Below, in pieces: positions 1 through 64,000 of a DNA stretch of 64,000 nucleotides. A program made the position numbers and the translations under genes. The notes beneath the pieces are model-generated. The model searched no databases. It saw nothing but the letters and a program-made list of their open reading frames with translations, and was not told where the DNA came from. Origin of the DNA: Halodesulfovibrio sp. MK-HDV (GTDB lineage: Bacteria > Desulfobacterota > Desulfovibrionia > Desulfovibrionales > Desulfovibrionaceae); the NCBI RefSeq assembly GCF_009914765.1, contig NZ_WYDS01000013.1, forward strand, positions 62,001-126,000. The letters are read 5' to 3'. The number at the start of each line of letters is the position of its first letter. The first letter of the stretch is position 1.

Positions 1-195
1 GCTGCTGCTGTTGACGCTGGTAAAGCTGCTGCTTCCCGTCTTGGCGAGTGCGTTGGTACTAACGTTATCGCTCGTCCGGGTGATGGCCTTGGCGAAATGA
101 TTGCTAATAAAATTGGTTCTATTTTTGACGAGCCAAAGGCAAAGTCTGCAAAAGCTGAAGAAAAATCTGCTAAGCCGGCTCAAAAGAAAAAATAA
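1..195 (+). CDS. BMC-domain microcompartment shell protein, C-terminal part
   Basis: Only the last 64 residues are in the window; the gene starts upstream. The reading frame is open from base 1 and ends at TAA 193-195. The visible part (AAAVDAGKAAASRLGE, then NVIARPGDGLGEMI) matches the end of the BMC fold, followed by a Lys/Ala-rich tail of about 20 residues ending in KKK. BMC-domain proteins form the hexagonal tiles of microcompartment shells. The next gene, 41 bases downstream, is a second BMC protein, so this is the end of a shell-gene series. The charged tail is unlike the short tail of the next paralogue and may face the lumen or cytosol (inference). Confidence 0.85.
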   Translation, partial: AAAVDAGKAAASRLGECVGTNVIARPGDGLGEMIANKIGSIFDEPKAKSAKAEEKSAKPAQKKK

Positions 196-236
196 ACCGG
201 CTTATTCCGGTTGTTGCATATAAATAGGAGATACAC

Positions 237-515
237 ATGGGCGACGCTCTTGGTATTATTGAAGTAAAAGGCATGACTGCTCTTGTTGAAGCATCTGATG
301 CAATGACTAAGTCTGCACGTGTTGAACTCGTAGGTTACGAGCGCATTGGTGGCGGACTTGTTACTGCCCTTATCCGTGGCGACGTTGCTGCTTGTAAAGC
401 TGCTATCGATGCTGGTGCTGCTGCAGCACAGCGCGTTGGTGAAGTTGTTGCAGCTCACGTTATCCCACGTCCTCATACTGATCTTGAGGAAGTTTTCCCT
501 ATTAAGACTAAGTAA
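237..515 (+). CDS. BMC-domain hexameric shell protein (EutM/PduA/CutN type)
   Basis: A 92-residue protein, the normal length for a single-domain BMC shell hexamer. It starts with [11 protein letters not shown], has the conserved [21 protein letters not shown] segment (split here by no gaps) and the [10 protein letters not shown] loop near the end, all typical of PduA/EutM-like tiles. These proteins pack into flat sheets with a central pore that admits substrates of the encapsulated pathway. A good ribosome binding site (AGGAG) precedes ATG 237. It lies between another BMC protein and the EutN-type vertex gene, so it is part of one shell operon. The substrate of the compartment cannot be told from this gene. 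Confidence 0.93.
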
Positions 516-562
516 ACTGCCAACGGAAGATTGCTTGGCGGCTATGAATAAGGAGATGCGAT

Positions 563-847
563 ATGGAATTAGGAAGAGTACGAGGACAAGTAGTTGCTAC
601 TGTTCGTGATCCCGGCGTGCCCCCTGTTACCTTGCTGCTAGTGGATCTTATTACCGCTGACGGTGAAGTTGTTCGTTCTGGACAGGTTGCAGCCGACACC
701 CTTGGTGCCGGCGAAGGTGAGATGATACTGCTTGTTCGCGGTAGCTCCGCTCGTTTTACTATGAACGATCGACCACCTCTTGACCTGAGTGTAATCGCTA
801 TTATTGATCAGATTTCCTCACAGGGCGAAACAGTTTACAATAAATAA
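563..847 (+). CDS. EutN/CcmL-family microcompartment vertex protein
   Basis: A 94-residue EutN/CcmL-type protein (MELGRVRGQVVATVRDPG..., with GAGEGEMILLVRGSSAR in the middle). Proteins of this family form pentamers that cap the vertices of the icosahedral shell. The length and the glycine-rich GAGEGE turn are typical. AAGGAGATGCGAT precedes the start and supplies the ribosome binding site. It is cotranscribed with the shell genes before it and the aldehyde dehydrogenase after it (18-base gap). Confidence 0.92.
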   Translation: MELGRVRGQVVATVRDPGVPPVTLLLVDLITADGEVVRSGQVAADTLGAGEGEMILLVRGSSARFTMNDRPPLDLSVIAIIDQISSQGETVYNK

Positions 848-864
848 AATAGTTTGGAGCTAAC

Positions 865-2292
865 ATGGCTATCGCACGTGAACAGATAGAGTCTATTGTT
901 TCTGAAGTTCTTACTCAGCTGACAGGCGCTGCACAGACTTCTGCTGCTGCTCCTGCACCTACCGCAGGCGACTGGGGCATTTTTGACGAATTAGATGATG
1001 CTGTAGCAGCTGCTAAAGTTGCACAGAGCAAAATCGGTACTATCGCAATCCGTAACAAGATTATTGATATCATCCGTCGCGCTGCACGTAACAATGCACG
1101 TCGTCTTTCTGAAATGGCTGTTGAAGAAACTGGTATGGGTAACGTTGAAGACAAGATTGCGAAAACTCTTCTTGTTGCAGACCGCACTCCAGGTACTGAA
1201 GCAGTATCTGCAGAAGCAATCACTGGTGACAATGGTTTTACCATGATCGAAAAAGCTCCTTGGGGCGTTATCGCATCTGTAACTCCTTCCACCAACCCTG
1301 GCTCTACTGTTATCAACAACGGCATTAGCATGATCGCTGCTGGTAACTCTGTAGTATTCGCTCCGCACCCAGCTGCTAAGCGTATTACTCAGGAAGCAAT
1401 CAAGATCATCAACAAAGCTGTTGTTGCTGAAACCGGCATTGCGAACCTCGTGGTTGCTGTTAAAGAACCAACCATCGATGCTGCTAAACGTCTCTTTACT
1501 TTTGAAGGCATTAACCTTCTCGTAGTAACCGGCGGTGAAGCTGTAGTTGAAGCTGCTCGTAAAACCACCAACAAACGCCTTATGGCTGCTGGTGCTGGTA
1601 ACCCTCCTGTAGTTGTTGATGAAACTGCTGACATTGCTCGTGCAGCTATCTCCATCTACACAGGTGCATCTTTCGATAACAACCTCATCTGCGCTGACGA
1701 AAAAGAAATTATCGCAGTTGATTCTATCGCTGATGAGCTTAAAGTTGAGATGAAAAAAGTTGGCGCATACGAGTTGACTCTTGAGCAGGCTAACACCATC
1801 GCTCAGACAGTTATTCTCGATTACGGCACTGACAAAGCTCGTGCTAATCCAAAATGGGTTGGTCGTGACGCTAAAAAACTCGCTGCTATCGCTGGCATCA
1901 GCGTACCAGATACCTGCAAGCTTCTCATCGTAGACGCTGGTCGTGACTCTGACTACGTTTTTGCAACAGTAGAGCAGATGATGCCGCTCGTTCCAGTTCT
2001 CCGTGCACACAACTTCGAAGAAGCTCTTGCATGGGCATTGAAACTTGAGCGCGGTCTCAGCCACACAGCTGGTTTGCATTCCACAAACGTTAATAACATG
2101 GAAGCAATGGCTCGTGCTACTAACACCAGCCTCTTTGTTAAAAACGGCCCTCACGTTGCCGGTCTTGGTGCTGGCGGTGAAGGTTGGACTTCAATGACTA
2201 TCTCCACCCCTACAGGTGAAGGCGTTACTAACGCGGCTACATTTACCCGTATCCGTCGTTGTTGCCTCGTAGATTGCTTTAGGATCGTTTAG
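865..2292 (+). CDS. CoA-acylating aldehyde dehydrogenase of a microcompartment (EutE/PduP/CutF-like)
   Basis: A 475-residue aldehyde dehydrogenase of the CoA-acylating group, which oxidises acetaldehyde or propionaldehyde to the acyl-CoA with NAD+. The catalytic cysteine is in SFDNNLICADEKE, about residue 276. The Rossmann region includes VVTGGEAVVEAA, and the TPSTNPG and GAGNPPVVVDETADI blocks are typical of EutE/PduP. The N-terminus (residues 1-21, MAIAREQIESIVSEVLTQL) is a short amphipathic helix followed by an Ala/Pro-rich linker, the form of an encapsulation peptide that targets the enzyme into the shell. GGAG lies 8 bases before ATG. The neighbours are shell genes and an EutJ-like ATPase. 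The C-terminal RIRRCCLVDCFRIV is cysteine-rich but normal for the family. Confidence 0.93.
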   Translation: MAIAREQIESIVSEVLTQLTGAAQTSAAAPAPTAGDWGIFDELDDAVAAAKVAQSKIGTIAIRNKIIDIIRRAARNNARRLSEMAVEETGMGNVEDKIAKTLLVADRTPGTEAVSAEAITGDNGFTMIEKAPWGVIASVTPSTNPGSTVINNGISMIAAGNSVVFAPHPAAKRITQEAIKIINKAVVAETGIANLVVAVKEPTIDAAKRLFTFEGINLLVVTGGEAVVEAARKTTNKRLMAAGAGNPPVVVDETADIARAAISIYTGASFDNNLICADEKEIIAVDSIADELKVEMKKVGAYELTLEQANTIAQTVILDYGTDKARANPKWVGRDAKKLAAIAGISVPDTCKLLIVDAGRDSDYVFATVEQMMPLVPVLRAHNFEEALAWALKLERGLSHTAGLHSTNVNNMEAMARATNTSLFVKNGPHVAGLGAGGEGWTSMTISTPTGEGVTNAATFTRIRRCCLVDCFRIV

Positions 2293-2294
2293 TT

Positions 2295-3110
2295 ATGGCC
2301 ATTTCTTGGGAGTTAGCATGCGAGCGACTTGATCGCGCCGCAGCCATGATGAATGATACCGAACCAGTTTCGGTTGAAGGCCCAATTCATATCGGCATAG
2401 ACTTAGGTACAGCAGATGTTGTGCTTATGGCTGTCGATGGTGAAGGCGAGCCTGTTGCTGTCTTCCTGGAATGGACAGAAGTTGTACGTGATGGTGTTGT
2501 GGTAGACTTTGTTGGTGCCTGCGACGTTGTTCGCAGATTCATAACCATGGCGGAAGAACGTCTTGGTATCGAAATCACTGAAGCCTCCACCTCTTTTCCT
2601 CCGGGTACCGATGCGCGTCTTTCCACAAATATTTTGGAAACCGCAGGTCTCGATGTGACCCATGTTGAAGACGAACCAAGCTGTGTTGCATCTCTTCTTG
2701 AGTTGGATAAAGCAGCAGTTGTTGATATCGGCGGCGGTACTACTGGTACTGCAATCGTTAAAGATGGCGAGATCGTTTTCAGTGATGATGAACCGACTGG
2801 TGGTAAACATATTTCGCTTACCATTGCCGGACATTATGACGTTGAACTTGAAGTCGCAGAAGAGTATAAGCGCAAAGCAAAGGAATATAACATCCTTGCT
2901 ATTGCACGTCCTACTCTCCAACGCGTGAGTGATATCGTTGCATCACACATGACAGGGTTTAAAGTTGATTCAGTTCTTCTTTCAGGTGGTACTTGCTGCT
3001 TGCCGGGAATTGAAACTGTCTTCGAAAAAGAGCTTAACCTTCCTGTACATCTTCCAAGCCAGCCACTTATGTTAACACCGCTATCTATTGCGTCGTTACC
3101 ATTGCGCTAG
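2295..3110 (+). CDS. EutJ-like actin/Hsp70-fold ATPase
   Basis: A 271-residue protein with the sugar kinase/Hsp70/actin ATPase motifs: phosphate-1 loop HIGIDLGTADVVLMAVDGEG near residues 31-50, phosphate-2 VVDIGGGTTGTAIV near 140-155, and the adenosine loop LLSGGTCCLPGIETVF near the end. This is the pattern of EutJ, a putative chaperone found in ethanolamine, choline and related microcompartment operons; its exact role is unproven. The start lies 2 bases after the aldehyde dehydrogenase stop, implying translational coupling. A strong terminator follows, so this is the last gene of the operon. Confidence 0.88.
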   Translation: MAISWELACERLDRAAAMMNDTEPVSVEGPIHIGIDLGTADVVLMAVDGEGEPVAVFLEWTEVVRDGVVVDFVGACDVVRRFITMAEERLGIEITEASTSFPPGTDARLSTNILETAGLDVTHVEDEPSCVASLLELDKAAVVDIGGGTTGTAIVKDGEIVFSDDEPTGGKHISLTIAGHYDVELEVAEEYKRKAKEYNILAIARPTLQRVSDIVASHMTGFKVDSVLLSGGTCCLPGIETVFEKELNLPVHLPSQPLMLTPLSIASLPLR

Positions 3111-3132
3111 GTTTGAGCGATTAGAAATAGTA

Positions 3133-3167
3133 AACCGGCTGTCCGTAAGGGCAGCCGGTTTTTTTTT
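3133..3167 (+). terminator. Rho-independent terminator of the microcompartment operon
   Basis: The 9-bp stem AACCGGCTG/CAGCCGGTT has a 10-base loop and is followed by a run of T. It lies 23 bases after the EutJ-like gene and ends the plus-strand operon. Confidence 0.93.
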
Positions 3168-3341
3168 GTCTTTGAAATATTTGTGACGTTCTTTATCTCC
3201 GACAGACAATACCCACCCCTAGGACACTTGTTCCCATTCCATCATCAAACTTGCCGATAGTTGACCTGCACTGTCTGATACTCGCACTATAGGCCTCTTG
3301 TCATATTTACAGAAATTGTGGCTAAGGGCGACAATCAAGCG

Positions 3342-4061
3342 TTACTTTGTAAGTGAGGTTGTTACCAGTGAAGTATTATTCCTGGTGGCTTGAGACAGTA
3401 TGCTTCCATCTTTACCCCAGAAACTTGATCTGCCCGCACATTTATATGGACCAGATTGTCCAATGTAGTTTGCCATGCCGATAACAATGTTATGATGCTG
3501 TGCATAGTTTGATAACATTTCCGAATCAGATGAAAAGCCCTGTTCTGAACATAACACAGAGGCAAGGTAACAATCTGCACCAGCGGCTATCGTATTCTGA
3601 ATATGCTTTGGGTTTGCTGTGTCTGCACAAACTGCCAGTCCGATAGAAAAAGAGCTAATGGAGAGGGTCATGTGCTGATTACCAGAAGTGAAATACGTGT
3701 TCTCAATTCCGTGAAGATGGATTTTGCTGTAATGGCGTATTGGTTCATCAGGCGAGAATATGACTAAAGCAAGCTCCGGCTTATTATCTTTTGTACGCAA
3801 AGGTGCGCCAGCGAGAATGGTCATTGAATGCTGTTTAGCAAGTTTGTGAAGTGCTTGAAGTGGGGCAGAAGTATATTCCATCGCAAGTTCAGCAGCAAGC
3901 TCCGGCTCGTATCCTGTCAGTGAGAGTTCGGGAAAAATAAGTAGCTTAACCTGTTCGTTTGCCGCGTACTCAATAAGTTCGACGTGCTGCGCTAGATTCT
4001 TAACGGTGTTCCCTTTAGCGGGCTCAAATTGGGCAAGTCCAACAGTAAGGGTAGCGGGCAT
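3342..4061 (-). CDS. Carbon-nitrogen hydrolase (nitrilase superfamily)
   Basis: A 239-residue protein of the nitrilase/omega-amidase superfamily, which hydrolyses C-N bonds in amides, nitriles or carbamoyl compounds. The Glu-Lys-Cys triad is visible: Glu in LLIFPELSLTGYEPE (about residue 44), Lys in YSKIHLHG (about 114) and Cys in GLAVCADTANP (about 146). The length is slightly short for the family (usually 255-280). The gene converges with the microcompartment operon and has no obvious operon partner. The substrate cannot be assigned; the best general guess is an omega-amidase-type or amidohydrolase activity. Confidence 0.85.
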   Translation of the reverse strand: MPATLTVGLAQFEPAKGNTVKNLAQHVELIEYAANEQVKLLIFPELSLTGYEPELAAELAMEYTSAPLQALHKLAKQHSMTILAGAPLRTKDNKPELALVIFSPDEPIRHYSKIHLHGIENTYFTSGNQHMTLSISSFSIGLAVCADTANPKHIQNTIAAGADCYLASVLCSEQGFSSDSEMLSNYAQHHNIVIGMANYIGQSGPYKCAGRSSFWGKDGSILSQATRNNTSLVTTSLTK

Positions 4062-4205
4062 GAGTTATTCCTTTTGCTCGGTTTTTGGATGAAATACTGT
4101 AGATATCTTCTTTAAGTATCTCTGCTGACGCTGGGAAAAACAACAACAATTTTTGCTACGCAATACTTACTCACAATCGCCCGTAGGGAGAGAATGTGGT
4201 CAAAA

Positions 4206-4275
4206 CGGGGTTAAGGGGGCAGTGCCCCCTTGCGGGGGTGTAGGGGGGCGGAGCCCGCCTACCCGTCGGAGACAA
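4206..4275 (-). repeat. Dispersed GC-rich intergenic repeat, copy A
   Basis: Read on the minus strand this begins GTCTCCGACGGGTAGG and runs through CACCCCCGCAAGGGGG to CCCCTTAACCCCG. The same order of blocks occurs at 29786-29845 on the plus strand and, more diverged, at 23980-24039. It is much richer in GC than its surroundings and has inner inverted repeats (GGGGGCA/TGCCCCC). Such elements look like a genome-wide dispersed repeat. No coding capacity is seen. The rest of 4062-4445 holds only this repeat and the dctM terminator. Confidence 0.7.
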
Positions 4276-4371
4276 CGTAATAAATGTCCCCAAGCCTGCC
4301 CCCCTGTTGCACTACTGCGTAAACTGTGAACTGTGAACTGTCGCGTAGATCATCATACTTGTAAAAAGTAT

Positions 4372-4405
4372 AAAAAAAAGCGGAGAACCCTTTCGGGCTC
4401 TCCGC
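4372..4405 (-). terminator. Rho-independent terminator of the dctPQM operon
   Basis: On the minus strand the stem GCGGAGAGCCC/GGGTTCTCCGC closes a short GAAA loop and is followed by eight T. It lies 40 bases beyond the dctM stop. Confidence 0.92.
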
Positions 4406-4445
4406 AATTTTTCGAGTAAGTGTTCAAGCATCAAGCTTGAAGGTA

Positions 4446-5726
4446 TTACATAAGGAGCTTAGGCAAGAAGAGGATCAGCTGTGGGAACATCACGAGCAGG
4501 AAGATAACCCCGATTGTGACACAGCAGAATGGAATAGCTTTCGCCGATATCTCTTCTAGCGACACATCTGCAATACCCGAGGCGATAAACATGTTCTCCC
4601 CTAGTGGTGGAGTAGAGAAGCCTACGCCACAGCAACATACGAGAACGATACCAAAGTGGATTGGGTCCACGCCGAATGCTTTCATAACTGGAAGCAGTAC
4701 CGGGGTAACGAGAAGGATGATTGCAAGGGTTTCCATGAACATGCCGAGGAACAGAAGAATAACTACTACAAAGATCCAAACAACCATTACGTTGGAAGTA
4801 AATGCAAGAAGCAATTCAACGATCTGATCTGGAATTCGGTACTGAACAAGTAGGCGGCCGAATGCATACGCAGTAAACATAATAATGAGTACGCGACCGG
4901 TAAGCCAAGATGTGGTCTCAAGAGACTTCATTAAGGACTTCAGACTGAGTTCTTTGTAGATGAAGAAGCCAACAAACAATGTGTAGAAAATTGCTACAAT
5001 TGCAGCTTCTGTCGGAGTAAAGAAGCCAGAGTAGATACCACCCAAGATAACGATAGGTGCCATCATTGCCCAGAAGCCTTCTTTCATGGACTTCAGAAGA
5101 GTTGATACTGACCATTCAGCCATCTCTTCGTGAACTGGCATGTTGCGGCATTTGAATAAATGCATGCAAATAAGACCAACAGCAATTAAGAGGCCTGGAA
5201 TAACACCACCAAGGAACATTTTAGTGATGGATTCCTGTGCTGCTACGCCGTAAATAACCATAGGAATAGAAGGTGGGATAATGATACCTACGCCACCTGC
5301 AGTAGCAGTCGCTGCTGCAGCATAGCCCGGATCATAATCACGTTTAATCATTGCTGGAATCATCAGCATACCAACCGCAGCAGTAGTCGCCGGGCCGGAA
5401 CCAGAAATAGCGCCGAAGAATACACAAGCAAGAGCTGTCGAAATTGCAAGACCGCCACGAACAGGACCAACGAGGTTCTCAGCAATGAGAACTAGTCGTT
5501 TCGATACACCCGCACATTCCATTAAGGCACCGGCAAGAACAAACGCAGGCAATGCCATAATCGGGAAGCTGTTAACTGAGGTGAATGCGATCTGGATGAG
5601 CGTGCTCAGATCCTGACCTACTACCATGAATGAGAACATGGCAGACATACCAAGTGCTACTGTAATTGGTGCACCCAAAAGCATGAGCACCAAAAATGTG
5701 AGAAATAAGACTTCTGCAACACCCAT
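4446..5726 (-). CDS. dctM: TRAP transporter large membrane subunit
   Basis: A 426-residue, very hydrophobic protein of the DctM family. It starts VLFLTFLVLMLLGAPITVALGMSA, has the AISGSGPATTAAVGMLMIPAM signature near residue 105-125 and ends with hydrophobic helices. DctM is the ion-coupled translocation channel of tripartite ATP-independent periplasmic transporters. The length is normal. It starts 2 bases after the small subunit gene ends, so the two are translationally coupled. Confidence 0.95.
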   Translation of the reverse strand: MGVAEVLFLTFLVLMLLGAPITVALGMSAMFSFMVVGQDLSTLIQIAFTSVNSFPIMALPAFVLAGALMECAGVSKRLVLIAENLVGPVRGGLAISTALACVFFGAISGSGPATTAAVGMLMIPAMIKRDYDPGYAAAATATAGGVGIIIPPSIPMVIYGVAAQESITKMFLGGVIPGLLIAVGLICMHLFKCRNMPVHEEMAEWSVSTLLKSMKEGFWAMMAPIVILGGIYSGFFTPTEAAIVAIFYTLFVGFFIYKELSLKSLMKSLETTSWLTGRVLIIMFTAYAFGRLLVQYRIPDQIVELLLAFTSNVMVVWIFVVVILLFLGMFMETLAIILLVTPVLLPVMKAFGVDPIHFGIVLVCCCGVGFSTPPLGENMFIASGIADVSLEEISAKAIPFCCVTIGVIFLLVMFPQLILFLPKLLM

Positions 5727-5728
5727 GA

Positions 5729-6271
5729 CTAACCCTCCTCACCCTTCAGAGCATTTTTACTCTTTTCAATATCAGCTTTGTCAGGGTCTTCAATTTCCTG
5801 CTTCAGAATCCATTTGATGTAGTTGACCTGCAGAATACGCACAGTCATGAGAGAGAAGCTAATTGGGAAGATCATGTACACCCAGCTGAGCTGCCAATCG
5901 AGCGCAGGGGTAGCGTACGGAAATTCGGTCAGGTCCTGGATGATCTCAATACCTTTCCAAGTCATCACGCTGTTAAATACGATCCAGACTACATCCATGA
6001 GAAGCATGGATACTTCCCCAACGATAGGTGGGAAAAGTTTAAATTGGAGCGTCACACGGTTGTGAGCAGCGAGCCTTGCCGCATAGGAAGCGCCGAAAAA
6101 TACAAACCAAACAAACGAGAAGCGGGCGACTTCCTCACTCCAGTACAATGGTGTGCCAAATTCGCGCAGAATAATCTGCAAGAAAAGAATCACAACAAAG
6201 AATGCAAGGAGTGCTTGGCAGATGTAACTCTCAACATGGTCGAGAATATTAAAAAGGATTTTTTTGAACAT
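5729..6271 (-). CDS. dctQ: TRAP transporter small membrane subunit
   Basis: A 180-residue protein with four predicted membrane helices of the DctQ family (FFVVILFLQIILREFGTPLYWSEEVARFSFVW near residues 20-52). It pairs with DctM to form the membrane complex that receives substrate from the periplasmic binding protein. The C-terminal 30 residues are charged and cytoplasmic. It lies between dctP and dctM, with a hairpin in the 65-base gap after dctP. Confidence 0.94.
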   Translation of the reverse strand: MFKKILFNILDHVESYICQALLAFFVVILFLQIILREFGTPLYWSEEVARFSFVWFVFFGASYAARLAAHNRVTLQFKLFPPIVGEVSMLLMDVVWIVFNSVMTWKGIEIIQDLTEFPYATPALDWQLSWVYMIFPISFSLMTVRILQVNYIKWILKQEIEDPDKADIEKSKNALKGEEG

Positions 6272-6297
6272 CAGGTGTCCCCTAATTAAAATGAAAT

Positions 6298-6320
6298 GAG
6301 CCGGTGGTTACCACCGGCTC
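6298..6320 (-). promoter_or_regulatory. Intercistronic hairpin between dctP and dctQ
   Basis: GAGCCGGTGG/CCACCGGCTC is a perfect 10-bp inverted repeat with a 3-base loop, 16 bases after the dctP stop. It has no T-run, so it is not a full terminator. Such hairpins usually protect the upstream message or attenuate read-through, giving more binding protein than permease. Confidence 0.7.
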
Positions 6321-6336
6321 TGTAGTATCTGCGAGA

Positions 6337-7335
6337 CTATTTTTTGCCGATGTAACCGAGGTAACGATCAAGCACTTCCTGTCCGCCAACAAAGTCGGTC
6401 ATTTTAGGCCATACGTTTTCGATTGCGAGTTTTTTCCACTGAGCTTCGTCTTCGAGAGTATCAATCTGGATACCGGAAGCGATAAGCTCTGCTTTAGCAC
6501 GGCCAGCGTCTACGAGCTGGAATGCGAGGCAGAATTCCTGAGCTTCACGGCCAGCTTCAACAACGATCTGCTGCATTTCAGGAGAAAGTTTCTGGTAAAG
6601 TTTCTCAGAGATCATCATTGGCTGGAGCTGGTAAGTGTAATGTACTTCAGTGATGTACTTCTGTACTTCGTTGAACTTAGCAGCCTGGAAAGTGATGTAA
6701 CCGTAGCACTGGCCATCTACTACGCCTTGCTGGAGAGCTGTAAATGTTTCAGCCCAAGAGATAGGCACTGGGTTTGCACCCCAAGAGCGGTAAGTTTCAA
6801 GAATAACTGCTGACTGTGGAACACGGAATTTCATGTCTTTGATGTCAGCAAGTTTTTTGATTGGGCGCTCGGAGTTAGAAAGGTAACGGTAGTCAGTGTA
6901 AGTCCAACCAAGAACGCGGAAGCGACCTTCGTTGATTGCAAATTCGTTAAGCATTTTGTGAGCAGGACCAGTAGCACCGCGTACTACGTCGTACATGTTC
7001 TCAAAAAGGTAAGGCAAGGTAAGCAGACCAAGCTTTTTAACGAAAGGAACGGTGTTCGCGATACCAACTACTGCCATGTCGAGGTTGCCGCGACGAACGT
7101 TCTGGATCATTTCGGTTTCATCACCGAGCTGACCACTTGGGAAAATCTGTACTTCTACTTTGCCATCAGTACGACCTTCAACGATTTCCTTAAAGCGGGT
7201 TGCGATAGCACCCATTTCGGAATCAATCGGGTCGCCCATGCCAACGCGCAAAATACTTGGATCCTGTGCAAATGATACAGATGAAACTGTCATCATTGCT
7301 ACCAGTGCAACGAGCACTAAAGCTTTCCTAAACAT
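6337..7335 (-). CDS. dctP: TRAP transporter periplasmic substrate-binding protein
   Basis: A 332-residue DctP-family binding protein with a Sec signal peptide (MFRKALVLVALVAMMTVSSV, cleavage after SFA). Family motifs visible are PSGQLGDETEMIQNVRRGNLDMAV (split around residues 65-90), the LPYLFENMYDVVRG block, and FRVPQSAVILETYRSWGANPVPI, which contains the Arg that binds the carboxylate of organic acid ligands. The start is preceded by GGAGGAAGT. It is first in the operon with dctQ and dctM. The ligand is likely a carboxylate, but which one is not shown. Its neighbour on the other side is a hybrid kinase/sigma54 regulator pair that may control it. Confidence 0.94.
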   Translation of the reverse strand: MFRKALVLVALVAMMTVSSVSFAQDPSILRVGMGDPIDSEMGAIATRFKEIVEGRTDGKVEVQIFPSGQLGDETEMIQNVRRGNLDMAVVGIANTVPFVKKLGLLTLPYLFENMYDVVRGATGPAHKMLNEFAINEGRFRVLGWTYTDYRYLSNSERPIKKLADIKDMKFRVPQSAVILETYRSWGANPVPISWAETFTALQQGVVDGQCYGYITFQAAKFNEVQKYITEVHYTYQLQPMMISEKLYQKLSPEMQQIVVEAGREAQEFCLAFQLVDAGRAKAELIASGIQIDTLEDEAQWKKLAIENVWPKMTDFVGGQEVLDRYLGYIGKK

Positions 7336-8379
7336 ACTTCCTCCTGAATGTATTCCACAATAGATACGCCTCTAACAGAGCGTGTAACTGTCGTTATGGA
7401 ATAAGGTTGTTATTCACCCCCCTTCAACTGGCCGAAAGTTGTCGGGGGTAGTATTTCTTATGCTGAAGAAATTTTTGTCCGGAGGGAAACGACATGTTTT
7501 AACTGGTGGGACAGGTCATGTCGTTTCCCGAGGGCATAAACCATATGCTGAGTATAGAGCAAAGAAGAGACCAAAATTTGCACTTGTAAGAAAATTTGTT
7601 GATATCATTAAGTAATAGTTAACAATTTGGTATTTCGGGTGGTTACAGTGGGGCATGCGGGCCTGAATAAAGTGGGACAGAGGTGTCCCTTTTTTTGCAT
7701 CTTTCAGATAACATGCTGAAAATACACTGATTTATGTTGCGACATAAATGTCCCACCATGGTCGTTTGTGAAAAAAGGCGCGTATCAAGGGGATATACGT
7801 GTGACAAAAAAGTCCCAAAAATCAATAGGGTGTCTGAGGTCGTAACTTTAAGTGCAAAAGTGCAACACGTTTTTACGATTTTGACTCACGGATTGGTTAT
7901 GTTAAGGTCTGTTTCCTCCTTTTTTGAGACAAGAATGACCCAAACTGATTTTGTCCCGAATACGTTGTTCCACTTGGGGAGGAAAATAGGACTATTATGT
8001 CTCATTTCACAGCTAGCGATTGTAATCAATTGGTATGTGCTTTTTATAACCAGCCAAAATGTAGTGCAAAATTAGCATGATGAGTGAGCGAGTTATTATA
8101 ATCTGCACGTGTGCAGAGCTTGTGCCTTAGATAACAACCCGTTGAGAACGGATGTTGCATAGGTAATGGCACATATTGCGAGCCCTTTTTGCCTGCATGT
8201 ACAGATCTTATTTGAATGCAGCGCAATGCAGTCAGGCCCTAACCGCTCTATTATATATAATGATAGGGTGGTGAATAAGAAAGAATATGGATCCTGTGGC
8301 AGCAGGATGTATATGTTGAGTAATTATCATTAGATAAACTATGCGGTAGTCATCCGTTGTGGTTCCAGGAGTAGGCTGA
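7336..8379. promoter_or_regulatory. Gene-free divergent regulatory region between dctP and the hybrid kinase
   Basis: About 1 kb without a convincing gene. It holds a 13-bp inverted repeat at 7484-7529 (arms GGGAAACGACATG/CATGTCGTTTCCC, 20-base loop) and several copies of GTGGGACA in both orientations: 7506-7513, 7672-7679 (with an inverted TGTCCC at 7684-7689), 7749-7756 and a partial TGTCCC at 7952-7957. It presumably carries the dctP promoter and the operators of the adjacent two-component system. I found no convincing -24/-12 promoter for dctP. Confidence 0.55.
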
Positions 8380-11300
8380 ATGCGCCTAAAAATGTTGACT
8401 CTTCTTGTGTGTGGAATGTTGCTTCTAGGAATGGGAGCGATATACAAAACAGTGCTCTTTTCTTTGGACTCTCGTGACAATACCGTTGAACGGTTGATTG
8501 AGAACAAAGAGTTTGTGTGGGCGAACTTTTCACCGGAAGAGCGCGACTGGCTTTCGAAGCATGGGACTGTGCGTGTCGGTATCGATAACAACTTTTTCCC
8601 CATTGAAGCCAAGACGGACGAAGGGCAGCATGTAGGTATGACAAGTGATTACCTGCGTATCCTTGAAAAGCTTACAGGGTTAAAGTTTGTCATTTCTGCT
8701 GTGGGCGAATGGACGCAGGTAATGCAGAACATGCGCGATGGGCAGCTTGATATGATTGCCGCGTTGATGCGAACTCCCAGCCGAGACGATTTTCTTAATT
8801 TCAGTGCACCGTTTATTAAAATGCCCGGCATTATTGTTGTGCGAAAGGGTGACTGGAAAGACCTTACTCTGGATGACTTAAGCGGTAAGCGTGTTGCCGT
8901 TGTCCGCCGTTATGCATGGCATGATTACCTTGAGGACTATTATAAGGATATCATCATTGATGTGGTGGATAATAGTGAAGAGGGCTTGCAGCGTGTAGCG
9001 TTCGGACAGTCGGATGCTCTTGTAGATTACCAATTCAGCATCACACATCAGATTAAAAAGAGTGGCGTACTTGATTTGCAGGTAGGCGGCGTTGTGGGGT
9101 TAACCGCAAGTTTGTCTATCGGCATCAACAAGGACTTGCCAATATTGCAGAGCATTTTGAACAAGGCACTGCATAATATTACTTCAGAAGAACATAGTGC
9201 CATTGTTGGTAAATGGGTTCGCATGGAAGAGGTTGATCCTGTTTCCACGCGCGCTATTGTTCTCATATTGATGTGCTTCACATTCCTCATCGGTGCTACA
9301 TGCATTATTGTGCTGTGGAACCTTTCTCTTAAAAAACTCGTAGATAAAAAAACAAGCGAACTGAATGCTGAGTTAATTAAACGTGACTCTGTTGAGGCTG
9401 CGTTGCGAAACAGTGAAGTGCGTTATCGAAGAATTTTTGAGAACATTCAGGACGTATACTTTCAGGCACTTCCTGACGGACGTATTCGTGAGGTCAGCCC
9501 TTCTATTCAACAGGTTTTCGGGTGGACTCCAGAAGAAGCACAAAAAGCTTCTATTTACGATTTTTTAGATCCTGAAGTTGTTCAGGTTCTAAAAAAGGAA
9601 CTGCGTAAGCGTGGAAAGTTAGAAGACTTTGCTTTTGTCTTCGGCACTGGCGAGTACGCAATGCATTGTTCTGTGACCGGTAAAATGCTTTTTGATACAG
9701 AAGGCAATCCGGCGGAATTTGTTGGTTCCGTTCGTAACGTAACTACTCGTGTTCAATATGAGAAAATGTTGAGCAAAGCCAACCTTGAACTTGAATCACG
9801 TGTTGAAGAACGTACTCGTGATCTGAGAGACATGAACAAGGAATTGCAGCGTTCAAAAGAAGCTGCGGATGCGGCGACACAGGCAAAAAGCCAGTTTCTT
9901 GCAAGTATCAGTCATGAAATCAGAACTCCTTTGCATGGTATTATCTCTTTTGCGGAACAGGTTCGTATGCTTGAAGCATCACCGCCTGTCCGAAAGTACT
10001 TGAGAAATATTTTGGATTCCTCTTTTACGTTGCTCGACATTATTAACGAGCTTCTGGACTTTTCCAAGATTGAAGCTGGTCACGTTGCTGTAGAAAATAT
10101 GCCTTTCCATCTCGACAGCACTATTCAACGAGTATGTAACCTTGTTCTGGGCAGAGCTGCGGCAAAAGATCTTGAATTCATTGTTGATCTTCCATCCAGT
10201 GTGCCAACAAAACTATGTGGTGATTCGGGTAAGTTGCAACAGGTGATGTTGAATCTCACAAGTAATGCGCTGAAGTTTACTCCTCCCGGCGGTACGATTT
10301 CTTTGTCATTCCGCTATCACCAAATCAGTGAAAACAATATTTTATTGCAGTGCTTTGCGCAGGATTCCGGCATCGGTGTTCCGTCCGGTTCTATGGAACA
10401 ATTGTTTATTCCATTCCAGCAATTAAGTGCGCCTGAATTACGCAGCTATGGCGGTACTGGCCTTGGCTTGAGTATCTGTAAGCAGCTGGTTGAACATATG
10501 GGCGGCGAAATTTGGGCAGAGTCAGAACAGGGCGTTGGTAGCTTGTTCGCATTCTCTATTCCGTTTGAACTGGAAGCATCCTGTTGTGACAAATGGGAAT
10601 TACCAGAAGAGCTGACGAATATTGTTGCTCTCGTGGTTACAAAATCGGAACAATCCGGCAGTGTTATCCGCTCTCACTTTAATGCTATCGATATGATGTC
10701 TTCTATTGCCTATGGTGTGGACGACGCCGTGTTGAAGCTTGAGTCAGGTGTTGTGAAGCCGGACGTTATTTGTATCGGCCACAATATTCCATTGGCTGAG
10801 CGTCCGGAACGTTTATTCCACTTTACTGATAATGGTGAACCTATTCCTGTTCTGCTCATGGCTGCAAAGCACGGCAAGCTTGTGCTCGGAAGTTCTAAAC
10901 TCCCAGAGCATGTACATTTGGTTACAGATATTCTGACCATGCGTATGCTGCTGAGCTCTCTGTGCACCATGCTTGGAGCAGAAGACGCGGTGCTTGCTGA
11001 TGCCGAAATGAGTTCGCTTGGAATGCCTGATGAAGACCGATTTGAAGGGAAGCGAATTCTTATTGCCGAGGATACTCAGACCAACCGCGAAATTGTCACC
11101 ATGCTTCTGGAACCGACAGGTGGACTGCTTACGTTTGTAACGAACGGGCGTGAAGCTGTAGAAGCGGTACGTAAGATTACATATGACGTTGTGCTCATGG
11201 ATATCCAGATGCCAGAAATGGACGGGTATGAAGCCGCAGCGCTGATTACTAAAGAACTTGGTTCTGTTGCACCGCCTATGATTGCGTTAACAGCGCATGC

Positions 11301-12069
11301 GATTAAGGGAAGCAGGCAGCGAGCTGAGGACGCAGGAATGGACTTTTATTTGTCTAAACCGTTTGGCAAAGAGTCACTGTACTCAACTATTGCAAATGCG
11401 TTGAACGCGGAGGGCGAAGTGGAAGCATCTGTGCAAGATTATTCAGGAGACAATCAGACATTGTCTGTGCCGTATGGCATTTGCACAGAGGTGGCAAAGC
11501 GTTTGGGAGTAACTCAGGATTCTTTTGATCGTCTGCTGAAGCTTTTTGCTCAGGAACACGCTGAGGCTATTGAAACTTTGCGTATAGCTCGCGTTAACCA
11601 TGAGTATGAGCATGTAATGAAGATTGCGCATACTATTTCCGGTGCGGCTTCCAATATCGGAGCAGCACAGAGCGGCACAATAGCTAAGCAAATTGAAATG
11701 CGTGCGGAACGTGTTGTAAATGGGCAAAGCACACCGCTTGGAATGGATGATCTTATTCTTTCACTTGATCGGGAGTTAACGCCTTTGCTTGAAGAAGTGG
11801 CTGCTAAAAATGAATTTGTGCAGGTGCCTGTTGTTGATACAGCAGGAATACCGCTTACCGCTTCTGATATTGCCGTTGCAAAGAGTCTTGCGGTTGCTCT
11901 GAAGGCTGCCGATCCTGTTAAAATTGAAGAATTATTGCCGCAAGCTGTTGCGTTCCTACCGCAGGCGGATTCTGTTGCTTTGGAATCATTAGTTTTCCAG
12001 TATGACTATGAAAAAGCACGAAGCCATTTGCTTGCATGTGAGTCGGTTTCTACTTTTAGAAATGCATAG
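8380..12069 (+). CDS. Hybrid sensor histidine kinase with periplasmic binding-protein sensor, PAS, receiver and HPt domains
   Basis: A 1229-residue BvgS/EvgS-like kinase. An N-terminal membrane anchor (1-27) is followed by a periplasmic SBP_bac_3 domain (about 55-285, HGTVRVGIDNNFFPIEA), a membrane helix (about 294-316) and a PAS domain (about 347-468). Then come a coiled coil, HisKA with the phospho-His512 (SISHEIRTPLHG), HATPase_c with N, G1 and G2 boxes (NLTSNALKFTPP, DSGIGVP, GGTGLGLSICKQL), a diverged receiver-like region, a complete receiver with Asp941 (DVVLMDIQMPEMDG) and an HPt domain with His1084 (IAHTISGAASNIGA). This gives a full phosphorelay. AGGAG precedes ATG by 9 bases. The sigma54 regulator 5 bases downstream is the likely output, and the divergent TRAP operon a likely target. 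Confidence 0.93.
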   Translation: MRLKMLTLLVCGMLLLGMGAIYKTVLFSLDSRDNTVERLIENKEFVWANFSPEERDWLSKHGTVRVGIDNNFFPIEAKTDEGQHVGMTSDYLRILEKLTGLKFVISAVGEWTQVMQNMRDGQLDMIAALMRTPSRDDFLNFSAPFIKMPGIIVVRKGDWKDLTLDDLSGKRVAVVRRYAWHDYLEDYYKDIIIDVVDNSEEGLQRVAFGQSDALVDYQFSITHQIKKSGVLDLQVGGVVGLTASLSIGINKDLPILQSILNKALHNITSEEHSAIVGKWVRMEEVDPVSTRAIVLILMCFTFLIGATCIIVLWNLSLKKLVDKKTSELNAELIKRDSVEAALRNSEVRYRRIFENIQDVYFQALPDGRIREVSPSIQQVFGWTPEEAQKASIYDFLDPEVVQVLKKELRKRGKLEDFAFVFGTGEYAMHCSVTGKMLFDTEGNPAEFVGSVRNVTTRVQYEKMLSKANLELESRVEERTRDLRDMNKELQRSKEAADAATQAKSQFLASISHEIRTPLHGIISFAEQVRMLEASPPVRKYLRNILDSSFTLLDIINELLDFSKIEAGHVAVENMPFHLDSTIQRVCNLVLGRAAAKDLEFIVDLPSSVPTKLCGDSGKLQQVMLNLTSNALKFTPPGGTISLSFRYHQISENNILLQCFAQDSGIGVPSGSMEQLFIPFQQLSAPELRSYGGTGLGLSICKQLVEHMGGEIWAESEQGVGSLFAFSIPFELEASCCDKWELPEELTNIVALVVTKSEQSGSVIRSHFNAIDMMSSIAYGVDDAVLKLESGVVKPDVICIGHNIPLAERPERLFHFTDNGEPIPVLLMAAKHGKLVLGSSKLPEHVHLVTDILTMRMLLSSLCTMLGAEDAVLADAEMSSLGMPDEDRFEGKRILIAEDTQTNREIVTMLLEPTGGLLTFVTNGREAVEAVRKITYDVVLMDIQMPEMDGYEAAALITKELGSVAPPMIALTAHAIKGSRQRAEDAGMDFYLSKPFGKESLYSTIANALNAEGEVEASVQDYSGDNQTLSVPYGICTEVAKRLGVTQDSFDRLLKLFAQEHAEAIETLRIARVNHEYEHVMKIAHTISGAASNIGAAQSGTIAKQIEMRAERVVNGQSTPLGMDDLILSLDRELTPLLEEVAAKNEFVQVPVVDTAGIPLTASDIAVAKSLAVALKAADPVKIEELLPQAVAFLPQADSVALESLVFQYDYEKARSHLLACESVSTFRNA

Positions 12070-12074
12070 GAAGG

Positions 12075-13871
12075 ATGAGAAACACTGTGAGAAAAAAACC
12101 GTTAATTCTTGTTGTTGATGACAATCCGGTAAACCTGCGCATTCTTGTAGATAACCTTCAAGAAAAATATGCGCTGGTTGTGGCTAAAACCGGTGAAAAA
12201 GCGCTGGAACATGCCGTTGTGCAGCGACCGGATCTTATTCTGTTGGATATTGTATTGCCTGACATGGATGGCTTTGCCGTTTGTGAGGAACTACAACAGC
12301 AGGAAGCGACGCGCAGCATTCCGGTGATATTTATTTCCAGTATGCAGGACCCCGAATATAAAACCCGCGCGTTCAGCGTTGGGGGCGTAGACTATGTAAC
12401 CAAGCCGTTCCATCAGGCAGAAGTGGTTGCAAGGGTTCATACTCATTTGCTTCTAAAGGGTATGCGGGAACGTCTTGAAGAAAAGAACGTACTCGTAAAG
12501 CAGGAACTGAGTGAAAACCGCCGCCAGCTGAATACTCTTATGGATAACTTACCGGGAATTGCCTACCGGAGTGACGTGGATAAGTTGCGGACTATGCAAT
12601 TTATGAGCGTTGGAACTCATGAAATTACTGGCTTTCCCCATACGCATTTCACAGAAGATGGCATGGAGCCGTTTATCTCTGTTGTCGCAGAAGATGACAG
12701 AATAGAACTTACAGAACGTTTGCAGGCTGCTTTGGCTGCCCGTTTGCGTTTCGAACACGTTTACCGGATTCAGCCTAAATCGGGAGATTCCCGATGGGTT
12801 CGTGAACAGGCCGTAGGGCTATATGACGACGACGGAACTCCGTTTGCCATTGAAGGTTTTATTTCTGACGTTACTGAAAGTAAAATGCAGGAACTTGGTA
12901 TCTGCGAAGAAAACCGCCAGCTTAAAAGTAAAATGAAGGCGCATTATTTTGGTAACATTGTTGGCAACTCCGAACCGATGCAGAACATTTATGAAATGAT
13001 TCTGAAGGCTGGAGCAACCGACGACAACGTGATTGTGTATGGCGAGTCTGGCACAGGTAAAGAACTTGTGTCCCGTGCTGTGCATGACAACAGTTCCCGA
13101 TTTAATCGAAATTATGTTCCTGTAAACTGCGGTGCTATTCCTGAACAACTTTTTGAGAGTGAATTTTTTGGACATAAAAAAGGTGCATTTACCGGTGCGG
13201 TAGGAAGTCGCAAAGGGTATTTAGAGCAGGCAGATGACGGAACTCTTTTCCTTGATGAACTAGGTGAAATTAGCCTTATCGGACAAATTAAATTGTTGCG
13301 TGCTATTGAAGGCGGCGGGTTTACCCCAGTAGGGGGCACAGAGCTTGTGCATACTCGTCCACGCATTGTAGCGGCAACAAACCGAGATCTGATGGAGCTG
13401 GTTCAGCAAGGGCAAATGCGAAGCGACTTTTATTACCGTATTCATGTTGTGCCTATCTACATTCCGCCATTGCGCGACCGCAAAGAAGATATTCCGTTGC
13501 TTATCGATCACTTCCTTAGAGTGTTGCCGGAACTGGATGGCCGACCACAGATTACAACGGAAGTCCTCAATGCATTCATGACCTATGACTGGCCGGGTAA
13601 TATCAGGGAAATGCAGAATGCTTTGCACCAGTATTTAAACCTCGGAACCCTTTCGTTGGGCGGGGAACGTATTATTACTGGGAGCAACAGAGTTGGAATG
13701 CAAGTGCTTCAGGAGCCACTTGATACCGCAATGTCACGTTTTGAACGTCAGTATATTATGGATATTTTGAAAGCGAATGAATGGCATCGATCGCATACCG
13801 CTCGAACTTTGCAAGTCGATAGACGTACGTTATTCCGTAAAATGAAGCAGCACGGTATTGATGAAGCATAA
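12075..13871 (+). CDS. Sigma54-dependent response regulator (REC-PAS-AAA-HTH)
   Basis: A 598-residue regulator: receiver domain with Asp58 (LILLDIVLPDMDG), a PAS domain (about 145-275), a sigma54-activating AAA+ domain with Walker A GESGTGKE (about 323) and the sigma54 contact loop KGAFTGA (about 370), and a C-terminal Fis-type HTH (HTARTLQVDRRTLFRKMKQ). It activates sigma54 promoters after phosphorylation. It is coupled to the hybrid kinase upstream and followed by a terminator. An in-frame GTG at 12087 is an alternative start. Confidence 0.92.
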   Translation: MRNTVRKKPLILVVDDNPVNLRILVDNLQEKYALVVAKTGEKALEHAVVQRPDLILLDIVLPDMDGFAVCEELQQQEATRSIPVIFISSMQDPEYKTRAFSVGGVDYVTKPFHQAEVVARVHTHLLLKGMRERLEEKNVLVKQELSENRRQLNTLMDNLPGIAYRSDVDKLRTMQFMSVGTHEITGFPHTHFTEDGMEPFISVVAEDDRIELTERLQAALAARLRFEHVYRIQPKSGDSRWVREQAVGLYDDDGTPFAIEGFISDVTESKMQELGICEENRQLKSKMKAHYFGNIVGNSEPMQNIYEMILKAGATDDNVIVYGESGTGKELVSRAVHDNSSRFNRNYVPVNCGAIPEQLFESEFFGHKKGAFTGAVGSRKGYLEQADDGTLFLDELGEISLIGQIKLLRAIEGGGFTPVGGTELVHTRPRIVAATNRDLMELVQQGQMRSDFYYRIHVVPIYIPPLRDRKEDIPLLIDHFLRVLPELDGRPQITTEVLNAFMTYDWPGNIREMQNALHQYLNLGTLSLGGERIITGSNRVGMQVLQEPLDTAMSRFERQYIMDILKANEWHRSHTARTLQVDRRTLFRKMKQHGIDEA

Positions 13872-13913
13872 GAGCTTTTACCTTGGCTGAACTTTTCAAG
13901 ATAAATAAAAATT

Positions 13914-13945
13914 CCCTCGTAGAAAAATCTGCGAGGGAGTTTTTA
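13914..13945. terminator. Bidirectional rho-independent terminator
   Basis: CCCTCGTAG/CTGCGAGGG is a 9-bp stem with one G-U, with T-rich sequence on the plus side and A-rich sequence before it. It ends the kinase/regulator operon and can also stop the minus-strand lipoprotein transcript. Confidence 0.85.
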
Positions 13946-14058
13946 TTTGGGCTGAACTTGAGTTGGTTTTGAAAAATGTAATGCGGTTAAGAGCACGAGA
14001 TAAATATTTTATCCATAAGAATGTTGTGCTGAGCGATGCTCTTTCCCGTGTCCGTAAG

Positions 14059-14208
14059 TTACTCAAAAAGCTTATTGGCTTTTTCTTTGGCGTCTTCGAC
14101 AGCCTGATCGATTTTCTTGCCTGCTTTTTCTGCAGGACCATCTTCTTTGCACCCCATAAGTGGGAGCGTTAATGTTGCAACAAGAAGAAGAGTGACAATA
14201 CGTTTCAT
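14059..14208 (-). CDS. Small lipoprotein (49 residues)
   Basis: A 49-codon gene. The product starts MKRIVTLLLVATLTLPLMGC, a classical lipoprotein signal with lipobox LMGC and Cys20 as the lipidated residue. The mature part, KEDGPAEKAGKKIDQAVEDA followed by KEKANKLFE, is charged and predicted to be one amphipathic helix. It resembles small entericidin-like or YgdR-like lipoproteins in form only; I do not recognise the family. AAGGAT lies 6 bases before the start. The gene stands alone between two terminator-like hairpins. Confidence 0.8.
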   Translation of the reverse strand: MKRIVTLLLVATLTLPLMGCKEDGPAEKAGKKIDQAVEDAKEKANKLFE

Positions 14209-14434
14209 AACAATATCCTTAGATGGAAAATCCGCTTAAAGCATACTAATTTCAAATTTGTTAGTAATAGCGGTGAGGTAGTAAAGGTTGTAGCAGCGCA
14301 TTTGTCAGTAACTCCAATGAGAACAGTATGTAATGTGTAGTAGAAGTAGATTCTCATTATGCATACTATATACTGGAGATCGGTAGTATCTTGAAAGTTG
14401 GAATCAAGGTCAATCGATAAGGTCGCGCAGTAAA

Positions 14435-14481
14435 GTTACAACAAAGCCCTGTCACAGATAATGACAGGACTTTGTTGTAAC
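14435..14481. repeat. Long hairpin with 20-bp arms
   Basis: GTTACAACAAAGCCCTGTCA pairs with the inverted copy at 14462-14481 with one mismatch and a 7-base loop. There is no long T-run. It lies downstream of the tetR-like gene on the minus strand and close to the tRNA fragment. It may be a weak terminator, the end of a structured RNA or an element end. The rest of 14209-14730 holds only this hairpin and the tRNA fragment. Confidence 0.6.
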
Positions 14482-14535
14482 CTAACCTGCTGTATTTATA
14501 AGTACGGGCTTACACGTAAATCTTTGTTCATTTAA

Positions 14536-14580
14536 TGGTGCGCCATGAAGAATTAGAATGCTCGGCCAACGGCTTAGAAG
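14536..14580 (-). pseudogene. Decayed 3' fragment of tRNA-Arg(TCT), putative attachment-site remnant
   Basis: These 45 bases align without gaps to the 3' end, T-arm, variable region and anticodon arm of the complete tRNA-Arg at 19440-19516. Both ends are identical (TGGTGCGCCA and CTCGGCCAACGGCTTAGAAG), with about 7 mismatches in between. The match stops at the anticodon loop. It has the same orientation as the complete gene and lies on the 3' side of it, as expected when an element integrates at the end of a tRNA gene. Confidence 0.75.
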
Positions 14581-14730
14581 AGTGAGAAGTGTTTAATAAG
14601 GGTGGTAAATTAAGAGGTTGTGGTGTCGGACATGTTTCGGGTGTTCATGATATTTCGCACTTTTAATGAGCAAGGTGTTGTTCACGGTATGCTTGAACTG
14701 GGTGAATCAAATCAACTATGCCGTATCTGA

Positions 14731-15318
14731 TTACGCTGGGCTGACCTGAACTAACTTGATGACTACCTCGGTCAACTCATCTGCAAAGGACTCGTCCATT
14801 GGAGCGTGACCTATGAGCAGGCGATACCACATGGTGCCAAAAACAATATCAATCAACATTTCCAGATTCTGTTCGGGGCTAATCCGTCCACGCTCCATTG
14901 CTTGTAGAAAAATAGAGCGTAAGACCGTGCGTCGTTGTGCAGTAAAATTATCCCTGAATCTTTTGCGAAAATCTTCGTCCTTTTGTGCATGCGCCATAAG
15001 GAAGCGAAGATGTGCACCGTCGCCATCAGTGATAGTTTTCATCGATTGTTTCAGGAACTGACTAAGCGTTTTTTGTAACGATTCAAAATGAATAACCATT
15101 ATCTTTGTAGCAGCTTGAAGGAGGACGGCTTCCAGCACTATGTCTGCCAATGTGGGCCACCAGCGATAGATAGTCGGTTTGCCGACGTTAGCACGTCTTG
15201 CGATGGCCTCGATGGTTAATCCAGCCCCACCTTGTTCATGTAACAACTCATGTGTCGCTTTTATTACCGCTTCCTGCGACTTCTCGCTTCTGGGACGTCC
15301 TATTTTTGCTTTCATCAT
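14731..15318 (-). CDS. TetR/AcrR-family transcriptional repressor
   Basis: A 195-residue TetR-type regulator. The N-terminal HTH includes QEAVIKATHELLHEQGG and ANVGKPTIYRWWPTLADI (about residues 35-55), the usual TetR recognition helix. The C-terminal ligand domain is variable and matches TetR_C-like domains of multidrug-type regulators. The ATG at 15316-15318 is chosen because GAGGAGGAAGC immediately precedes it; the frame stays open upstream but lacks a ribosome binding site. A perfect palindrome at 15385-15401 in the gap to the divergent flavodoxin gene is a probable operator. Confidence 0.88.
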   Translation of the reverse strand: MMKAKIGRPRSEKSQEAVIKATHELLHEQGGAGLTIEAIARRANVGKPTIYRWWPTLADIVLEAVLLQAATKIMVIHFESLQKTLSQFLKQSMKTITDGDGAHLRFLMAHAQKDEDFRKRFRDNFTAQRRTVLRSIFLQAMERGRISPEQNLEMLIDIVFGTMWYRLLIGHAPMDESFADELTEVVIKLVQVSPA

Positions 15319-15384
15319 GCTTCCTCCTCGGTACCCTCTGAAGAATCTTTTGCCATGGTTGACATTTGTTGGCAAGTTTATTTA

Positions 15385-15401
15385 CGTTACGTACCGTAAC
15401 G
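15385..15401. promoter_or_regulatory. Palindromic operator, likely for the TetR-type regulator
   Basis: CGTTACG-TAC-CGTAACG is a perfect 7-bp inverted repeat with a 3-base spacer. It lies 67 bases upstream of the TetR start and about 110 bases upstream of the divergent flavodoxin/ferredoxin gene. Size and position fit a TetR operator controlling both genes. Confidence 0.65.
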
Positions 15402-15512
15402 AAATTAGAAAAAGATATTTGTGTGAGGCACTGGTCAAAAACAGTTGTTAATAAAATGGTATATTAGATGTATTACATGTGAAATTCACAGGTGATTGAT
15501 GGAGCAAATGAA

Positions 15513-16313
15513 ATGAAAATCGAATCTGTAAAATTAGTATATTTTTCACCTACTGGAACAACTAAAGCGGTTATCCATGGCATTGCGCGTGGTCTTAATT
15601 CAAGCTCTACGGAACTAATAGATATAACCAAGCCAGAGGCAAGAATACAGCCGTTACTGACTTCAGAAGATGAATTGCTTGTAGTTGCGGTTCCCGTATA
15701 TATGGGGAGGGTTCCGGCATTGTTAACTGAATGGTTACAGATGATAAAAGCTAAAAAAACTCCCGCGGTCTGTGTTGTTGTCTATGGTAATCGCGAATAT
15801 GAGAATGCACTACTTGAATTAAAGGATATGCTACAGGATTGTGGCTGTATCTCCATTGCCGGTGCAGCATTCGTTGGCGAACACTCGTTTTCAAATTTCG
15901 AGACTCCAGTAGCACTGGGTCGGCCCACTGAAGACGACTTAAATTGTGCTGAAGTCTTCGGGCAGAACATACATGAAAAGCTACAATCGATTTCATCAAC
16001 TTCACAGATATCTAGTGTATCTGTACCCGGAAGTTATCCTTATGGGGGAGTGACGAAGCTATGGGATGTGGACTTTATTGCAGTAGATAACTCATGCACA
16101 CAGTGTGGTGTTTGTGCAGACGTATGCCCTGTAGGCGCTATCGATTTACTACATAGTACCATTATTGATCAGGTAAAATGCATCACGTGTTGTGCATGTA
16201 TTAAAAACTGTCCTAACAGCGCCAGAAGTATAAAATCTGGTCCAGTAAAAGATGCCTCAATAAGACTCAATACGCTTTATAGTGAACCCAAAAAACTGGA
16301 ATGTTTTCTATAA
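15513..16313 (+). CDS. EFR1-type flavodoxin/2[4Fe-4S] ferredoxin fusion
   Basis: A 266-residue electron-transfer protein. The N-terminal flavodoxin-like domain has the FMN-phosphate loop YFSPTGTTKAV near residue 10. The C-terminal bacterial ferredoxin domain has two cluster motifs, CTQCGVCADVCPVGAI and CITCCACIKNCPNSA. This is the arrangement of EFR1-family proteins, which shuttle electrons in anaerobes. ATG 15513 is preferred over the in-frame GTG 15492 because GGAG lies 8 bases before it. The gene is divergent from the TetR-type repressor and probably regulated by it. Confidence 0.88.
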   Translation: MKIESVKLVYFSPTGTTKAVIHGIARGLNSSSTELIDITKPEARIQPLLTSEDELLVVAVPVYMGRVPALLTEWLQMIKAKKTPAVCVVVYGNREYENALLELKDMLQDCGCISIAGAAFVGEHSFSNFETPVALGRPTEDDLNCAEVFGQNIHEKLQSISSTSQISSVSVPGSYPYGGVTKLWDVDFIAVDNSCTQCGVCADVCPVGAIDLLHSTIIDQVKCITCCACIKNCPNSARSIKSGPVKDASIRLNTLYSEPKKLECFL

Positions 16314-16506
16314 TGTTAGTTACTCGTTTCGCCAGTGGGTTCGTGAAAAAAAAATAAAGGCTGCTTAATAACATGTTGGAAAAATATGACATAGATGCTC
16401 TTGTTCGTATCCGTAAGCAGCCCAAATGTTCCATAATGTTTTCATGATTATCTTCGAAGTGATCTGTAACTGTTTTTGCTGAAAATTATTGAATGAAAAT
16501 ACATAA

Positions 16507-16540
16507 AAAGGCTCTTGCGAAGCATCGCAAGAGCCTTTTT
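16507..16540. terminator. Bidirectional rho-independent terminator
   Basis: AAGGCTCTTGCGA/TCGCAAGAGCCTT has a 4-base loop, A-run before and T-run after. It separates the converging flavodoxin gene and NapH-like operon. A looser inverted repeat (GGCTGCTTA/TAAGCAGCC) flanks 16357-16421. Confidence 0.9.
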
Positions 16541-16561
16541 ATATTTTATGAAGCAGACCAG

Positions 16562-17317
16562 TTACTTTTTAGTGAAAGGAGTAGTTATGGAAATAGCATC
16601 GACAGGACATACATTCTTGCAGGCTCCACAGTTTGTACAGTTAGCTTCCGCAGGGCGCGTATCCTGTTTGCAAGTGCGGGAACACTTACCGCAGTCTGTA
16701 CACGTTGATGCCATTGTATACTTGAAGAATGAGAAGCGGTTGAAAAATTCCAGAACACCACCTGTAGGACATACAAATCTGCAAAAGAAGTATGGAATAA
16801 CAAGCCCGAGTGCGATAGCGGCAACAACGAATAGGGTGCGGGAAAGCCACAGCAAGTTTGCATGTTCGAATGTAAGCATTGTGGAGTTGATGAATTCACC
16901 AGTGCGAATCGGAACAGCCCAGCGCGGGTTCTGCATTGCAAAGAAGAGATACGCAGCGCCGATTGCGGCAATGTACTTCCCCTTTTGAGCAATGGACTTG
17001 ATAACCGGAGAAATTTTTCGTTTCGCAATGGTTACAGAGCTGAATAGTTCGGAAATGGTTCCCACAGGACAAGCGTATCCACAGAATGCCCTGCCAAAGA
17101 ATAATGCTGAAACTGCAATACCAACAAGCACGATGTACCAGAGCTTTTTACCCGGGCACTGCACGACAGGACAGTTTGCACAGCTTACGTATGGCACTGC
17201 AAATGGACATCGGAAAATTCCATAGTAGGAGAACTCTGCAAGCATAAAGAAAGATACAGCTTGTATTACTCGTCGAGGCCATAGACGGGTGAGGGGTGAT
17301 AGTCGCGAATTAGGCAT
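16562..17317 (-). CDS. NapH/CcoG-like membrane 4Fe-4S protein
   Basis: A 251-residue membrane ferredoxin. About four membrane helices are present, with cysteine motifs between them (CANCPVVQCPG, FCGYACPVG, RFVCPTGG) as in NapH/MauN/NosR relatives. At the C-terminus are two cluster motifs, CTDCGKCSRTCKQ and CTNCGACKNVCPVDAI. Such proteins pass electrons from the quinone pool or cytoplasm toward periplasmic partners. It overlaps the binding-protein gene upstream by 8 bases and is the last gene of a three-gene operon. No reductase for it to serve is encoded nearby. Confidence 0.88.
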   Translation of the reverse strand: MPNSRLSPLTRLWPRRVIQAVSFFMLAEFSYYGIFRCPFAVPYVSCANCPVVQCPGKKLWYIVLVGIAVSALFFGRAFCGYACPVGTISELFSSVTIAKRKISPVIKSIAQKGKYIAAIGAAYLFFAMQNPRWAVPIRTGEFINSTMLTFEHANLLWLSRTLFVVAAIALGLVIPYFFCRFVCPTGGVLEFFNRFSFFKYTMASTCTDCGKCSRTCKQDTRPAEANCTNCGACKNVCPVDAISITTPFTKK

Positions 17318-18185
17318 CGGTAACTCCGTATTTTGCCGTCAGTCTTTCGCCTTCTTCAGAAAGAGCAGGGATGAATCCGGCAGTTGCAAAGTGCGCTTGT
17401 CCAGCTTCGGATGTAATGAATGATACAAAATCGTGCGCGAAGTCAGGATCTTTAGCCCATTTCATAACCCCGATAGTGAATGGGAGAGGTGGAGCAGGAA
17501 AGAACTTTTCCGGAATTTCAATGACATCAAATGCGTCTTTGTAGCGTGGAAGGCGGGTAATGCGAAGCTCAACAACAGCAGCATCTGCTTTGCCAGCGGC
17601 TACGTCTGCAACATCATGCTGAACGCAGGAACCCATGTAGATGGATTTTGCTTTTGCTTCCGGCAACACACCGCTTTTTTTGAGAACACCCATGGCAGCC
17701 TTACCCCCTGGAGGGGAAGAGTCAGGCGAGCAGAGCGTTTTAATATCATCCCGTTTTAAATCCTGAATTGATTCAATGCCTGCCGGATTTCCTTTAGGCG
17801 TGATGAGGACGTACTTGGTAAAACATAGCGGCTGGAAGGCAAGCATTTTGCCTTGCGCTTTAAGTTTTTTTGCAAGCCCGAGAACACGTGGTGCAAATAC
17901 TTCTGTTTGGGCACTGCCAAGAAGCGATTTTCCTAAAGCTCCTGCGAATGCGCCTGTGTAGCTAATGGCAGCATTGCTTTGCTGTTCGTACATGGCATTT
18001 GCAGGCATAAAGGCTTCTGCCAGACCACCACATGACCAGACCTGTAGTGATTGTCCTTCATATATAGTGGTTGTTGCTTCCGCTTCAGCGGCGCCTGCTA
18101 GGTTTGGTACCATGGTTGCCGCCAGTGCTGTGCCGCCAGCGGCTAAAAATTTTCGGCGATTTACTTTTAGCTGATCGTCGGACAT
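17310..18185 (-). CDS. Tat-exported substrate-binding protein (ModA-like)
   Basis: A 291-residue periplasmic binding protein with a twin-arginine signal (NRRKFLAAGGTALAATMVP, residues 9-27, cleavage near GAAEA). The mature part has the two-lobe anion-binding pattern of ModA/extracellular solute-binding proteins (LQVWSCGGLAEAF, YVLITPKGNPAGIESIQDL, DAAVVELRITRLP). No ABC permease or ATPase gene is adjacent, so it may be a sensor or ligand-delivery partner rather than part of a transporter. Tat export suggests folding with a cofactor or metal before export (inference). The gene overlaps both neighbours, so all three are translationally coupled. Confidence 0.85.
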   Translation of the reverse strand: MSDDQLKVNRRKFLAAGGTALAATMVPNLAGAAEAEATTTIYEGQSLQVWSCGGLAEAFMPANAMYEQQSNAAISYTGAFAGALGKSLLGSAQTEVFAPRVLGLAKKLKAQGKMLAFQPLCFTKYVLITPKGNPAGIESIQDLKRDDIKTLCSPDSSPPGGKAAMGVLKKSGVLPEAKAKSIYMGSCVQHDVADVAAGKADAAVVELRITRLPRYKDAFDVIEIPEKFFPAPPLPFTIGVMKWAKDPDFAHDFVSFITSEAGQAHFATAGFIPALSEEGERLTAKYGVTDA

Positions 18186-19099
18186 TTGGAGTGCTCCTTG
18201 CCGTGAATTCCTGCTGCATCAGCACGGCATTGTTTGCATTTTGTGAAAAGTGAAAGCGAAGGGGGGCATAGCGAATAAATGTGTTTGATCTCGTCGCGTG
18301 TGGGTTTTCGTGTAGAGCTCAAAGCATGGCGTGGAATTAGAGGCATCGGGTTAAAGACTTGCACGTTATGGTCCACGGCAAGTTGCATAACAGCTTCTAC
18401 TTCACTCATGTTAATTTCAGGAGCGATGACCATGTTAATCTTTAATGTCATTTTTCCAGCAACTTTTCGCAGTCCCTCCATCTGGCGTGAAATCAGAAGA
18501 TGACCGGCTTCTTCTCCTGTGAGCCATCTGCCGGAGTCAAATACCCGTGGCTGCATTTGTGCAATTACAGACGGTGTAACTCCGTTAACGGTGACAGTAA
18601 GCGTGTTGATGTTGAGGGCGATAAGTTTTTCTGCGTATTGGGGAAGTGCTAATCCGTTAGTGCATAAGCAGGTCGCGATGTGCGGTGCTTGTTTCTGTAT
18701 CTGCTCCAGAAATGTGATTGTTTCGGAGTTTGCCAGAGGATCTCCGGGACCGGCGATTCCGACAATTGAGTTGTCACCGTATTGCTGAAGGAATTTCATT
18801 GTTCTTTCGATACCCTGTTCAGGATCGAGCACTTCAGAAGTAGACCCCGGGCCTGTAAGGTCTGCAGGGGGAGAAATTACACGCTCACAGTAACCGCACG
18901 CCAAATTACAGCGTGGAGCAATAGGCACATGGATACGGGCAATCCGTCCATGTGCTTTTTCATTGAAGCATGGGTGAAACGGGAGTTGAGCAGATTTATC
19001 ACTATGCACACTATGCAGTGGCTGAGGGGCATAACTCGCCGTATTCGGCGCGCCGCAGGTCTGCAGGGAACATGCTGAAGACAAAGAAGGGGTGTTCAT
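18167..19099 (-). CDS. NifB-like radical SAM protein
   Basis: A 310-residue radical SAM enzyme. The cluster motif is CNLACGYC in ARIHVPIAPRCNLACGYCER, with the preceding HPCFNEKAHGR block that is characteristic of NifB-type proteins. GIAGPGDPLANSETITF is the SAM-binding GxxGxG-like region. A cysteine pair (CKQC) is near the C-terminus. No nitrogenase genes are in the window, and the NifX-like C-terminal domain of some NifB proteins is absent. It overlaps the Tat binding-protein gene by 19 bases. A role in making or inserting a metal cofactor, or modifying the exported partner, is only a guess. Confidence 0.85.
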   Translation of the reverse strand: MNTPSLSSACSLQTCGAPNTASYAPQPLHSVHSDKSAQLPFHPCFNEKAHGRIARIHVPIAPRCNLACGYCERVISPPADLTGPGSTSEVLDPEQGIERTMKFLQQYGDNSIVGIAGPGDPLANSETITFLEQIQKQAPHIATCLCTNGLALPQYAEKLIALNINTLTVTVNGVTPSVIAQMQPRVFDSGRWLTGEEAGHLLISRQMEGLRKVAGKMTLKINMVIAPEINMSEVEAVMQLAVDHNVQVFNPMPLIPRHALSSTRKPTRDEIKHIYSLCPPSLSLFTKCKQCRADAAGIHGKEHSKCPTIS

Positions 19100-19394
19100 A
19101 AGTGCATCCTGTTAAGAGAACAAAACAAAGAGCACTGGCTATATCATAGTTATAACGCAGGAAAAAATAGGTTTTCTCGATACGTCTAGAGGAACTCTAT
19201 AGATTTTGTACTATTGGGACGTGATCATTCGACAGAAAAGTGGGTAGGTAGTTAAGCAAAAAAATGTAGCGGGAGCAGCGGTGTCATTCATCTCATCCTC
19301 TTGAAGTTGTGAAGCTGAAATTCAAGAGGATCTGTGGAATTCGAGGCGATCGTTGTAAGTGGAGCAACGTACTTACCCATAGCTTACCCGCCAC

Positions 19395-19430
19395 GAAAAA
19401 AGGGTTTAACGGAAAAACCGTTAAACCCTT
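19395..19430 (-). terminator. Rho-independent terminator of tRNA-Arg
   Basis: AAGGGTTTAACGG/CCGTTAAACCCTT with a 5-base loop; on the minus strand it is followed by a T-run. It lies 10 bases past the tRNA 3' end. Another hairpin (ATCCTCTTGAA/TTCAAGAGGAT) is at about 19294-19334. Confidence 0.88.
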
Positions 19431-19439
19431 GAATTCAAG

Positions 19440-19516
19440 TGGTGCGCCAGGAAAGATTCGAACTCTCGGCCAACGGCTTAGAAGGCCGTTGCTCTATCCA
19501 ACTGAGCTACTGGCGC
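19440..19516 (-). tRNA. tRNA-Arg (anticodon TCT)
   Basis: Complete cloverleaf: acceptor GCGCCAG/CTGGCGC, discriminator A and encoded CCA. The anticodon stem ACGGC/GCCGT closes the loop CTTCTAA (anticodon TCT), and the T-loop is TTCGAAT. It reads AGA. Its 3' part is duplicated at 14536-14580. Confidence 0.96.
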
Positions 19517-19811
19517 TCGTTGAGGGGAGTGTTTATCTGAACGGGGGTAGCAGGTCAAGTCCTTAGGTGTAATTTGTTGCTTTTTCGAGCAAATAAACCC
19601 TCATTTGCTGTTTTGAGGAGCAATATGAAATCCTAGACGGAAAATGATTGCTAGTGGATGATAATTGCAGTGCAAAATTGCTTTGCAGAGTATTGAAAGT
19701 TACTGCAAAATACTCGGTGTACAAATTGTACTTCCACAGATTGTAACTTTGAACGTAAGCGGATGCTGTAAAAGCATTGACCTGTAAGCAATCATATTCT
19801 AGGGCGACTGC

Positions 19812-21077
19812 ATGAGCGAAACAGAACGAAATTTTTTTGCAACGTATGAAGACTTTGAAGCGCATTTATTGAAGCTTGGCCTGTTCCACATGGATCTGGC
19901 GCACAGCAGGATTGATGCTGTTTTAGAAGAAGCGGAACTGAAACGGCCTGACTATCCGGCGGTTCAAGTTGTAGGCACAAACGGAAAAGGGAGCACTAGC
20001 TCGTTTCTTTCTGCATTTGGGCAAGCAACGGGACTGACTGTCGGGCTGTACACGTCTCCACACTTTGTTACTCCACGTGAGCGAATTCTTATTAACGGCG
20101 AAATGCTGGATGAAGAAGAATGGTGCGATGTGGCGAACGATGTTATGGAATGTGGAGGTAAAGAACTTACGTATTTTGAGCTCCTTACCGTAATGGCTGT
20201 CTTCATGTTTTCCGATTACGAAGTTGATCTTGCTATTTTTGAAGCCGGACTTGGCGGAACACACGATGCGACTTCTGCTATTGAACGCGATCTTGTTGTG
20301 TATACTCCAATCGGACTTGACCATGTAGACGTACTAGGCGCTTCCATAGAAGAGATTGCTCGTGATAAAGCAGGAGCAATGCGTAAAGATATGCCTGCTG
20401 TTACCCATATGCAGACCAAAGACGTTATGGCTGTGCTGAAAGATGAAGCACAGAAGGTCGGAGCAAACTTTTTGACTGCTGAGGGCACTGTAACGTTACC
20501 GGAAACAGGTCGATTCGGCCTTGTAGGTGCGCATCAGAAAGACAACGCTTTGCTTGCTCTTGCAGCATTTAGCAAGCTTGTCGGTATCTACGGATGGACT
20601 CCTGCTGATATTATGGATTGGGATGACGTTAAGGAGCTTGGTGTTGCAGATGCATGGATAGCAGGGCGCTTCCAGCATATTTTGGCAACGGACACTCTTC
20701 CTGAAATGTATCTTGATGGTGCACATAACGAACCGGCATTTGATGTTCTTACTGCCGCTTTGCAAGATACCGGAGTAAAACCGGCAGTAGTTATTTTCGG
20801 CTGTATGGAAAACAAAGATATCCAGACGCTTGTGCCTAAAGTACAGGCGCTCACAGCGAATACGATTCTTTTGCCTCAGTTTACTGATATGCAAAGAGCA
20901 GAACCGGCAGCTCGTCTTGCAACGCATTTTGATGAGCGGGCAGTTGTGTGCGATTCTCTACAGGATGCTCTAACCCGCAGTAAAGAAATAGCAGGGGATA
21001 AACCAGTACTGTTGTGCGGTTCATTATATTTACTTGCTGAATTTTTTGCCCTGCACCCAGAACTTTTACAGCGCTAA
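19812..21077 (+). CDS. folC: Folylpolyglutamate synthase / dihydrofolate synthase
   Basis: A 421-residue Mur-ligase-type enzyme that adds glutamate to dihydropteroate and folates. The ATP loop is VVGTNGKGSTSSFLS (about residue 55), and the family blocks YTSPHFVTPRERILING, FEAGLGGTHDATS and YLDGAHNEPA are all present. The length is normal. The first gene of a plus-strand series with selA (10-base gap) and the M18 peptidase. Confidence 0.94.
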   Translation: MSETERNFFATYEDFEAHLLKLGLFHMDLAHSRIDAVLEEAELKRPDYPAVQVVGTNGKGSTSSFLSAFGQATGLTVGLYTSPHFVTPRERILINGEMLDEEEWCDVANDVMECGGKELTYFELLTVMAVFMFSDYEVDLAIFEAGLGGTHDATSAIERDLVVYTPIGLDHVDVLGASIEEIARDKAGAMRKDMPAVTHMQTKDVMAVLKDEAQKVGANFLTAEGTVTLPETGRFGLVGAHQKDNALLALAAFSKLVGIYGWTPADIMDWDDVKELGVADAWIAGRFQHILATDTLPEMYLDGAHNEPAFDVLTAALQDTGVKPAVVIFGCMENKDIQTLVPKVQALTANTILLPQFTDMQRAEPAARLATHFDERAVVCDSLQDALTRSKEIAGDKPVLLCGSLYLLAEFFALHPELLQR

Positions 21078-21087
21078 GGAGCCGTGT

Positions 21088-22494
21088 GTGTCTATTCTTT
21101 TCCGCGCCTTACCATCTGTTGATAAAGTCCTCGATGCCCTTACGGTGTCGGGCGAGTTTTCCCATATTCCTCGCTCGATTGTTCGTGAGCATGTGAACGG
21201 CTTTCTTGATGTATGCCGTGAGGAGATTCGCGCAGGGCTTATTACAGAATCGGAACAGCTTGCTTTGGCTACAATCTTGCCGCGTATGCAGGCACATATC
21301 CGTGCGCTGTCCCGTCCTCATTTTAGAAGGGTGCTTAACGGCACAGGCGTTGTTGTACATACAAACCTCGGGCGTTCTCTCTTAGCAGATACCGCTGTGG
21401 CAGCCGTTACCGAAGCTTGCGCGCATTACTCCAATCTGGAATTTGATCTTGCTACTGGTGAACGCGGTAGCCGCTATAGCCACGTGGAAGAATTGCTTTG
21501 TAAAGTGTCCGGCGCAGAAGCCGGTCTTGTTGTAAACAACAACGCTGCGGCAGTGCTTATTGTTCTTGATACATTATGTAAGGGCAAAGAAGTCCCTGTT
21601 TCTCGTGGTCAGCTTGTAGAGATTGGCGGCAGTTTCCGTATACCGGAAGTTATGGAAAAAAGTGGTGCAACTCTACGTGAAGTAGGTGCCACAAACCGCA
21701 CGCATGTTAAAGATTACGAGCAGGCAATTACTGAAGAAACTGGTGCGTTGCTTCGAGTGCACACATCAAACTATCGTATTGTCGGCTTCCATAAAGAAGT
21801 GACATTGGAAGAGATGGTTGCCCTTGGCAAAAAACATGAACTGCCAGTAATTGAAGATCTTGGTAGCGGTAGTTTTACAGATTTTTCCTCCTTGCGCATT
21901 GGTGAAGAACCAACGGTGCAGCAGGTAGTGGGAGCAGGTGCGGATGTTGTTACCTTCTCGGGTGACAAGGTTCTTGGCGGCCCTCAGGCGGGTATCATCG
22001 TCGGTAAAAAGAAATACATCGACATGATCAAACGTAACCCGATGAACCGTGCGTTGCGTATTGATAAAATGACCCTTGCCGCTTTAGAGGCAACTTTGCG
22101 GTTGTATCGTGAACCGGAACTTGCCCGCGCAGATATTCCGACTCTTTCTATGATGTTTGCAGAGCAGCCAAAGCTGAAACAGCGCGCGCGTCGTCTTGCA
22201 AACCGAATCAAAAAAGCCTGTGGTGAACAGATTTCCGTAAGCGTAGTGGATGGAAATTCCCGCGTTGGCGGTGGTTCTTTCCCTGAGCGTGATTTACCGA
22301 CTGCGCTTGTTGCAATTAAACCGTCCGCTGTTTCAGAGACAGTACTTAAAAAAGCTTTGCTCGATACAAACCCACCACTTGTTGGTAGAATCGAACAGCA
22401 GGCTTTCTGTTTAGACACGCGCACATTAACTGATAAAGAATTTGCTTTAGTAATCGAAGCGTTGCAGCAAGCCCTACAGGCTGTTTCTCAATAA
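21088..22494 (+). CDS. selA: L-seryl-tRNA(Sec) selenium transferase
   Basis: A 468-residue PLP enzyme that converts Ser-tRNA(Sec) to Sec-tRNA(Sec). Family motifs: RPHFRRVLNGTGVVVHTNLGR near the start of the core, VVNNNAAAVLIVLDTL, and the PLP lysine in FSGDKVLGGPQAG. GTG 21088 is chosen as start because AAGGAG lies 6 bases before it; the open frame extends back into folC without a ribosome binding site. Its presence means the organism makes selenoproteins, as usual for formate dehydrogenases and some hydrogenases in this group; none is encoded in the window. Confidence 0.95.
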   Translation: MSILFRALPSVDKVLDALTVSGEFSHIPRSIVREHVNGFLDVCREEIRAGLITESEQLALATILPRMQAHIRALSRPHFRRVLNGTGVVVHTNLGRSLLADTAVAAVTEACAHYSNLEFDLATGERGSRYSHVEELLCKVSGAEAGLVVNNNAAAVLIVLDTLCKGKEVPVSRGQLVEIGGSFRIPEVMEKSGATLREVGATNRTHVKDYEQAITEETGALLRVHTSNYRIVGFHKEVTLEEMVALGKKHELPVIEDLGSGSFTDFSSLRIGEEPTVQQVVGAGADVVTFSGDKVLGGPQAGIIVGKKKYIDMIKRNPMNRALRIDKMTLAALEATLRLYREPELARADIPTLSMMFAEQPKLKQRARRLANRIKKACGEQISVSVVDGNSRVGGGSFPERDLPTALVAIKPSAVSETVLKKALLDTNPPLVGRIEQQAFCLDTRTLTDKEFALVIEALQQALQAVSQ

Positions 22495-22526
22495 ATGAAG
22501 CACTGCTAAGTGTATTGGAGATTTAT

Positions 22527-23915
22527 ATGAGTTCTACCAAATTATCCCACGAGCCGAAAAGCTGCTGGGAAGTTTACAATAGTGAAAGCGATCTTGCCGC
22601 GATGGATTCCCTTGCAGCACGCTATGTCGAATTTCTTTCCACCTGCAAAACTGAACGTGAAACCATTGCATATGCAGTGAAACGCCTTGAAGATGCAGGA
22701 TTTTCAACGGATGTTTTTTCTGGAAAGTACTATTCAGTTCTTCAGGACAAAACATTGTTTGTAGCCCGCAGGGGTAACAAATCTTTGGCTGAAGGTATGC
22801 ATCTCGTGGGAGCTCATGCAGATACCCCGCGTATCGATTTTAAGCAGCATCCACTGTATGAGACTTGCGGTGTAGCTCAGGCAAAGACTCATTATTACGG
22901 TGGCATTCGCAAATACCAGTGGCTTTCCCGTCCTCTCGCACTGCATGGTGTTGTTGTGAAAGAAAATGGTGAGAAAGTTATTGTGAATATCGGTGAAGAT
23001 GCCTCTGATCCTGTATTCACAATTGCTGACCTTCTTCCGCATCTTGCTCAGGATCAGTCCAAAAAGGTTCTTGCTGAAGCATTTGATGCTGAGAAAATGA
23101 ACATCATTCTTGCGCACCGTCCTGTAGAAGTAGAAGACGAAGAAAGCAAAGATGCGCCGAAAGATAAAATTAAACAGCGCGTGCTTGATATTCTGCATGA
23201 AAAATACGGTATTAATGAAGAAGATCTATACTCTTCTGAATTGCAGGCTGTTCCGGCTGGCCCTGCCCGTATGGTAGGTCTGGATGAAGCAATCATTGGC
23301 GGCTATGGTCAGGATGACCGTATTTGCTGCTTTACTGCAATCGAAGCTTTGCTTGAAACAGAAGCGTCTGATTACACACAGGTTATTGTCCTGTGGGATA
23401 AAGAAGAAATTGGTTCAGAAGGCTCCACCGGTGCTAAGTCTCGTTTCTTAGAGTACTGCATTGAAGATCTTATTGAAGCATGGGAACCAAAGGTTCGCTT
23501 CCGTCAGGTAATGCTTGCAACCCGTGCGCTTTCTTCTGATGTGCATGGTGCGCTTGACCCTGATTATCAGGAAGTTCACGAGAAATTGAACTCTGCAACA
23601 TTGGGCTATGGTCCATGTTTCTGCAAGTTTACCGGACACCGTGGTAAGTATGAAGCAAACGATGCGCATCCGGAATATCTTGGCTGGTTGCGCGGCGTAA
23701 TGAACACAGCCGGTGTGCCTTGGCAGATGGCTGAACTTGGAAAAGTTGACCATGGTGGCGGTGGTACCGTTGCTATGTACCTTGCCATGTACGGTATGAA
23801 CATTGTCGATTTTGGCCCGGGGCTGTTGGCAATGCACAGTCCTTTCGAACTGGCAAGTAAAGCTGATTTATATGCGACCGTGAAAGCATTTTCTGCTTTC
23901 CTTGAAGCTAAATAA
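22527..23915 (+). CDS. M18-family aminopeptidase
   Basis: A 462-residue metallopeptidase of family M18 (aspartyl aminopeptidase type). Zinc ligands and catalytic residues are seen in GAHADTPRIDF, the acidic WDKEEIGSEGSTGAKSRF block and VDHGGGGTVAMYLAMYG; the second metal-ligand region is FCKFTGHRGKYEANDAHPEY. It removes N-terminal residues from peptides in the cytoplasm. ATG 22527 is chosen because GGAG lies 6 bases before it. It is the last gene of the folC-selA series; a terminator follows. Confidence 0.93.
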   Translation: MSSTKLSHEPKSCWEVYNSESDLAAMDSLAARYVEFLSTCKTERETIAYAVKRLEDAGFSTDVFSGKYYSVLQDKTLFVARRGNKSLAEGMHLVGAHADTPRIDFKQHPLYETCGVAQAKTHYYGGIRKYQWLSRPLALHGVVVKENGEKVIVNIGEDASDPVFTIADLLPHLAQDQSKKVLAEAFDAEKMNIILAHRPVEVEDEESKDAPKDKIKQRVLDILHEKYGINEEDLYSSELQAVPAGPARMVGLDEAIIGGYGQDDRICCFTAIEALLETEASDYTQVIVLWDKEEIGSEGSTGAKSRFLEYCIEDLIEAWEPKVRFRQVMLATRALSSDVHGALDPDYQEVHEKLNSATLGYGPCFCKFTGHRGKYEANDAHPEYLGWLRGVMNTAGVPWQMAELGKVDHGGGGTVAMYLAMYGMNIVDFGPGLLAMHSPFELASKADLYATVKAFSAFLEAK

Positions 23916-23922
23916 TATGACT

Positions 23923-23955
23923 AAGCGATGGGAAATGTTTCCATCGCTTTTTAAT
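23923..23955 (+). terminator. Rho-independent terminator after the M18 peptidase gene
   Basis: AAGCGATGG/CCATCGCTT with a 9-base loop and T-rich tail, 8 bases after the stop. Confidence 0.88.
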
Positions 23956-23979
23956 TTTTAGTGACTTTTTGAGCAGAGC

Positions 23980-24039
23980 TTGCTGCCTCCGGCGGGCAGG
24001 CTTCGCCTTGCATCCACAAGGGGGATCCCCCTTGGCCCG
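23980..24039 (+). repeat. Dispersed GC-rich intergenic repeat, copy C
   Basis: CTGCCTCCGGCGGGCAGG, then CATCCACAAGGGGG and CCCCCTTGGCCCG. It has the same block order as copies at 4206-4275 (minus) and 29786-29845 but is more diverged. It is non-coding. Confidence 0.55.
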
Positions 24040-24097
24040 TTTAGGTATGAGTAAGAATGCAGGTACTAGAAATTTATTTAGGTGATGATCGGTATTA

Positions 24098-24121
24098 CGT
24101 GCAAGACTAGAATGTTGCACG
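24098..24121. promoter_or_regulatory. Inverted repeat upstream of the alcohol dehydrogenase gene
   Basis: CGTGCAA and TTGCACG form a perfect 7-bp inverted repeat with a 10-base spacer, 87 bases before the start of the alcohol dehydrogenase gene. It could be an activator site. I could not fit a -24/-12 promoter with correct spacing. Confidence 0.35.
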
Positions 24122-24207
24122 TGGTGCATAGTAAAAAAATAGATAGGCGGCGAAGATCGTCGCTGTAAAATATTTGCAAACAGCGCAACACTGCAAGGAG
24201 TTAGATT

Positions 24208-25389
24208 ATGATCGACTTTATGTTCCACATGCCTACCAAATTGATTTTCGGTAGTGGTAAATTGAAAGAGCTTTCTGATCCGGCAAATGTTCCGGGTAAA
24301 AAAGCTTTCATTGTAATCAGCTCCGGTGGGTCTATGATTCGCCACAGCTATCTGACATTTGTACAGAATATGCTGAATCATAATAATGTTGAGAGTGTGG
24401 TTTACAACAAGATTCAGGAAAACCCGATTCTTGACCATGTTACCGAAGGTGCAGCATTAGCTCGTCAGCATGAATGTGATTTTGTGATCGGCCTTGGTGG
24501 CGGTAGCTCCATTGACTCTGCAAAATCCATTGCACTTATGGCAAATAACGAAGGCAATTACTGGGATTACATGCAGGCTGGTACCGGCGGCAAAAAGACT
24601 CCTGCAAATCCTGCGTTGCCAATCGTAGCTATTCCAACCACAGCAGGTACTGGTACAGAAGCAGATCCTTGGACTGTTATCACCAACAGTGCAACCAACG
24701 AAAAAATTGGCTGGGGTAATGATTCAACATACCCGACCCTGTCCATCATCGATCCTTGGTTTACGCTTACTGTTCCACCAAAAGTGACAGCATTTACCGG
24801 AATGGATGCATTTTTCCATTCAGTTGAAACATATCTTTCCGCACAGCGTCAGCCCACAAGCGACTTACTCTCTCAGCAGGCTGTGCAGCTTCTTAATACC
24901 TTTCTCCCTGAAATTGTGGAAGAAGGACAGAATATTGAAGCACGAACAATGGTTTCATGGGCATCTACCGCTGCAGGCGTATGTCAGTCTCTGTCATCTT
25001 GCATGTCTTTGCATTCAATGGAGCACGCTCTTTCTGCATATTATCCGGCAGTTCCTCATGGCGCTGGTTTGCTCATGCTTTCCAGAGCGTACTTCAAACA
25101 TCTCACCCCACATATGCCGGAACGTATGATTGATCTCGCATATTTCATGGATGTTGATGTTGACGCATTGCCTGAAGAAAAACGTCCTTATGCTTTTGTT
25201 GATGCACTGGATGCGCTTATTAAAAAAATCGGCATGGGCAATCTGTCCTTGGCTGATTACGGAGTAAAGAAAGAAGATTGTGCGAAGATGGCAAAGAATG
25301 CCATGGAAACTATGGGCGTACTCTTTACGTGTACCCCTGTAGAAACTTCCGAAGCTGAAGTTATCGCAATTTTCGAAGATTCATTTTAG
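24208..25389 (+). CDS. Iron-containing alcohol dehydrogenase
   Basis: A 393-residue group III (Fe-dependent) NAD(P) alcohol dehydrogenase. The nucleotide-binding motif is VIGLGGGSSIDSAKSIA (about residue 93-109), TTAGTGTEADPWTV follows, and the metal ligands are in FTGMDAFFHSVETYLS (Asp/His) and SLHSMEHALSAYYPAVPHGAGL (two His). It interconverts alcohols and aldehydes, for example ethanol oxidation feeding electrons to sulfate reduction. AAGGAG precedes ATG. The gene is monocistronic with its own terminator. Confidence 0.94.
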   Translation: MIDFMFHMPTKLIFGSGKLKELSDPANVPGKKAFIVISSGGSMIRHSYLTFVQNMLNHNNVESVVYNKIQENPILDHVTEGAALARQHECDFVIGLGGGSSIDSAKSIALMANNEGNYWDYMQAGTGGKKTPANPALPIVAIPTTAGTGTEADPWTVITNSATNEKIGWGNDSTYPTLSIIDPWFTLTVPPKVTAFTGMDAFFHSVETYLSAQRQPTSDLLSQQAVQLLNTFLPEIVEEGQNIEARTMVSWASTAAGVCQSLSSCMSLHSMEHALSAYYPAVPHGAGLLMLSRAYFKHLTPHMPERMIDLAYFMDVDVDALPEEKRPYAFVDALDALIKKIGMGNLSLADYGVKKEDCAKMAKNAMETMGVLFTCTPVETSEAEVIAIFEDSF

Positions 25390-25466
25390 CTGATAGAGAG
25401 ATTCGTAGCGTGCGGATGCACGTTTTCGATGAAATCCTTTCTGGTTAGGATGTCATAATTCGTTTT

Positions 25467-25508
25467 AAAAAAAGGGCTGCTGTACAATATGTACAGCAGC
25501 CCTTTTTT
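25467..25508. terminator. Bidirectional rho-independent terminator
   Basis: AAAGGGCTGCTGTAC/GTACAGCAGCCCTTT has a 5-base loop, with A-run and T-run on the two sides. It separates the alcohol dehydrogenase and the converging methyltransferase. Confidence 0.94.
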
Positions 25509-25537
25509 TAAAGCTTTGTCAGGATAACTCTCTGTAA

Positions 25538-26131
25538 CTACAATGGCCGGAAGCACGCCACGTAAGTGTGTGTCAGGAGCAGTTCGGATTCTTTTCTGAA
25601 ACCGCATGGTGCTGCCAATGCCTCTACATCATCAGCAGACAAGCGTGAGTGCAGAGGCGGACCGAAATTCGCTTCTTCTTTTTTGCATTCAAGCACTGCC
25701 AACATGCCATCCGGTCGCAACACCTTTCTAAATTCATTAAACATATTGTGAGCATTATCCCGCACGGCTTTGATGTGAAGTACAGTGCTCAACAGGATAA
25801 GGTCTACACTTTGCGCATCAAGAGGTAATGACTTTGTTATGTCGCAGGTGTGCCCTGTTATGTTGGCCACTCCCTTTTCGCGGGGGTAGTTTGCCAACGT
25901 CTCAACGGAGAGCCTTACAGAGTCTAATGCGATGACATGTCCTTGGTCTCCTAAAAGCCGTGCGGCATGTAGTGAATATTCACCTGCACCACAGCCTGCA
26001 TCAAGAAAAGTCATGCCTTCGTGAATAGGCAGGTGGTCGAATACCGCTTCGGGTGACTGAATCCAAAAACTTGTTGGCCCGTATCCCTTCTTTGGGGAGC
26101 CTTCACTTTGGCATTGGTTCCGATTTTTCAT
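25538..26131 (-). CDS. Class I SAM-dependent methyltransferase
   Basis: A 197-residue UbiE/Methyltransf_11-type protein. Motif I is FLDAGCGAGEYSLHAA (about residue 43-58), the acidic end of beta-2 is VIALDSVRLSV, and motif II is VDLILLSTVLHIKAV. The C-terminus is typical of small-molecule methyltransferases. GGATGCGACACT precedes the start. It stands alone; the substrate is unknown. Confidence 0.85.
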   Translation of the reverse strand: MKNRNQCQSEGSPKKGYGPTSFWIQSPEAVFDHLPIHEGMTFLDAGCGAGEYSLHAARLLGDQGHVIALDSVRLSVETLANYPREKGVANITGHTCDITKSLPLDAQSVDLILLSTVLHIKAVRDNAHNMFNEFRKVLRPDGMLAVLECKKEEANFGPPLHSRLSADDVEALAAPCGFRKESELLLTHTYVACFRPL

Positions 26132-26379
26132 AGTGTCGCATCCTTCCCTCTGTGCTAATTATCGTGCTTTGTCCTTTTACTGTTCACGCCTGCCGAATAT
26201 GTGCTGTGTATGGTGGCAATGAATGGGTATTGTAAAAGAACGTGAGGGGAGAGTCTTCAGCTATTTCTCGTAGTTATGACTAGCTCAAATGGATAAGGAC
26301 GTCAGGATGACTTTATGTTCTTTATGAATAAGAGTTAAAAATTGGAGTCCGCTTTTGATCGTCGGAGGCTGATGCTCCG

Positions 26380-27114
26380 TTATCCCCAAGGAGAAATAGT
26401 GTGCTTGCGAAGCCATGAGTATGGAGGACGGATGCCGTATTCCAGCAGTGATCCCAAAAGGTGTTCAGGTGAACCTGTCCCTTTGAGTTCTCCGAGGTGA
26501 AGGACAATCATGGAATCCGCAAGGTCGATGACAGGCTCAAGGTCATGCACAGAAACTATCTGGGTGAGTCCCAGTTCTTTGTTGGCTTTCATAATGGAGC
26601 GCATTTCAAGCATGGCTGGATAATCCAATCCTGAGAACGGCTCGTCTAAAAGTAAAATTGATGGAGTTGAAAGCAAAGATACGGCAAGGCAGAGTTTTCT
26701 CTTTTGTCCGTAAGAAAGCGCATGGACGGGAGAGTCCCAATGATCAAGCAGGGAGAAGCGTTCAGCCATAACGCGGCAGGTCGTTTCTGCCTCAGCATCG
26801 TTTGCGGGAAACGCCAGCATCATATCTTCTGCGACGGTTGCCCCGATAATCTGTAAATCCGCATCTTGTAAAACGAGCGCGCTTTGTGCCCGCAGTTGTT
26901 GCTCGTTTCCTTTTGCGCTGATGGCACCTACGCTGAGTTCACCAGCAGACGGAGTTTGTAGGCCTGCCAGCAAAGAAAAGAGTGTTGATTTACCGCTTCC
27001 GTTTGTGCCGCACAGACAAACGAGCTCTCCTTTAGGGATAGTAAAGGAAAGATCGTTGAGAGCTGGCGTTGGATTGCCGCGGTAGGAAAATGTAAGGTTT
27101 TCTGCTGTGATCAT
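26380..27114 (-). CDS. bioM: ABC transporter ATPase, probable biotin ECF transporter A component
   Basis: A 244-residue ATPase with Walker A CGTNGSGKSTLFSLLAG (about residue 36), the Q-loop LVLQDADLQIIG, the signature LSYGQKRKLCLA and Walker B ILLLDEPFSGLD. The Q-loop region resembles EcfA/CbiO/BioM ATPases of vitamin and metal ECF transporters. It overlaps bioY by 4 bases (ATGA), so it most likely energises BioY. No BioN/EcfT permease gene is in the window, so this is a two-gene system or it borrows a T component. Confidence 0.85.
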   Translation of the reverse strand: MITAENLTFSYRGNPTPALNDLSFTIPKGELVCLCGTNGSGKSTLFSLLAGLQTPSAGELSVGAISAKGNEQQLRAQSALVLQDADLQIIGATVAEDMMLAFPANDAEAETTCRVMAERFSLLDHWDSPVHALSYGQKRKLCLAVSLLSTPSILLLDEPFSGLDYPAMLEMRSIMKANKELGLTQIVSVHDLEPVIDLADSMIVLHLGELKGTGSPEHLLGSLLEYGIRPPYSWLRKHTISPWG

Positions 27115-27647
27115 TCTGGCAGTAATCCCTGTTTACGCAAAAAGCGGAGTCCGATGACTGCGGCAGCAACTTTAATAAGGTCACCCCATATGAATGGTGC
27201 GATACCTATGGCAGCAGCTTTGGCAAAAGAAATATCCAGAGCAAATTTTAATCTCAGGAAACCAACAAGATAGACGCATGCCAGCCCGAGGAGTCCCCAA
27301 ACAAGAGGCATGATGTTGTTTTTGCTATGCTTTCCCAGTCCTGCAATGTAGGCTGTGCCCACAAAGCCTAGAAGGTAGCCGCCGGTAGGGCCGAACAGGA
27401 TTGCAAACCCTGCTTTGCCACCAGCAAAGATTGGAAGTCCGATGGCGCCCGCAAGAATATAGAGCAGCACAGCTGCTGCACCGCTGACTGGTCCAAGAAT
27501 AAAACCTGCCAGAACAATAAAAAATGTCTGTAAGGTTACCGGTACCGGTCCAATTGGAATTTGAATAAGTGCCCCTACAGCTATAAGTGCTGCAAGTAAC
27601 GCAATCCAAACTTGTCTGTGTAATCCTGTAAGTGGCGATGGTTGCAT
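27111..27647 (-). CDS. bioY: Biotin transporter substrate-binding subunit BioY
   Basis: A 178-residue membrane protein with six predicted helices of the BioY family. Recognisable are IGPVPVTLQTFFIVLAGFILG (about residues 31-51), GAAAVLLYILAGAIGLPIFAGG (split around 55-76) and GPTGGYLLGF. BioY captures biotin with high affinity. It is translationally coupled to the ATPase gene. The 230-base gap to the divergent methyltransferase must hold its promoter; I saw no clear BirA operator. Confidence 0.92.
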   Translation of the reverse strand: MQPSPLTGLHRQVWIALLAALIAVGALIQIPIGPVPVTLQTFFIVLAGFILGPVSGAAAVLLYILAGAIGLPIFAGGKAGFAILFGPTGGYLLGFVGTAYIAGLGKHSKNNIMPLVWGLLGLACVYLVGFLRLKFALDISFAKAAAIGIAPFIWGDLIKVAAAVIGLRFLRKQGLLPE

Positions 27648-27878
27648 ATATATCCTACTATTCGTTGCATGAATAAAAACATGCGGTGAGTGTTGTGTGG
27701 TGTTTTATCGTATAATGCTCTGAAACGTATAGTAGCTGGGATACGAAAAGGTCACAAGTGTGACTAGGTTGGCTAAAATTGCATATATCCGCATTTTGGA
27801 GCAGTTGTCTTTGTAGACGGATGAAACAAGGTGCGCTATTGAACGTTTTTCTGCAAAACTCAATGGTAGTTTCGATTA

Positions 27879-28544
27879 ATGACTCAACTTTCTGAATATA
27901 CACCGCGCCTTGAAGTTCCGCTTTGCGGAAGAACTTGGACGCTGGATAGAGCCGCTGATCTTGAAACACTGTGGGAATCCATGGTGGAAGATGATCTCGA
28001 TAACGACGAACGCTTACCATACTGGGTAGAGCTATGGCCTTCCAGTTTGGTTCTTGGCGAGCATTTGTTTGCACACAAAGATGAAATTGCAGGTAAATGT
28101 TGTCTGGATATCGGCTGCGGCCTTGGTTTGACTGCGATTGTTGCATCATGGCTGGGTGCACAGGTTATCGCTATGGATTATGAATTCGAAGCACTGCGTT
28201 TTGCTAGAAAGAATGCAGCGCTTAATAATGTTCCGCAGCCAGTGTGGACATTAATGGACTGGCGTTTCCCTGCAGTTCGTCCGCAGTCGGTGGACGTAAT
28301 GTGGGGCGGCGACATTATGTACGAAACTCGTTTTGTTGAGCCGGTACTCGAATTTTTGGATCATTGCCTTGTGCCGGGTGGCCGCGCATGGGTGGCAGAA
28401 CCCAATAGAAACGTGTACAACGAATTTAAAGCACAGCTTGATAAAAGGGGATGGAAATCCCGCAAGTTGCTTACTGAAAAGACAACGGCAATCTACGAGC
28501 AGCCATCAAAAGTTACTGTTAATCTTTGGGAACTGTCCCGTTAG
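27879..28544 (+). CDS. Class I methyltransferase, protein-lysine methyltransferase-like
   Basis: A 221-residue methyltransferase of the METTL/ETFB-KMT type. The N-terminus has LPYWVELWPSSLVLGEHL (about residues 46-63), typical of this group; motif I is CLDIGCGLGLTAIVASWLGA and the post-I acidic residue is in VIAMDYEFEALRFA. The DVMWGGDIMYE block replaces the usual DVVLASDVLYD. It probably methylates a protein; the substrate is unknown. The first gene of a three-gene run with nikR (24-base gap) and folE2. Confidence 0.82.
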   Translation: MTQLSEYTPRLEVPLCGRTWTLDRAADLETLWESMVEDDLDNDERLPYWVELWPSSLVLGEHLFAHKDEIAGKCCLDIGCGLGLTAIVASWLGAQVIAMDYEFEALRFARKNAALNNVPQPVWTLMDWRFPAVRPQSVDVMWGGDIMYETRFVEPVLEFLDHCLVPGGRAWVAEPNRNVYNEFKAQLDKRGWKSRKLLTEKTTAIYEQPSKVTVNLWELSR

Positions 28545-28568
28545 AATTTTTGGAAATCTGGAGGATAT

Positions 28569-28988
28569 ATGGGACGTACAATCCGCTTCGGCGTATCCCT
28601 CGATTCCGAACTGTTAGAAAAGTTTGACGATCTATGTGAAGAGCGCTGTTATCAGACTCGTTCTGAAGCGATTCGCGATTTGATTCGTAATACTCTCGTG
28701 CAGCAGGAATGGGAACAGGACGATAAAGAATTAGCAGGAACACTTACGCTTGTGTACGATCATCATAAAAGTGATTTGGCACAGCGGCTTACAGAAATTC
28801 AGCATGATGCGCATGACATGATTATTACTTCAATGCATGTGCACCTTGATCATGACAATTGTCTGGAAGTTCTTGTTCTTAAAGGAAGCGGGGCTAAGAT
28901 TCGTGCATTAGCTCAACGGCTTACTTCCACTAAGGGAGTTAAGCACGGTAAATTAAACTTAACTACAACAGGACAAGACATTGCCTAA
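28569..28988 (+). CDS. nikR: Nickel-responsive transcriptional regulator
   Basis: A 139-residue NikR. The N-terminal ribbon-helix-helix domain ([20 protein letters not shown], then [12 protein letters not shown]) is followed by the ACT-like nickel-binding domain with the ligand series His...[17 protein letters not shown]. The three His and one Cys form the square-planar Ni(II) site. It usually represses nickel uptake genes when nickel is sufficient, relevant here because the coo hydrogenase needs nickel. It overlaps folE2 by 8 bases. No NikR target is evident in the window. Confidence 0.95.
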
Positions 28989-29760
28989 GCCTCTACAAGA
29001 TATTCAGATGAGCTCATCTGAAGTGGCAATTCCTATCGATAGTGTAGGTGTGAAAAATTTACGGATTCCTCTTTCTGTGCGTGATCGTGAAAACGAGGCA
29101 CAGCATACCGTAGCACAAGTGGAAGTTGGGGTTGATCTACCTGCAGCTTTCAAAGGCACACACATGAGCCGTTTCGTAGAAGCACTAGAAGGCTTCGGCG
29201 AAAAACTGGACTACAATAGTCTCAAAGACTTGCTTGCGCATATTCAGGAACGTCTTACTGCGCGCAATGCATTTATCTCTTTTACGTTCCCATATTTTAT
29301 GACACTGGCTTCACCAGCAACCAAACGTAAGAGTCGTATGGATTACGAAGTGACTCTTACAGGCGCACTGGAAGAAAACGAAATGAGCTGTATGCTCGAA
29401 GTGTGCGTGCCGGTTATGACAGTGTGTCCATGCTCCAAAGCAATCTCAGATGAAGGTGCGCATAGTCAGCGTGCGGAAATTCGTCTCCAGATTAGCATGA
29501 ACGGGTTCGCGTGGATTGAAGAATTTATCGAAATCGCGAATAACTCCGGTTCTTCGCCGGTTTATTCACTGCTCAAGCGTGAAGATGAAAAATTTGTGAC
29601 AGAAGATGCCTTCGCCAACCCGACTTTCGTGGAAGACGTTGTGCGTGCTGTTGCAAAACAACTTAGCGAACATGAAAAAATTGACTGGTACAGAGTTGAA
29701 GTCGAAAGCTTTGAGTCTATCCACAACCACAGCGCCTATGCTGTGATTGAGAGTCGCTAG
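28981..29760 (+). CDS. folE2: GTP cyclohydrolase IB
   Basis: A 259-residue FolE2 (type IB GTP cyclohydrolase), which makes 7,8-dihydroneopterin triphosphate for folate or queuosine synthesis. Family motifs: [15 protein letters not shown] near the start, the GTHMSRFVE block, the metal-binding Cys in [21 protein letters not shown], and the final [18 protein letters not shown]. The start is TTG 28981, inside the end of nikR; an ATG at 29008 is possible but would remove conserved residues. FolE2 enzymes tolerate zinc limitation because they accept other metals. Confidence 0.92.
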
Positions 29761-29785
29761 TACAGTTTTTTTGGTGGTTAAATGT

Positions 29786-29845
29786 TTGTCTCCGACGGGC
29801 AAGGGCGCTGCCCTGCACCCGCAAGGGGCTTGCCCCTTAACCCCG
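29786..29845 (+). repeat. Dispersed GC-rich intergenic repeat, copy B
   Basis: TGTCTCCGACGGGCAAGGG, then GCGCTGCCC, CACCCGCAAGGGG and TGCCCCTTAACCCCG. This is the cleanest copy; it matches copy A (4206-4275, minus strand) block by block. Confidence 0.7.
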
Positions 29846-29919
29846 ATTATACGCGATGCTTGTCACGTTTACATAATGTTGGAAGCCGCGATGTTCGCTA
29901 ACTTTCCACAATGATATGA

Positions 29920-29958
29920 AAAAGGGCTGTTCTACGTAATGTAGAACAGCCCTTATTT
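29920..29958 (+). terminator. Rho-independent terminator downstream of folE2
   Basis: AAGGGCTGTTCTAC/GTAGAACAGCCCTT has a 5-base loop and a T-rich tail. It lies 160 bases after folE2, beyond repeat copy B. Confidence 0.85.
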
Positions 29959-29984
29959 ATTAAATGAAAGGTAGTGGGATAAAG

Positions 29985-30195
29985 CCGCGAGGCTATATAA
30001 GCAATAAGCTTACTTCGCATAATAAAGGTTTCTGGAGATTCTTAAGAACCTCTTGCAAGAGGTTCTTAAGCCGCCGGAACGGTAGCCGTTCTCGAGGTTC
30101 GAGAGATTACGGATAGCGATAGCAGCGCGGCAAACGTCGTAGACAAGAAAGCGTCGCAGACTTGCCAAAGGCAACCCATTTAAGCGTCGTCGAAG
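29985..30195. repeat. Structured intergenic region with a perfect 30-bp palindrome
   Basis: 30041-30070 is a perfect palindrome with arms CTTAAGAACCTCTTG/CAAGAGGTTCTTAAG. Around it lie further short inverted repeats (GTAGCC.., CGAGGTTCGAGAG) and repeats of GCGTCG. No ORF is credible. It resembles the degenerate repeat-like sequence at about 47410-47580 in style (TTTCT.., CCGCCGG). Confidence 0.5.
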
Positions 30196-30207
30196 CCTAA
30201 AAAAAAA

Positions 30208-30744
30208 CTATTCACCACCGCCGACAGCAAAACCTTGGTCAACCAGTCCTGTCGAGGCAGGCGTACCGGCAATTTTGCTTAGGAACACGTCGCCGAGCTT
30301 TTGGATGTGGCTTGAGATAGAATCGAAGTAGTTGTAATGCATTTGTTCTTCTTCGATGATGGTCTCAAATATCTTTTGGCTCCCGCTGTCACCGTTTTCT
30401 CTACAGACTATAAGGAACTGGTTGTACTGCTCTATGGTGTCATCTTCCTGATTTGCATCATAAGGGAAGATACGTTCCACGGCCTGCTTGCGCTCCACTG
30501 GGCAGCATAGCTCTGCTGTAGGCTCACCGCCGAGTTCTTTTATGCGTTCTGCAAACATTTCTGCATGTCGCATTTCATCAAGCGCAATCAGCTTAACTTG
30601 CTTTGCCAGTTCTCCGTAATCCATGTCATCCAACCCGTAATGCTGGTTCATGTATTGGGTAATGGCGTGCAGTTCCATACTCCGCGCTTTATTCAATACT
30701 TCAATGACCTTTTGACGACGGGCATCTTTGTCAGACTTACTCAT
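30208..30744 (-). CDS. bfr: Bacterioferritin
   Basis: A 178-residue ferritin-like protein with the diiron ligands in SMELHAITQYMNQHYGL (Glu), LDEMRHAEMFAERI (Glu-x-x-His) and IEEEQMHYNYFDSI. The length and sequence fit the Desulfovibrio-type bacterioferritin, which stores iron and protects against oxygen. The start at 30744 is chosen because AGGAG lies upstream; the frame continues to 30789 without a ribosome binding site. It is monocistronic. Confidence 0.92.
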   Translation of the reverse strand: MSKSDKDARRQKVIEVLNKARSMELHAITQYMNQHYGLDDMDYGELAKQVKLIALDEMRHAEMFAERIKELGGEPTAELCCPVERKQAVERIFPYDANQEDDTIEQYNQFLIVCRENGDSGSQKIFETIIEEEQMHYNYFDSISSHIQKLGDVFLSKIAGTPASTGLVDQGFAVGGGE

Positions 30745-30858
30745 GCAGTATTCTCCTAAAGGTATTGACGGGTCAGCATGCTGACGCAATCCTTTTGTTA
30801 TTTGGAGAAGAGTTTAGCGTATGTTTTGTGTGTGCGACTATGATAGTCGAAGTCTGCT

Positions 30859-32277
30859 TTAGTACGTCCGCTGTGAACAGGCGTGCATTCTGCCTTCAAT
30901 TCCTGCGATTGTTTTTGGAATTTGCTGTCCGAGTACTCGGTGGCCGTCGCGGGAGATGTAAATATCGTCTTCGATACGAATGCCGCCGAATTCGCTGAAT
31001 TGTCTTGCAGTTTCAAAATTGATGAAATCTTTGCAGGTGCCTTCGGCTTCCCATTGATCCATAAGCGCTGGAATAAAGTAGCAACCTGGTTCGACTGTCA
31101 CAACGAATCCACGTTGGAGTTTTCGCGCAAGGCGTAGACCGCGCAGCCCGAATTGTTCGGAACGGGTGATGGTTTCGTCGTAACCGACAAAGTCTTCCCC
31201 GAGTCCTTCCATGTCGTGCACATCCAGTCCAAGCATGTGCCCGAGACCATGCGGGAAGAAGAGTGCATGAGCACCAGCATTTACAATGTCTTCCACGCTT
31301 CCTTTGAGGATTCCCAGATCACGTAGGCCGGATGCGATCGTTGTGGCGGCGGTGAGGTGGCAATCGATGAATGGTACATCGGGTGCACATTTGGAAATAG
31401 CTGCTTCCTGTGCCGCGAGCACTATGGAATATACAGCGCGCTGCTGTTCGGTAAATGTTCCGGCTACAGGGAAAGTTCTTGTGATGTCTGATGCATAATG
31501 ATTTGGAGACTCGGCGCCGGAATCGATAAGCAGCAGATCACCGGAATGGAGCATGTGGCTGTATTCATGGTTGTGAAGAATTTGTCCGCGTCCGGTACAT
31601 ATTGGAGTGAAGGACGCTGAAGAGCCTGCAAGTGCAAGTGTGGAGTGAAGCAGGGAAGCTATTTGACGTTCAGAAGCTCCGGGACGCGCAGCAGAAAGTG
31701 CATTTGCGTACATTGCGTACGAAGTTTCCAATGCCTGTTCTATTTCCATTACTTCTTCAATGGATTTGATGGAACGAAGCGCAACAACTTCTTCAATGAG
31801 CGGAGTAGAGATGAAAGAATTAACTTCCATCACGCCACAGTCAAAGAGCTGAACAAGTCGCATTCGCGTATCTGAACGGTATACAGGTAGAATGTGAATA
31901 GTCCGCTGTTTCTTTTTCGCGTCAGCAACCATATGGCTGAGCGTATTTTCTGCACCGAATTTTTCAGTTCCGCAGCGGGCTGCGAGTTCTTCCGGAGTTG
32001 CTTGAGCACCGGACCATATGATGTCGTCCATGGAGAAGCCCTGATCAAAATACCATGATTCTCCGGCATCAAGGTCTATGACACCGGTGACTCCTTCATG
32101 ATCATGCCCGAAAAAATAGAGAAAAGAAGAATCCTGACGGAAAGGATACGTGTTGTCTGTGTAGTTCATTGGGGAAGCGGAGTGCCCGGGAAACAGTATC
32201 AGGCCTTTTTCACCACGCTCTGTAAGACGAGCGCAAAGGGTTTTTCGTCGCTCAACATAAGTAGCAGCAGAAAACAT
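30859..32277 (-). CDS. Xaa-Pro aminopeptidase (M24B, aminopeptidase P)
   Basis: A 472-residue M24 peptidase that removes N-terminal residues before proline. The N-terminal AMP_N domain includes YTDNTYPFRQDSSFLYFFG. The dimetal ligands are in LLIDSGAESPNHYASDITRTFP (two Asp), HGLGHMLGLDVHD (His), VTVEPGCYFI (Glu) and IRIEDDI (Glu). GGAGGCTTC precedes the ATG at 32277. It follows the terminator of the small RNA unit upstream and is transcribed alone. Confidence 0.94.
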   Translation of the reverse strand: MFSAATYVERRKTLCARLTERGEKGLILFPGHSASPMNYTDNTYPFRQDSSFLYFFGHDHEGVTGVIDLDAGESWYFDQGFSMDDIIWSGAQATPEELAARCGTEKFGAENTLSHMVADAKKKQRTIHILPVYRSDTRMRLVQLFDCGVMEVNSFISTPLIEEVVALRSIKSIEEVMEIEQALETSYAMYANALSAARPGASERQIASLLHSTLALAGSSASFTPICTGRGQILHNHEYSHMLHSGDLLLIDSGAESPNHYASDITRTFPVAGTFTEQQRAVYSIVLAAQEAAISKCAPDVPFIDCHLTAATTIASGLRDLGILKGSVEDIVNAGAHALFFPHGLGHMLGLDVHDMEGLGEDFVGYDETITRSEQFGLRGLRLARKLQRGFVVTVEPGCYFIPALMDQWEAEGTCKDFINFETARQFSEFGGIRIEDDIYISRDGHRVLGQQIPKTIAGIEGRMHACSQRTY

Positions 32278-32384
32278 GAAGCCTCCAGTTTGTCTTGTGC
32301 GCGCTATGGTCACAAGATTCTACAGGGAATGGGAAAAGTGTTGTGGTTGCACGGTTATATACGCATAAGTGGTATTTGGAAATC

Positions 32385-32420
32385 AAAAAAGGCTCCATGA
32401 CGCGCTGACGTCATGAAGCC
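32385..32420 (-). terminator. Terminator of the putative small RNA
   Basis: On the minus strand GGCTTCATGACG/CGTCATGGAGCC (G-U tolerated) has a 6-base loop and is followed by TTTTTT. It lies upstream of the peptidase gene and so must end a transcript arriving from the right. Confidence 0.88.
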
Positions 32421-32597
32421 TTTTCTGTTCCAGTATCGAATGATGGATGGTGGTGGAAGAGGAGGTGGGTCCTCCGTGCGACACTGAAACTTAGTGAGAG
32501 GAGCACTATGTGTGGATCAACGTATCTCGGTTGCCGACGATTTACGTTTCTGTATAGACAAATTGGAGGAGGTCCAAATGAGCCTAGTTACTGTTCA
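32385..32597 (-). ncRNA. Putative sigma54-controlled small RNA with anti-Shine-Dalgarno hairpins
   Basis: A predicted transcript of about 213 nt between a -24/-12 promoter and a strong terminator on the minus strand. No start codon with a ribosome binding site is found in it. It can form small hairpins: TTGGA-CCTCC-TCCAA (32577-32563), whose loop is an anti-Shine-Dalgarno sequence; TAGTG-CTCCTCT-CACTA (32508-32492), with a similar loop; and GGAGG-ACCCA-CCTCC (32475-32461). The 12-bp terminator stem at 32391-32420 is followed by six T. Read on the plus strand the same loops show GGA, so a CsrB/RsmZ-like RNA in the other direction is an alternative, but no matching promoter and terminator were seen there. 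Confidence 0.55.
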
Positions 32598-32607
32598 CTT
32601 TACTATA

Positions 32608-32623
32608 TCCAAATGCCGTGCCA
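32608..32623 (-). promoter_or_regulatory. Sigma54 (-24/-12) promoter of the putative small RNA
   Basis: TGGCACGGCATTTGGA on the minus strand matches the sigma54 consensus TGGCACG-N4-TTGCW at every conserved position but one (G for C at -12), with correct spacing. The predicted start is near 32597. Confidence 0.7.
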
Positions 32624-32698
32624 AAACGAAATAAATTTGTAACATATTGAATTATCAGTAGTTAAAATATTTGATAATAAAATAGTTAAAAAATAAAA

Positions 32699-32801
32699 GC
32701 GTTGCACTATGCAACGCTTTGAATTTGGTGAATTGAAAACCACTGTCATTTAGGGGAATGCGGGTTTTTGTTGCATAATGCAACGCGTTGCAAAGTGCAA
32801 C
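32699..32801. promoter_or_regulatory. Three activator palindromes GTTGCA-N3-TGCAAC
   Basis: Perfect 6+3+6 palindromes at 32699-32713 (spacer CTA, extended to an 11-bp arm and possibly also the regulator's terminator), 32770-32784 (TAA) and 32787-32801 (AAG). Their centres are about 84, 155 and 172 bases upstream of the -24 element, the normal range for enhancer-binding activators. The core TTGCA-N3-TGCAA equals the published LuxO site of Vibrio qrr promoters (established knowledge). Confidence 0.75.
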
Positions 32802-32830
32802 AAGTAGGATAAGAAAGTAATTGATTGATT

Positions 32831-34180
32831 TTACAAAGAATACTTTTTTAATTTACGCCAGAGTGTAGCGCGGTCAATTCCAAGGATTTTAGCCGCTGTT
32901 GCCTTGTTACCTTCGACGCTGTTCAGCACCTGTGTAATGTGCTCTTGTTCAACGTCTGCAAGGGTTCTCTGGGCATTGCCGATGTGAGCTTTTCTACGTT
33001 TTTTACTGCCTGTAGAAAATTCTTGAGGAAGGTGATTTAGATGAATGGTTCCGCTGTCGCAAAGCACAACTGCGCGCTCAATGATGTTTTCCAGTTCTCG
33101 TACGTTTCCTGGATAGGAGTGACGCATTAGTGCGAGCATGGCATCTTCCGAAAGTCCTGTGACTTCTTTGCCGAAAGTTGTGCAGTATTTTTCCATAAAG
33201 AAATTGCAGAAGAGTGGAATATCGTCAGGACGTTCGCGCAGAGCTGGCAGGCGCAGAGTAAAGACGTTCAGGCGGTAGAAGAGATCCTGTCTGAATCGGT
33301 CTGTTTCTACCAGTTTTTCGAGATTACGGTGCGTTGCAGCGATAACGCGAACATTAATAGATATGTCTGATGTTCCGCCAACTCGGGTGATCGTGCGTTC
33401 CTGAAGAACACGCAACAGCTGAACCTGCATATTAACAGGCATCTCACCAATCTCATCAAGAAGAAGCGTGCCGTTGTTTGCAGCCTCGAAGATACCTTCT
33501 TTGGTAGATTGCGCGCCGGTGAAGGCACCTTTTTCGTGCCCGAAGAGTTCGTTAGCAAGCAGTTCTGCACTAAATACACCAGCGTTGATGGCATAAAAAC
33601 GTTTTTGACCGCGCGAGCTAAGCTTGTGGATCATTTTAGCGACCATCTCTTTACCTGTACCTGTTTCTCCTTGGATAAGGACAGTACAGTCGAGTGGAGC
33701 GATGCGGGCGATCTCTTTTTTGAGCTCCTGCATAGGAGCGCTTTTGCCGATGAGTGTCGGCATTGTTTGCTGCTTTTTCAGAATCTGACGAAGCTCGTTT
33801 ACTTCTGATTGCAGGAGGCTTTTTTCCATTGCCTTCTCGATGATAACAAGAAGGTCTGCTGGATTTTCTGGCAGGGATAAAAAGTGGAACGCACCCATTT
33901 GCATTGCACGCACTGCTGCATCAACACGAGCGGAACGTGAAACCAGAATGACTTCAGTTTCGGGCGTGTTTACTTTGATGGATTTTAGCAAGTTTTGTTT
34001 TTGTGCGTGGTGGTCTTCCAGTCCGGCAATGACTACCGCAAAGTGGTCTTTTGCAAGAGTTGCACGTGTTTCATGGTGGTTATGAACATGAATCACGTCA
34101 TAGCCTGCAACTTTCAGAATTTCTGGAAGAGCTGCAAGGGAGCCGTTGTCTTTATCTACTACTAAAATATTGCGTCGCAT
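32831..34180 (-). CDS. Sigma54-dependent activator with degenerate receiver domain
   Basis: A 449-residue NtrC/LuxO-type protein. The AAA+ domain is intact: Walker [10 protein letters not shown] (about residue 172), sigma54 loop [10 protein letters not shown], Walker [12 protein letters not shown]; the C-terminal Fis-type HTH is [20 protein letters not shown]. The receiver keeps the acidic pair (VVDKDN, residues 9-11), but the phosphoacceptor position is Ala52 ([12 protein letters not shown]) and the conserved Lys is replaced (FLSLPENP), so it should not be phosphorylated normally. No kinase gene is adjacent. The TTGCA-N3-TGCAA sites and sigma54 promoter just beyond its stop suggest that it drives the small RNA. 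Confidence 0.92.
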
Positions 34181-34278
34181 ATGTGATGAAAAATAGTGGA
34201 GAGTGGCTAAGAGGTCAATGGCTATGTACTACAAGGAAAGAAGTTGCGCATGTTGTTCTGTAACGCTAATATGATCTT

Positions 34279-35190
34279 ATGGTTAAAGAGATACTCTTAT
34301 ATTTACAGGGGCTCCCCTTAGCGACAATGTTGACGGCACTTTTCGGAGTGCTAACCCTTTTGTGGGCAAAAAAGAAAATTGATAATACTGAGTCACAGCG
34401 GCAGCAGCGAATTTCTGCTCAGGATAAGTTTTTAGCAAAAAACACAGACTCACCTCAAGATCGCCCCAACAGGCGGGCACGCAAGAAGGCGATGGAATCG
34501 ATTGAAAATCGTTTCACCATTATTCGCCGCATTTCTTTGTTTTCCTTGATTATTCTATGGATGATCGCTTTGATATTTCCATATATTGGAAATATTCCGG
34601 CAACATATATATCTATATTTGCTGCATCTGTCGGTGTGGTTGTAGGTATTATGGCACGCCCACTTATTGAAAATACCATCGCGGGGATAGTCATTTCTTT
34701 TTCACAGCCCTTTCGGGTGAATGACACCGTAATTGTGGATGGGCATTACGGCACGATTGAAGATATTACCACGATTCATACGGTGTTAAAGCTTTGGAAC
34801 TGGAAGCGGGTAATCTTTCCTAACAGTATGATGCTCTCACAGAAGGTGATCAACTATACGAAAACGGATTTGTTCCAGTGGGTGAACATTGAATTTGTTG
34901 TTTCGTATGATTGCGATCTGGATCATGTGGAACGGCTTGTTAAGCGTGAAGTGGTGAACTGTAGTCATTTTGCAGATTACGAAGATCCACGTTTCTGGGT
35001 GATCGGTATGGAAGAGCGAAGCTTCAAATGCTGGGTTGTTGCATGGGCTGATAATCCGCCTGCTGCATGGGAGCTTGGTCACGAAATACGGTCCAAAATT
35101 ATTAAGGTGTTCCATAGGAACAATATTAATGCTTCTAAGGTCGAATTTAATTTTTCACCGGAAGCGATAGATCCTCCGAAAATGAAATAA
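34279..35190 (+). CDS. MscS-family mechanosensitive ion channel
   Basis: A 303-residue inner-membrane protein. Membrane helices lie near residues 10-28, 80-103 and 108-128. The MscS pore/beta region is seen in GIMARPLIENTIAGIVISFSQ, PFRVNDTVIVDGHYGTIEDI and the FPNSMMLSQKVINYT block. The C-terminal domain is a cytoplasmic cage half. Such channels release solutes on hypo-osmotic shock. ATG 34279 has only a weak ribosome binding site. It is divergent from the sigma54 activator (98-base gap). Confidence 0.9.
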   Translation: MVKEILLYLQGLPLATMLTALFGVLTLLWAKKKIDNTESQRQQRISAQDKFLAKNTDSPQDRPNRRARKKAMESIENRFTIIRRISLFSLIILWMIALIFPYIGNIPATYISIFAASVGVVVGIMARPLIENTIAGIVISFSQPFRVNDTVIVDGHYGTIEDITTIHTVLKLWNWKRVIFPNSMMLSQKVINYTKTDLFQWVNIEFVVSYDCDLDHVERLVKREVVNCSHFADYEDPRFWVIGMEERSFKCWVVAWADNPPAAWELGHEIRSKIIKVFHRNNINASKVEFNFSPEAIDPPKMK

Positions 35191-35237
35191 TTTTTTAGTT
35201 GTCGATTTTTGCAAGATGCACAAAGAATAAAAAAAAA

Positions 35238-35262
35238 GAGCTGCCATATTGGCAGCTCTTTT
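35238..35262. terminator. Bidirectional rho-independent terminator
   Basis: AGAGCTGCCA/TGGCAGCTCT with a 3-base loop, A-run before and T-run after. It lies between the converging mscS-like gene and the anchored hypothetical gene. Confidence 0.93.
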
Positions 35263-35264
35263 TT

Positions 35265-36119
35265 TTAGAAAGTCGTAATCGTAATTTTATTCTCGCTTGA
35301 TGGAGACTGCATTAACAGACTCATGAAGAGAGCCTGAATCGGCATGCTTTTGCCATCTGGGGTGCTGTATGATGCTGAAAGCTGTTTAGAACCTGAAATA
35401 AAGCTCTGTAAGTCTGCCTGATAATCGACAGCAGGAACTTTTTTCAATTCTTTCTCAATGGTAGGAAGTGTTTCTTCTTTTACATTATTAGCAGCTAAGA
35501 ATTTTGCAACACCGCCATCATTTTTGAATGTAACTTTGATTGATTTCAGACCGATGCCACGCGCAATCGAAGCCTGATCCATTTCTTTCTTTTCCAACAT
35601 CATTTTGTAGAACTCAGGGGTGAATTCGAGTGCAAGGTTCGAAGTCATGCTGCCAAGTTCCGGCACTTGAATGGTTGCAACGCTGTCTGCATTTGTGCCG
35701 TCGAGTGTAGAGCTGCCGGAGATGTTTAGTACGAGATTATCAGTTCCATACTTTGCCGCTAAAGGAGCAACGAGCGGGAGCTTCATGCTGGTACAGGTAA
35801 AGCTTGTTTTGCCCTGATTTATATCCATAGAAAGAAGAGTGGTAAGAGAAGGGGATTTGGAAAGGGTGATATCTTTAATAGTTACAGTTTGTTTTGCGTT
35901 AGTTGAACCTTTTTCTCGTATTACAACGTCACTGTAATTAATGGATAAAATCCCAGCATCTATTTTGCTGCAAGTTACTTCAAGATCTTGTTTGTTCAGA
36001 TCTTCAAGCATTTCTACTGCAAGTTCTTTATTTTTTTTGATGAGTATAAATGAGCCAATGAGAGCTACTGCGACAATGCCGGCAAGAGCGATAGTAAGTA
36101 TTTTACGTTTAGGAGTCAT
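35265..36119 (-). CDS. Membrane-anchored hypothetical protein
   Basis: A 284-residue protein with one N-terminal membrane helix (ILTIALAGIVAVALIGSFIL, residues 7-26) and a soluble, probably periplasmic domain. The domain is rich in alternating hydrophobic/Thr/Ser stretches (VTIKDITLSKSPSLTTLLSM) suggesting beta-strands, in the manner of AsmA- or DUF945-like proteins, but I do not recognise the family. Two cysteines (TCSKI, FTCTSM) could pair. It is monocistronic and ends at the shared terminator. The function is unknown. Confidence 0.8.
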   Translation of the reverse strand: MTPKRKILTIALAGIVAVALIGSFILIKKNKELAVEMLEDLNKQDLEVTCSKIDAGILSINYSDVVIREKGSTNAKQTVTIKDITLSKSPSLTTLLSMDINQGKTSFTCTSMKLPLVAPLAAKYGTDNLVLNISGSSTLDGTNADSVATIQVPELGSMTSNLALEFTPEFYKMMLEKKEMDQASIARGIGLKSIKVTFKNDGGVAKFLAANNVKEETLPTIEKELKKVPAVDYQADLQSFISGSKQLSASYSTPDGKSMPIQALFMSLLMQSPSSENKITITTF

Positions 36120-36485
36120 AGTATTCCGCCTGATAAAGTCGAATGGTTAAAGTTGTATTCGTGAGTGATTACTTGTTTGCTGATAGTGGGAAAATATACA
36201 TCTGTCTATGTATAAGGAAGAGTTGTCGTGAAAGACTGCCCGTTTTGTGCATTTCAGTACAAGTGCAAACTACGCATACTTTAGGAAAAGTTGTTAATAA
36301 TGTGGTGCAAAGTTTTGTTAGCATTGTTTAATTATCTGAAATTATAGAGCTATTGTTCATTTTCTCTAAAATTTTTTGTTTTGAGCATGTAAACTTAGGT
36401 ATGCATATTCAACAGTCGAGAAGGATGTGTTTAGTATTCTTTTTCTGCATTATACTGAAATATAAGTAGAATTTATTTGTGAAAA
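36120..36485. other. Intergenic region upstream of the YeiH-like gene
   Basis: No credible ORF. It holds imperfect dyads such as TTGTGCA..TGCAAAC near 36245-36275 and TTGAGCAT..ATGCATATTCAA near 36380-36412 that could be activator sites for the sigma54 promoter that follows. I could not single out a clear repeated site. Confidence 0.4.
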
Positions 36486-36488
36486 AAG

Positions 36489-36504
36489 TGGCATCCTCTT
36501 TGCT
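36489..36504 (+). promoter_or_regulatory. Sigma54 (-24/-12) promoter of the YeiH-like exporter gene
   Basis: TGGCATCCTCTTTGCT has GG and GC ten bases apart and matches the consensus TGGCAC-N5-TTGC well. The predicted start near 36515 leaves a 5' leader of about 70 bases. Confidence 0.7.
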
Positions 36505-36585
36505 AGTTCTCTACCAAACCTGCGGGTTTTAATCGTGGGGTGTTAAAAAGATGGTAGTGCCGACTTGCAAAGGAGGAAATGCATA

Positions 36586-38322
36586 ATGGCTGAGCAAAAA
36601 AATATTGTGGTTGATGAGGGTAGCTCTAAGATCTCCGATCTGTGGCTGAAAGAAGATTACTGGGCGATTTGGCTTGGTGCTCTTATTTTGATGATTGGTA
36701 GTGTTATCTACTTCACCAATGCTCCTAAAGATCTGGATTCGAAGATTGCAACAGCAAACTCCGTAATGCAGGAACAGGCTGAGTATGCACCGTTTAAGAC
36801 TGTTGCTTACTATGACGCTCAGGATAGCAAGGGTAAACTGAAAGCTACTAGTTCTCCTGTTGGTAAAGCGATCAAAAATTGGACTAGCAAGCCTAAGAAG
36901 TGGAAGTCTAACCCACTTGACGCTTTCTACATGGATCAGGCTGCTGCAGATTCTTTGAACGCAAAGTACAAACCTAAGTACGATGCTGCCGCTGCTAAAA
37001 CTAAAGCTTCTAAAATGGCTGCTCTTACTGCACAGGAAGCCGCTGCACAGTCTTCCTTTACAAACGCTTCTTTCAACGACGAAGCAATTTCTAAAATTGC
37101 TACATGGCGTAAAGCTCGCCAGGCTTCAAAGAAAGCTCAAAAGAAAATTAAACATAAGCCTTATAACTTGTTCCCGTCCCTGCTTGGACTCTGCCTTGCA
37201 ATGGCAGCTATGTTCGCAGTGGGTCTCAAAGTTATGGGTAAAGATACTGGCGGATTCCTTAAAGGTTTCTTCGCAGTATTCGCAGTTGGCGTAATTGCAT
37301 ACCTCATGGGGTATCAAGCAACTATGAAACATTACGGTATCGGCTACGCTGCTTGGGCTATCGCAATCGGTATGCTTATCGCAAACACTGTCGGTACTCC
37401 TAATTGGATTAAACCTGCTCTTCAGGTTGAATACTTCATTAAAACCGGTCTCGTACTTCTTGGTGCTGAAGTTCTCTTCAGTAAAGTTATCGCGATTGGT
37501 GTACCTGGTATCTTCGTAGCTTGGGTTGTTACCCCTGTTGTTCTGATCTCAACTTACATTTTTGGTCAGAAAGTTATTAAAATGCCTTCTAAGTCTTTGA
37601 ACATGGTAATTTCTGCTGACATGTCCGTATGTGGTACATCCGCTGCGATTGCTACTGCTGCTGCTTGTCGTGCAAAAAAAGAAGAACTTACACTTGCGAT
37701 CGGTCTTTCCCTCGTGTTTACTTCCATTATGATGATCGTGATGCCTGCAGTTATTAAAGCTACTGCAATGCCACACGTTCTCGGTGGTGCATGGATGGGT
37801 GGTACTATTGACGCAACTGGTGCTGTAGCTGCTGCCGGCGCATTCCTTTCTGAGAAAGCTATGTTCGTTGCTGCTACAATTAAGATGATTCAGAACGTAC
37901 TTATCGGTGTAACAGCTTTTTGTGTAGCTGTTTACTGGTGCACTAAAGTTGAATGCGAAGCAGGTAAGAAAGTTGGCTGGATGGAAATCTGGCATCGTTT
38001 CCCTAAATTCGTTATCGGCTTCATCATCGCATCTATCATCTTCTCAACCATCTACACCAGCCTTGGTTCCGACGCAGGCTTTGCGATGGTCGACCATGGT
38101 GTAATCCGCGGCTTCTCTAAAATCTTCCGCGGTTGGTTCTTCTGCCTTAGCTTCGCAGCGATTGGTCTTGCTACCAACTTCCGCGAACTTGCAGGCTACT
38201 TTAAAGGCGGCAAGCCACTTATCCTGTACGCTTGTGGTCAGTCTCTCAACCTTATGCTTACTCTCACAATGGCATACCTCATGTTCTACGTGGTATTCCC
38301 TGAGATTACTGCTAAGATCTAA
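36586..38322 (+). CDS. YeiH-family putative sulfate/sulfite exporter, long form
   Basis: A 578-residue membrane protein. Residues 1-200 contain one helix ([18 protein letters not shown]) and a long Ala/Lys-rich extramembrane segment. The rest is a ten-helix YeiH/UPF0324 core with family blocks such as [35 protein letters not shown] and [19 protein letters not shown]. The core family is annotated as a putative sulfate exporter, unproven. ATG 36586 is chosen for its AGGAGG. A sigma54-type promoter lies upstream and a terminator follows, with a small membrane protein gene just beyond. Confidence 0.88.
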
Positions 38323-38334
38323 ATGCATACTTGG

Positions 38335-38364
38335 CGGGAGAGGCAACAAGCCTCTCCCGTTTTT
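38335..38364 (+). terminator. Rho-independent terminator (leaky?) after the YeiH-like gene
   Basis: CGGGAGAGGC/GCCTCTCCCG with a 5-base loop and five T. It lies between the exporter gene and the small gene at 38422, so some read-through is needed for cotranscription. Confidence 0.88.
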
Positions 38365-38421
38365 GAGCAAAACAAATTTTCACCCTCTCCGGTGCAATTA
38401 CACCGCATAAGGAATGGGAAC

Positions 38422-38688
38422 ATGACAATTAATAAGACAAGCGCAGCTTACAGATGGACCAAGTTTATTGCCGGTCTCGCCATTTTCTGGTCATTCACAT
38501 ATGTTATTTGCCCAGCGATTACCGCAAGCTCTGAGAGTTTTACCACCATGGCAAAATTCATAGATGATAGCGGCATTGAAACAGGTGAGTTTTTCTACAC
38601 AGATATCGAAGTTTGTGGCGAAGCTGAGTTAGGCGCCCGTTCGACATTCGAGCACATGCCCCGCTCGATGACTGTAGTTGCAAAATAG
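38422..38688 (+). CDS. Small membrane protein of unknown function
   Basis: An 88-residue protein with one membrane helix (FIAGLAIFWSFTYVICPAIT, about residues 14-33) and a C-terminal soluble part (MAKFIDDSGIETGEFFYTDI, then EVCGEAELGARSTFEHM). AAGGAATGGGAAC precedes ATG. I do not recognise it. Its place between the YeiH-like exporter and the sensor kinase suggests a link to the same system. A terminator follows. Confidence 0.72.
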   Translation: MTINKTSAAYRWTKFIAGLAIFWSFTYVICPAITASSESFTTMAKFIDDSGIETGEFFYTDIEVCGEAELGARSTFEHMPRSMTVVAK

Positions 38689-38719
38689 AATTTTTTTACT
38701 TGGCTTATTTTTTGTCTGA

Positions 38720-38750
38720 GACCCCGTAGTGCACACTCTACGGGGTCTTT
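38720..38750 (+). terminator. Rho-independent terminator after the small membrane protein gene
   Basis: GACCCCGTAG/CTACGGGGTC with an 8-base loop and a short T-run. Confidence 0.88.
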
Positions 38751-38924
38751 ATGTATTTTTAGCAGGTTAGCGGGCTGGGCAAAAATTGGCGTTATATTGA
38801 GTTGTAGCCCTATACATTCTGCGCTACGGTGCCCATTCGCACCTGCCTGTATACATTGCTATGCGGGTAAAAAGACGCTGTACTGCTCAATTTTCAGCGT
38901 CATAGTCTGGAGACACACATCTGT

Positions 38925-41348
38925 ATGCTTTTTCGTAAACCGTATTCTTTGCAAAAGCAGTTCTTAAGTGGACTTGCTGTGGCATCGCTTGTTCTCGGGG
39001 TAATATTTGCCATCGGTTTCTATATCCATATGCGAACAGTATTGGAGGATGAAGTTGAGGCTAAAGCGACCCTGACGTTTACACAGGTTGATGCTGTGCA
39101 GAACTACGTACGAAAAGTGCTGCGCCCTAAGATGTATGAAATGATCCCCGGTACGTTCATTATTGAGGCCATGAGCTCGTCGTATATTTCTCGTAGTGTC
39201 ATGGAGCGTTTTAAAGGGGAAGAGGGCTATTTGTACCGCCGTGTTGCTATTAATTCCCGTAATCCGGAGTTTGAAGCAAACACGCTGGAGCGTGGTTTTG
39301 TGGAATATTTTCGTGAGCACCCAACGGATACGCTTTGGAAGGGCTACAAAGACATAGCAGGACAGCGGTATTATGTGATGGCGCGTCCGGTTACCTATGT
39401 TGAAAGCTGTATGCGTTGTCATGGCGATATTAATGACGCACCAGTGGAAGTTGTTCAGCAGTACGGTAAACGTGGTTTCAACAAAGAAGCCGATTCCATC
39501 GGCGGTGTAGATTTGGTAGGCATCAATGTCATGGCAAGTCTTGGCCAGTTGCAAAAGACAATTATCGGCTACTTTGCTTTCTTTGTTGTGGGTGCGATTG
39601 TGTTTTTCTCCACTACAAACGTGCTGTTTAAAGTGCTGGTTGTGGATAATATTAAACGAATTTCCTCAGTGTTCCGTGCGAACCTCGAAGAGACTGGCGG
39701 CACTGAATTACTTGATAGTATTGCAGAGAAGGATGAGATTGAAGAGCTTGAATCGGGGCTGCTTGAATTAAACAATCATTTGTTCTCTGCACGTGCGCAA
39801 TTGAAGGAGTATGCAGAAAACCTGCGTGCTATGGTTGATGAGCGTACACAGGAGCTGACGCATGAAGCATTGGAGCGTCGTGCTGACGTTGCGCTGTTCA
39901 TTACTATGTTGTCTCTTATGCAGAAAAGCCGTTCCCGTGGTGAGTTGTTAAACCTTGCCATGCCGGAAATTGGCAACCGATTCCACGCAACAACCGTTAC
40001 CTATATTTGTACTTTTTCTTCAAATAACAGCTACTCGTGGCCGAGCGGCGCAGAAGCGCAAAAGCTTCCTGAAGACTGGCTGTACGTCATCACTGAAAGC
40101 GGCATTAAATTTGAAGATAACCGCATCATTATTTCTGTGGAATCCAGTGCAGGCAACGCAGAAGGGGTGGTAATTCTGTATTGGGATGATCCTCGATACG
40201 TTTCATTGCAAGATCATGGTTTGATGCGTGCTCTCGGCAGGCAACTAGGCGCAGCAGGGGAAAACCTTGTGGCGCTGGATAACATGATGCGCCAGATGCA
40301 GACTCTGCAAACCATTGTTGAAGGTATCACAGACCCCCTTGTATTGATGGATGCATCCTGTAACGTCCTCACGGCGAATCAGGCTGCGTGTAATCTTTCG
40401 GCAGAATTTAGCGCCGGTCGCGATGTCAGCGGCAATATTCTTTCTATGTTGTCCGATTACAATGCTACGGATGGCTGCTCTATGCAGCTTGCGCTTTCCC
40501 GCAAGGTTCCGTTTGTAGATGAAGTAGTGGTGGATGACAGCCGTACGTTTTCAATGGGTATTTATCCCGTCATTCAGGGGAACAACCGCCCTGATCGTGT
40601 TGTTGTACATGTGCGCGAGACCACGCGAGAAAAACGTATGCTCGCCCAGATGCAGCAGCATGAAAAGCTGGCAACAATTGGTAAGCTTGCAGCAGGGCTT
40701 GCGCATGAGATTAACAACCCGTTGGGAGTTATTCTCTGTTATGCTGAGTTGTTGAAAGATGATGCTGATGGTGCACAGCAGAATCAGGATATTGATATCA
40801 TCCTGCGTCATACTCGACATGCCCAGCGCATTTTACGTGATTTGTTAGATTTTGCCCGTCCGAAAGTGAGCCATAAGGGCACATCGGATACAGCGCATGT
40901 TGTACAGAATATTACAGAGGTTTTCTCTGTTCAGGCAGCAGCAAAGAAAGTAGAACTCACTGCATCAGTTTCAACTGAGAATGCCTTTGCCGCAATCGGT
41001 GAGCAGGAGTTGGAACAGGTTCTTTCAAACCTTGTGTTGAATGCACTTGATGCTGTTGAAGAGAACAAGGGGCATATTCATTTGAGTGTTGTTCTGAATG
41101 ATGATGCCGTTGTGATGAGTATTGAAGATAACGGTGAAGGTATTTCACCGGAAAACATGCACAGAATTTTTGATCCATTCTTTACAACAAAGGGACCCGG
41201 TTCCGGCACAGGATTAGGACTAGCCATTGTGTATGGCATGGTTACTGACCTTGGCGGTAAGGTTGAAGCTACTTCAAGCACAAATCTTGGCGGGGCACAA
41301 TTTGTTGTTCAGCTTCCGGTTGCGACTTCATGCAACCTTGGGGAATAG
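38925..41348 (+). CDS. Sensor histidine kinase with c-type heme (Tll0287/DUF3365-like) sensor domain
   Basis: An 807-residue kinase. A membrane helix (about residues 15-34) is followed by a periplasmic Tll0287-like domain containing C162-M-R-C165-H166 in VESCMRCHGDIND, a c-type heme attachment motif, then a second helix (about 205-225), a HAMP/coiled-coil region, a GAF-like and a PAS-like region, HisKA with His594 (GLAHEINNPLGVIL) and HATPase_c (NLVLNALDAVEE, DNGEGISPENM, GTGLGLAIVYGMV). The heme suggests redox or gas sensing (inference). It overlaps the sigma54 regulator gene, its likely partner. Confidence 0.92.
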   Translation: MLFRKPYSLQKQFLSGLAVASLVLGVIFAIGFYIHMRTVLEDEVEAKATLTFTQVDAVQNYVRKVLRPKMYEMIPGTFIIEAMSSSYISRSVMERFKGEEGYLYRRVAINSRNPEFEANTLERGFVEYFREHPTDTLWKGYKDIAGQRYYVMARPVTYVESCMRCHGDINDAPVEVVQQYGKRGFNKEADSIGGVDLVGINVMASLGQLQKTIIGYFAFFVVGAIVFFSTTNVLFKVLVVDNIKRISSVFRANLEETGGTELLDSIAEKDEIEELESGLLELNNHLFSARAQLKEYAENLRAMVDERTQELTHEALERRADVALFITMLSLMQKSRSRGELLNLAMPEIGNRFHATTVTYICTFSSNNSYSWPSGAEAQKLPEDWLYVITESGIKFEDNRIIISVESSAGNAEGVVILYWDDPRYVSLQDHGLMRALGRQLGAAGENLVALDNMMRQMQTLQTIVEGITDPLVLMDASCNVLTANQAACNLSAEFSAGRDVSGNILSMLSDYNATDGCSMQLALSRKVPFVDEVVVDDSRTFSMGIYPVIQGNNRPDRVVVHVRETTREKRMLAQMQQHEKLATIGKLAAGLAHEINNPLGVILCYAELLKDDADGAQQNQDIDIILRHTRHAQRILRDLLDFARPKVSHKGTSDTAHVVQNITEVFSVQAAAKKVELTASVSTENAFAAIGEQELEQVLSNLVLNALDAVEENKGHIHLSVVLNDDAVVMSIEDNGEGISPENMHRIFDPFFTTKGPGSGTGLGLAIVYGMVTDLGGKVEATSSTNLGGAQFVVQLPVATSCNLGE

Positions 41349-41350
41349 TC

Positions 41351-42766
41351 GTGGAACAAGCTATTGTAAAACAAACCATTTTGCTCGTTGATGACGAGCA
41401 GGATTTCGCGCGTGGGCTACAGCGTCTCATTGTACGCAAATTTCCTGATCTTAATGTGCTGCTTGCCCATACGGGTGAATCTGCACTTGAGACGTTAAAG
41501 TCAACACACGTAGATATTATGCTCACAGACATGCTTATGCCGGGAATGACCGGTATGGAGCTGCTTCCGCTTGCATTGGAGCAGCGTCCTGATCTTTCAA
41601 TGGTGATGCTTACTGCGCATGGAACTATTGAAACTGCTGTTCAGGCTGTGAAGCATGGTGCGTATGACTTTTTGACCAAGCCTGTAGAGCCTGCTGAATT
41701 ATTCAGGGTTGTGGCAAAAAGTCAGGAACGCGCAACACTCATGAATGAGAACAGACAGTTGAAAGAACAGGTACGTTCTTTCAGCGCCTCCGGTGAGCTT
41801 ATCGGCGAATCGCAGGCCATGCAGCAGCTTAAGCTTTCTATTCAGGCTGTAGCGCATTCAGACTACACAGTTCTCGTTCGCGGGGAATCCGGCACCGGTA
41901 AGGAAATGGTTGCACGGATGATCCATCAGTTGAGTACTCGTATTGAGAAGAATTTTTTAAGCGTGAACTGCCCGGCTATTCCGGAGCAGTTGCTTGAGAG
42001 TGAGCTTTTTGGTCACGTGAAGGGTGCCTTTACAGGCGCAGATAAGGATCATAAGGGGCTTTTTGCCACAACTGATGGTGGAACTCTGCATCTGGATGAA
42101 ATTGGCGATATATCCTTTCAAGTGCAAACAAAGCTGCTTCGTGTTTTGCAGGAAGGTGAAGTGCGTCCTGTGGGAGCAAACTCCAACGAGCAGGTTAATG
42201 TTCGCGTGGTTGCTTCAACAAATCAGGAATTGGAAAAACGGATTCAGGACAAGGCATTTCGAGAAGATTTGTATTACCGCCTGAACGTTCTTACCATCAC
42301 CATCCCGCCTTTGCGCGATCGTGTGACGGATATTCCGTTGCTGACACATCATTTCTTACGTCAGTCCTGTAAAGAAATGGGATTGCCGGAAAAAAGTATC
42401 GCACCGGAAGTGCTCACGTATCTTTCTACCAAGCAGTGGCAGGGGAACGTTCGTGAGTTGCAAAACTATGTGCGTCGCCTGACAGTTTTCTGTTCCGGTG
42501 ATTCCGTAGATATGAGCGTGGTGCGTCTTGTCGATAACGGAACACTGACTGCTGTCGTTACGACAGAGAACGGTGCCGCAGGCATTACACAGTACAAAGA
42601 TGCCAAGAACAAGGTTATCGATGATTTTACGCAAGCGTACGTGTCAGACCTGCTTAAAAGTACCACGGGCAATATTTCAGAAGCTGCACGAGTTTCCGGA
42701 TTGTCCCGAGTAGCACTTCAGAAAATTTTAGCGCGTCTTAACATGGATGCGGCAAGTTTTAGGTAA
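41351..42766 (+). CDS. Sigma54-dependent response regulator (REC-AAA-HTH)
   Basis: A 471-residue NtrC-type regulator. The receiver is intact (ILLVDDEQDFARG, phosphoacceptor Asp in DIMLTDMLMPGMTG, Lys in FLTKPVEP); the AAA+ domain has Walker A GESGTGKEM and sigma54 loop KGAFTGADKD; the Fis-type HTH is GNISEAARVSGLSRVALQKI. GTG 41351 is preferred, with GGGGA upstream; an in-frame ATG at 41330 lies inside the kinase gene and has no ribosome binding site. With the kinase it forms a two-component system; the sigma54 promoter before the YeiH-like gene is a plausible target. Confidence 0.92.
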   Translation: MEQAIVKQTILLVDDEQDFARGLQRLIVRKFPDLNVLLAHTGESALETLKSTHVDIMLTDMLMPGMTGMELLPLALEQRPDLSMVMLTAHGTIETAVQAVKHGAYDFLTKPVEPAELFRVVAKSQERATLMNENRQLKEQVRSFSASGELIGESQAMQQLKLSIQAVAHSDYTVLVRGESGTGKEMVARMIHQLSTRIEKNFLSVNCPAIPEQLLESELFGHVKGAFTGADKDHKGLFATTDGGTLHLDEIGDISFQVQTKLLRVLQEGEVRPVGANSNEQVNVRVVASTNQELEKRIQDKAFREDLYYRLNVLTITIPPLRDRVTDIPLLTHHFLRQSCKEMGLPEKSIAPEVLTYLSTKQWQGNVRELQNYVRRLTVFCSGDSVDMSVVRLVDNGTLTAVVTTENGAAGITQYKDAKNKVIDDFTQAYVSDLLKSTTGNISEAARVSGLSRVALQKILARLNMDAASFR

Positions 42767-42851
42767 AAGTTCCTTGCAACGCGGGCAACCTTGTTGCAAA
42801 AGGAGCGTAGATTTTACGGCAGCATCGTCTGCCGCTAATCATATGGTTTGC

Positions 42852-42890
42852 AGGCTTCCATCGTTGTGATGGGAGCCTCTTTTTTTTGGT
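42852..42890 (+). terminator. Rho-independent terminator after the sigma54 regulator gene
   Basis: AGGCTTCCATC/GATGGGAGCCT (one G-U) with a short loop and eight T. Just before it, 42780-42810 contains CCTTGCAAC..GTTGCAAAAGG, a loose inverted repeat. Confidence 0.85.
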
Positions 42891-43000
42891 ATTTGAATTA
42901 CCAGAAAATGAATGAATATTTTTAGAATATTGCACACATTTCAAGGCTGGAAAGAATCTTGGAGAGGCGAGTGCGATAAGAACTTATGCGAGCAAAATGA

Positions 43001-43036
43001 AAATCCTCGGTAGCTAAATGACTACCGAGGATTTTT
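43001..43036. terminator. Bidirectional rho-independent terminator
   Basis: AAATCCTCGGTAG/CTACCGAGGATTT has an 8-base loop and short T-runs on both strands. It ends the minus-strand ferredoxin-thioredoxin reductase-like gene. Confidence 0.88.
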
Positions 43037-43057
43037 GAAATTATACAAAAGAAAAAT

Positions 43058-43435
43058 TTATTTTGGCGCGTTGTATTTTTCCGGTGCTGGGTCTTTGGTC
43101 ACACCGTAGGTAGCAATACCTTCGTGACCTTCCGGAAGGTGTTCTGTCACTGGCATACCGTCTTCGTTAACGAAGAGCATACAGTGGCAGTATTTGTATT
43201 TTTTCATGTCTTCACATGGGCACAGCCATGTACGGGATTTAATTTCTTCTGTTTTGTCCGGATAAAAACGGCACGGACAGAGAGGTTTACCCAGTGTTTC
43301 AATGTTGCTTGCAAGGCCAGTTACTACCGCATCGGTAACTTCAGCCATGGAGTGGGTGGTAAGTCCTGTTTTTGTGCAATATTTTGCAACATAGTTGCGT
43401 ACACGTTTGATATGTTCTTCTGTTGGTTCGGTCAT
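43058..43435 (-). CDS. Ferredoxin-thioredoxin reductase catalytic subunit-like protein
   Basis: A 125-residue protein with the complete FTR beta-chain cysteine pattern: CPCRFY, then WLCPCEDMKK, then YCHCMLFV. These residues hold the 4Fe-4S cluster and the redox-active disulfide that passes electrons from ferredoxin to thioredoxin-like proteins. The length is normal. No partner (variable subunit or thioredoxin) is adjacent, as is usual outside photosynthetic organisms. Confidence 0.92.
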   Translation of the reverse strand: MTEPTEEHIKRVRNYVAKYCTKTGLTTHSMAEVTDAVVTGLASNIETLGKPLCPCRFYPDKTEEIKSRTWLCPCEDMKKYKYCHCMLFVNEDGMPVTEHLPEGHEGIATYGVTKDPAPEKYNAPK

Positions 43436-44056
43436 TTTTGGTGTCCTGAAAAAGTATTTGGCGGGATGTAATCCCGATGAATTTGGTAAGTATTTTGCGG
43501 TGCGCTGTCAAGGGGGGAACGATGTAGGAACCCGTTTGAATTCCAAGAATATTTGATGATGTTCCGTAAAGAATTAAATCTTATTTTAAAGCTAAGGTGC
43601 GAGGCTTATTAAAAGTTAAATGCCTTCTTATAGAGTAGGATTTGCATCGCAGAATGCATGAAAAAAAAAAGTGCAGATACAGCCGTAGGTGGTGTTTTTT
43701 TACATCTTGAGTAGCACTGATGTGTTCCGTTGTGTTACTCTTGGGTTGAGGTGTGAAGACCAATGTTTTGCGTAAAAAAATGTAGCGAAACTACAGAAAA
43801 TAGAAAAAATTGATATTGAAATTCAGTACCTAGACATTTGATTGGGAATAGCGTTAAGTATACTATCGGATAGTCCCCACTGTGCTATAGCTGTGCCCAC
43901 CATCTCAATATGGTGCATACATAATATTGACTTTTTCCAATAATAGCAGTCTACAGGGGAAAAGCTTCTCTGTACGCCTATGGGGATACGTACTGATAGG
44001 CTGTTACGGGAGCACGACTTTAATTTTTTCGAAGTAGGATTGGAACAGGAGAGAGT
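43436..44056. other. Intergenic region without recognised features
   Basis: About 620 bases, AT-rich, between the divergent FTR-like and GDSL hydrolase genes. I found no ORF with a ribosome binding site, no tRNA and no strong hairpin. Confidence 0.5.
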
Positions 44057-44653
44057 ATGAAAACATTTTTCTTTTTTGGCGATTCCCTAACTCTCGGTGT
44101 GAACGATCCGTCATTGCATGGGTGGATTGGTCAGTTAAGCTTGGTATCCGGCGTGCCGGTGCCTCCTGCTACCTTTTACAATATGGGCGCACGAAAGCAT
44201 TCCAGTTTGGCTATAGCCAAGAGATGGAAGGCTGAAGTTGAAGCCAGACTTATTGCAGAAAGTAAGCCCCGTCTTTTGTTCACATTTGGTGTCGTTGATA
44301 TGGCTACACCTGCCGGTCAGCAAAATCTTTCTATTGAAGAGTCTGTCGAGAACGCACGAACCATCCTTGTTGATGCAGTAGAAACCTACGGCAAAAAGAA
44401 TATCGTTATGGTGAGCCCGTTTCCTGTTGTGAACCTTGAGCATTGCGCTCGGATTGGTGAGTTATCTGCTGCGTATTTGGATATGTGCGCAGATTATGAC
44501 ATTTCGTATGTAGATATATTTACGAAGCTGTCACAGCATGAACCGTACTTGAATAATTTGTCTGATGGTATTCACCCAAGTGAAGAAGGAAATGCTATTA
44601 TCGCAAGCACTCTTCATAGCCATGAGCATATTGTACTGTGGATGAATAGCTAG
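44057..44653 (+). CDS. SGNH/GDSL-family hydrolase
   Basis: A 198-residue esterase/lipase-type protein. Block I is FFFGDSLTLGVND with the nucleophile Ser11; the glycine block is near YNMGARKHS; the catalytic Asp-x-x-His is in LSDGIHPSEEGNAII near the C-terminus. It has no signal peptide, so it is cytoplasmic. GGAGAGAGT precedes ATG. The substrate is unknown. Confidence 0.88.
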   Translation: MKTFFFFGDSLTLGVNDPSLHGWIGQLSLVSGVPVPPATFYNMGARKHSSLAIAKRWKAEVEARLIAESKPRLLFTFGVVDMATPAGQQNLSIEESVENARTILVDAVETYGKKNIVMVSPFPVVNLEHCARIGELSAAYLDMCADYDISYVDIFTKLSQHEPYLNNLSDGIHPSEEGNAIIASTLHSHEHIVLWMNS

Positions 44654-44719
44654 CTATTTCGTAGGACGTTTGACGGGTGCTTCGTATTGTCGTTAGGCAA
44701 GCCCGTATGTAATGTATTA

Positions 44720-44752
44720 AAAGGCTGTGCAATATGTGCGCAGCCTTTTTTA
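44720..44752 (+). terminator. Rho-independent terminator after the GDSL hydrolase gene
   Basis: AAGGCTGTGC pairs with GCGCAGCCTT (one G-U) and is followed by a T-run. Confidence 0.85.
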
Positions 44753-44910
44753 TGCTTTTTAAAATGCGTTGTGAGTGTGTCCTCATGATTTTTAGACTGT
44801 TTTTATTGAATAAACTTGTTCTATAAAAAAAATTCATGAAAAAGGTGAATTCTTTGAATTTTACTTTAAAAGCCCTCAAGCATAGATATTCATCAACGGA
44901 GGGAAACGAC

Positions 44911-45027
44911 ATGAAATACATTATGAGTGCTTGGAAAAGATTAGAAAATGCTCTGGTAGACGCAACATTCGCTGAAGTTGGTTGCGGAACCTATTGTACT
45001 TGCTGCAACAAACGCTGCAGAAAGTAG
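44911..45027 (+). CDS. Cysteine-rich small protein, array copy 1
   Basis: A 38-residue protein: MKYIMSAWKRLENALVDATF then AEVGCGTYCTCCNKRCRK. The N-terminal half is an amphipathic helix; the C-terminal half has five Cys in a basic tail. GGAGGGAAACGAC gives an ideal ribosome binding site. The frame stays open upstream to 44836, but copy 4 is frameshifted there, which argues for the short start. A terminator follows at once. Copy 2 is identical in protein sequence. I do not recognise the family with certainty; the helix resembles small FAEAGE-type proteins of deltaproteobacteria. Possible roles are a metal- or cluster-binding peptide or a modified-peptide precursor. Confidence 0.82.
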   Translation: MKYIMSAWKRLENALVDATFAEVGCGTYCTCCNKRCRK

Positions 45028-45028
45028 A

Positions 45029-45050
45029 AAAAGCGCCTTAAGGCGCTTTT
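45029..45050 (+). terminator. Terminator of array copy 1
   Basis: AAAGCGCCTT/AAGGCGCTTT, directly after the stop. A second hairpin with a T-run follows near 45143-45173 (CCTACAGA/TCTGTGGG). Confidence 0.88.
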
Positions 45051-45395
45051 CTGCGTTTCTGGGGTATGGATTTTTTAGCAACAGGAAGCATCTCCTTCAC
45101 CCGTGAACGACAGTAGGCCCAATTTGTGCCTTCGTATGAAATATCCTACAGATCATTCTGTGGGCTTTTTTTTGAGAACTTTTTGGGTGCTGTTGAAGCC
45201 TTTTAGCACCTGCAAGACTCTTTTTTTAAAAGAATACACATAGGTCGTGATAGTTCGCTGAGTATCTTTGTGCTTAACCCTTTGAAAGAGAACGGTATTT
45301 GAGCAACATAAAAAAAATTCATGGAAAAGGTGAATTCTTTGAATTTTACTTTGAAAGCCCTCAAGCATAGATATTCATCAACAGAGGGAAACGAC

Positions 45396-45512
45396 ATGAA
45401 ATACATTATGAGTGCTTGGAAAAGATTAGAAAATGCTCTGGTAGACGCAACATTCGCTGAAGTTGGTTGCGGAACCTATTGTACTTGCTGCAACAAACGC
45501 TGCAGAAAGTAG
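45396..45512 (+). CDS. Cysteine-rich small protein, array copy 2
   Basis: A 38-residue protein identical in sequence to copy 1 (MKYIMSAWKRLENALVDATF, then AEVGCGTYCTCCNKRCRK). The leader from about 45316, the ribosome binding site (GAGGGAAACGAC) and the terminator are nearly identical to those of copy 1, so this is a recent duplication. The flanks beyond the terminator have diverged strongly. Like copy 1 it is a transcription unit of its own. Confidence 0.82.
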   Translation: MKYIMSAWKRLENALVDATFAEVGCGTYCTCCNKRCRK

Positions 45513-45513
45513 A

Positions 45514-45535
45514 AAAAGCGCCTTAAGGCGCTTTT
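45514..45535 (+). terminator. Terminator of array copy 2
   Basis: AAAGCGCCTT/AAGGCGCTTT, identical to that of copy 1. A second hairpin with a T-run is near 45620-45650 (CCTGCAGA/TCTGTGGG). Confidence 0.88.
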
Positions 45536-45858
45536 CTGCGTTTCTGGGGTTCGTCATTTTCGCAGAAGTTCCAAATTTATAGCGCCAGAAGTTAAATATT
45601 CGTTGTCCACGTACGAAGTTTCCTGCAGATCAATCTGTGGGATTTTTTTGTTGATGAGGGGAGACGTTGACCATTGTGAGTATTACTTTTGTTTAAAAAA
45701 GTATGACTATTTCTAAAAAGACTTTTTTCGATGACTGCAAACCCTTTGATACCAAGGGTTTTTAAATATCATAAAAAAAAGTTATGGAATGGATGAATTC
45801 TTTGAATTTTACTTTCCGTTTGACGAAGCTTAATTGTAGTTCAACGGAGGGAAAGAAA

Positions 45859-45972
45859 ATGAAATACATTAAGAGTGCCTGGAGACGATTAGAGAATGCT
45901 TTGGTAGACGCGACTTTTGCGGAAGTTGGATGTTGTACCGTTTGTACTGGCTGTAACCGTTGCAGAAAGTAG
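45859..45972 (+). CDS. Cysteine-rich small protein, array copy 3
   Basis: A 37-residue homologue of copies 1 and 2: MKYIKSAWRRLENALVDATF then AEVGCCTVCTGCNRCRK. The helical part is kept almost unchanged while the cysteine tail varies (five Cys in CCTVCTGCNRC). The ribosome binding site is GGAGGGAAAGAAA. Upstream, AACCCTTTGATACCAAGGGTT (arms only, 45739-45762) is a hairpin with T-run that ends read-through from copy 2. Confidence 0.82.
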   Translation: MKYIKSAWRRLENALVDATFAEVGCCTVCTGCNRCRK

Positions 45973-45973
45973 A

Positions 45974-45996
45974 AAAAGCGCCATGAGGCGCTTTTC
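45974..45996 (+). terminator. Terminator of array copy 3
   Basis: AAAGCGCC/GGCGCTTT with an ATGA loop. A further hairpin with T-run (CCTGTAGAA/TTCTACAGG) lies near 46098-46126. Confidence 0.85.
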
Positions 45997-46361
45997 TTAT
46001 TTTGTCTGAACAGCAAATCTGGAGAACGTGAAAAGTTTCACTATTGATGTTTTTTCTGCTATTACTTCTTTTGTAAACATAGATTGCATACTCGTCACCT
46101 GTAGAACAGTTTCTACAGGTTTTTTTGTGTCCAAGTATAGAACTACTAAAGTAGAAAATCAGAAGTGCAGAGGAAAATTGTGTATGCAAGATCCTTTTTG
46201 AAAAAAGTTTCAAGGTGATCGTGAAGGGGCAATCGCTTCTAATCCTTTGATACCAAGAGTAAAAAGGGTTTCATGAATTTTTTTCATGGAAAAGCTAAAA
46301 AGTTTGAATTTTACTTCGAAGACGGTCAGGCATAGTTACTTTCTCAACGGAGGGAAACGAG

Positions 46362-46475
46362 ATGAAATACATTAAAAGTGCTTGGAAAAAATTAGAGAAC
46401 GCTCTGGTAGACGCAACATTCGCTGAAGTTGGTTGTGGAACCATTTGTACTGGCTGCAGACGCTGCGGAAAGTAA
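46362..46475 (+). CDS. Cysteine-rich small protein, array copy 4
   Basis: A 37-residue homologue: MKYIKSAWKKLENALVDATF then AEVGCGTICTGCRRCGK (four Cys). GGAGGGAAACGAG is the ribosome binding site. In the leader, bases corresponding to the upstream extension of copies 1-3 are out of frame with this gene, which shows that translation starts at ATG 46362. It is followed by a terminator and then by the gene for a larger cysteine-rich protein. Confidence 0.82.
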   Translation: MKYIKSAWKKLENALVDATFAEVGCGTICTGCRRCGK

Positions 46476-46500
46476 AAAGTGCCGAAAGGCACTTTTTTTT
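46476..46500 (+). terminator. Terminator of array copy 4
   Basis: AAAAGTGCC/GGCACTTTT with a GAAA loop and a run of T. Confidence 0.9.
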
Positions 46501-46599
46501 TGCCTAATGAAAACTGTTCACGGGTTGCGCTTGACTTTGGTTGCTTTTGACGGGCACAAATTGGTGTCAAAGATAGCACTCGAAAATTAGGTAGGAGAG

Positions 46600-47373
46600 A
46601 TGATGACACTTTCATCAGAGAATACAATGCAGGAAGTCGTAGCACCAACGGGGGTCGTTACGATTGCTGGCCGCAAGGCAAAGATTACACTGGAAACCAC
46701 GTTTCCAGATAGTCCCGCATGGCAGCCGCATCCTGTTGATCCAGAAAAAGCCGAGCGTATGGCATATGATGGTTGTATCGGGGGATACGGTTGTTGTTAC
46801 GCTGCGTTCTATAGCATCATCGGGCAAATGGCTGAAAAGCACGGGGCACCATACAAAGATTTTCCGTTCCATGCCATGAAAGCAGGGCGCTCCGGCATCG
46901 GTGGATGGAAATCTACCTGCGGTGCACTCGTTGGCGCGGCGTTCGCCTACGGTCTATTTTACGAGAAGAAAGAGCATAACGAACTCGTACGTGAACTCTT
47001 CCACTGGCACGACACAACCGCGCTGCCAGTCTATCGTCCGAAAACGAACTGCAAGCTGGATGTAGACATTCCAAGCAGCATCAGTGGCTCAGTATTATGT
47101 ACTGCATCTAAAGCTCGCTGGGCATATGCATCAGGGTTTCCAATTAAATCCAAAGAATGTTCAGAACGCTGCGCACGCCTCACGGCAGATGTCGCACGCA
47201 AAGCCATAGAAATTTTACACGCTAAAATGGATGGCACCTTTGTCGCAACAGCGGACAAGAATGCCGGCATGAAGTGTGATGACTGCGATAACTGTGATTC
47301 TTCTTTTAAAGAGGAAGCTGCATCAGTAATTATCGTAAAGCAGCCAGAATATCGGTCTGTAAAAGCTAGTTAA
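46600..47373 (+). CDS. C_GCAxxG_C_C-type cysteine-rich redox protein
   Basis: A 257-residue protein with cysteine motifs of the C_GCAxxG_C_C family: MAYDGCIGGYGCCYAAFYSI (about residue 52-70), STCGALVGAAFAYGLF (about 105) and KSKECSERCARLTADV near residue 187, with a late cluster CDDCDNCDSS. The first part resembles split-Soret cytochrome c proteins of Desulfovibrio, but no CxxCH heme motif and no signal peptide are seen. It probably binds an Fe-S cluster or other metal and acts in electron transfer (inference). TAGGAGAG precedes ATG. It follows the four-copy small-protein array, which is itself cysteine-rich. Confidence 0.78.
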   Translation: MMTLSSENTMQEVVAPTGVVTIAGRKAKITLETTFPDSPAWQPHPVDPEKAERMAYDGCIGGYGCCYAAFYSIIGQMAEKHGAPYKDFPFHAMKAGRSGIGGWKSTCGALVGAAFAYGLFYEKKEHNELVRELFHWHDTTALPVYRPKTNCKLDVDIPSSISGSVLCTASKARWAYASGFPIKSKECSERCARLTADVARKAIEILHAKMDGTFVATADKNAGMKCDDCDNCDSSFKEEAASVIIVKQPEYRSVKAS

Positions 47374-47399
47374 GAGCTTGTAGTTCAGGCGATTGTTAT

Positions 47400-47585
47400 T
47401 GGCGGCCTTTTGGTGTTTGCCTCTGGCAGGTCTGCGACGACTTTTAGGATTGTCTCCGACGGCTGGGCTGAAACTTGTTTCACTGTCGCTTTCTGTAATC
47501 TCTCGTACCTTGAGAACAGCTACCGCTTTGAAAAAAGTTTCTCCCAGACCCCCATCCAAAACTTTTATTATGAGTTGCCAAGTTG
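47400..47585. repeat. Degenerate dispersed-repeat-like intergenic sequence
   Basis: Contains GCCTCTGGCAGGTCTGCG, GATTGTCTCCGACGGCTGGG and AAAAAAGTTTCTCCCAGACC blocks that recall the GC-rich repeat copies elsewhere in the window (TGTCTCCGACGGG). It is interrupted and partly decayed. The rest of 47374-47778 holds only this and a terminator. Confidence 0.45.
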
Positions 47586-47718
47586 TTACAGGGTAACGTG
47601 TTGGTAGTCCCTGATTTCGATTGGGGGTGGTTATTCGTAGTAAGTTTTTGAGGGATGTGGTTACTAGGCTGCGGCTTTTGTCTGAAGCGTATGCTGTAGC
47701 GTTTAAAATTTGTATATA

Positions 47719-47754
47719 AAAAAGGGCGTACCCAAATGGGTACGCCCTTTTCTT
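47719..47754. terminator. Bidirectional rho-independent terminator
   Basis: AAAGGGCGTACCC/GGGTACGCCCTTT has a 4-base loop. It ends the minus-strand coo operon and any plus-strand transcript from the left. Confidence 0.93.
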
Positions 47755-47778
47755 ACATTTACGGTACTAGCCTAGTTG

Positions 47779-48348
47779 CTAGTTAACAGGCTGAGCTTCT
47801 CCGCTGGTAGCAGCGATGCAGCAGCGTGCAGCTTCTTCAGCTTTCTGAGCCTGATATTCGTGGATTTCCACGAACTTGATTGCGCCGAACTTACATGCAC
47901 TAGCACATGCAGTGAGTTCTTCGCCATTCTTTGCGCGCCATTCGGAGCACTGGTCACATTTAATAGCAACCTTGCGTGATGTTGGAACAGCGTCACCGAT
48001 GATTGGTTCGTTATGAGCAACGTTAATAGCGCCGAACGGACAAACCATTACGCACATTTTACAACCAACGCAGAGCTGCTGGCGAACTCGAACCATGCCA
48101 GGTTCACGAACGAGCGCTGCTGTAGGACAAACGCGTGCACATGGTGCATTGTGGCACTGGTGGCACTGTACAGGAACTTTAGCTTTCTCAATTTTGCACA
48201 CTTTGATGCGGCTTAAGTGAGTAGCTTTGTTCTTAATGATTTCCTTACGGGTGAGGTTCGTGTGTGCTTCTACACATGCGATTTCACATTTTTTACAGCC
48301 TTTGCATTTTTCAGCATCAACAACTAATGCGTACTCTTTAGTTTCCAT
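47779..48348 (-). CDS. cooF: CooF-type ferredoxin, 4[4Fe-4S] electron-transfer subunit
   Basis: A 189-residue CooF/HycB-like polyferredoxin. Four cluster motifs are seen: CKGCKKCEIACVEAH, CHQCHNAPCARVCPTAAL, CVGCKMCVMVCPFGAI and a last group with CDQCSEW and CASACKFGAI. In CO-oxidising bacteria CooF carries electrons from CO dehydrogenase (CooS) to the membrane hydrogenase. No cooS follows; the operon ends here at a terminator. The start at 48348 is chosen because AAGGA lies 8 bases before it. It overlaps hypA by 11 bases. Confidence 0.9.
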   Translation of the reverse strand: METKEYALVVDAEKCKGCKKCEIACVEAHTNLTRKEIIKNKATHLSRIKVCKIEKAKVPVQCHQCHNAPCARVCPTAALVREPGMVRVRQQLCVGCKMCVMVCPFGAINVAHNEPIIGDAVPTSRKVAIKCDQCSEWRAKNGEELTACASACKFGAIKFVEIHEYQAQKAEEAARCCIAATSGEAQPVN

Positions 48349-48703
48349 AAGAATCATCCTTATTAACAGGTTCCACTTCGAGACTTTTTACTTGTAATTC
48401 TCGACCGGTAACCATTGTGAGATTTATATTTGAACATCGTGGACATGTATCCCCGATGCGTTTTTCAAACGTGTAGTGACATTCGCTGCATTTCCAGCTT
48501 GCCGGAACGTCAATGAATGTCAGCTGTACACCTTTAAGAGGTGTGTTCTCTGTGCAGATTTCAAAACAACCCTCTAGGGTATGTTTTTCTATGCAAGTAT
48601 GCTGACCAATTTCTATGCGAATTTCGCGCACGATCACGTCTTTACCCTTAACGGTCTCGTTGACAATGGTGATCATACTTTGCGTTATAGCTAATTCATG
48701 CAT
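48338..48703 (-). CDS. hypA: Hydrogenase nickel incorporation protein HypA
   Basis: A 121-residue HypA. It starts MHELAITQSM, with the N-terminal Met-His-Glu nickel site, and has the zinc site WKCSECHYTF...CPRCSNIN. It delivers nickel to the hydrogenase large subunit with HypB. The start at 48703 is fixed by the conserved MHE; GAGGGA lies upstream. It stands directly after cooH, the protein it matures. Confidence 0.95.
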   Translation of the reverse strand: MHELAITQSMITIVNETVKGKDVIVREIRIEIGQHTCIEKHTLEGCFEICTENTPLKGVQLTFIDVPASWKCSECHYTFEKRIGDTCPRCSNINLTMVTGRELQVKSLEVEPVNKDDSYGN

Positions 48704-48792
48704 CAGATTTTTCCCTCTTACTCTACGTAACCCCGCTGTTGCCCCTTCATCTACAGGCGGCAAACAAACAGAATACCCTTAAAAACCAATCA

Positions 48793-49878
48793 CTAGCGCT
48801 CTGTACAAGAGAGGCAAGGATCGATGCTGTTTACGATAAGCGCGATATCCGCAACTTTCGCTTTATCCAGCATTACGCGAAGACCTTCCCAGTTTACATA
48901 GGTAGGTACGCGCCATTTCAAGCGTTCAGGGTACATGGTGCCGTTGGTACGCATGTAGTAGATAAGTTCTCCACGTGGTGCTTCGGAACGAGCCACAGCC
49001 TGCCCGGCAGGGATATCTGGAAGTGGATCGCAGCAGATAGGCCCTTTAGGCATCTGATTGAGGCACTGTTCGATAATGCTGATTGATTCGAAAATCTCAC
49101 CAAGGCGTACAAGAGCACGGGAACGAACGTCGCAGCCATCGCCGAGAACAACATTGAAGTTAAGCATGTCATATGCAGCGTACGGGCTTTCTTTACGAAC
49201 ATCGTTATCAATGCCGGAGCCACGTGCTACTGGACCGCCAAGGCCGTATTCAATAGCAGCTTCCGGAGGAAGGATGCCTACGCCCTGTGTGCGTGCTTTA
49301 ACCTGTGGATGAGTTGCATACATGTGTCTGAACTCTTCAATAGGTTTTTTCAGTTCTTCAAGAGTCTTGCGAAGGTACGCTACAAGTTCGTCATCAAGAT
49401 CGTACTTGGCGCCGCCAATTGTGTTGGCGGAGATGTCCATGCGGTTGCCCCAGATGGACTCTTTAAGATCCTGCATGGTTTCACGAACTTCCATGGCATG
49501 CATGAAAAGTGTGTTGAAACCGATAACGTGCAGGCCGATACCCACGTTGAACATGTGAGAAGCAATACGTTTTACTTCGTCTGCAATGACGCGAAGGTAC
49601 TGACCGCGTTCAGGAACCTGAATTTGTGCGATGTTCTCAAGCGACATGCAGTATGTCAGCGGGTGGTTGTTGGAGCAGAGTGAACATACGCGCTCTGTGA
49701 GCACGATGTTCTGGAAAAAGTTTCTTTCAAGCGCAAGGCTTTCCATACCGCGGTGAGCGTGTCCTGCGAACATTTCGATGGACTGAACAACTTCACCTTT
49801 AACGTCTACCTGAAAGTACATTGGCTCTTCGAGCGCAACGTGCAGTGGACCAACCGGAATAGTGTATGTTTTAGACAT
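48793..49878 (-). CDS. cooH: CO-induced hydrogenase large (Ni-Fe) subunit
   Basis: A 361-residue NuoD/EchE-type hydrogenase subunit. Nickel ligands are C65 and C68 (TERVCSLCSNNH) and C355 and C358 (IDPCLSCTER). The protein ends three residues after the last Cys, so there is no C-terminal peptide for a maturation protease to remove, as in other Ech/Coo enzymes. It reduces protons to H2 or oxidises H2 and couples this to ion pumping. It overlaps no gene but starts 1 base before the end of cooU. Confidence 0.95.
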   Translation of the reverse strand: MSKTYTIPVGPLHVALEEPMYFQVDVKGEVVQSIEMFAGHAHRGMESLALERNFFQNIVLTERVCSLCSNNHPLTYCMSLENIAQIQVPERGQYLRVIADEVKRIASHMFNVGIGLHVIGFNTLFMHAMEVRETMQDLKESIWGNRMDISANTIGGAKYDLDDELVAYLRKTLEELKKPIEEFRHMYATHPQVKARTQGVGILPPEAAIEYGLGGPVARGSGIDNDVRKESPYAAYDMLNFNVVLGDGCDVRSRALVRLGEIFESISIIEQCLNQMPKGPICCDPLPDIPAGQAVARSEAPRGELIYYMRTNGTMYPERLKWRVPTYVNWEGLRVMLDKAKVADIALIVNSIDPCLSCTER

Positions 49879-49879
49879 G

Positions 49880-50407
49880 CTAGCTCTCCTCTCCTTTCTC
49901 ACCCATAATTTTTTCCCACAGTGAGTTGGTGGACGCACTGTTGGTCATGGTGGAAAGAGGAACAAGTCGTTCCATTGCTTCGGACTGTACAGTCTCGTGC
50001 AGGAACAAAGGACGCGGGTTTGGGTGGTTGCGTACGGTAATACCGTAGCTTTCCGCCATTTCGCGTTCAGCCCAGTCAGCAGATTTGTGCCATAGAGTAA
50101 TGGAAGGCACAGACGGCTCAACACCGGTAGGTAACAAGGTAACAGTGACAGACATACCTTTGATGACAAAGTGGTAGCACACTTCGTGGAAGGCTTTTTT
50201 GTCTTCTGCTTTAGCGTTACATGCGGAAATGGTTACAAGACGACCCTCAGGCAGAATTTTTTCTGCAAACAGAGGAAGGTCTTCAACTTCGTTAAGAGTG
50301 ACCCAGGCGAACTGGTTCTCTTTAAGGTCGGCAGTCCAGCTAAGTTCTGCACCCTTTGGCATTGTATCAACGAGGTTAATAACTCGCTGTTTCATTGTAT
50401 TAATCAT
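49880..50407 (-). CDS. cooU: CO-induced hydrogenase subunit CooU (NuoC-like)
   Basis: A 175-residue protein of the NuoC/EchD family. The family signature is WHKSADWAEREMAESYGI followed by HPNPRPLFLHE near the C-terminus. It helps assemble the hydrophilic arm between the large subunit and the ferredoxin subunit. The start at 50407 is chosen because GGAG lies upstream and because it gives the usual size; it overlaps cooX by 8 bases. Confidence 0.92.
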   Translation of the reverse strand: MINTMKQRVINLVDTMPKGAELSWTADLKENQFAWVTLNEVEDLPLFAEKILPEGRLVTISACNAKAEDKKAFHEVCYHFVIKGMSVTVTLLPTGVEPSVPSITLWHKSADWAEREMAESYGITVRNHPNPRPLFLHETVQSEAMERLVPLSTMTNSASTNSLWEKIMGEKGEES

Positions 50408-50924
50408 GGATATGAGCTCCAAACTGTTGAGCGGCTTTCTGTCGTCTGCACTCAGGACAAAGACTGTAGATGTTTTCGAGTTCTTCAGTTGGTGTACCGT
50501 AGATGTGGTCAAGCATTGCATGCGGCATATTCGGCATGGTCTGATCACATTCAGGACAACGGGCATATGCTATAAACTCGTGTTCTTTCTTTTTGTATTT
50601 GTCTTCGTTGCGATGCGCGGTTGACCAATTATTGGTTTGGCTAATCGCCTTAGTGGGACAGTAATGATGGCACATTCCGCAAAAAGTGCAGGTGTTATGC
50701 CATACATAAAAATCCTTACCGGAGCCGTCTTCACGTTCTACGTGCTTGATTGCGTTACCTGCACAAACAGTTGCACAGACACCGCAGCCAACACAGGAAT
50801 CAGGGTCAATAGTGACCTTGCCGCGAAGGCGGGCTGGGGTGAAGGTTTCACCGAACGGAAACGGGTCGGTGGAAGGGCCTTGCCTCAGGTTGTTCCAAAG
50901 AACTTTAAAGATACTAAGCACCAT
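50400..50924 (-). CDS. cooX: CO-induced hydrogenase ferredoxin subunit CooX (NuoI-like)
   Basis: A 174-residue NuoI/EchF-type protein with two 4Fe-4S motifs, CVGCGVCATVCAGNAIKH and CTFCGMCHHYCPTKAI, and extra C-terminal CxxC pairs (ARCPECDQT, SLCPECRRQ). It links the electron donor CooF to CooL. AAGGAGGTA precedes the start. The additional CxxC pairs may bind zinc or a further cluster. Confidence 0.93.
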   Translation of the reverse strand: MVLSIFKVLWNNLRQGPSTDPFPFGETFTPARLRGKVTIDPDSCVGCGVCATVCAGNAIKHVEREDGSGKDFYVWHNTCTFCGMCHHYCPTKAISQTNNWSTAHRNEDKYKKKEHEFIAYARCPECDQTMPNMPHAMLDHIYGTPTEELENIYSLCPECRRQKAAQQFGAHIHD

Positions 50925-50931
50925 TACCTCC

Positions 50932-51369
50932 TTAGATCCGTGTTTTCCAAATATCCAGTGCCATCGCTACACCTTCAAGAATAGCCTGAGGGCGAGGAGG
51001 ACAGCCAGATACGTTCACATCAACAGGAATAATATCGTCCAACATAATAGGTACAGAGTAGCTGCCGCGGAACACACCGCCGGAAATTGGGCAAATACCC
51101 ACAGCAATGGTTACCTTTGGGTCTGGAATCTCTTCATATACACGCAGCACTTTGTCTCTGACCATAGCGGTCACAGGGCCGGTGATAAGGACAATATCAG
51201 CATGCTTCGGACTGCCGCAGTATTTGCAGCCGAGGCGTTCAACGTCGTAGCGCGGAATAAGCGCTGTAGTAGCAAGTTCAACGTCACAACCGTTACATGA
51301 TCCCGCATTAATACGGTACAGCCACGGAGAACGGACAGCTTTGCTTTTAATTGCATCGATAATAGACAT
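50932..51369 (-). CDS. cooL: CO-induced hydrogenase small subunit CooL (NuoB-like)
   Basis: A 145-residue NuoB/EchC-type protein that holds the proximal 4Fe-4S cluster beside the Ni-Fe site. Ligands are in NAGSCNGCDVELATT, GICPISGGVF and VSGCPPRPQAILEG. AAGGAAAGCTGAT precedes the start. It lies in the conserved order cooK-cooL-cooX. Confidence 0.95.
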   Translation of the reverse strand: MSIIDAIKSKAVRSPWLYRINAGSCNGCDVELATTALIPRYDVERLGCKYCGSPKHADIVLITGPVTAMVRDKVLRVYEEIPDPKVTIAVGICPISGGVFRGSYSVPIMLDDIIPVDVNVSGCPPRPQAILEGVAMALDIWKTRI

Positions 51370-51380
51370 ATCAGCTTTCC

Positions 51381-52340
51381 TTATTTGAGCAGAAGAGTCA
51401 GTCCAAGACTCACGTATGCCAGCACTGACGGGTACTTGAGGTAGAACTTAAAAGTCTGGTCAGTACGCAGGCGTCCGGTCGCAGAGCGAACAATGGTTAC
51501 GGACACGAGCATGAGCATGAAGCATTTGAAAATGAACCATGCAAGGTTGGCCAGAGCGCCGCCAGGGATTGTGCCCGGGAAGAAGAGTGTCACGCCGAGA
51601 CCCATCACAACAACCAACTTGAGCGCGCTCGCGAGGTTGAACATGGCAAGTAACGGACCAGAGTACTCAAGCAGCGGGCCTTCAAGCAGTTCCGGCTCAG
51701 CTTCCGGCAGGTCAAATGGTACTACGCCCATTGTGCCCGGAATGAAGCAGAGGAATGCGATGAAAGCTGGAATCATGCTCAGGTTAAAGCCGAAGGAGCC
51801 GTTTGCGTGCTGGTATGACACAACCTGTGCAAGGGAGAACTCAGAACCGTCTGCGCCGCCTGCTTTGAGTGCAACAGTGAGGAGCACAACAAGCAGAGGG
51901 ATTTCATACGCGAACATGAGTACCATTTCACGGGAAGTACCGATTGCGCCGTACGGAGAGCTGGACGCGGAACCTGCGAGCATAAATGCAATCGCAGGAA
52001 TCGGCAGCAAGTACAGAAGCATCAGCATATCGCCAAGACCGGAAGCACCGTCCCATACACCTGGAACAGGGATGAGCATTGCTGCTACCATCATACCCAT
52101 GAAGCCGAATACAGGAGCAAACTTGAAGATTGCTTTGTTTGCGGTATCAGGGATGATTGTCTCTTTTTGACTCAACTTAATGATGTCGTAGAAAGGCTGA
52201 AGGATCGGAGGACCCACACGGCGCTGGAGGCGCGCGCAGATCTTACGGTCAAAACCTTTTAGAATAAGTCCCAGAATCAGAGCGAACAGCCCGCCCGGGA
52301 ATATGAGTAAGTGAAAGCTATGTGTAAGCATATCTAACAT
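51381..52340 (-). CDS. cooK: CO-induced hydrogenase membrane subunit CooK (NuoH-like)
   Basis: A 319-residue membrane protein of the NuoH/EchB family with eight or so helices. Typical blocks are ICARLQRRVGPPILQPFYDI (residues about 31-50), the AYEIPLLVVLL helix and DLPEAEPELLEGPLLEYSG, where the acidic loop contacts the hydrophilic arm. It joins the redox part to the ion-pumping part. It starts 2 bases after cooM ends. Confidence 0.95.
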   Translation of the reverse strand: MLDMLTHSFHLLIFPGGLFALILGLILKGFDRKICARLQRRVGPPILQPFYDIIKLSQKETIIPDTANKAIFKFAPVFGFMGMMVAAMLIPVPGVWDGASGLGDMLMLLYLLPIPAIAFMLAGSASSSPYGAIGTSREMVLMFAYEIPLLVVLLTVALKAGGADGSEFSLAQVVSYQHANGSFGFNLSMIPAFIAFLCFIPGTMGVVPFDLPEAEPELLEGPLLEYSGPLLAMFNLASALKLVVVMGLGVTLFFPGTIPGGALANLAWFIFKCFMLMLVSVTIVRSATGRLRTDQTFKFYLKYPSVLAYVSLGLTLLLK

Positions 52341-52342
52341 GA

Positions 52343-55300
52343 CTATTTTTTCCTTCTACTGGAAAGGAATTCGGCCGGAAGGTTCAGCCACTGTTCCAGA
52401 ACGGTCAGTGCAGGTTCGTAGAAGTTTGAGCCGCTAACATGAGATTTTTCCGGGCTGATATCTGTTACACCACAACCGTGAGTGTGACAGATGCGCTCGG
52501 ACTTGTTCATGAAGGATAGGATCAAACGAGCCACACCGTAGGAAATTGCCATCACTAGAGCGCAGGAAATTGCGTCCCATGAACCGGAACCAGTTGCGAT
52601 ACCGCCGAGGTTGATGTCGAGCGGAGCAAAGCCGGTAGATTCGAGGATGGAATTAACTGGTGCCAGAAGCAGACCCGGGAACACGCCGAAGAAAACGGAC
52701 GCGCCAGCGAGAATGCCCATTGGCATACGCATAAACTTGCCAACCTCAGTTACACCTTCGAGGCTTGGATTAAGCTGACCGAAGAATGCAGAGTGCAGGA
52801 ACTTGATCATGTACGCGAGAGTTAGCACGGAGCCGGAGAGTGCGAGCAGTGCAAGAAGCACTTCGCCCTGATCCATAAGACCGTGGTAGAGCATCCATTT
52901 GGAGGTGAAGCCGCTAAGTGGCGGAACACCTACAGCAGAGAATGCTGCAATGGCGAATACGGTAAGTGTAAACGGCATTTTTCTACCGATGCCGGAAAGC
53001 TCATCGAGCGTATCAGCATGGGTGCGGTACATGATTGCGCCTGCTGCGAGGAACAGGAGGTTTTTAAAGAACATGTGGTTAACAAAGTGCATTAAACCAC
53101 CGGATACGGTCAGCGGGGTAGCTATACAGATACCGAGCAGAACGTATGCCATCTGAGAAACGGTGGAGTAAATCAGCACGCGTTTAATAGATGTCTGCAT
53201 GACTGCTTTAAGGGCAGCGTAGAAGATGGTGATGCCTGCAACCCATGCAAGAGTGTACATGATTGCTGGCTGCGCCCAGTAGCCGGATTTGCCTGCAAAG
53301 AATCCTGCGCCGCCGATAACGAAGAAGAGCTTCATAAGTCCGAAAGGACCAGTCTTCAGCAGAACGGAGGAGATGTAACCGGAAACCGGAGTCGGTGCGG
53401 TTGCAGGGTGCATCCACATATCAATACGCAGCGGAAGCATTGCCGCTTTCATGGCAAAGCCAAGAGCGATAAATACCATTGCGTACATACCTGTGGAGCC
53501 AGGCAGGGTGCCAAGCGCCTGTGCAAGTTCACCGAATCCGAACACGCCGGATTTTGCTGTGAGCATTGCAACGCCAAAGAACATGAAGGATGCGCCAAGA
53601 ATGTTGAAGAGGAAGTACTTAAAGCCTTCGTTAAGAGCACTCTTGGATTCTTCATGAATAATGATGGAGTACAACGGCCAACTGGACATGATCTCCCAGA
53701 AGAGGAAGAACGTGAAAATGTTGGAACTGGTTGCAACACCCAGCAGCCCGCCGATCATCAGCAGGAATAGGGTGAAGAAACGCCACTGTGTGTGGCTGTG
53801 ATCCATGTAGTTTGCAGAGTATACAACGTTGAGAATAGCCATGAGGATAATAAGGAGACTGAAGCCGATGCTCAGTGCGTCCAGAGAACCCCATGAGAAA
53901 CCAAGGCCGATAAATGCAAGAACCAGAACGCCTACGGTGCCCCATGCAGCTTTTTCCAGATTTTTGCGCATGATGTATGGAACAATTGCGCCGACCATTG
54001 GAATTGCTACGTAGAGAGGCCAGCCGATGGCTAGGTTAGGTAAAGGCTGAACTGCGATTTTGCCGGCTGCAAGCAGGGACTGCATAACAGGAGCAACAAT
54101 AATAATGTTCAGCTGAGGGAATACGCCGAGCAAGAGACTGGCTGCTGCAAGGACACCCATTGGTATAAGACAGGTAAGCGGAGCTTCTGCAACCGGCTCA
54201 CCTTCGTATTTTTCAAAGAAGAGGATTCGTGCAAGGCGAGTGTAGTACACAACCGCCATCAAACCACCTGCAAGAATCATCGCTGCTATAAAAGGCTGTC
54301 CTGCTTCAATTGCTGCGTAGACCATGAAGAATTTACTTACGAAGCCACCGAAAGGCGGAAGGCCGATAATTCCCATGATACCGATAAACATGCAAAGACC
54401 GGTGAGCGGCATTGCGCGTCCCAGACCTTTAAGCTTGCTGATGGTGTATGTTCCTGAACGGAGGATAAACATACCCACGCCAAGGAACAGCAGGTTTTTC
54501 ATGATTGCATGGTTCACAACGTGCGCCATGGAACCAGTAAGAGAAAGGTATGTGCCAAGGCTGAGCACCATTGCAATTTCACCGACTTGCGCCATGGTGG
54601 AATATGCGAGCATGCGTTTAACGTTTTTCTGCATAAGTCCCAAGACTTCTGCAAACAAAAAGGTTGTTGCGCCAAGCACGGTGATCAGTGTTGGGACATC
54701 AAATGCGCCTTCCTGATTGAAGTATCCAGCTCCGAAAAGGGCAAAGCATACCATGAGCATGCCGTATATGCCGGTCTTGGTAAGAATACCGGAGAGCGGA
54801 CCGGAAATGGAGGAAGGTGCCACAGGGTGGGCAGCAGGGAGCCAGCTGTGGAATGGTACAAGACCAGCCTTAACAGCAAAGCCCAAGAAACAAAGTAAGG
54901 CAGCCATACCAGCAAGGGTAGGGTTCATGTTTCCTGTTGCCTGAGCAATAGCAGCAAATTCAAAGCTGCCTGTTGCACTGTGGATAAGGAAAATGCCGAA
55001 CAGCAGGGCATATGCACCGGCTGCACACATAAAGAAGTATTTAAAGCCTGCTTTAAACGCGTCCGTTGTTTCTTCGTGGATAACGAGGAAATAAGAACTA
55101 AAGGTCATCAGTTCCCAGAATCCGTACAGAGCGCCGAGGTGCTGTGTAAGGGTGAGACCGATGAGAGAGCCCTGCATGAGAAGCAGGAAGAACCAGTAGC
55201 GGGTAGAGTTTTCTTTATGAATGTATCCACCGGAGTACACGGTCACAACAAGGCCGATGCCAGCCATAATGCAGGCAAAGAGCTTGGAGAGAGCCGGAAC

Positions 55301-56128
55301 ATCAGCAGAGGCGGTAAGTACAAGTGCGGCTACAGATAATGCAGTTGCCAGTACAAATCGCCAGTCATAACGCTTAAGCGCCGCTGGAATGTATTTGGAC
55401 GGAATAAATAGTAGGAAAGCGCCGACATATGGAAGAGCTGCTGCAAGCGGCCAATGCACTTCGAACTGAGGAATCGTTGCCTCAGCACCGAAAGTTGCTA
55501 TGACTGCATGAATAAGCGGCTCCGGAAAAACGTGAGAGAGCGCAACAACCGCAGCCAACAGGATGGTAATACCACCAAGAATGGTTGAGGTAGCTGGTTT
55601 GCTGTCTGCGTTTTCAGGCGCTTCAAAACAGATGCTTTGAACAATTTTGATGGTGTACCACAAAGCAATACAGTTGCCCGCGAGCAGCATGATTGCAGGG
55701 AAGTACATTTCTGCACTGACAAGCCCGTATGTCAGCGCGAGTTTGCTAACTGCACCTTTGAATGGAGTAAATCCAATGGCGGAAAACATGGCAAACCCGA
55801 ATGTGCCTGCGAAAAGCGGAGAGCGTTTAAACGCACCGCGCAGGTTGGTGAGATCGAGTGAACCGAACTGTTTTGCCAGTCCGTAAAGTGCAAACATAGC
55901 CAGAGCTCTGATAGAGATCTGATAAAAAAGATGTAACGCAGCGCCTGCATTACCGGAGATTGTTCCTGTCCCAAACCCTGCAAGGACAGCCCCGATTTCC
56001 GCAATGCTGGAAAAAAGGAGAACGGTTGTTAATTTGTTAGACTGCTTAAATGCCCAAAACTGAGCAAGCAGAAGAATCAAACACCCAAAGTAGACTGAGA
56101 AGTGAGAAGTGGTAACTTCAAGTAACAT
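52343..56128 (-). CDS. cooM: CO-induced hydrogenase membrane subunit CooM, double antiporter-like fusion
   Basis: A 1261-residue membrane protein with two Mrp/NuoL-N-like antiporter modules in tandem, the usual CooM size. Module 1 has LGALYGFWELMTFSSYFLVI and VPFHSWLPAAHPVAPSSISG (split at about residue 455), and module 2 has FTFFLFWEIMSSWPLYSII and the LPLRIDMWMHPATAPTPVSG block. Each module carries the Glu/Lys pairs used in proton or sodium translocation. In Ech enzymes EchA has one such module. The start at 56128 is chosen because AAGGAG lies upstream; the open frame to 56218 lacks one. The first gene of the operon. Confidence 0.93.
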   Translation of the reverse strand: MLLEVTTSHFSVYFGCLILLLAQFWAFKQSNKLTTVLLFSSIAEIGAVLAGFGTGTISGNAGAALHLFYQISIRALAMFALYGLAKQFGSLDLTNLRGAFKRSPLFAGTFGFAMFSAIGFTPFKGAVSKLALTYGLVSAEMYFPAIMLLAGNCIALWYTIKIVQSICFEAPENADSKPATSTILGGITILLAAVVALSHVFPEPLIHAVIATFGAEATIPQFEVHWPLAAALPYVGAFLLFIPSKYIPAALKRYDWRFVLATALSVAALVLTASADVPALSKLFACIMAGIGLVVTVYSGGYIHKENSTRYWFFLLLMQGSLIGLTLTQHLGALYGFWELMTFSSYFLVIHEETTDAFKAGFKYFFMCAAGAYALLFGIFLIHSATGSFEFAAIAQATGNMNPTLAGMAALLCFLGFAVKAGLVPFHSWLPAAHPVAPSSISGPLSGILTKTGIYGMLMVCFALFGAGYFNQEGAFDVPTLITVLGATTFLFAEVLGLMQKNVKRMLAYSTMAQVGEIAMVLSLGTYLSLTGSMAHVVNHAIMKNLLFLGVGMFILRSGTYTISKLKGLGRAMPLTGLCMFIGIMGIIGLPPFGGFVSKFFMVYAAIEAGQPFIAAMILAGGLMAVVYYTRLARILFFEKYEGEPVAEAPLTCLIPMGVLAAASLLLGVFPQLNIIIVAPVMQSLLAAGKIAVQPLPNLAIGWPLYVAIPMVGAIVPYIMRKNLEKAAWGTVGVLVLAFIGLGFSWGSLDALSIGFSLLIILMAILNVVYSANYMDHSHTQWRFFTLFLLMIGGLLGVATSSNIFTFFLFWEIMSSWPLYSIIIHEESKSALNEGFKYFLFNILGASFMFFGVAMLTAKSGVFGFGELAQALGTLPGSTGMYAMVFIALGFAMKAAMLPLRIDMWMHPATAPTPVSGYISSVLLKTGPFGLMKLFFVIGGAGFFAGKSGYWAQPAIMYTLAWVAGITIFYAALKAVMQTSIKRVLIYSTVSQMAYVLLGICIATPLTVSGGLMHFVNHMFFKNLLFLAAGAIMYRTHADTLDELSGIGRKMPFTLTVFAIAAFSAVGVPPLSGFTSKWMLYHGLMDQGEVLLALLALSGSVLTLAYMIKFLHSAFFGQLNPSLEGVTEVGKFMRMPMGILAGASVFFGVFPGLLLAPVNSILESTGFAPLDINLGGIATGSGSWDAISCALVMAISYGVARLILSFMNKSERICHTHGCGVTDISPEKSHVSGSNFYEPALTVLEQWLNLPAEFLSSRRKK

Positions 56129-56241
56129 GCAATTCTTGCTCCTTATGAAAGAAGTCCATACCGATTGCCCAGACGCACCTATGGCAGGTGAATCCACGGT
56201 ATCCTTCCAATACAACACAGAGGAAACCCCATTTCCCTGTT

Positions 56242-56256
56242 CATAGCGCGGCTATG
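56242..56256. promoter_or_regulatory. Palindrome CATAGC-GCG-GCTATG upstream of cooM
   Basis: A perfect 6-bp inverted repeat with a 3-base spacer, about 115 bases upstream of the cooM start. It may be an operator or leader hairpin; no known motif fits. Confidence 0.35.
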
Positions 56257-56373
56257 TTCATTCTGCGTTGTTGTTCTTTCAATCCGAATCCAGTTCGCCG
56301 TCGCAACACGGCGCAGTACTTCCTGTATGTCGAACTGTTCATCTGCACTTTGCCCTTTGTGTGCGGAGGAAAC

Positions 56374-56389
56374 AGTCGGACGTATGACA
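56374..56389 (-). promoter_or_regulatory. CooA-like binding site upstream of cooM
   Basis: On the minus strand TGTCA-TACGTC-CGACT matches the CooA-type dyad TGTCA-N6-CGACA in nine of ten half-site positions. It lies about 250 bases upstream of cooM, so a long leader would be needed. CooA is the CO-sensing CRP-family activator of coo operons (established knowledge); its gene is not in the window. Confidence 0.45.
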
Positions 56390-56509
56390 CTTTTTCAGAT
56401 TATGCTGGTCGGCACTCCTGCAAATCTAAATCGTATCCTGAAGAAACTGACAGCTCGTAAGTTCTTTTGTTTGGTGACTACCTTCTTCGAAGAAGGAAAA
56501 GAAAATTGA
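56384..56509 (+). CDS. Possible small protein divergent from cooM
   Basis: A 41-codon frame: MTLFQIMLVGTPANLNRILK, then KLTARKFFCLVTTFFEEGKEN. The composition looks protein-like, but GGAGGAAAC is 14 bases before ATG, too far for a normal ribosome binding site, and the frame overlaps the CooA-like site. Not recognised; it may be chance. Confidence 0.25.
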   Translation: MTLFQIMLVGTPANLNRILKKLTARKFFCLVTTFFEEGKEN

Positions 56510-57650
56510 GCCCATAGATGTGATTGTGAGAGATTTCATAAACACAAATCTAACTGGCGACATAGTTCTTTTACACTTCTTTACAACTGAATGGGTAATC
56601 AAATAAATAATTTAGAGATCATTTTGCTCTTTTTCTGAGTATTTTGGTCTACTTTCGAAAAGAGTAAAGCGTCACTTGCCTGTATAACTTACTGTAATTT
56701 AAGACTTTGCATGCAGAATTTGTGATTACTGTGAAGGAGTGCTTCTGCAAAACAATGTTTGTACCCATTTACTTATGGGGTGTTAGTCTTACGAATTAGT
56801 GGATTGATGTATTTCCATTGTTTGATCATGCAGTGAATCTATAGCTTTTTTTGTTTGTTCGCACAATCTTTCTTTTTTGCAGAGTGTTTCGTTATAAGTC
56901 TCTAGAAATAAGGGGGTTATCTTGTTAGTGCCTACTTATGGGCAAGACTGTTGAATAAAAAAAGCTAATGATGTCTGTTGGCTGAGGTGGGAAAAGGTGA
57001 ATGCAAAAAAATATCTCAGAGCAGTATCTGTGTATGAAAACAGCTTATTTAAGAAGATGATGCATTGTAAAAAATCATAAATGCGAGAAAAAAAGAGTGT
57101 AGTGCTATAAAAAATTACTTTTTCTTTTAAAAGTTACAGTCAAAAAAACGATGTAGAAAAAAAGTTTTGCTGATAAAAATATAAAAAAATGAGCGCAAAA
57201 ATGCTTGTTAAAAATTGTTTGAGTCTAAAAAGAAAAAAAGCAAAAAGCAGTATGCGAACGAAATTTCCTCACAGTGGGTCGTTGGCAACGGTCAAAAAGA
57301 TGTAAACAAGAAATGTATAAGATTTAATACATAGTGATAAATGTCACAATCTTACAAATATTATTAATAGTGCTGTATTTCAGTGTGTTACAATATTGAT
57401 TTTCAAAGCAGGTAAAAAATGAAAACAGATAACTGTCTGAAAAATATCAATAATATAAAAAATAGTACTATAGAATTTGTATTATCGTACTAATATCGTG
57501 GGAAAAGTGTTGCTAACTCGGAAAACTATGTGATAGTTTTCACATGAAAGAAAAATTTACGTTTTCGAATAGAAATGCAAGGCACACCGCATTATCTTTC
57601 ATATGTTCAGCGCCAAATTAAACATATGATCGAAAATTACAGCAATGAAT
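56510..57650. other. AT-rich gene-free region between the coo operon and the chemotaxis receptor
   Basis: About 1.1 kb, very AT-rich with many A- and T-runs, especially 57000-57560. No ORF with a ribosome binding site, no repeat of note and no tRNA. It separates divergent minus-strand units and looks like an accessory or decayed segment. Confidence 0.5.
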
Positions 57651-57665
57651 TTGTATAATGTATGA

Positions 57666-57726
57666 AGCCGGACAGTGGGCCGGTAGAGAAGCCTGATCAT
57701 GACATGAACATGATCAGGCTTTTTGC
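57666..57726 (+). ncRNA. Possible short terminated transcript
   Basis: TATAAT at 57654-57659 is a perfect -10 box (no good -35). About 60 bases downstream is a strong terminator: AAGCCTGATCATG/CATGATCAGGCTT with a 7-base loop and five T. Between them CCGG-ACAGTGGG-CCGG can form a hairpin. No gene upstream on this strand explains the terminator. Confidence 0.3.
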
Positions 57727-57789
57727 GTTTTTTACGTGGCTTGATTGGTCTGATGTGTGTCGGGGCTGATACCCTGAAGTGATGATGTG

Positions 57790-60198
57790 TTATCCGCGTA
57801 AGGTGCCGATGAGTTTGCTCAGTTCACTTGAGTTTGAGGCAAGGGCTTTGATCACTTTTTCAGATTCTCCCATGCCTTGTCCTGTTTCTGTAGCAACTTC
57901 ATTGATGGCGGTAACGCTTGTGAGGATTGTTGACTGCTGGTCTGAATGGGTTCTGGAGAATTGGGCGATGCGTTCAATGTGATCACCCATTGATGTAGAC
58001 AGAGATGTTATATCCTGAAGCGCCTCAGATGATGCCTCAACAAGTCTTGTGCTTTCAGCGACAGCTTCTACGGCAGCGTTCGTACTGCTTATGTTGTTTG
58101 TTATTTGTGTGCGGATAGTGTCGATACTTTTATTTACAGTGGTTGTAGCGTCCATAGTGCGTTCTGCCAGTTTGCGAACTTCGTCGGCTACAACCGCGAA
58201 ACCTCGACCGGAATCTCCCGCCCGTGCTGCTTCAATCGCAGCGTTTAGCGCCAGTAAGTTTGTTTGATCTGCGATTTCACTGATGACACCTATTAAATCT
58301 CCAATGCCCGCAGTCTGTGATCCAAATTCGTGCATACTTTCTTTCAGTTCGCTGGAAAGGTTTTGTACCTTTTGCATGGCGGATGCTGTCTGTTCCATAA
58401 CTCCTGCACCGTGCTCTGCTTTTGCTTTGGCGCTTTGGGCGTTCTTTACTGCGTCTTCAGCGAAGGACGCAGAGTGTTCAAGCACTGTGTTCATATCATC
58501 CACAATGTCTGTTGCTTCTTTAAGTTTTGAAATCTGCAAACGTGAACCAACACCAATCTGTTCAACCTGTCCTGATAGTGTGATGGCTTCTGTAGACACG
58601 TTTGAAGCTATGTTCTCCGCCTGTTCAGCAACCTCGAGCATTTTAGTGTGCTGGTGTTGGATTCGTTGTTCTTTGGTTCGTATGTCTGTGAGGTCGCTGG
58701 CAAGGACGATGGAGCCGATGAGTTGTTTGTCCATGTCATACAGCGGGGCGCAGTCGACACGTACAATACGCGTTATGTTAGCCGCAGTTGTCCAGTGTTG
58801 TTCAACATTGAGGATTGCTTGCTGCTCCCGGAGAACGTGTTGTGTGGATTCCTCACTATTCTCTAACAATGCTGCTGCAGGCTTACCTATAAAGAATGAT
58901 GGCTCTTTTGCGGAATCGACAAGAGAAGTGAATTGTGTGTTGGCGAAGACAATTTTGTTCTCATTGTCGGTAATGATGCACGGGTGCGTGAGACCGGCAA
59001 GAATGCTTTCTGAGAAGCCGAGCTTTTCCTTCAGCTGATTGACCATGTGGAGCATTCCTGCTGCCAGTTCTGCTATTTCTCCGGTGAATTTGTAGTCGAG
59101 TCGGGCAGAGAGATTGCCGTCTGAAATTTCTTTTGCAAAGGTGAGAATACGTTGAAATGGTTTGACCAGTGATAGGTGAATCATACTGAAAGTTGCAATC
59201 AGTATAGTCAGTGTGCTGGCTATTCCGAGAATGAGGGTCGCATAGCGTAGTTCTTGTACAGCCGCGAATGCAATGGATGTGGGTAATTCGCTGATTATCG
59301 CCCATGTGTTCGATCCGAATTGAATGGGGGAGTGTGCTGTTGCGTATTCGTTTCCATCAAAGCTTTTGTCAATCAGAGTTCCGCTTTTTCCGGAAAGTGC
59401 GAGGGCTATAGCTTTTTGTGTGGCGCGCCCTGTGGACGGATTTGCAAATGAATTTTTTAGGCTATGAGTCTGTGGTGCGCGTGCAAGATCGGAGCGCATA
59501 AGATTGTCAGCTCCTACGAGGTAGGAATCACTTTTGCTCGAGCTGTCTTTATCATTAATAAGGACTGAGAGCTGATTGACTGGCAATCTCAGAACGGCAA
59601 CGCCTAAGATTTCTTGTGTGTAGCTGTAAACAGGGGCTGTGATGAAGGCGGCGGGAGTGTTGTTGTCCTGTGCAAACGGGGCGATGTCAGTAAAGCAAAC
59701 TTCCCCTTCCATTGCCCTTGCCCATGCGACTGAAAGTGGTGAACCACTGTGTGTTCCGTGCTGGAAGTCGCCGCCAAGTTCTTTTCCGCGTTTTACTGAA
59801 AAAATGATTCTTCCGTAATCGTCCATAAGTAAGGCATCTTCAAAGCCCATTTCTTCTACAAAAGGAAGGAATGACGGGGCAACATATTGATAGATGTTTT
59901 CGTACTCCTCATCCAGCTCCAGTGGCTCACCTTTTACGGCAGTGTATGTCGCGTCACGAAGCATGCCGATGGCGTTGTACACTTCTTTTACTTTGGAAAA
60001 GATGATTGCCTCCCGTTTCCACGTATCGAACAGCGCTTGAATGTGTCGGCGCTGCGCATCCTGTGTAGACCGGAGTTGGGAAAAGGAGCTTTCTTCAAGG
60101 CTGACTGCTGCGGTGTGCACACTGTATGTGCCCATAGCAAGCAACGGGAGGAGACCGATGCAAATACTGAAAAGAGTCAGTTTGGTGCGTAGCCGCAT
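57790..60198 (-). CDS. Methyl-accepting chemotaxis protein with PAS domain
   Basis: An 802-residue chemoreceptor. An N-terminal membrane helix ([20 protein letters not shown]) is followed by a long dCache-like periplasmic sensor (about 30-305), a second helix ([20 protein letters not shown]), a HAMP domain, a PAS domain (about 405-515) and the signalling domain with the highly conserved hairpin [20 protein letters not shown] (split at the tip). The signal is probably a small organic molecule bound by Cache. The gene is monocistronic; it lies beside the coo operon. Confidence 0.93.
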
Positions 60199-60327
60199 GG
60201 TGTAACAGTCCTTTTGTTAGTGTTATCAATGTGATGAGATTGATAGGTCACTAGCGTTACAGACTTGTTAAGGCGGAGTGAAGAACGTGCTTTTTGCGTT
60301 AGATATCGTGGTGCTAGGAAAAAAGGC

Positions 60328-60360
60328 AAAAAAAAGATCATACTTTCGTATGATCTTTTC
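60328..60360 (-). terminator. Rho-independent terminator of tRNA-Leu
   Basis: AAAAGATCATAC/GTATGATCTTTT with a 4-base loop; on the minus strand it is followed by a T-run. It lies 10 bases past the tRNA. Confidence 0.9.
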
Positions 60361-60369
60361 CTAAGTGCA

Positions 60370-60455
60370 TGGTGCCCAGGGGGAGACTCGAACTCCCACG
60401 GGCGTAGCCCACTACCCCCTCAAGATAGCGTGTCTACCAATTCCACCACCTGGGC
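60370..60455 (-). tRNA. tRNA-Leu (anticodon GAG)
   Basis: Acceptor GCCCAGG/CCTGGGC, discriminator A and encoded CCA; anticodon stem CTATC/GGTAG closing the loop TTGAGGG (anticodon GAG); a long class II variable arm (TGGGCTACGCCC); T-loop TTCGAGT. It reads CUC/CUU. Confidence 0.95.
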
Positions 60456-60703
60456 ACTTATTTGAACGTCGCTTGCGCGTTGTTCTGAGGGGTGCGCTAA
60501 GGTGTTGTTCCTCAGCGCGGAAATGTGTCTATGTGGATTGAGGGAGTTTGGCAAGCGTTTTTTGTATTTTTTTAAATAAAGTATCACGTAAAAAAGATAT
60601 AATGGATGTAAGCCCCCTCAATTAGGTTAGTATGTACTTTGTTTCGTCCCTATGGTGCGAAACGTTGGGAGAGTAACACAACATACGAATCAGGAGATAT
60701 TTC

Positions 60704-61201
60704 ATGAAATTGGTACGAATTTTTCTGTTAACCGCTATGGTTATGACAATTGCAGCATCAGCATTTGCAATGAAGCAAGATATGATGATGAAGCACCCAA
60801 TGATGAAAGATGGCATGATCATGATGAAGATGGCTCCTAATGGCTCAATGATGCCTATGATGATGAAAGACGGTGCAATGACACCTATGATGATGAAAGA
60901 CGGCACGATGAAAGACATGAAAATGCCTATGATGATGTGCAAAGGCCACATGATGAAGATGCCTATGATGGCAAAAGACGGTATGATGATGCCGATGATG
61001 AAAGATATGAAAGACAAATCCATGATGATGAAAGACATGAACATGGAATGCATGATGATGCCAGTTATGATGGAAAACGGCATGATGATGATGGTTCCAA
61101 TGATGATGAAAGATAATATGATGATGCCTATGATGATGAAAGACGGCATGATGATGCCTATGGAAAAACCAATGATGATGAACGGCGGGAAAATGAAATA
61201 G
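60704..61201 (+). CDS. Secreted methionine-rich protein, probable copper or silver binder
   Basis: A 165-residue protein with a Sec signal peptide (MKLVRIFLLTAMVMTIAASA, cleavage after AFA). By my count about 70 residues (42%) are Met. The mature part is a degenerate repeat of units such as PMMMKDGAMT, PMMMKDGTMK and PMMKDMKDKS, with many Asp and Lys. Clustered Met thioethers bind Cu(I) or Ag(I), and similar Met-rich periplasmic proteins work in copper resistance; the assignment here is inference. Only two Cys (MMCKG, MECMM). A hairpin-like GTTTCG/CGAAAC lies in the leader (60641-60663) and AGGAG precedes ATG. It has its own terminator. Confidence 0.85.
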   Translation: MKLVRIFLLTAMVMTIAASAFAMKQDMMMKHPMMKDGMIMMKMAPNGSMMPMMMKDGAMTPMMMKDGTMKDMKMPMMMCKGHMMKMPMMAKDGMMMPMMKDMKDKSMMMKDMNMECMMMPVMMENGMMMMVPMMMKDNMMMPMMMKDGMMMPMEKPMMMNGGKMK

Positions 61202-61230
61202 CCCTCCAGTTAGTCATCTTTTTTTATGTG

Positions 61231-61263
61231 AAGCACCCCGCACTCGCGGGGTGCTTTTTTTTG
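61231..61263 (+). terminator. Rho-independent terminator of the Met-rich protein gene
   Basis: AGCACCCCGC/GCGGGGTGCT with an ACTC loop and eight T. Confidence 0.94.
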
Positions 61264-61273
61264 TCTGCACTAC

Positions 61274-61333
61274 GGATGGAGCAGTGTACGGTGGAGAGAG
61301 GTAGGATGGAGCAATGTGCGGTGAAGAGAGGTC
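61274..61333 (+). repeat. Two tandem 30-bp direct repeats
   Basis: GGATGGAGCAGTGTACGG plus TGGAGAGAGGTA, repeated at once with four changes. The region 61334-61790 holds no other gene; it must contain the glpD promoter, and TTGACA at 61628-61633 is a possible -35 element without a good -10. Confidence 0.7.
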
Positions 61334-61796
61334 TCGCTATGAAGAAGTCTGAGTGAAGGCCGTGAGACGGATCTAGTTTGTAAATGCTCAGTAATTAAAA
61401 TGAGTGTAATGTAACGATAATAGTATCGATAACTAGTAGCTTTACAACATGCAAAGTAATACTTATTTGAAAAAGACAGAGTTACTGGCTTGGATGTATT
61501 GAAATGATCTATGTTTGATGCAGAAATGATGTAAAAAAGAGTTAAATGCTGTAAAAATGAAACGTTTACATAGGGCAAAAAACGTCGTGTAACCGTTTTA
61601 ACAAGCTTGAATAACGTATCATTTGCTTTGACAAAAAATAACTTGAGCAGAGCATCTGTCGCGGTAGTATGAAAAATAGAGGGTTTACCTAATTCGCTGT
61701 TGAGCAGAAGTAACTTGTGAATTGCTTCTGAAACATATTTTATGGGGCGTTTCTACCACCGCCAATCCGGTAGGAACTAAATACTAGGAGATGAGT

Positions 61797-63380
61797 GTGC
61801 AACGTTCAGAATCTATAGAAAAAATTGAAAGTCAGGATGTGTGGGATGTTCTTATCATCGGCGGTGGTGCAACTGGTCTTGGCACCGGTGTAGACGCAGC
61901 CTCCAGAGGATATTCAACTGTTTTGCTTGAATCTGCGGATTTTTGTCAGGCTACTTCCAGCCGCAGCACAAAACTTGTGCACGGCGGCGTACGGTATTTG
62001 CAACAGATGAACTTCTCATTAGTATATGATGCATTGCATGAACGCGGACGCATGCGCCGCAACGCACCGCATCTTGTGGACGATCAATCTTTTATCGTTC
62101 CGACATACAGCTGGTGGGAAACATTCTATTATGGAATCGGTCTGGTGATGTACGACCTTCTTTCAGGTCCGTTCAGTTTTGGTCGTTCCTACCCGATGGT
62201 TCGCAACAGTGCTTTCTACCATGTGCCGGGGTTAAACCCTGTGGGCGTAAAAGCTGGTGTCCGTTATCATGATGGACAGTTTGATGATGCCCGCTACGCA
62301 ATGACTCTTGCGTTAAGTATGGAAGAGTTAGGTGGATCTCCTGTAAACCACATGCAAGTTCGTTCTCTTATTAAAGAGGATGGAAAAGTTCGTGGTGTTG
62401 TGGCTGTTGATTTGCTGACAGGTAAAGAGCATGAGATTTATGCACGATCAGTTGTTAACGCTACAGGCATTTTTACTGACGATATTCGACAGATGGATAA
62501 TCCGTCTGCAAAGGCGATCCTTCAGCCTAGCCAAGGTATTCATCTTATGCTCGATAGAGCATTCTGCCCAGGCGATGCAGGTATTTTGATTCCTAAAACA
62601 GACGATGGTCGCGTTGTCTTTGTTCTTCCGTGGCATGACAAATTAATTATCGGAACAACGGATACAGAAGTTTCCGGCCCACAGATGGAGCCGAAAGCAA
62701 CGAATGATGAAGTGGACTTCTTGCTTGAGCACGTGGGCCGTTTCCTTGCCCGTAAACCGCAGCGCAAAGATGTGCGTAGTGTGTTCAATGGTATCCGTCC
62801 TCTCATTAAAGCAGACGGCGCTGACGGAACGTCTGCATTGTCACGTGACCATTATCTTACCGTGTCTGATTCCGGTCTGGTGACCATTGCCGGTGGTAAA
62901 TGGACTACCTACCGTAAAATGGCAGAAGATGTTGTGAACACATGCGCGAAAACTGCACATCTTCCAGAAGTGAAATGTCGTACCAGCAACATGCCGCTCC
63001 ATGGTTGGACTCGTGACTTCGAAAAAGACGATCCGTTTCGTGCATACGGTAGTGACGTTCAATATTTGTATGAAATGATGGATGAAGACGAAACGCTTGT
63101 AGAATTGCTGCATCCTCGTCTTCCGTATCGTAAAGTTGAAGTTGTGTGGGCTGTGCGTTCTGAAATGGCACAAACCCTGTACGGGGTACTTGCATTGCGT
63201 ACCCGTGCACTTCTTTTGGATGCCGCAGCAACCGTAGAGGCAGCTCCTGAAGTGGCACGCCTGATGGCTGTTGAACTTGGCCTTTCCGGAGAAGAGGCAA
63301 CAACGTGGATTGATGCACAGCTTGCAGAATTCACTGAGGTTGCATCGCAATACATAGCTGGTAACTGCTGCGAATTGTAA
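61797..63380 (+). CDS. glpD: Glycerol-3-phosphate dehydrogenase, FAD-dependent
   Basis: A 527-residue flavoprotein that oxidises glycerol 3-phosphate to dihydroxyacetone phosphate and passes electrons to the membrane. The FAD motif is VLIIGGGATGLGTGVDAASRG (split at about residue 20), then SRSTKLVHGGVRYLQQMNF, typical of GlpD; the substrate region GTTDTEVSG and GGKWTTYRKMAED follow. GTG 61797 is preferred because AGGAG lies 6 bases before it; the ATG at 61791 directly abuts that site. No glpK or glpF is adjacent. Confidence 0.94.
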   Translation: MQRSESIEKIESQDVWDVLIIGGGATGLGTGVDAASRGYSTVLLESADFCQATSSRSTKLVHGGVRYLQQMNFSLVYDALHERGRMRRNAPHLVDDQSFIVPTYSWWETFYYGIGLVMYDLLSGPFSFGRSYPMVRNSAFYHVPGLNPVGVKAGVRYHDGQFDDARYAMTLALSMEELGGSPVNHMQVRSLIKEDGKVRGVVAVDLLTGKEHEIYARSVVNATGIFTDDIRQMDNPSAKAILQPSQGIHLMLDRAFCPGDAGILIPKTDDGRVVFVLPWHDKLIIGTTDTEVSGPQMEPKATNDEVDFLLEHVGRFLARKPQRKDVRSVFNGIRPLIKADGADGTSALSRDHYLTVSDSGLVTIAGGKWTTYRKMAEDVVNTCAKTAHLPEVKCRTSNMPLHGWTRDFEKDDPFRAYGSDVQYLYEMMDEDETLVELLHPRLPYRKVEVVWAVRSEMAQTLYGVLALRTRALLLDAAATVEAAPEVARLMAVELGLSGEEATTWIDAQLAEFTEVASQYIAGNCCEL

Positions 63381-63402
63381 GAATAAACACCACTCTAATA
63401 AA

Positions 63403-63434
63403 AACCCCCGTTTCCAATAGGAAACGGGGTTTTT
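63403..63434 (+). terminator. Rho-independent terminator of glpD
   Basis: AACCCCCGTTTCC/GGAAACGGGGTTT pairs around a short AATA loop and is followed by seven T. Confidence 0.92.
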
Positions 63435-63572
63435 TTAGTTCCGCAACCAACGAGTCACCGGTTGATTACGGAATACAGGAGTCACTACTGGGGGGGGCAT
63501 GTCTAAACAACTAGATGTGCTTATTTTACGAGACTTGGCAGAATCGTCGCAAGCTAAGCACGGCAATAATGC

Positions 63573-64000
63573 TTAGTTATTAATTATGTTACTAGGTAGT
63601 AGTGTGTCTCTATTCAATTTGTTCTTATATACCCAAGCTGCGTTCTGGTAGTAGGAGATGGCTCGTTTCACGAGGCTGTCATCTTTTGTACCTTTTACAG
63701 TCTTAATAGCTGTTTCATTTTCAATGGTCTGAATCTCAATACTTTTCTTAGGTCCAAGAACCGCCATCCGTTTCCCGTCAAATAATCCAAGATACTGATA
63801 GTTACCGATAAAGGCTCTGCCTTCTTCTGGCTTCATCTGAGCAATATCTCTGCCGTAAAAGAACGACGAGTATGACCAGTTGAGCAAACCAAGAATTGTA
63901 GGGGCAACATCAATCTGACTCGATAGTGTGTCCACCAACTTCGGCTGTACAATTTTTGGTGCATACACCCACATTGGGATTCTATAGCGGCGGACAGGCA
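63573..64000 (-). CDS. Sulfatase/LTA-synthase-like protein, C-terminal part
   Basis: The last 142 codons of a gene that continues beyond the window; the frame is open to base 64000. RIPMWVYAPKIVQP, then SSQIDVAPTILGLLNWSY and FYGRDIA match the end of the alkaline phosphatase-like fold in LTA synthase/phosphoglycerol transferase proteins (the Asp in QIDVAPTILGLL is conserved). Such enzymes are membrane-anchored and modify periplasmic glucans or lipids. The substrate cannot be told. Confidence 0.82.
   Translation of the reverse strand, partial: PVRRYRIPMWVYAPKIVQPKLVDTLSSQIDVAPTILGLLNWSYSSFFYGRDIAQMKPEEGRAFIGNYQYLGLFDGKRMAVLGPKKSIEIQTIENETAIKTVKGTKDDSLVKRAISYYQNAAWVYKNKLNRDTLLPSNIINN

Follow-up and report, generated by a model that had tools for sequence, protein, structure and literature searches.

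Tandem genes for small cysteine-rich proteins beside a split-Soret cytochrome homologue without heme motifs in Halodesulfovibrio

Results

The window analysed here, a stretch of 64,000 nucleotides from Halodesulfovibrio sp. MK-HDV, carries at 44911-46475 four tandem forward-strand genes whose products are cysteine-rich and 37-38 residues long, just where a preliminary description of this DNA had placed them. Copies 1 (44911-45027) and 2 (45396-45512) are of type A and encode 38 amino acids each, and they do specify the same protein, as had been noticed. Copy 3 (45859-45972, type B) and copy 4 (46362-46475, type C) encode 37 amino acids. All four peptides share LENALVDATFAEVGC, and the Shine-Dalgarno sequence before the ATG reads GGAGGG in copies 1, 3 and 4 and AGAGGG in copy 2. 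The cassettes are spaced at 485, 463 and 503 nt, with 99% identity between copies 1 and 2 over 243 nt. In the organism's own assembly (54 contigs, 97.3% complete) there are four copies and no more, the fifth match (E 0.345) being attributable to chance.

A hairpin follows each stop codon on the forward strand, at 45028-45051, 45513-45536, 45973-45996 and 46474-46501 for copies 1 to 4, respectively. These first hairpins have folding energies of -13.4 to -14.4 kcal/mol, which at most 1 of 200 shuffled sequences equalled, and the interval 44600-46700 contains 10 terminator-like sites against 1.8 expected. In copies 1-3 the first hairpin is followed, after roughly 100 nt, by another that is terminator-like by folding and by terminator scan (45145-45172, 45621-45649 and 46097-46127), whereas copy 4, to which a second hairpin had also been ascribed, has none and leads on to the split-Soret-like gene described below. 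The claim that every gene is separately terminated held in part: the first hairpin passes the scan on the forward strand in copy 4 and on both strands in copy 3, but only on the reverse strand in copies 1 and 2, where the forward-strand stem is followed by TTTTC and no long T run. In these two copies the real message end may therefore be the second hairpin, which does pass the scan. At Rfam gathering thresholds, the sole match in the whole window was one tRNA.

Upstream of each gene lies a conserved forward-strand block (44823-44885, 45308-45370, 45771-45833 and 46273-46335), which in copy 1 runs from ATAAAA to TTGAATTTTACTT and, after 14 nt, a GCATAG-like box. Comparison of 20 copies from the genus aligned the block without gaps, from ATAAAA through an invariant TTGAATTTTAC, which precedes the start codon by 57 or 58 nt, to the GCATAG-like box. 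Together with the hairpins, this comparison bears out the self-contained cassette design that had been proposed. The 14-mer TTTGAATTTTACTT occurs without mismatch in its own genome only before the four array genes; with one mismatch allowed, it has four other genomic sites against three for the reversed pattern used as control, a rate so close to the control that we claim no wider regulon. Nor is the 14-mer found before the split-Soret-like gene described below, and hence we make no claim of common regulation with the array. A scan of 44600-46700 for sigma-70-like promoters found none on either strand, against 4.0 in shuffled sequences. We interpret the block as a promoter or activator-binding site dedicated to these genes; alternatively, it could be an RNA element within a longer leader.

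The leader noted earlier is conserved at the DNA level, but not as a translated leader. The upstream frame, open for 63 amino acids in copies 1 and 2, was rejected as a candidate because it is shifted in copy 4, because one copy in genome G009 contains a stop as read from the sequence, and because invariance extends to third codon positions and to bases preceding that ATG. Other repeats were seen in the spacers: an inverted repeat CCTTTGATACCAAGGG at 45743-45758, upstream of copy 3, and another, CCTTTGATACCAAGAG, at 46244-46259, upstream of copy 4, both with similar sequences in G009 and G002, and a GTGAAA..TTTCACTAT-like palindrome at 46028-46045, in the spacer that follows type B copies, which is present in other species too.

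With 4-5 cysteines in 37-38 residues, the peptides carry the pattern CxxxCxxC-x2-3-C, whose four cysteines are invariant in 14 distinct peptides. Over the same set C25, C29, C32, R35, C36 and K38 are all invariant, and the tail varies only between them. Pooled pN/pS was 0.27, indicating purifying selection (18 copies in 153 non-independent pairs, two G001 copies and the cut G002 copy being left out), and came to 0.20 for the helix half and 0.48 for the cysteine tail. The conserved helical half and basic cysteine tail of the preliminary description are consequently both there, while the variability it ascribed to the tail does not extend to the fixed positions. The best single-sequence structure model predicts a helix at residues 4-23 (mean pLDDT 76.8, pTM 0.38); the other four reached mean pLDDT values of 57-67. 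The three distinct peptides of the window have no hydrophobic export or membrane segment (best 19-residue Kyte-Doolittle mean 1.0-1.3) and matched no Pfam or NCBIfam family at E<=5, the metallothionein models among them. Sequence search of solved structures in the PDB gave no convincing match, the best being a DNA ligase at E 0.53. A 'DATF..GCGT' likeness to a frame at locus L011, which we take to be IscU/NifU-like, was judged coincidental.

The array is present in 6 of 10 Halodesulfovibrio genomes in 2-5 copies: four in the window genome, five in G009, three in G008, two in G005, three in G001, where the end of contig C22 and the start of C13 encode the same protein, and three or four in G002. 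These counts leave out matches at E 0.009-0.09 (L011-L015, L029, L030). The profile search for homologues that had been suggested thus succeeded in five other genomes of the genus; outside it, no convincing member was found in overlapping sets of genomes from the family (288), the class (348) and the phylum (395). The best match beyond the genus (E 8.3e-5, residues 2-24), from the phylum sample, is the tail of a receiver protein, and that of the class search (L073, E 2.4e-4, residues 15-35) is a frame with a stop. The first peptide had no counterpart in phage or plasmid records, and a literature search by title and start of abstract did not find the family among the matches listed. Purifying selection and the occurrence of arrays at the corresponding position in five further genomes exclude chance. 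The four-gene observation is real, and the small-protein family is specific to this lineage and unusual in its arrangement.

A tree of 20 cassettes (supports 0.40-0.98; first copies of G001 and G002 shortened by contig ends) resolves three groups that keep chromosomal order, with type A first, B next and C last, beside the putative partner gene described below. The exceptions are the first copy of G008, which groups loosely with A, and the first two copies of G001, which group with C. Type A has multiplied, to two copies in the window genome and three in G009. Copies 1 and 2 of the window are 99% identical in the cassette but 48% in the spacer, as expected if conversion or selection keeps the cassette alike, whereas the first two units of G009 are 98% alike in the cassette and 91% in the spacer and, judged by these figures, are a plain recent duplication. 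The earlier suggestion that gene dosage is under selection is plausible in view of the 2-5 copies, the recent gain of type A and the contrast between cassette and spacer in the window, with the plain duplication in G009 as an exception to the last.

Adjoining the array in all six array genomes is a forward-strand gene (46600-47373) for a homologue of split-Soret cytochrome c, 77-85% identical in the five others. On the other side lie a GDSL-type hydrolase (44057-44653, forward strand) and a ferredoxin-thioredoxin reductase beta-like protein (43058-43435, reverse strand). Downstream, on the reverse strand, 47779-56218 encodes a 4Fe-4S protein, HypA and complex-I/hydrogenase-like subunits (49 kDa, 30 kDa, NuoH-like and antiporter-like), a cluster that we take to be of the Coo/Ech type. 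The order, from reductase-like protein through hydrolase, array, split-Soret-like gene, 4Fe-4S protein and HypA to the hydrogenase-like cluster, is the same in the array genomes to the extent that their contigs cover it.

The split-Soret-like (Ssc-like) product is homologous to split-Soret cytochrome c (PDB 1h21) over its core (E 8.4e-96 with a profile of 13 sequences), and C65, C66, C107, C167 and C191 are invariant in the 13 aligned homologues. The two CxxCH motifs, both present in the seven aligned paralogues (of eight found; L046 was left out), are absent from all six orthologues, as is, by our reading of the alignment, the Tat-like SRRQM-type N-terminus that the paralogues have. Against the NCBIfam split-Soret model NF047622 the product scores 235, below the cut-off of 400. 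The structure model of this protein was too poor for use (mean pLDDT 34), and the patterns used retrieved no relative of its gene from viral contigs. According to an excerpt of PMC4215793, the periplasmic split-Soret cytochromes of D. alaskensis showed no fitness phenotype, and a table in PMC5701242 lists, in its nitric oxide section, a fold change of -1.74 for ssc; neither concerns the heme-less form.

Array and heme-less Ssc-like gene are both missing from the other 4 of the 10 genomes, three of which have only a paralogue of 47-49% identity and one of which, G003 (86% complete), has none. The same four genomes also lack the GDSL gene, in a search that had no positive control, and the NuoH-like subunit, for which G005 served as positive control. 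The linkage may accordingly be that of one inherited block, and the co-occurrence of array and Ssc-like gene is probably that of one clade. It should be noted that the six arrays, too, probably share one origin, which makes the linkage weak functional evidence.

Discussion

Of the readings considered, the one that suits the peptide best is a small protein binding a metal or an iron-sulfur cluster. Our leading proposal, to which we assign a probability of about 0.45, is that the array encodes microproteins that are made in abundance, stay in the cytosol, dock by a helix and carry four cysteines as a site for a metal or an Fe-S cluster, and that these act together with the heme-less Ssc-like protein. 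The anatomy of the array, in which each copy has its own regulatory block and hairpins, suggests that each gene would be expressed separately and at a high level, with a total output that copy number could scale, and the peptides would remain in the cytosol. The predicted helix at residues 4-23 may dock on a partner or on another copy, and the four invariant cysteines of the basic tail may coordinate a single metal ion or Fe-S cluster, or serve as redox thiols. The most likely partner would be the product of the adjacent Ssc-like gene, which keeps the five invariant core cysteines but has lost the export signal and the heme motifs. We count in favour that the neighbours are redox and metal proteins (the ferredoxin-thioredoxin reductase beta-like and 4Fe-4S proteins, HypA and the hydrogenase-like subunits), and against that no metal-binding family in Pfam or NCBIfam matches the peptides. 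A similar layout is known from SoxR-type proteins, in which a helix is followed by a compact four-cysteine [2Fe-2S] site. In SoxR the helix is likewise long and the four cysteines are confined to some 12 residues close to the C-terminus; however, the cysteine spacing is different, the peptides have no DNA-binding domain, and the PDB sequence search with the peptides did not return SoxR.

A bolder version, which we consider improbable, would make the locus a split redox module, in which a formerly periplasmic heme protein has become cytosolic and heme-less, dosage-amplified microproteins supply the cofactor site in trans, the whole is tied to the neighbouring hydrogenase and ferredoxin economy, and a dedicated regulator acts at the TTGAATTTTAC block. 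If the pairing of peptide and Ssc-like protein is functional, a redox protein would have been rebuilt from a heme-free core and detachable peptides. Apart from this, the family merits attention as one that is easily recognised, multicopy and confined to a single genus in the genomes searched, and that is linked both to a cytochrome relative without heme motifs and to a 14-mer unique, in its own genome, to the array.

Readings as a RiPP precursor, a type I toxin or a metallothionein each fail on at least one tested feature. The preliminary description had offered two possibilities, a modified-peptide precursor and a metal- or cluster-binding peptide, and it is the latter that fits better, with binding itself a proposal. 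As a RiPP precursor, the peptide would have the helix half as its leader and the cysteine tail as its core, and the two-part layout and multiple precursor copies would suit such a role. We nevertheless deem it very unlikely, given that the neighbours scanned show none of the radical SAM, YcaO or protease genes to be looked for nearby: the 15 proteins scanned between 34.3 and 56.2 kb of the window, one of which (35265-36119) matched no family, include no radical SAM, YcaO, LanM-type or peptidase family. One gene for a radical SAM protein does occur in the window, at 18170-19099, but 26 kb from the array. Nor is the supposed core hypervariable, as the tail evolves faster than the helix half yet under purifying selection, and its cysteines, R35 and K38 do not vary. 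Searches of Pfam and NCBIfam, too, gave no matching model. Still harder to credit are tandem repeats of a type I toxin-antitoxin kind, with short toxic peptides and antisense RNAs. Tandem units of about 460-500 nt encoding short peptides, as well as first hairpins which, in copies 1-3, the terminator scan accepts on the reverse strand, recall such systems, but the peptide is not membrane-spanning by its hydropathy, the spacer between copies 1 and 2 has diverged while the cassettes have not, and sigma-70-like promoters are absent from both strands, although that scan also misses the array's own promoter. Bacterial metallothioneins are small and cysteine-rich, and the peptides resemble them in this; a stand-alone metal buffer or thiol reserve of that sort, tuned by copy number and acting without a partner, would account for the tandem amplification with its recent type A duplications and for the cysteine-rich basic tail. 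We hold it to be quite unlikely because the peptides have far fewer cysteines, match no Pfam family and possess a conserved helical half, which is the most constrained part of the molecule and would not be expected of a simple metal sponge.

The remaining alternative, which we regard as unlikely, is that of a signalling microprotein, whose helix half would copy the 'FAEAG' helix that these bacteria have on receivers and beside Usp-like proteins, and which would compete for the interaction of that helix or bridge it, the cysteine tail acting as a redox switch. It draws on the stand-alone receiver (CheY-like) proteins of Desulfobacterota, in whose tails, as in the peptides, the helix sequence resembles K..Y..K.E(D/N)A(L/M)V.ATFAE.G; the receiver tails, with the pattern K..YR.K.EDAMVAATFAEAG, mostly run on into an acidic second segment, whereas the peptides have the basic cysteine-rich tail and no receiver domain. 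Of the 12 family-wide matches of the peptide profile outside the genus at E<=0.01, nine are C-terminal tails of stand-alone receivers, the other three being close to the 2.8 that this threshold predicts in some 280 genomes, and the receiver tail found in the phylum sample is the only match there at E<=0.001 other than the peptides themselves. A second profile, A2, made from four receiver tails and one small protein, retrieves the array peptides within the genus (best E 7.3e-6), along with FAEAG helices at the start of Usp-like proteins, in small basic proteins and in the double-FAEAG protein described below; A2 was, however, assembled from matches of the peptide profile and is circular in this respect. 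The tails are, moreover, orthologous across three genera and so amount to few independent events, and the best match of the class search outside the genus is no receiver tail but a frame interrupted by a stop. When the tails were left out, a model of 15 FAEAG sequences scored the nine distinct peptides at just 1.5-4.6 bits. The best of these scores was reached by 5 of 10,000 shuffled sequences (7658 of which gave a score), and the other eight peptides fell below the ten best shuffles. Alignment of the peptides with this model by hhalign gave a probability of 30% over 16 columns, and the model found no significant FAEAG protein within the window. As this direct test is weak, we take kinship between the peptide helix and the receiver-tail or FAEAG helix to be suggestive.

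The FAEAG helix is a separate element worth defining in its own right, given its presence in receiver tails, Usp-like proteins and small basic proteins, and no model for it exists in the copies of Pfam and NCBIfam searched. At locus L110 (G000:C15:18000-30000, positions 5765-6475), the motif LE....A..FAEAGe.dtA occurs in the N-terminus of a Usp-like protein, the Usp match of which is below the Pfam cut-off, and in the adjoining small basic protein. At L111 (G000:C8:110000-120000, positions 3008-5630) it occurs twice in one protein, whose gene is flanked by those for a histidine kinase and for a stand-alone receiver that is itself without the tail. In other genera the receiver carries the motif, fused on as its tail.

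Two further gene groups were observed elsewhere in the window. At 16562-19099, genes for a radical SAM protein, a solute-binding protein with a twin-arginine-like start and a 4Fe-4S protein stand side by side. Near the window start, at 865-3107, genes for an aldehyde dehydrogenase and an MreB/FtsA-like protein adjoin each other, a pair that we assume is perhaps part of a microcompartment operon.
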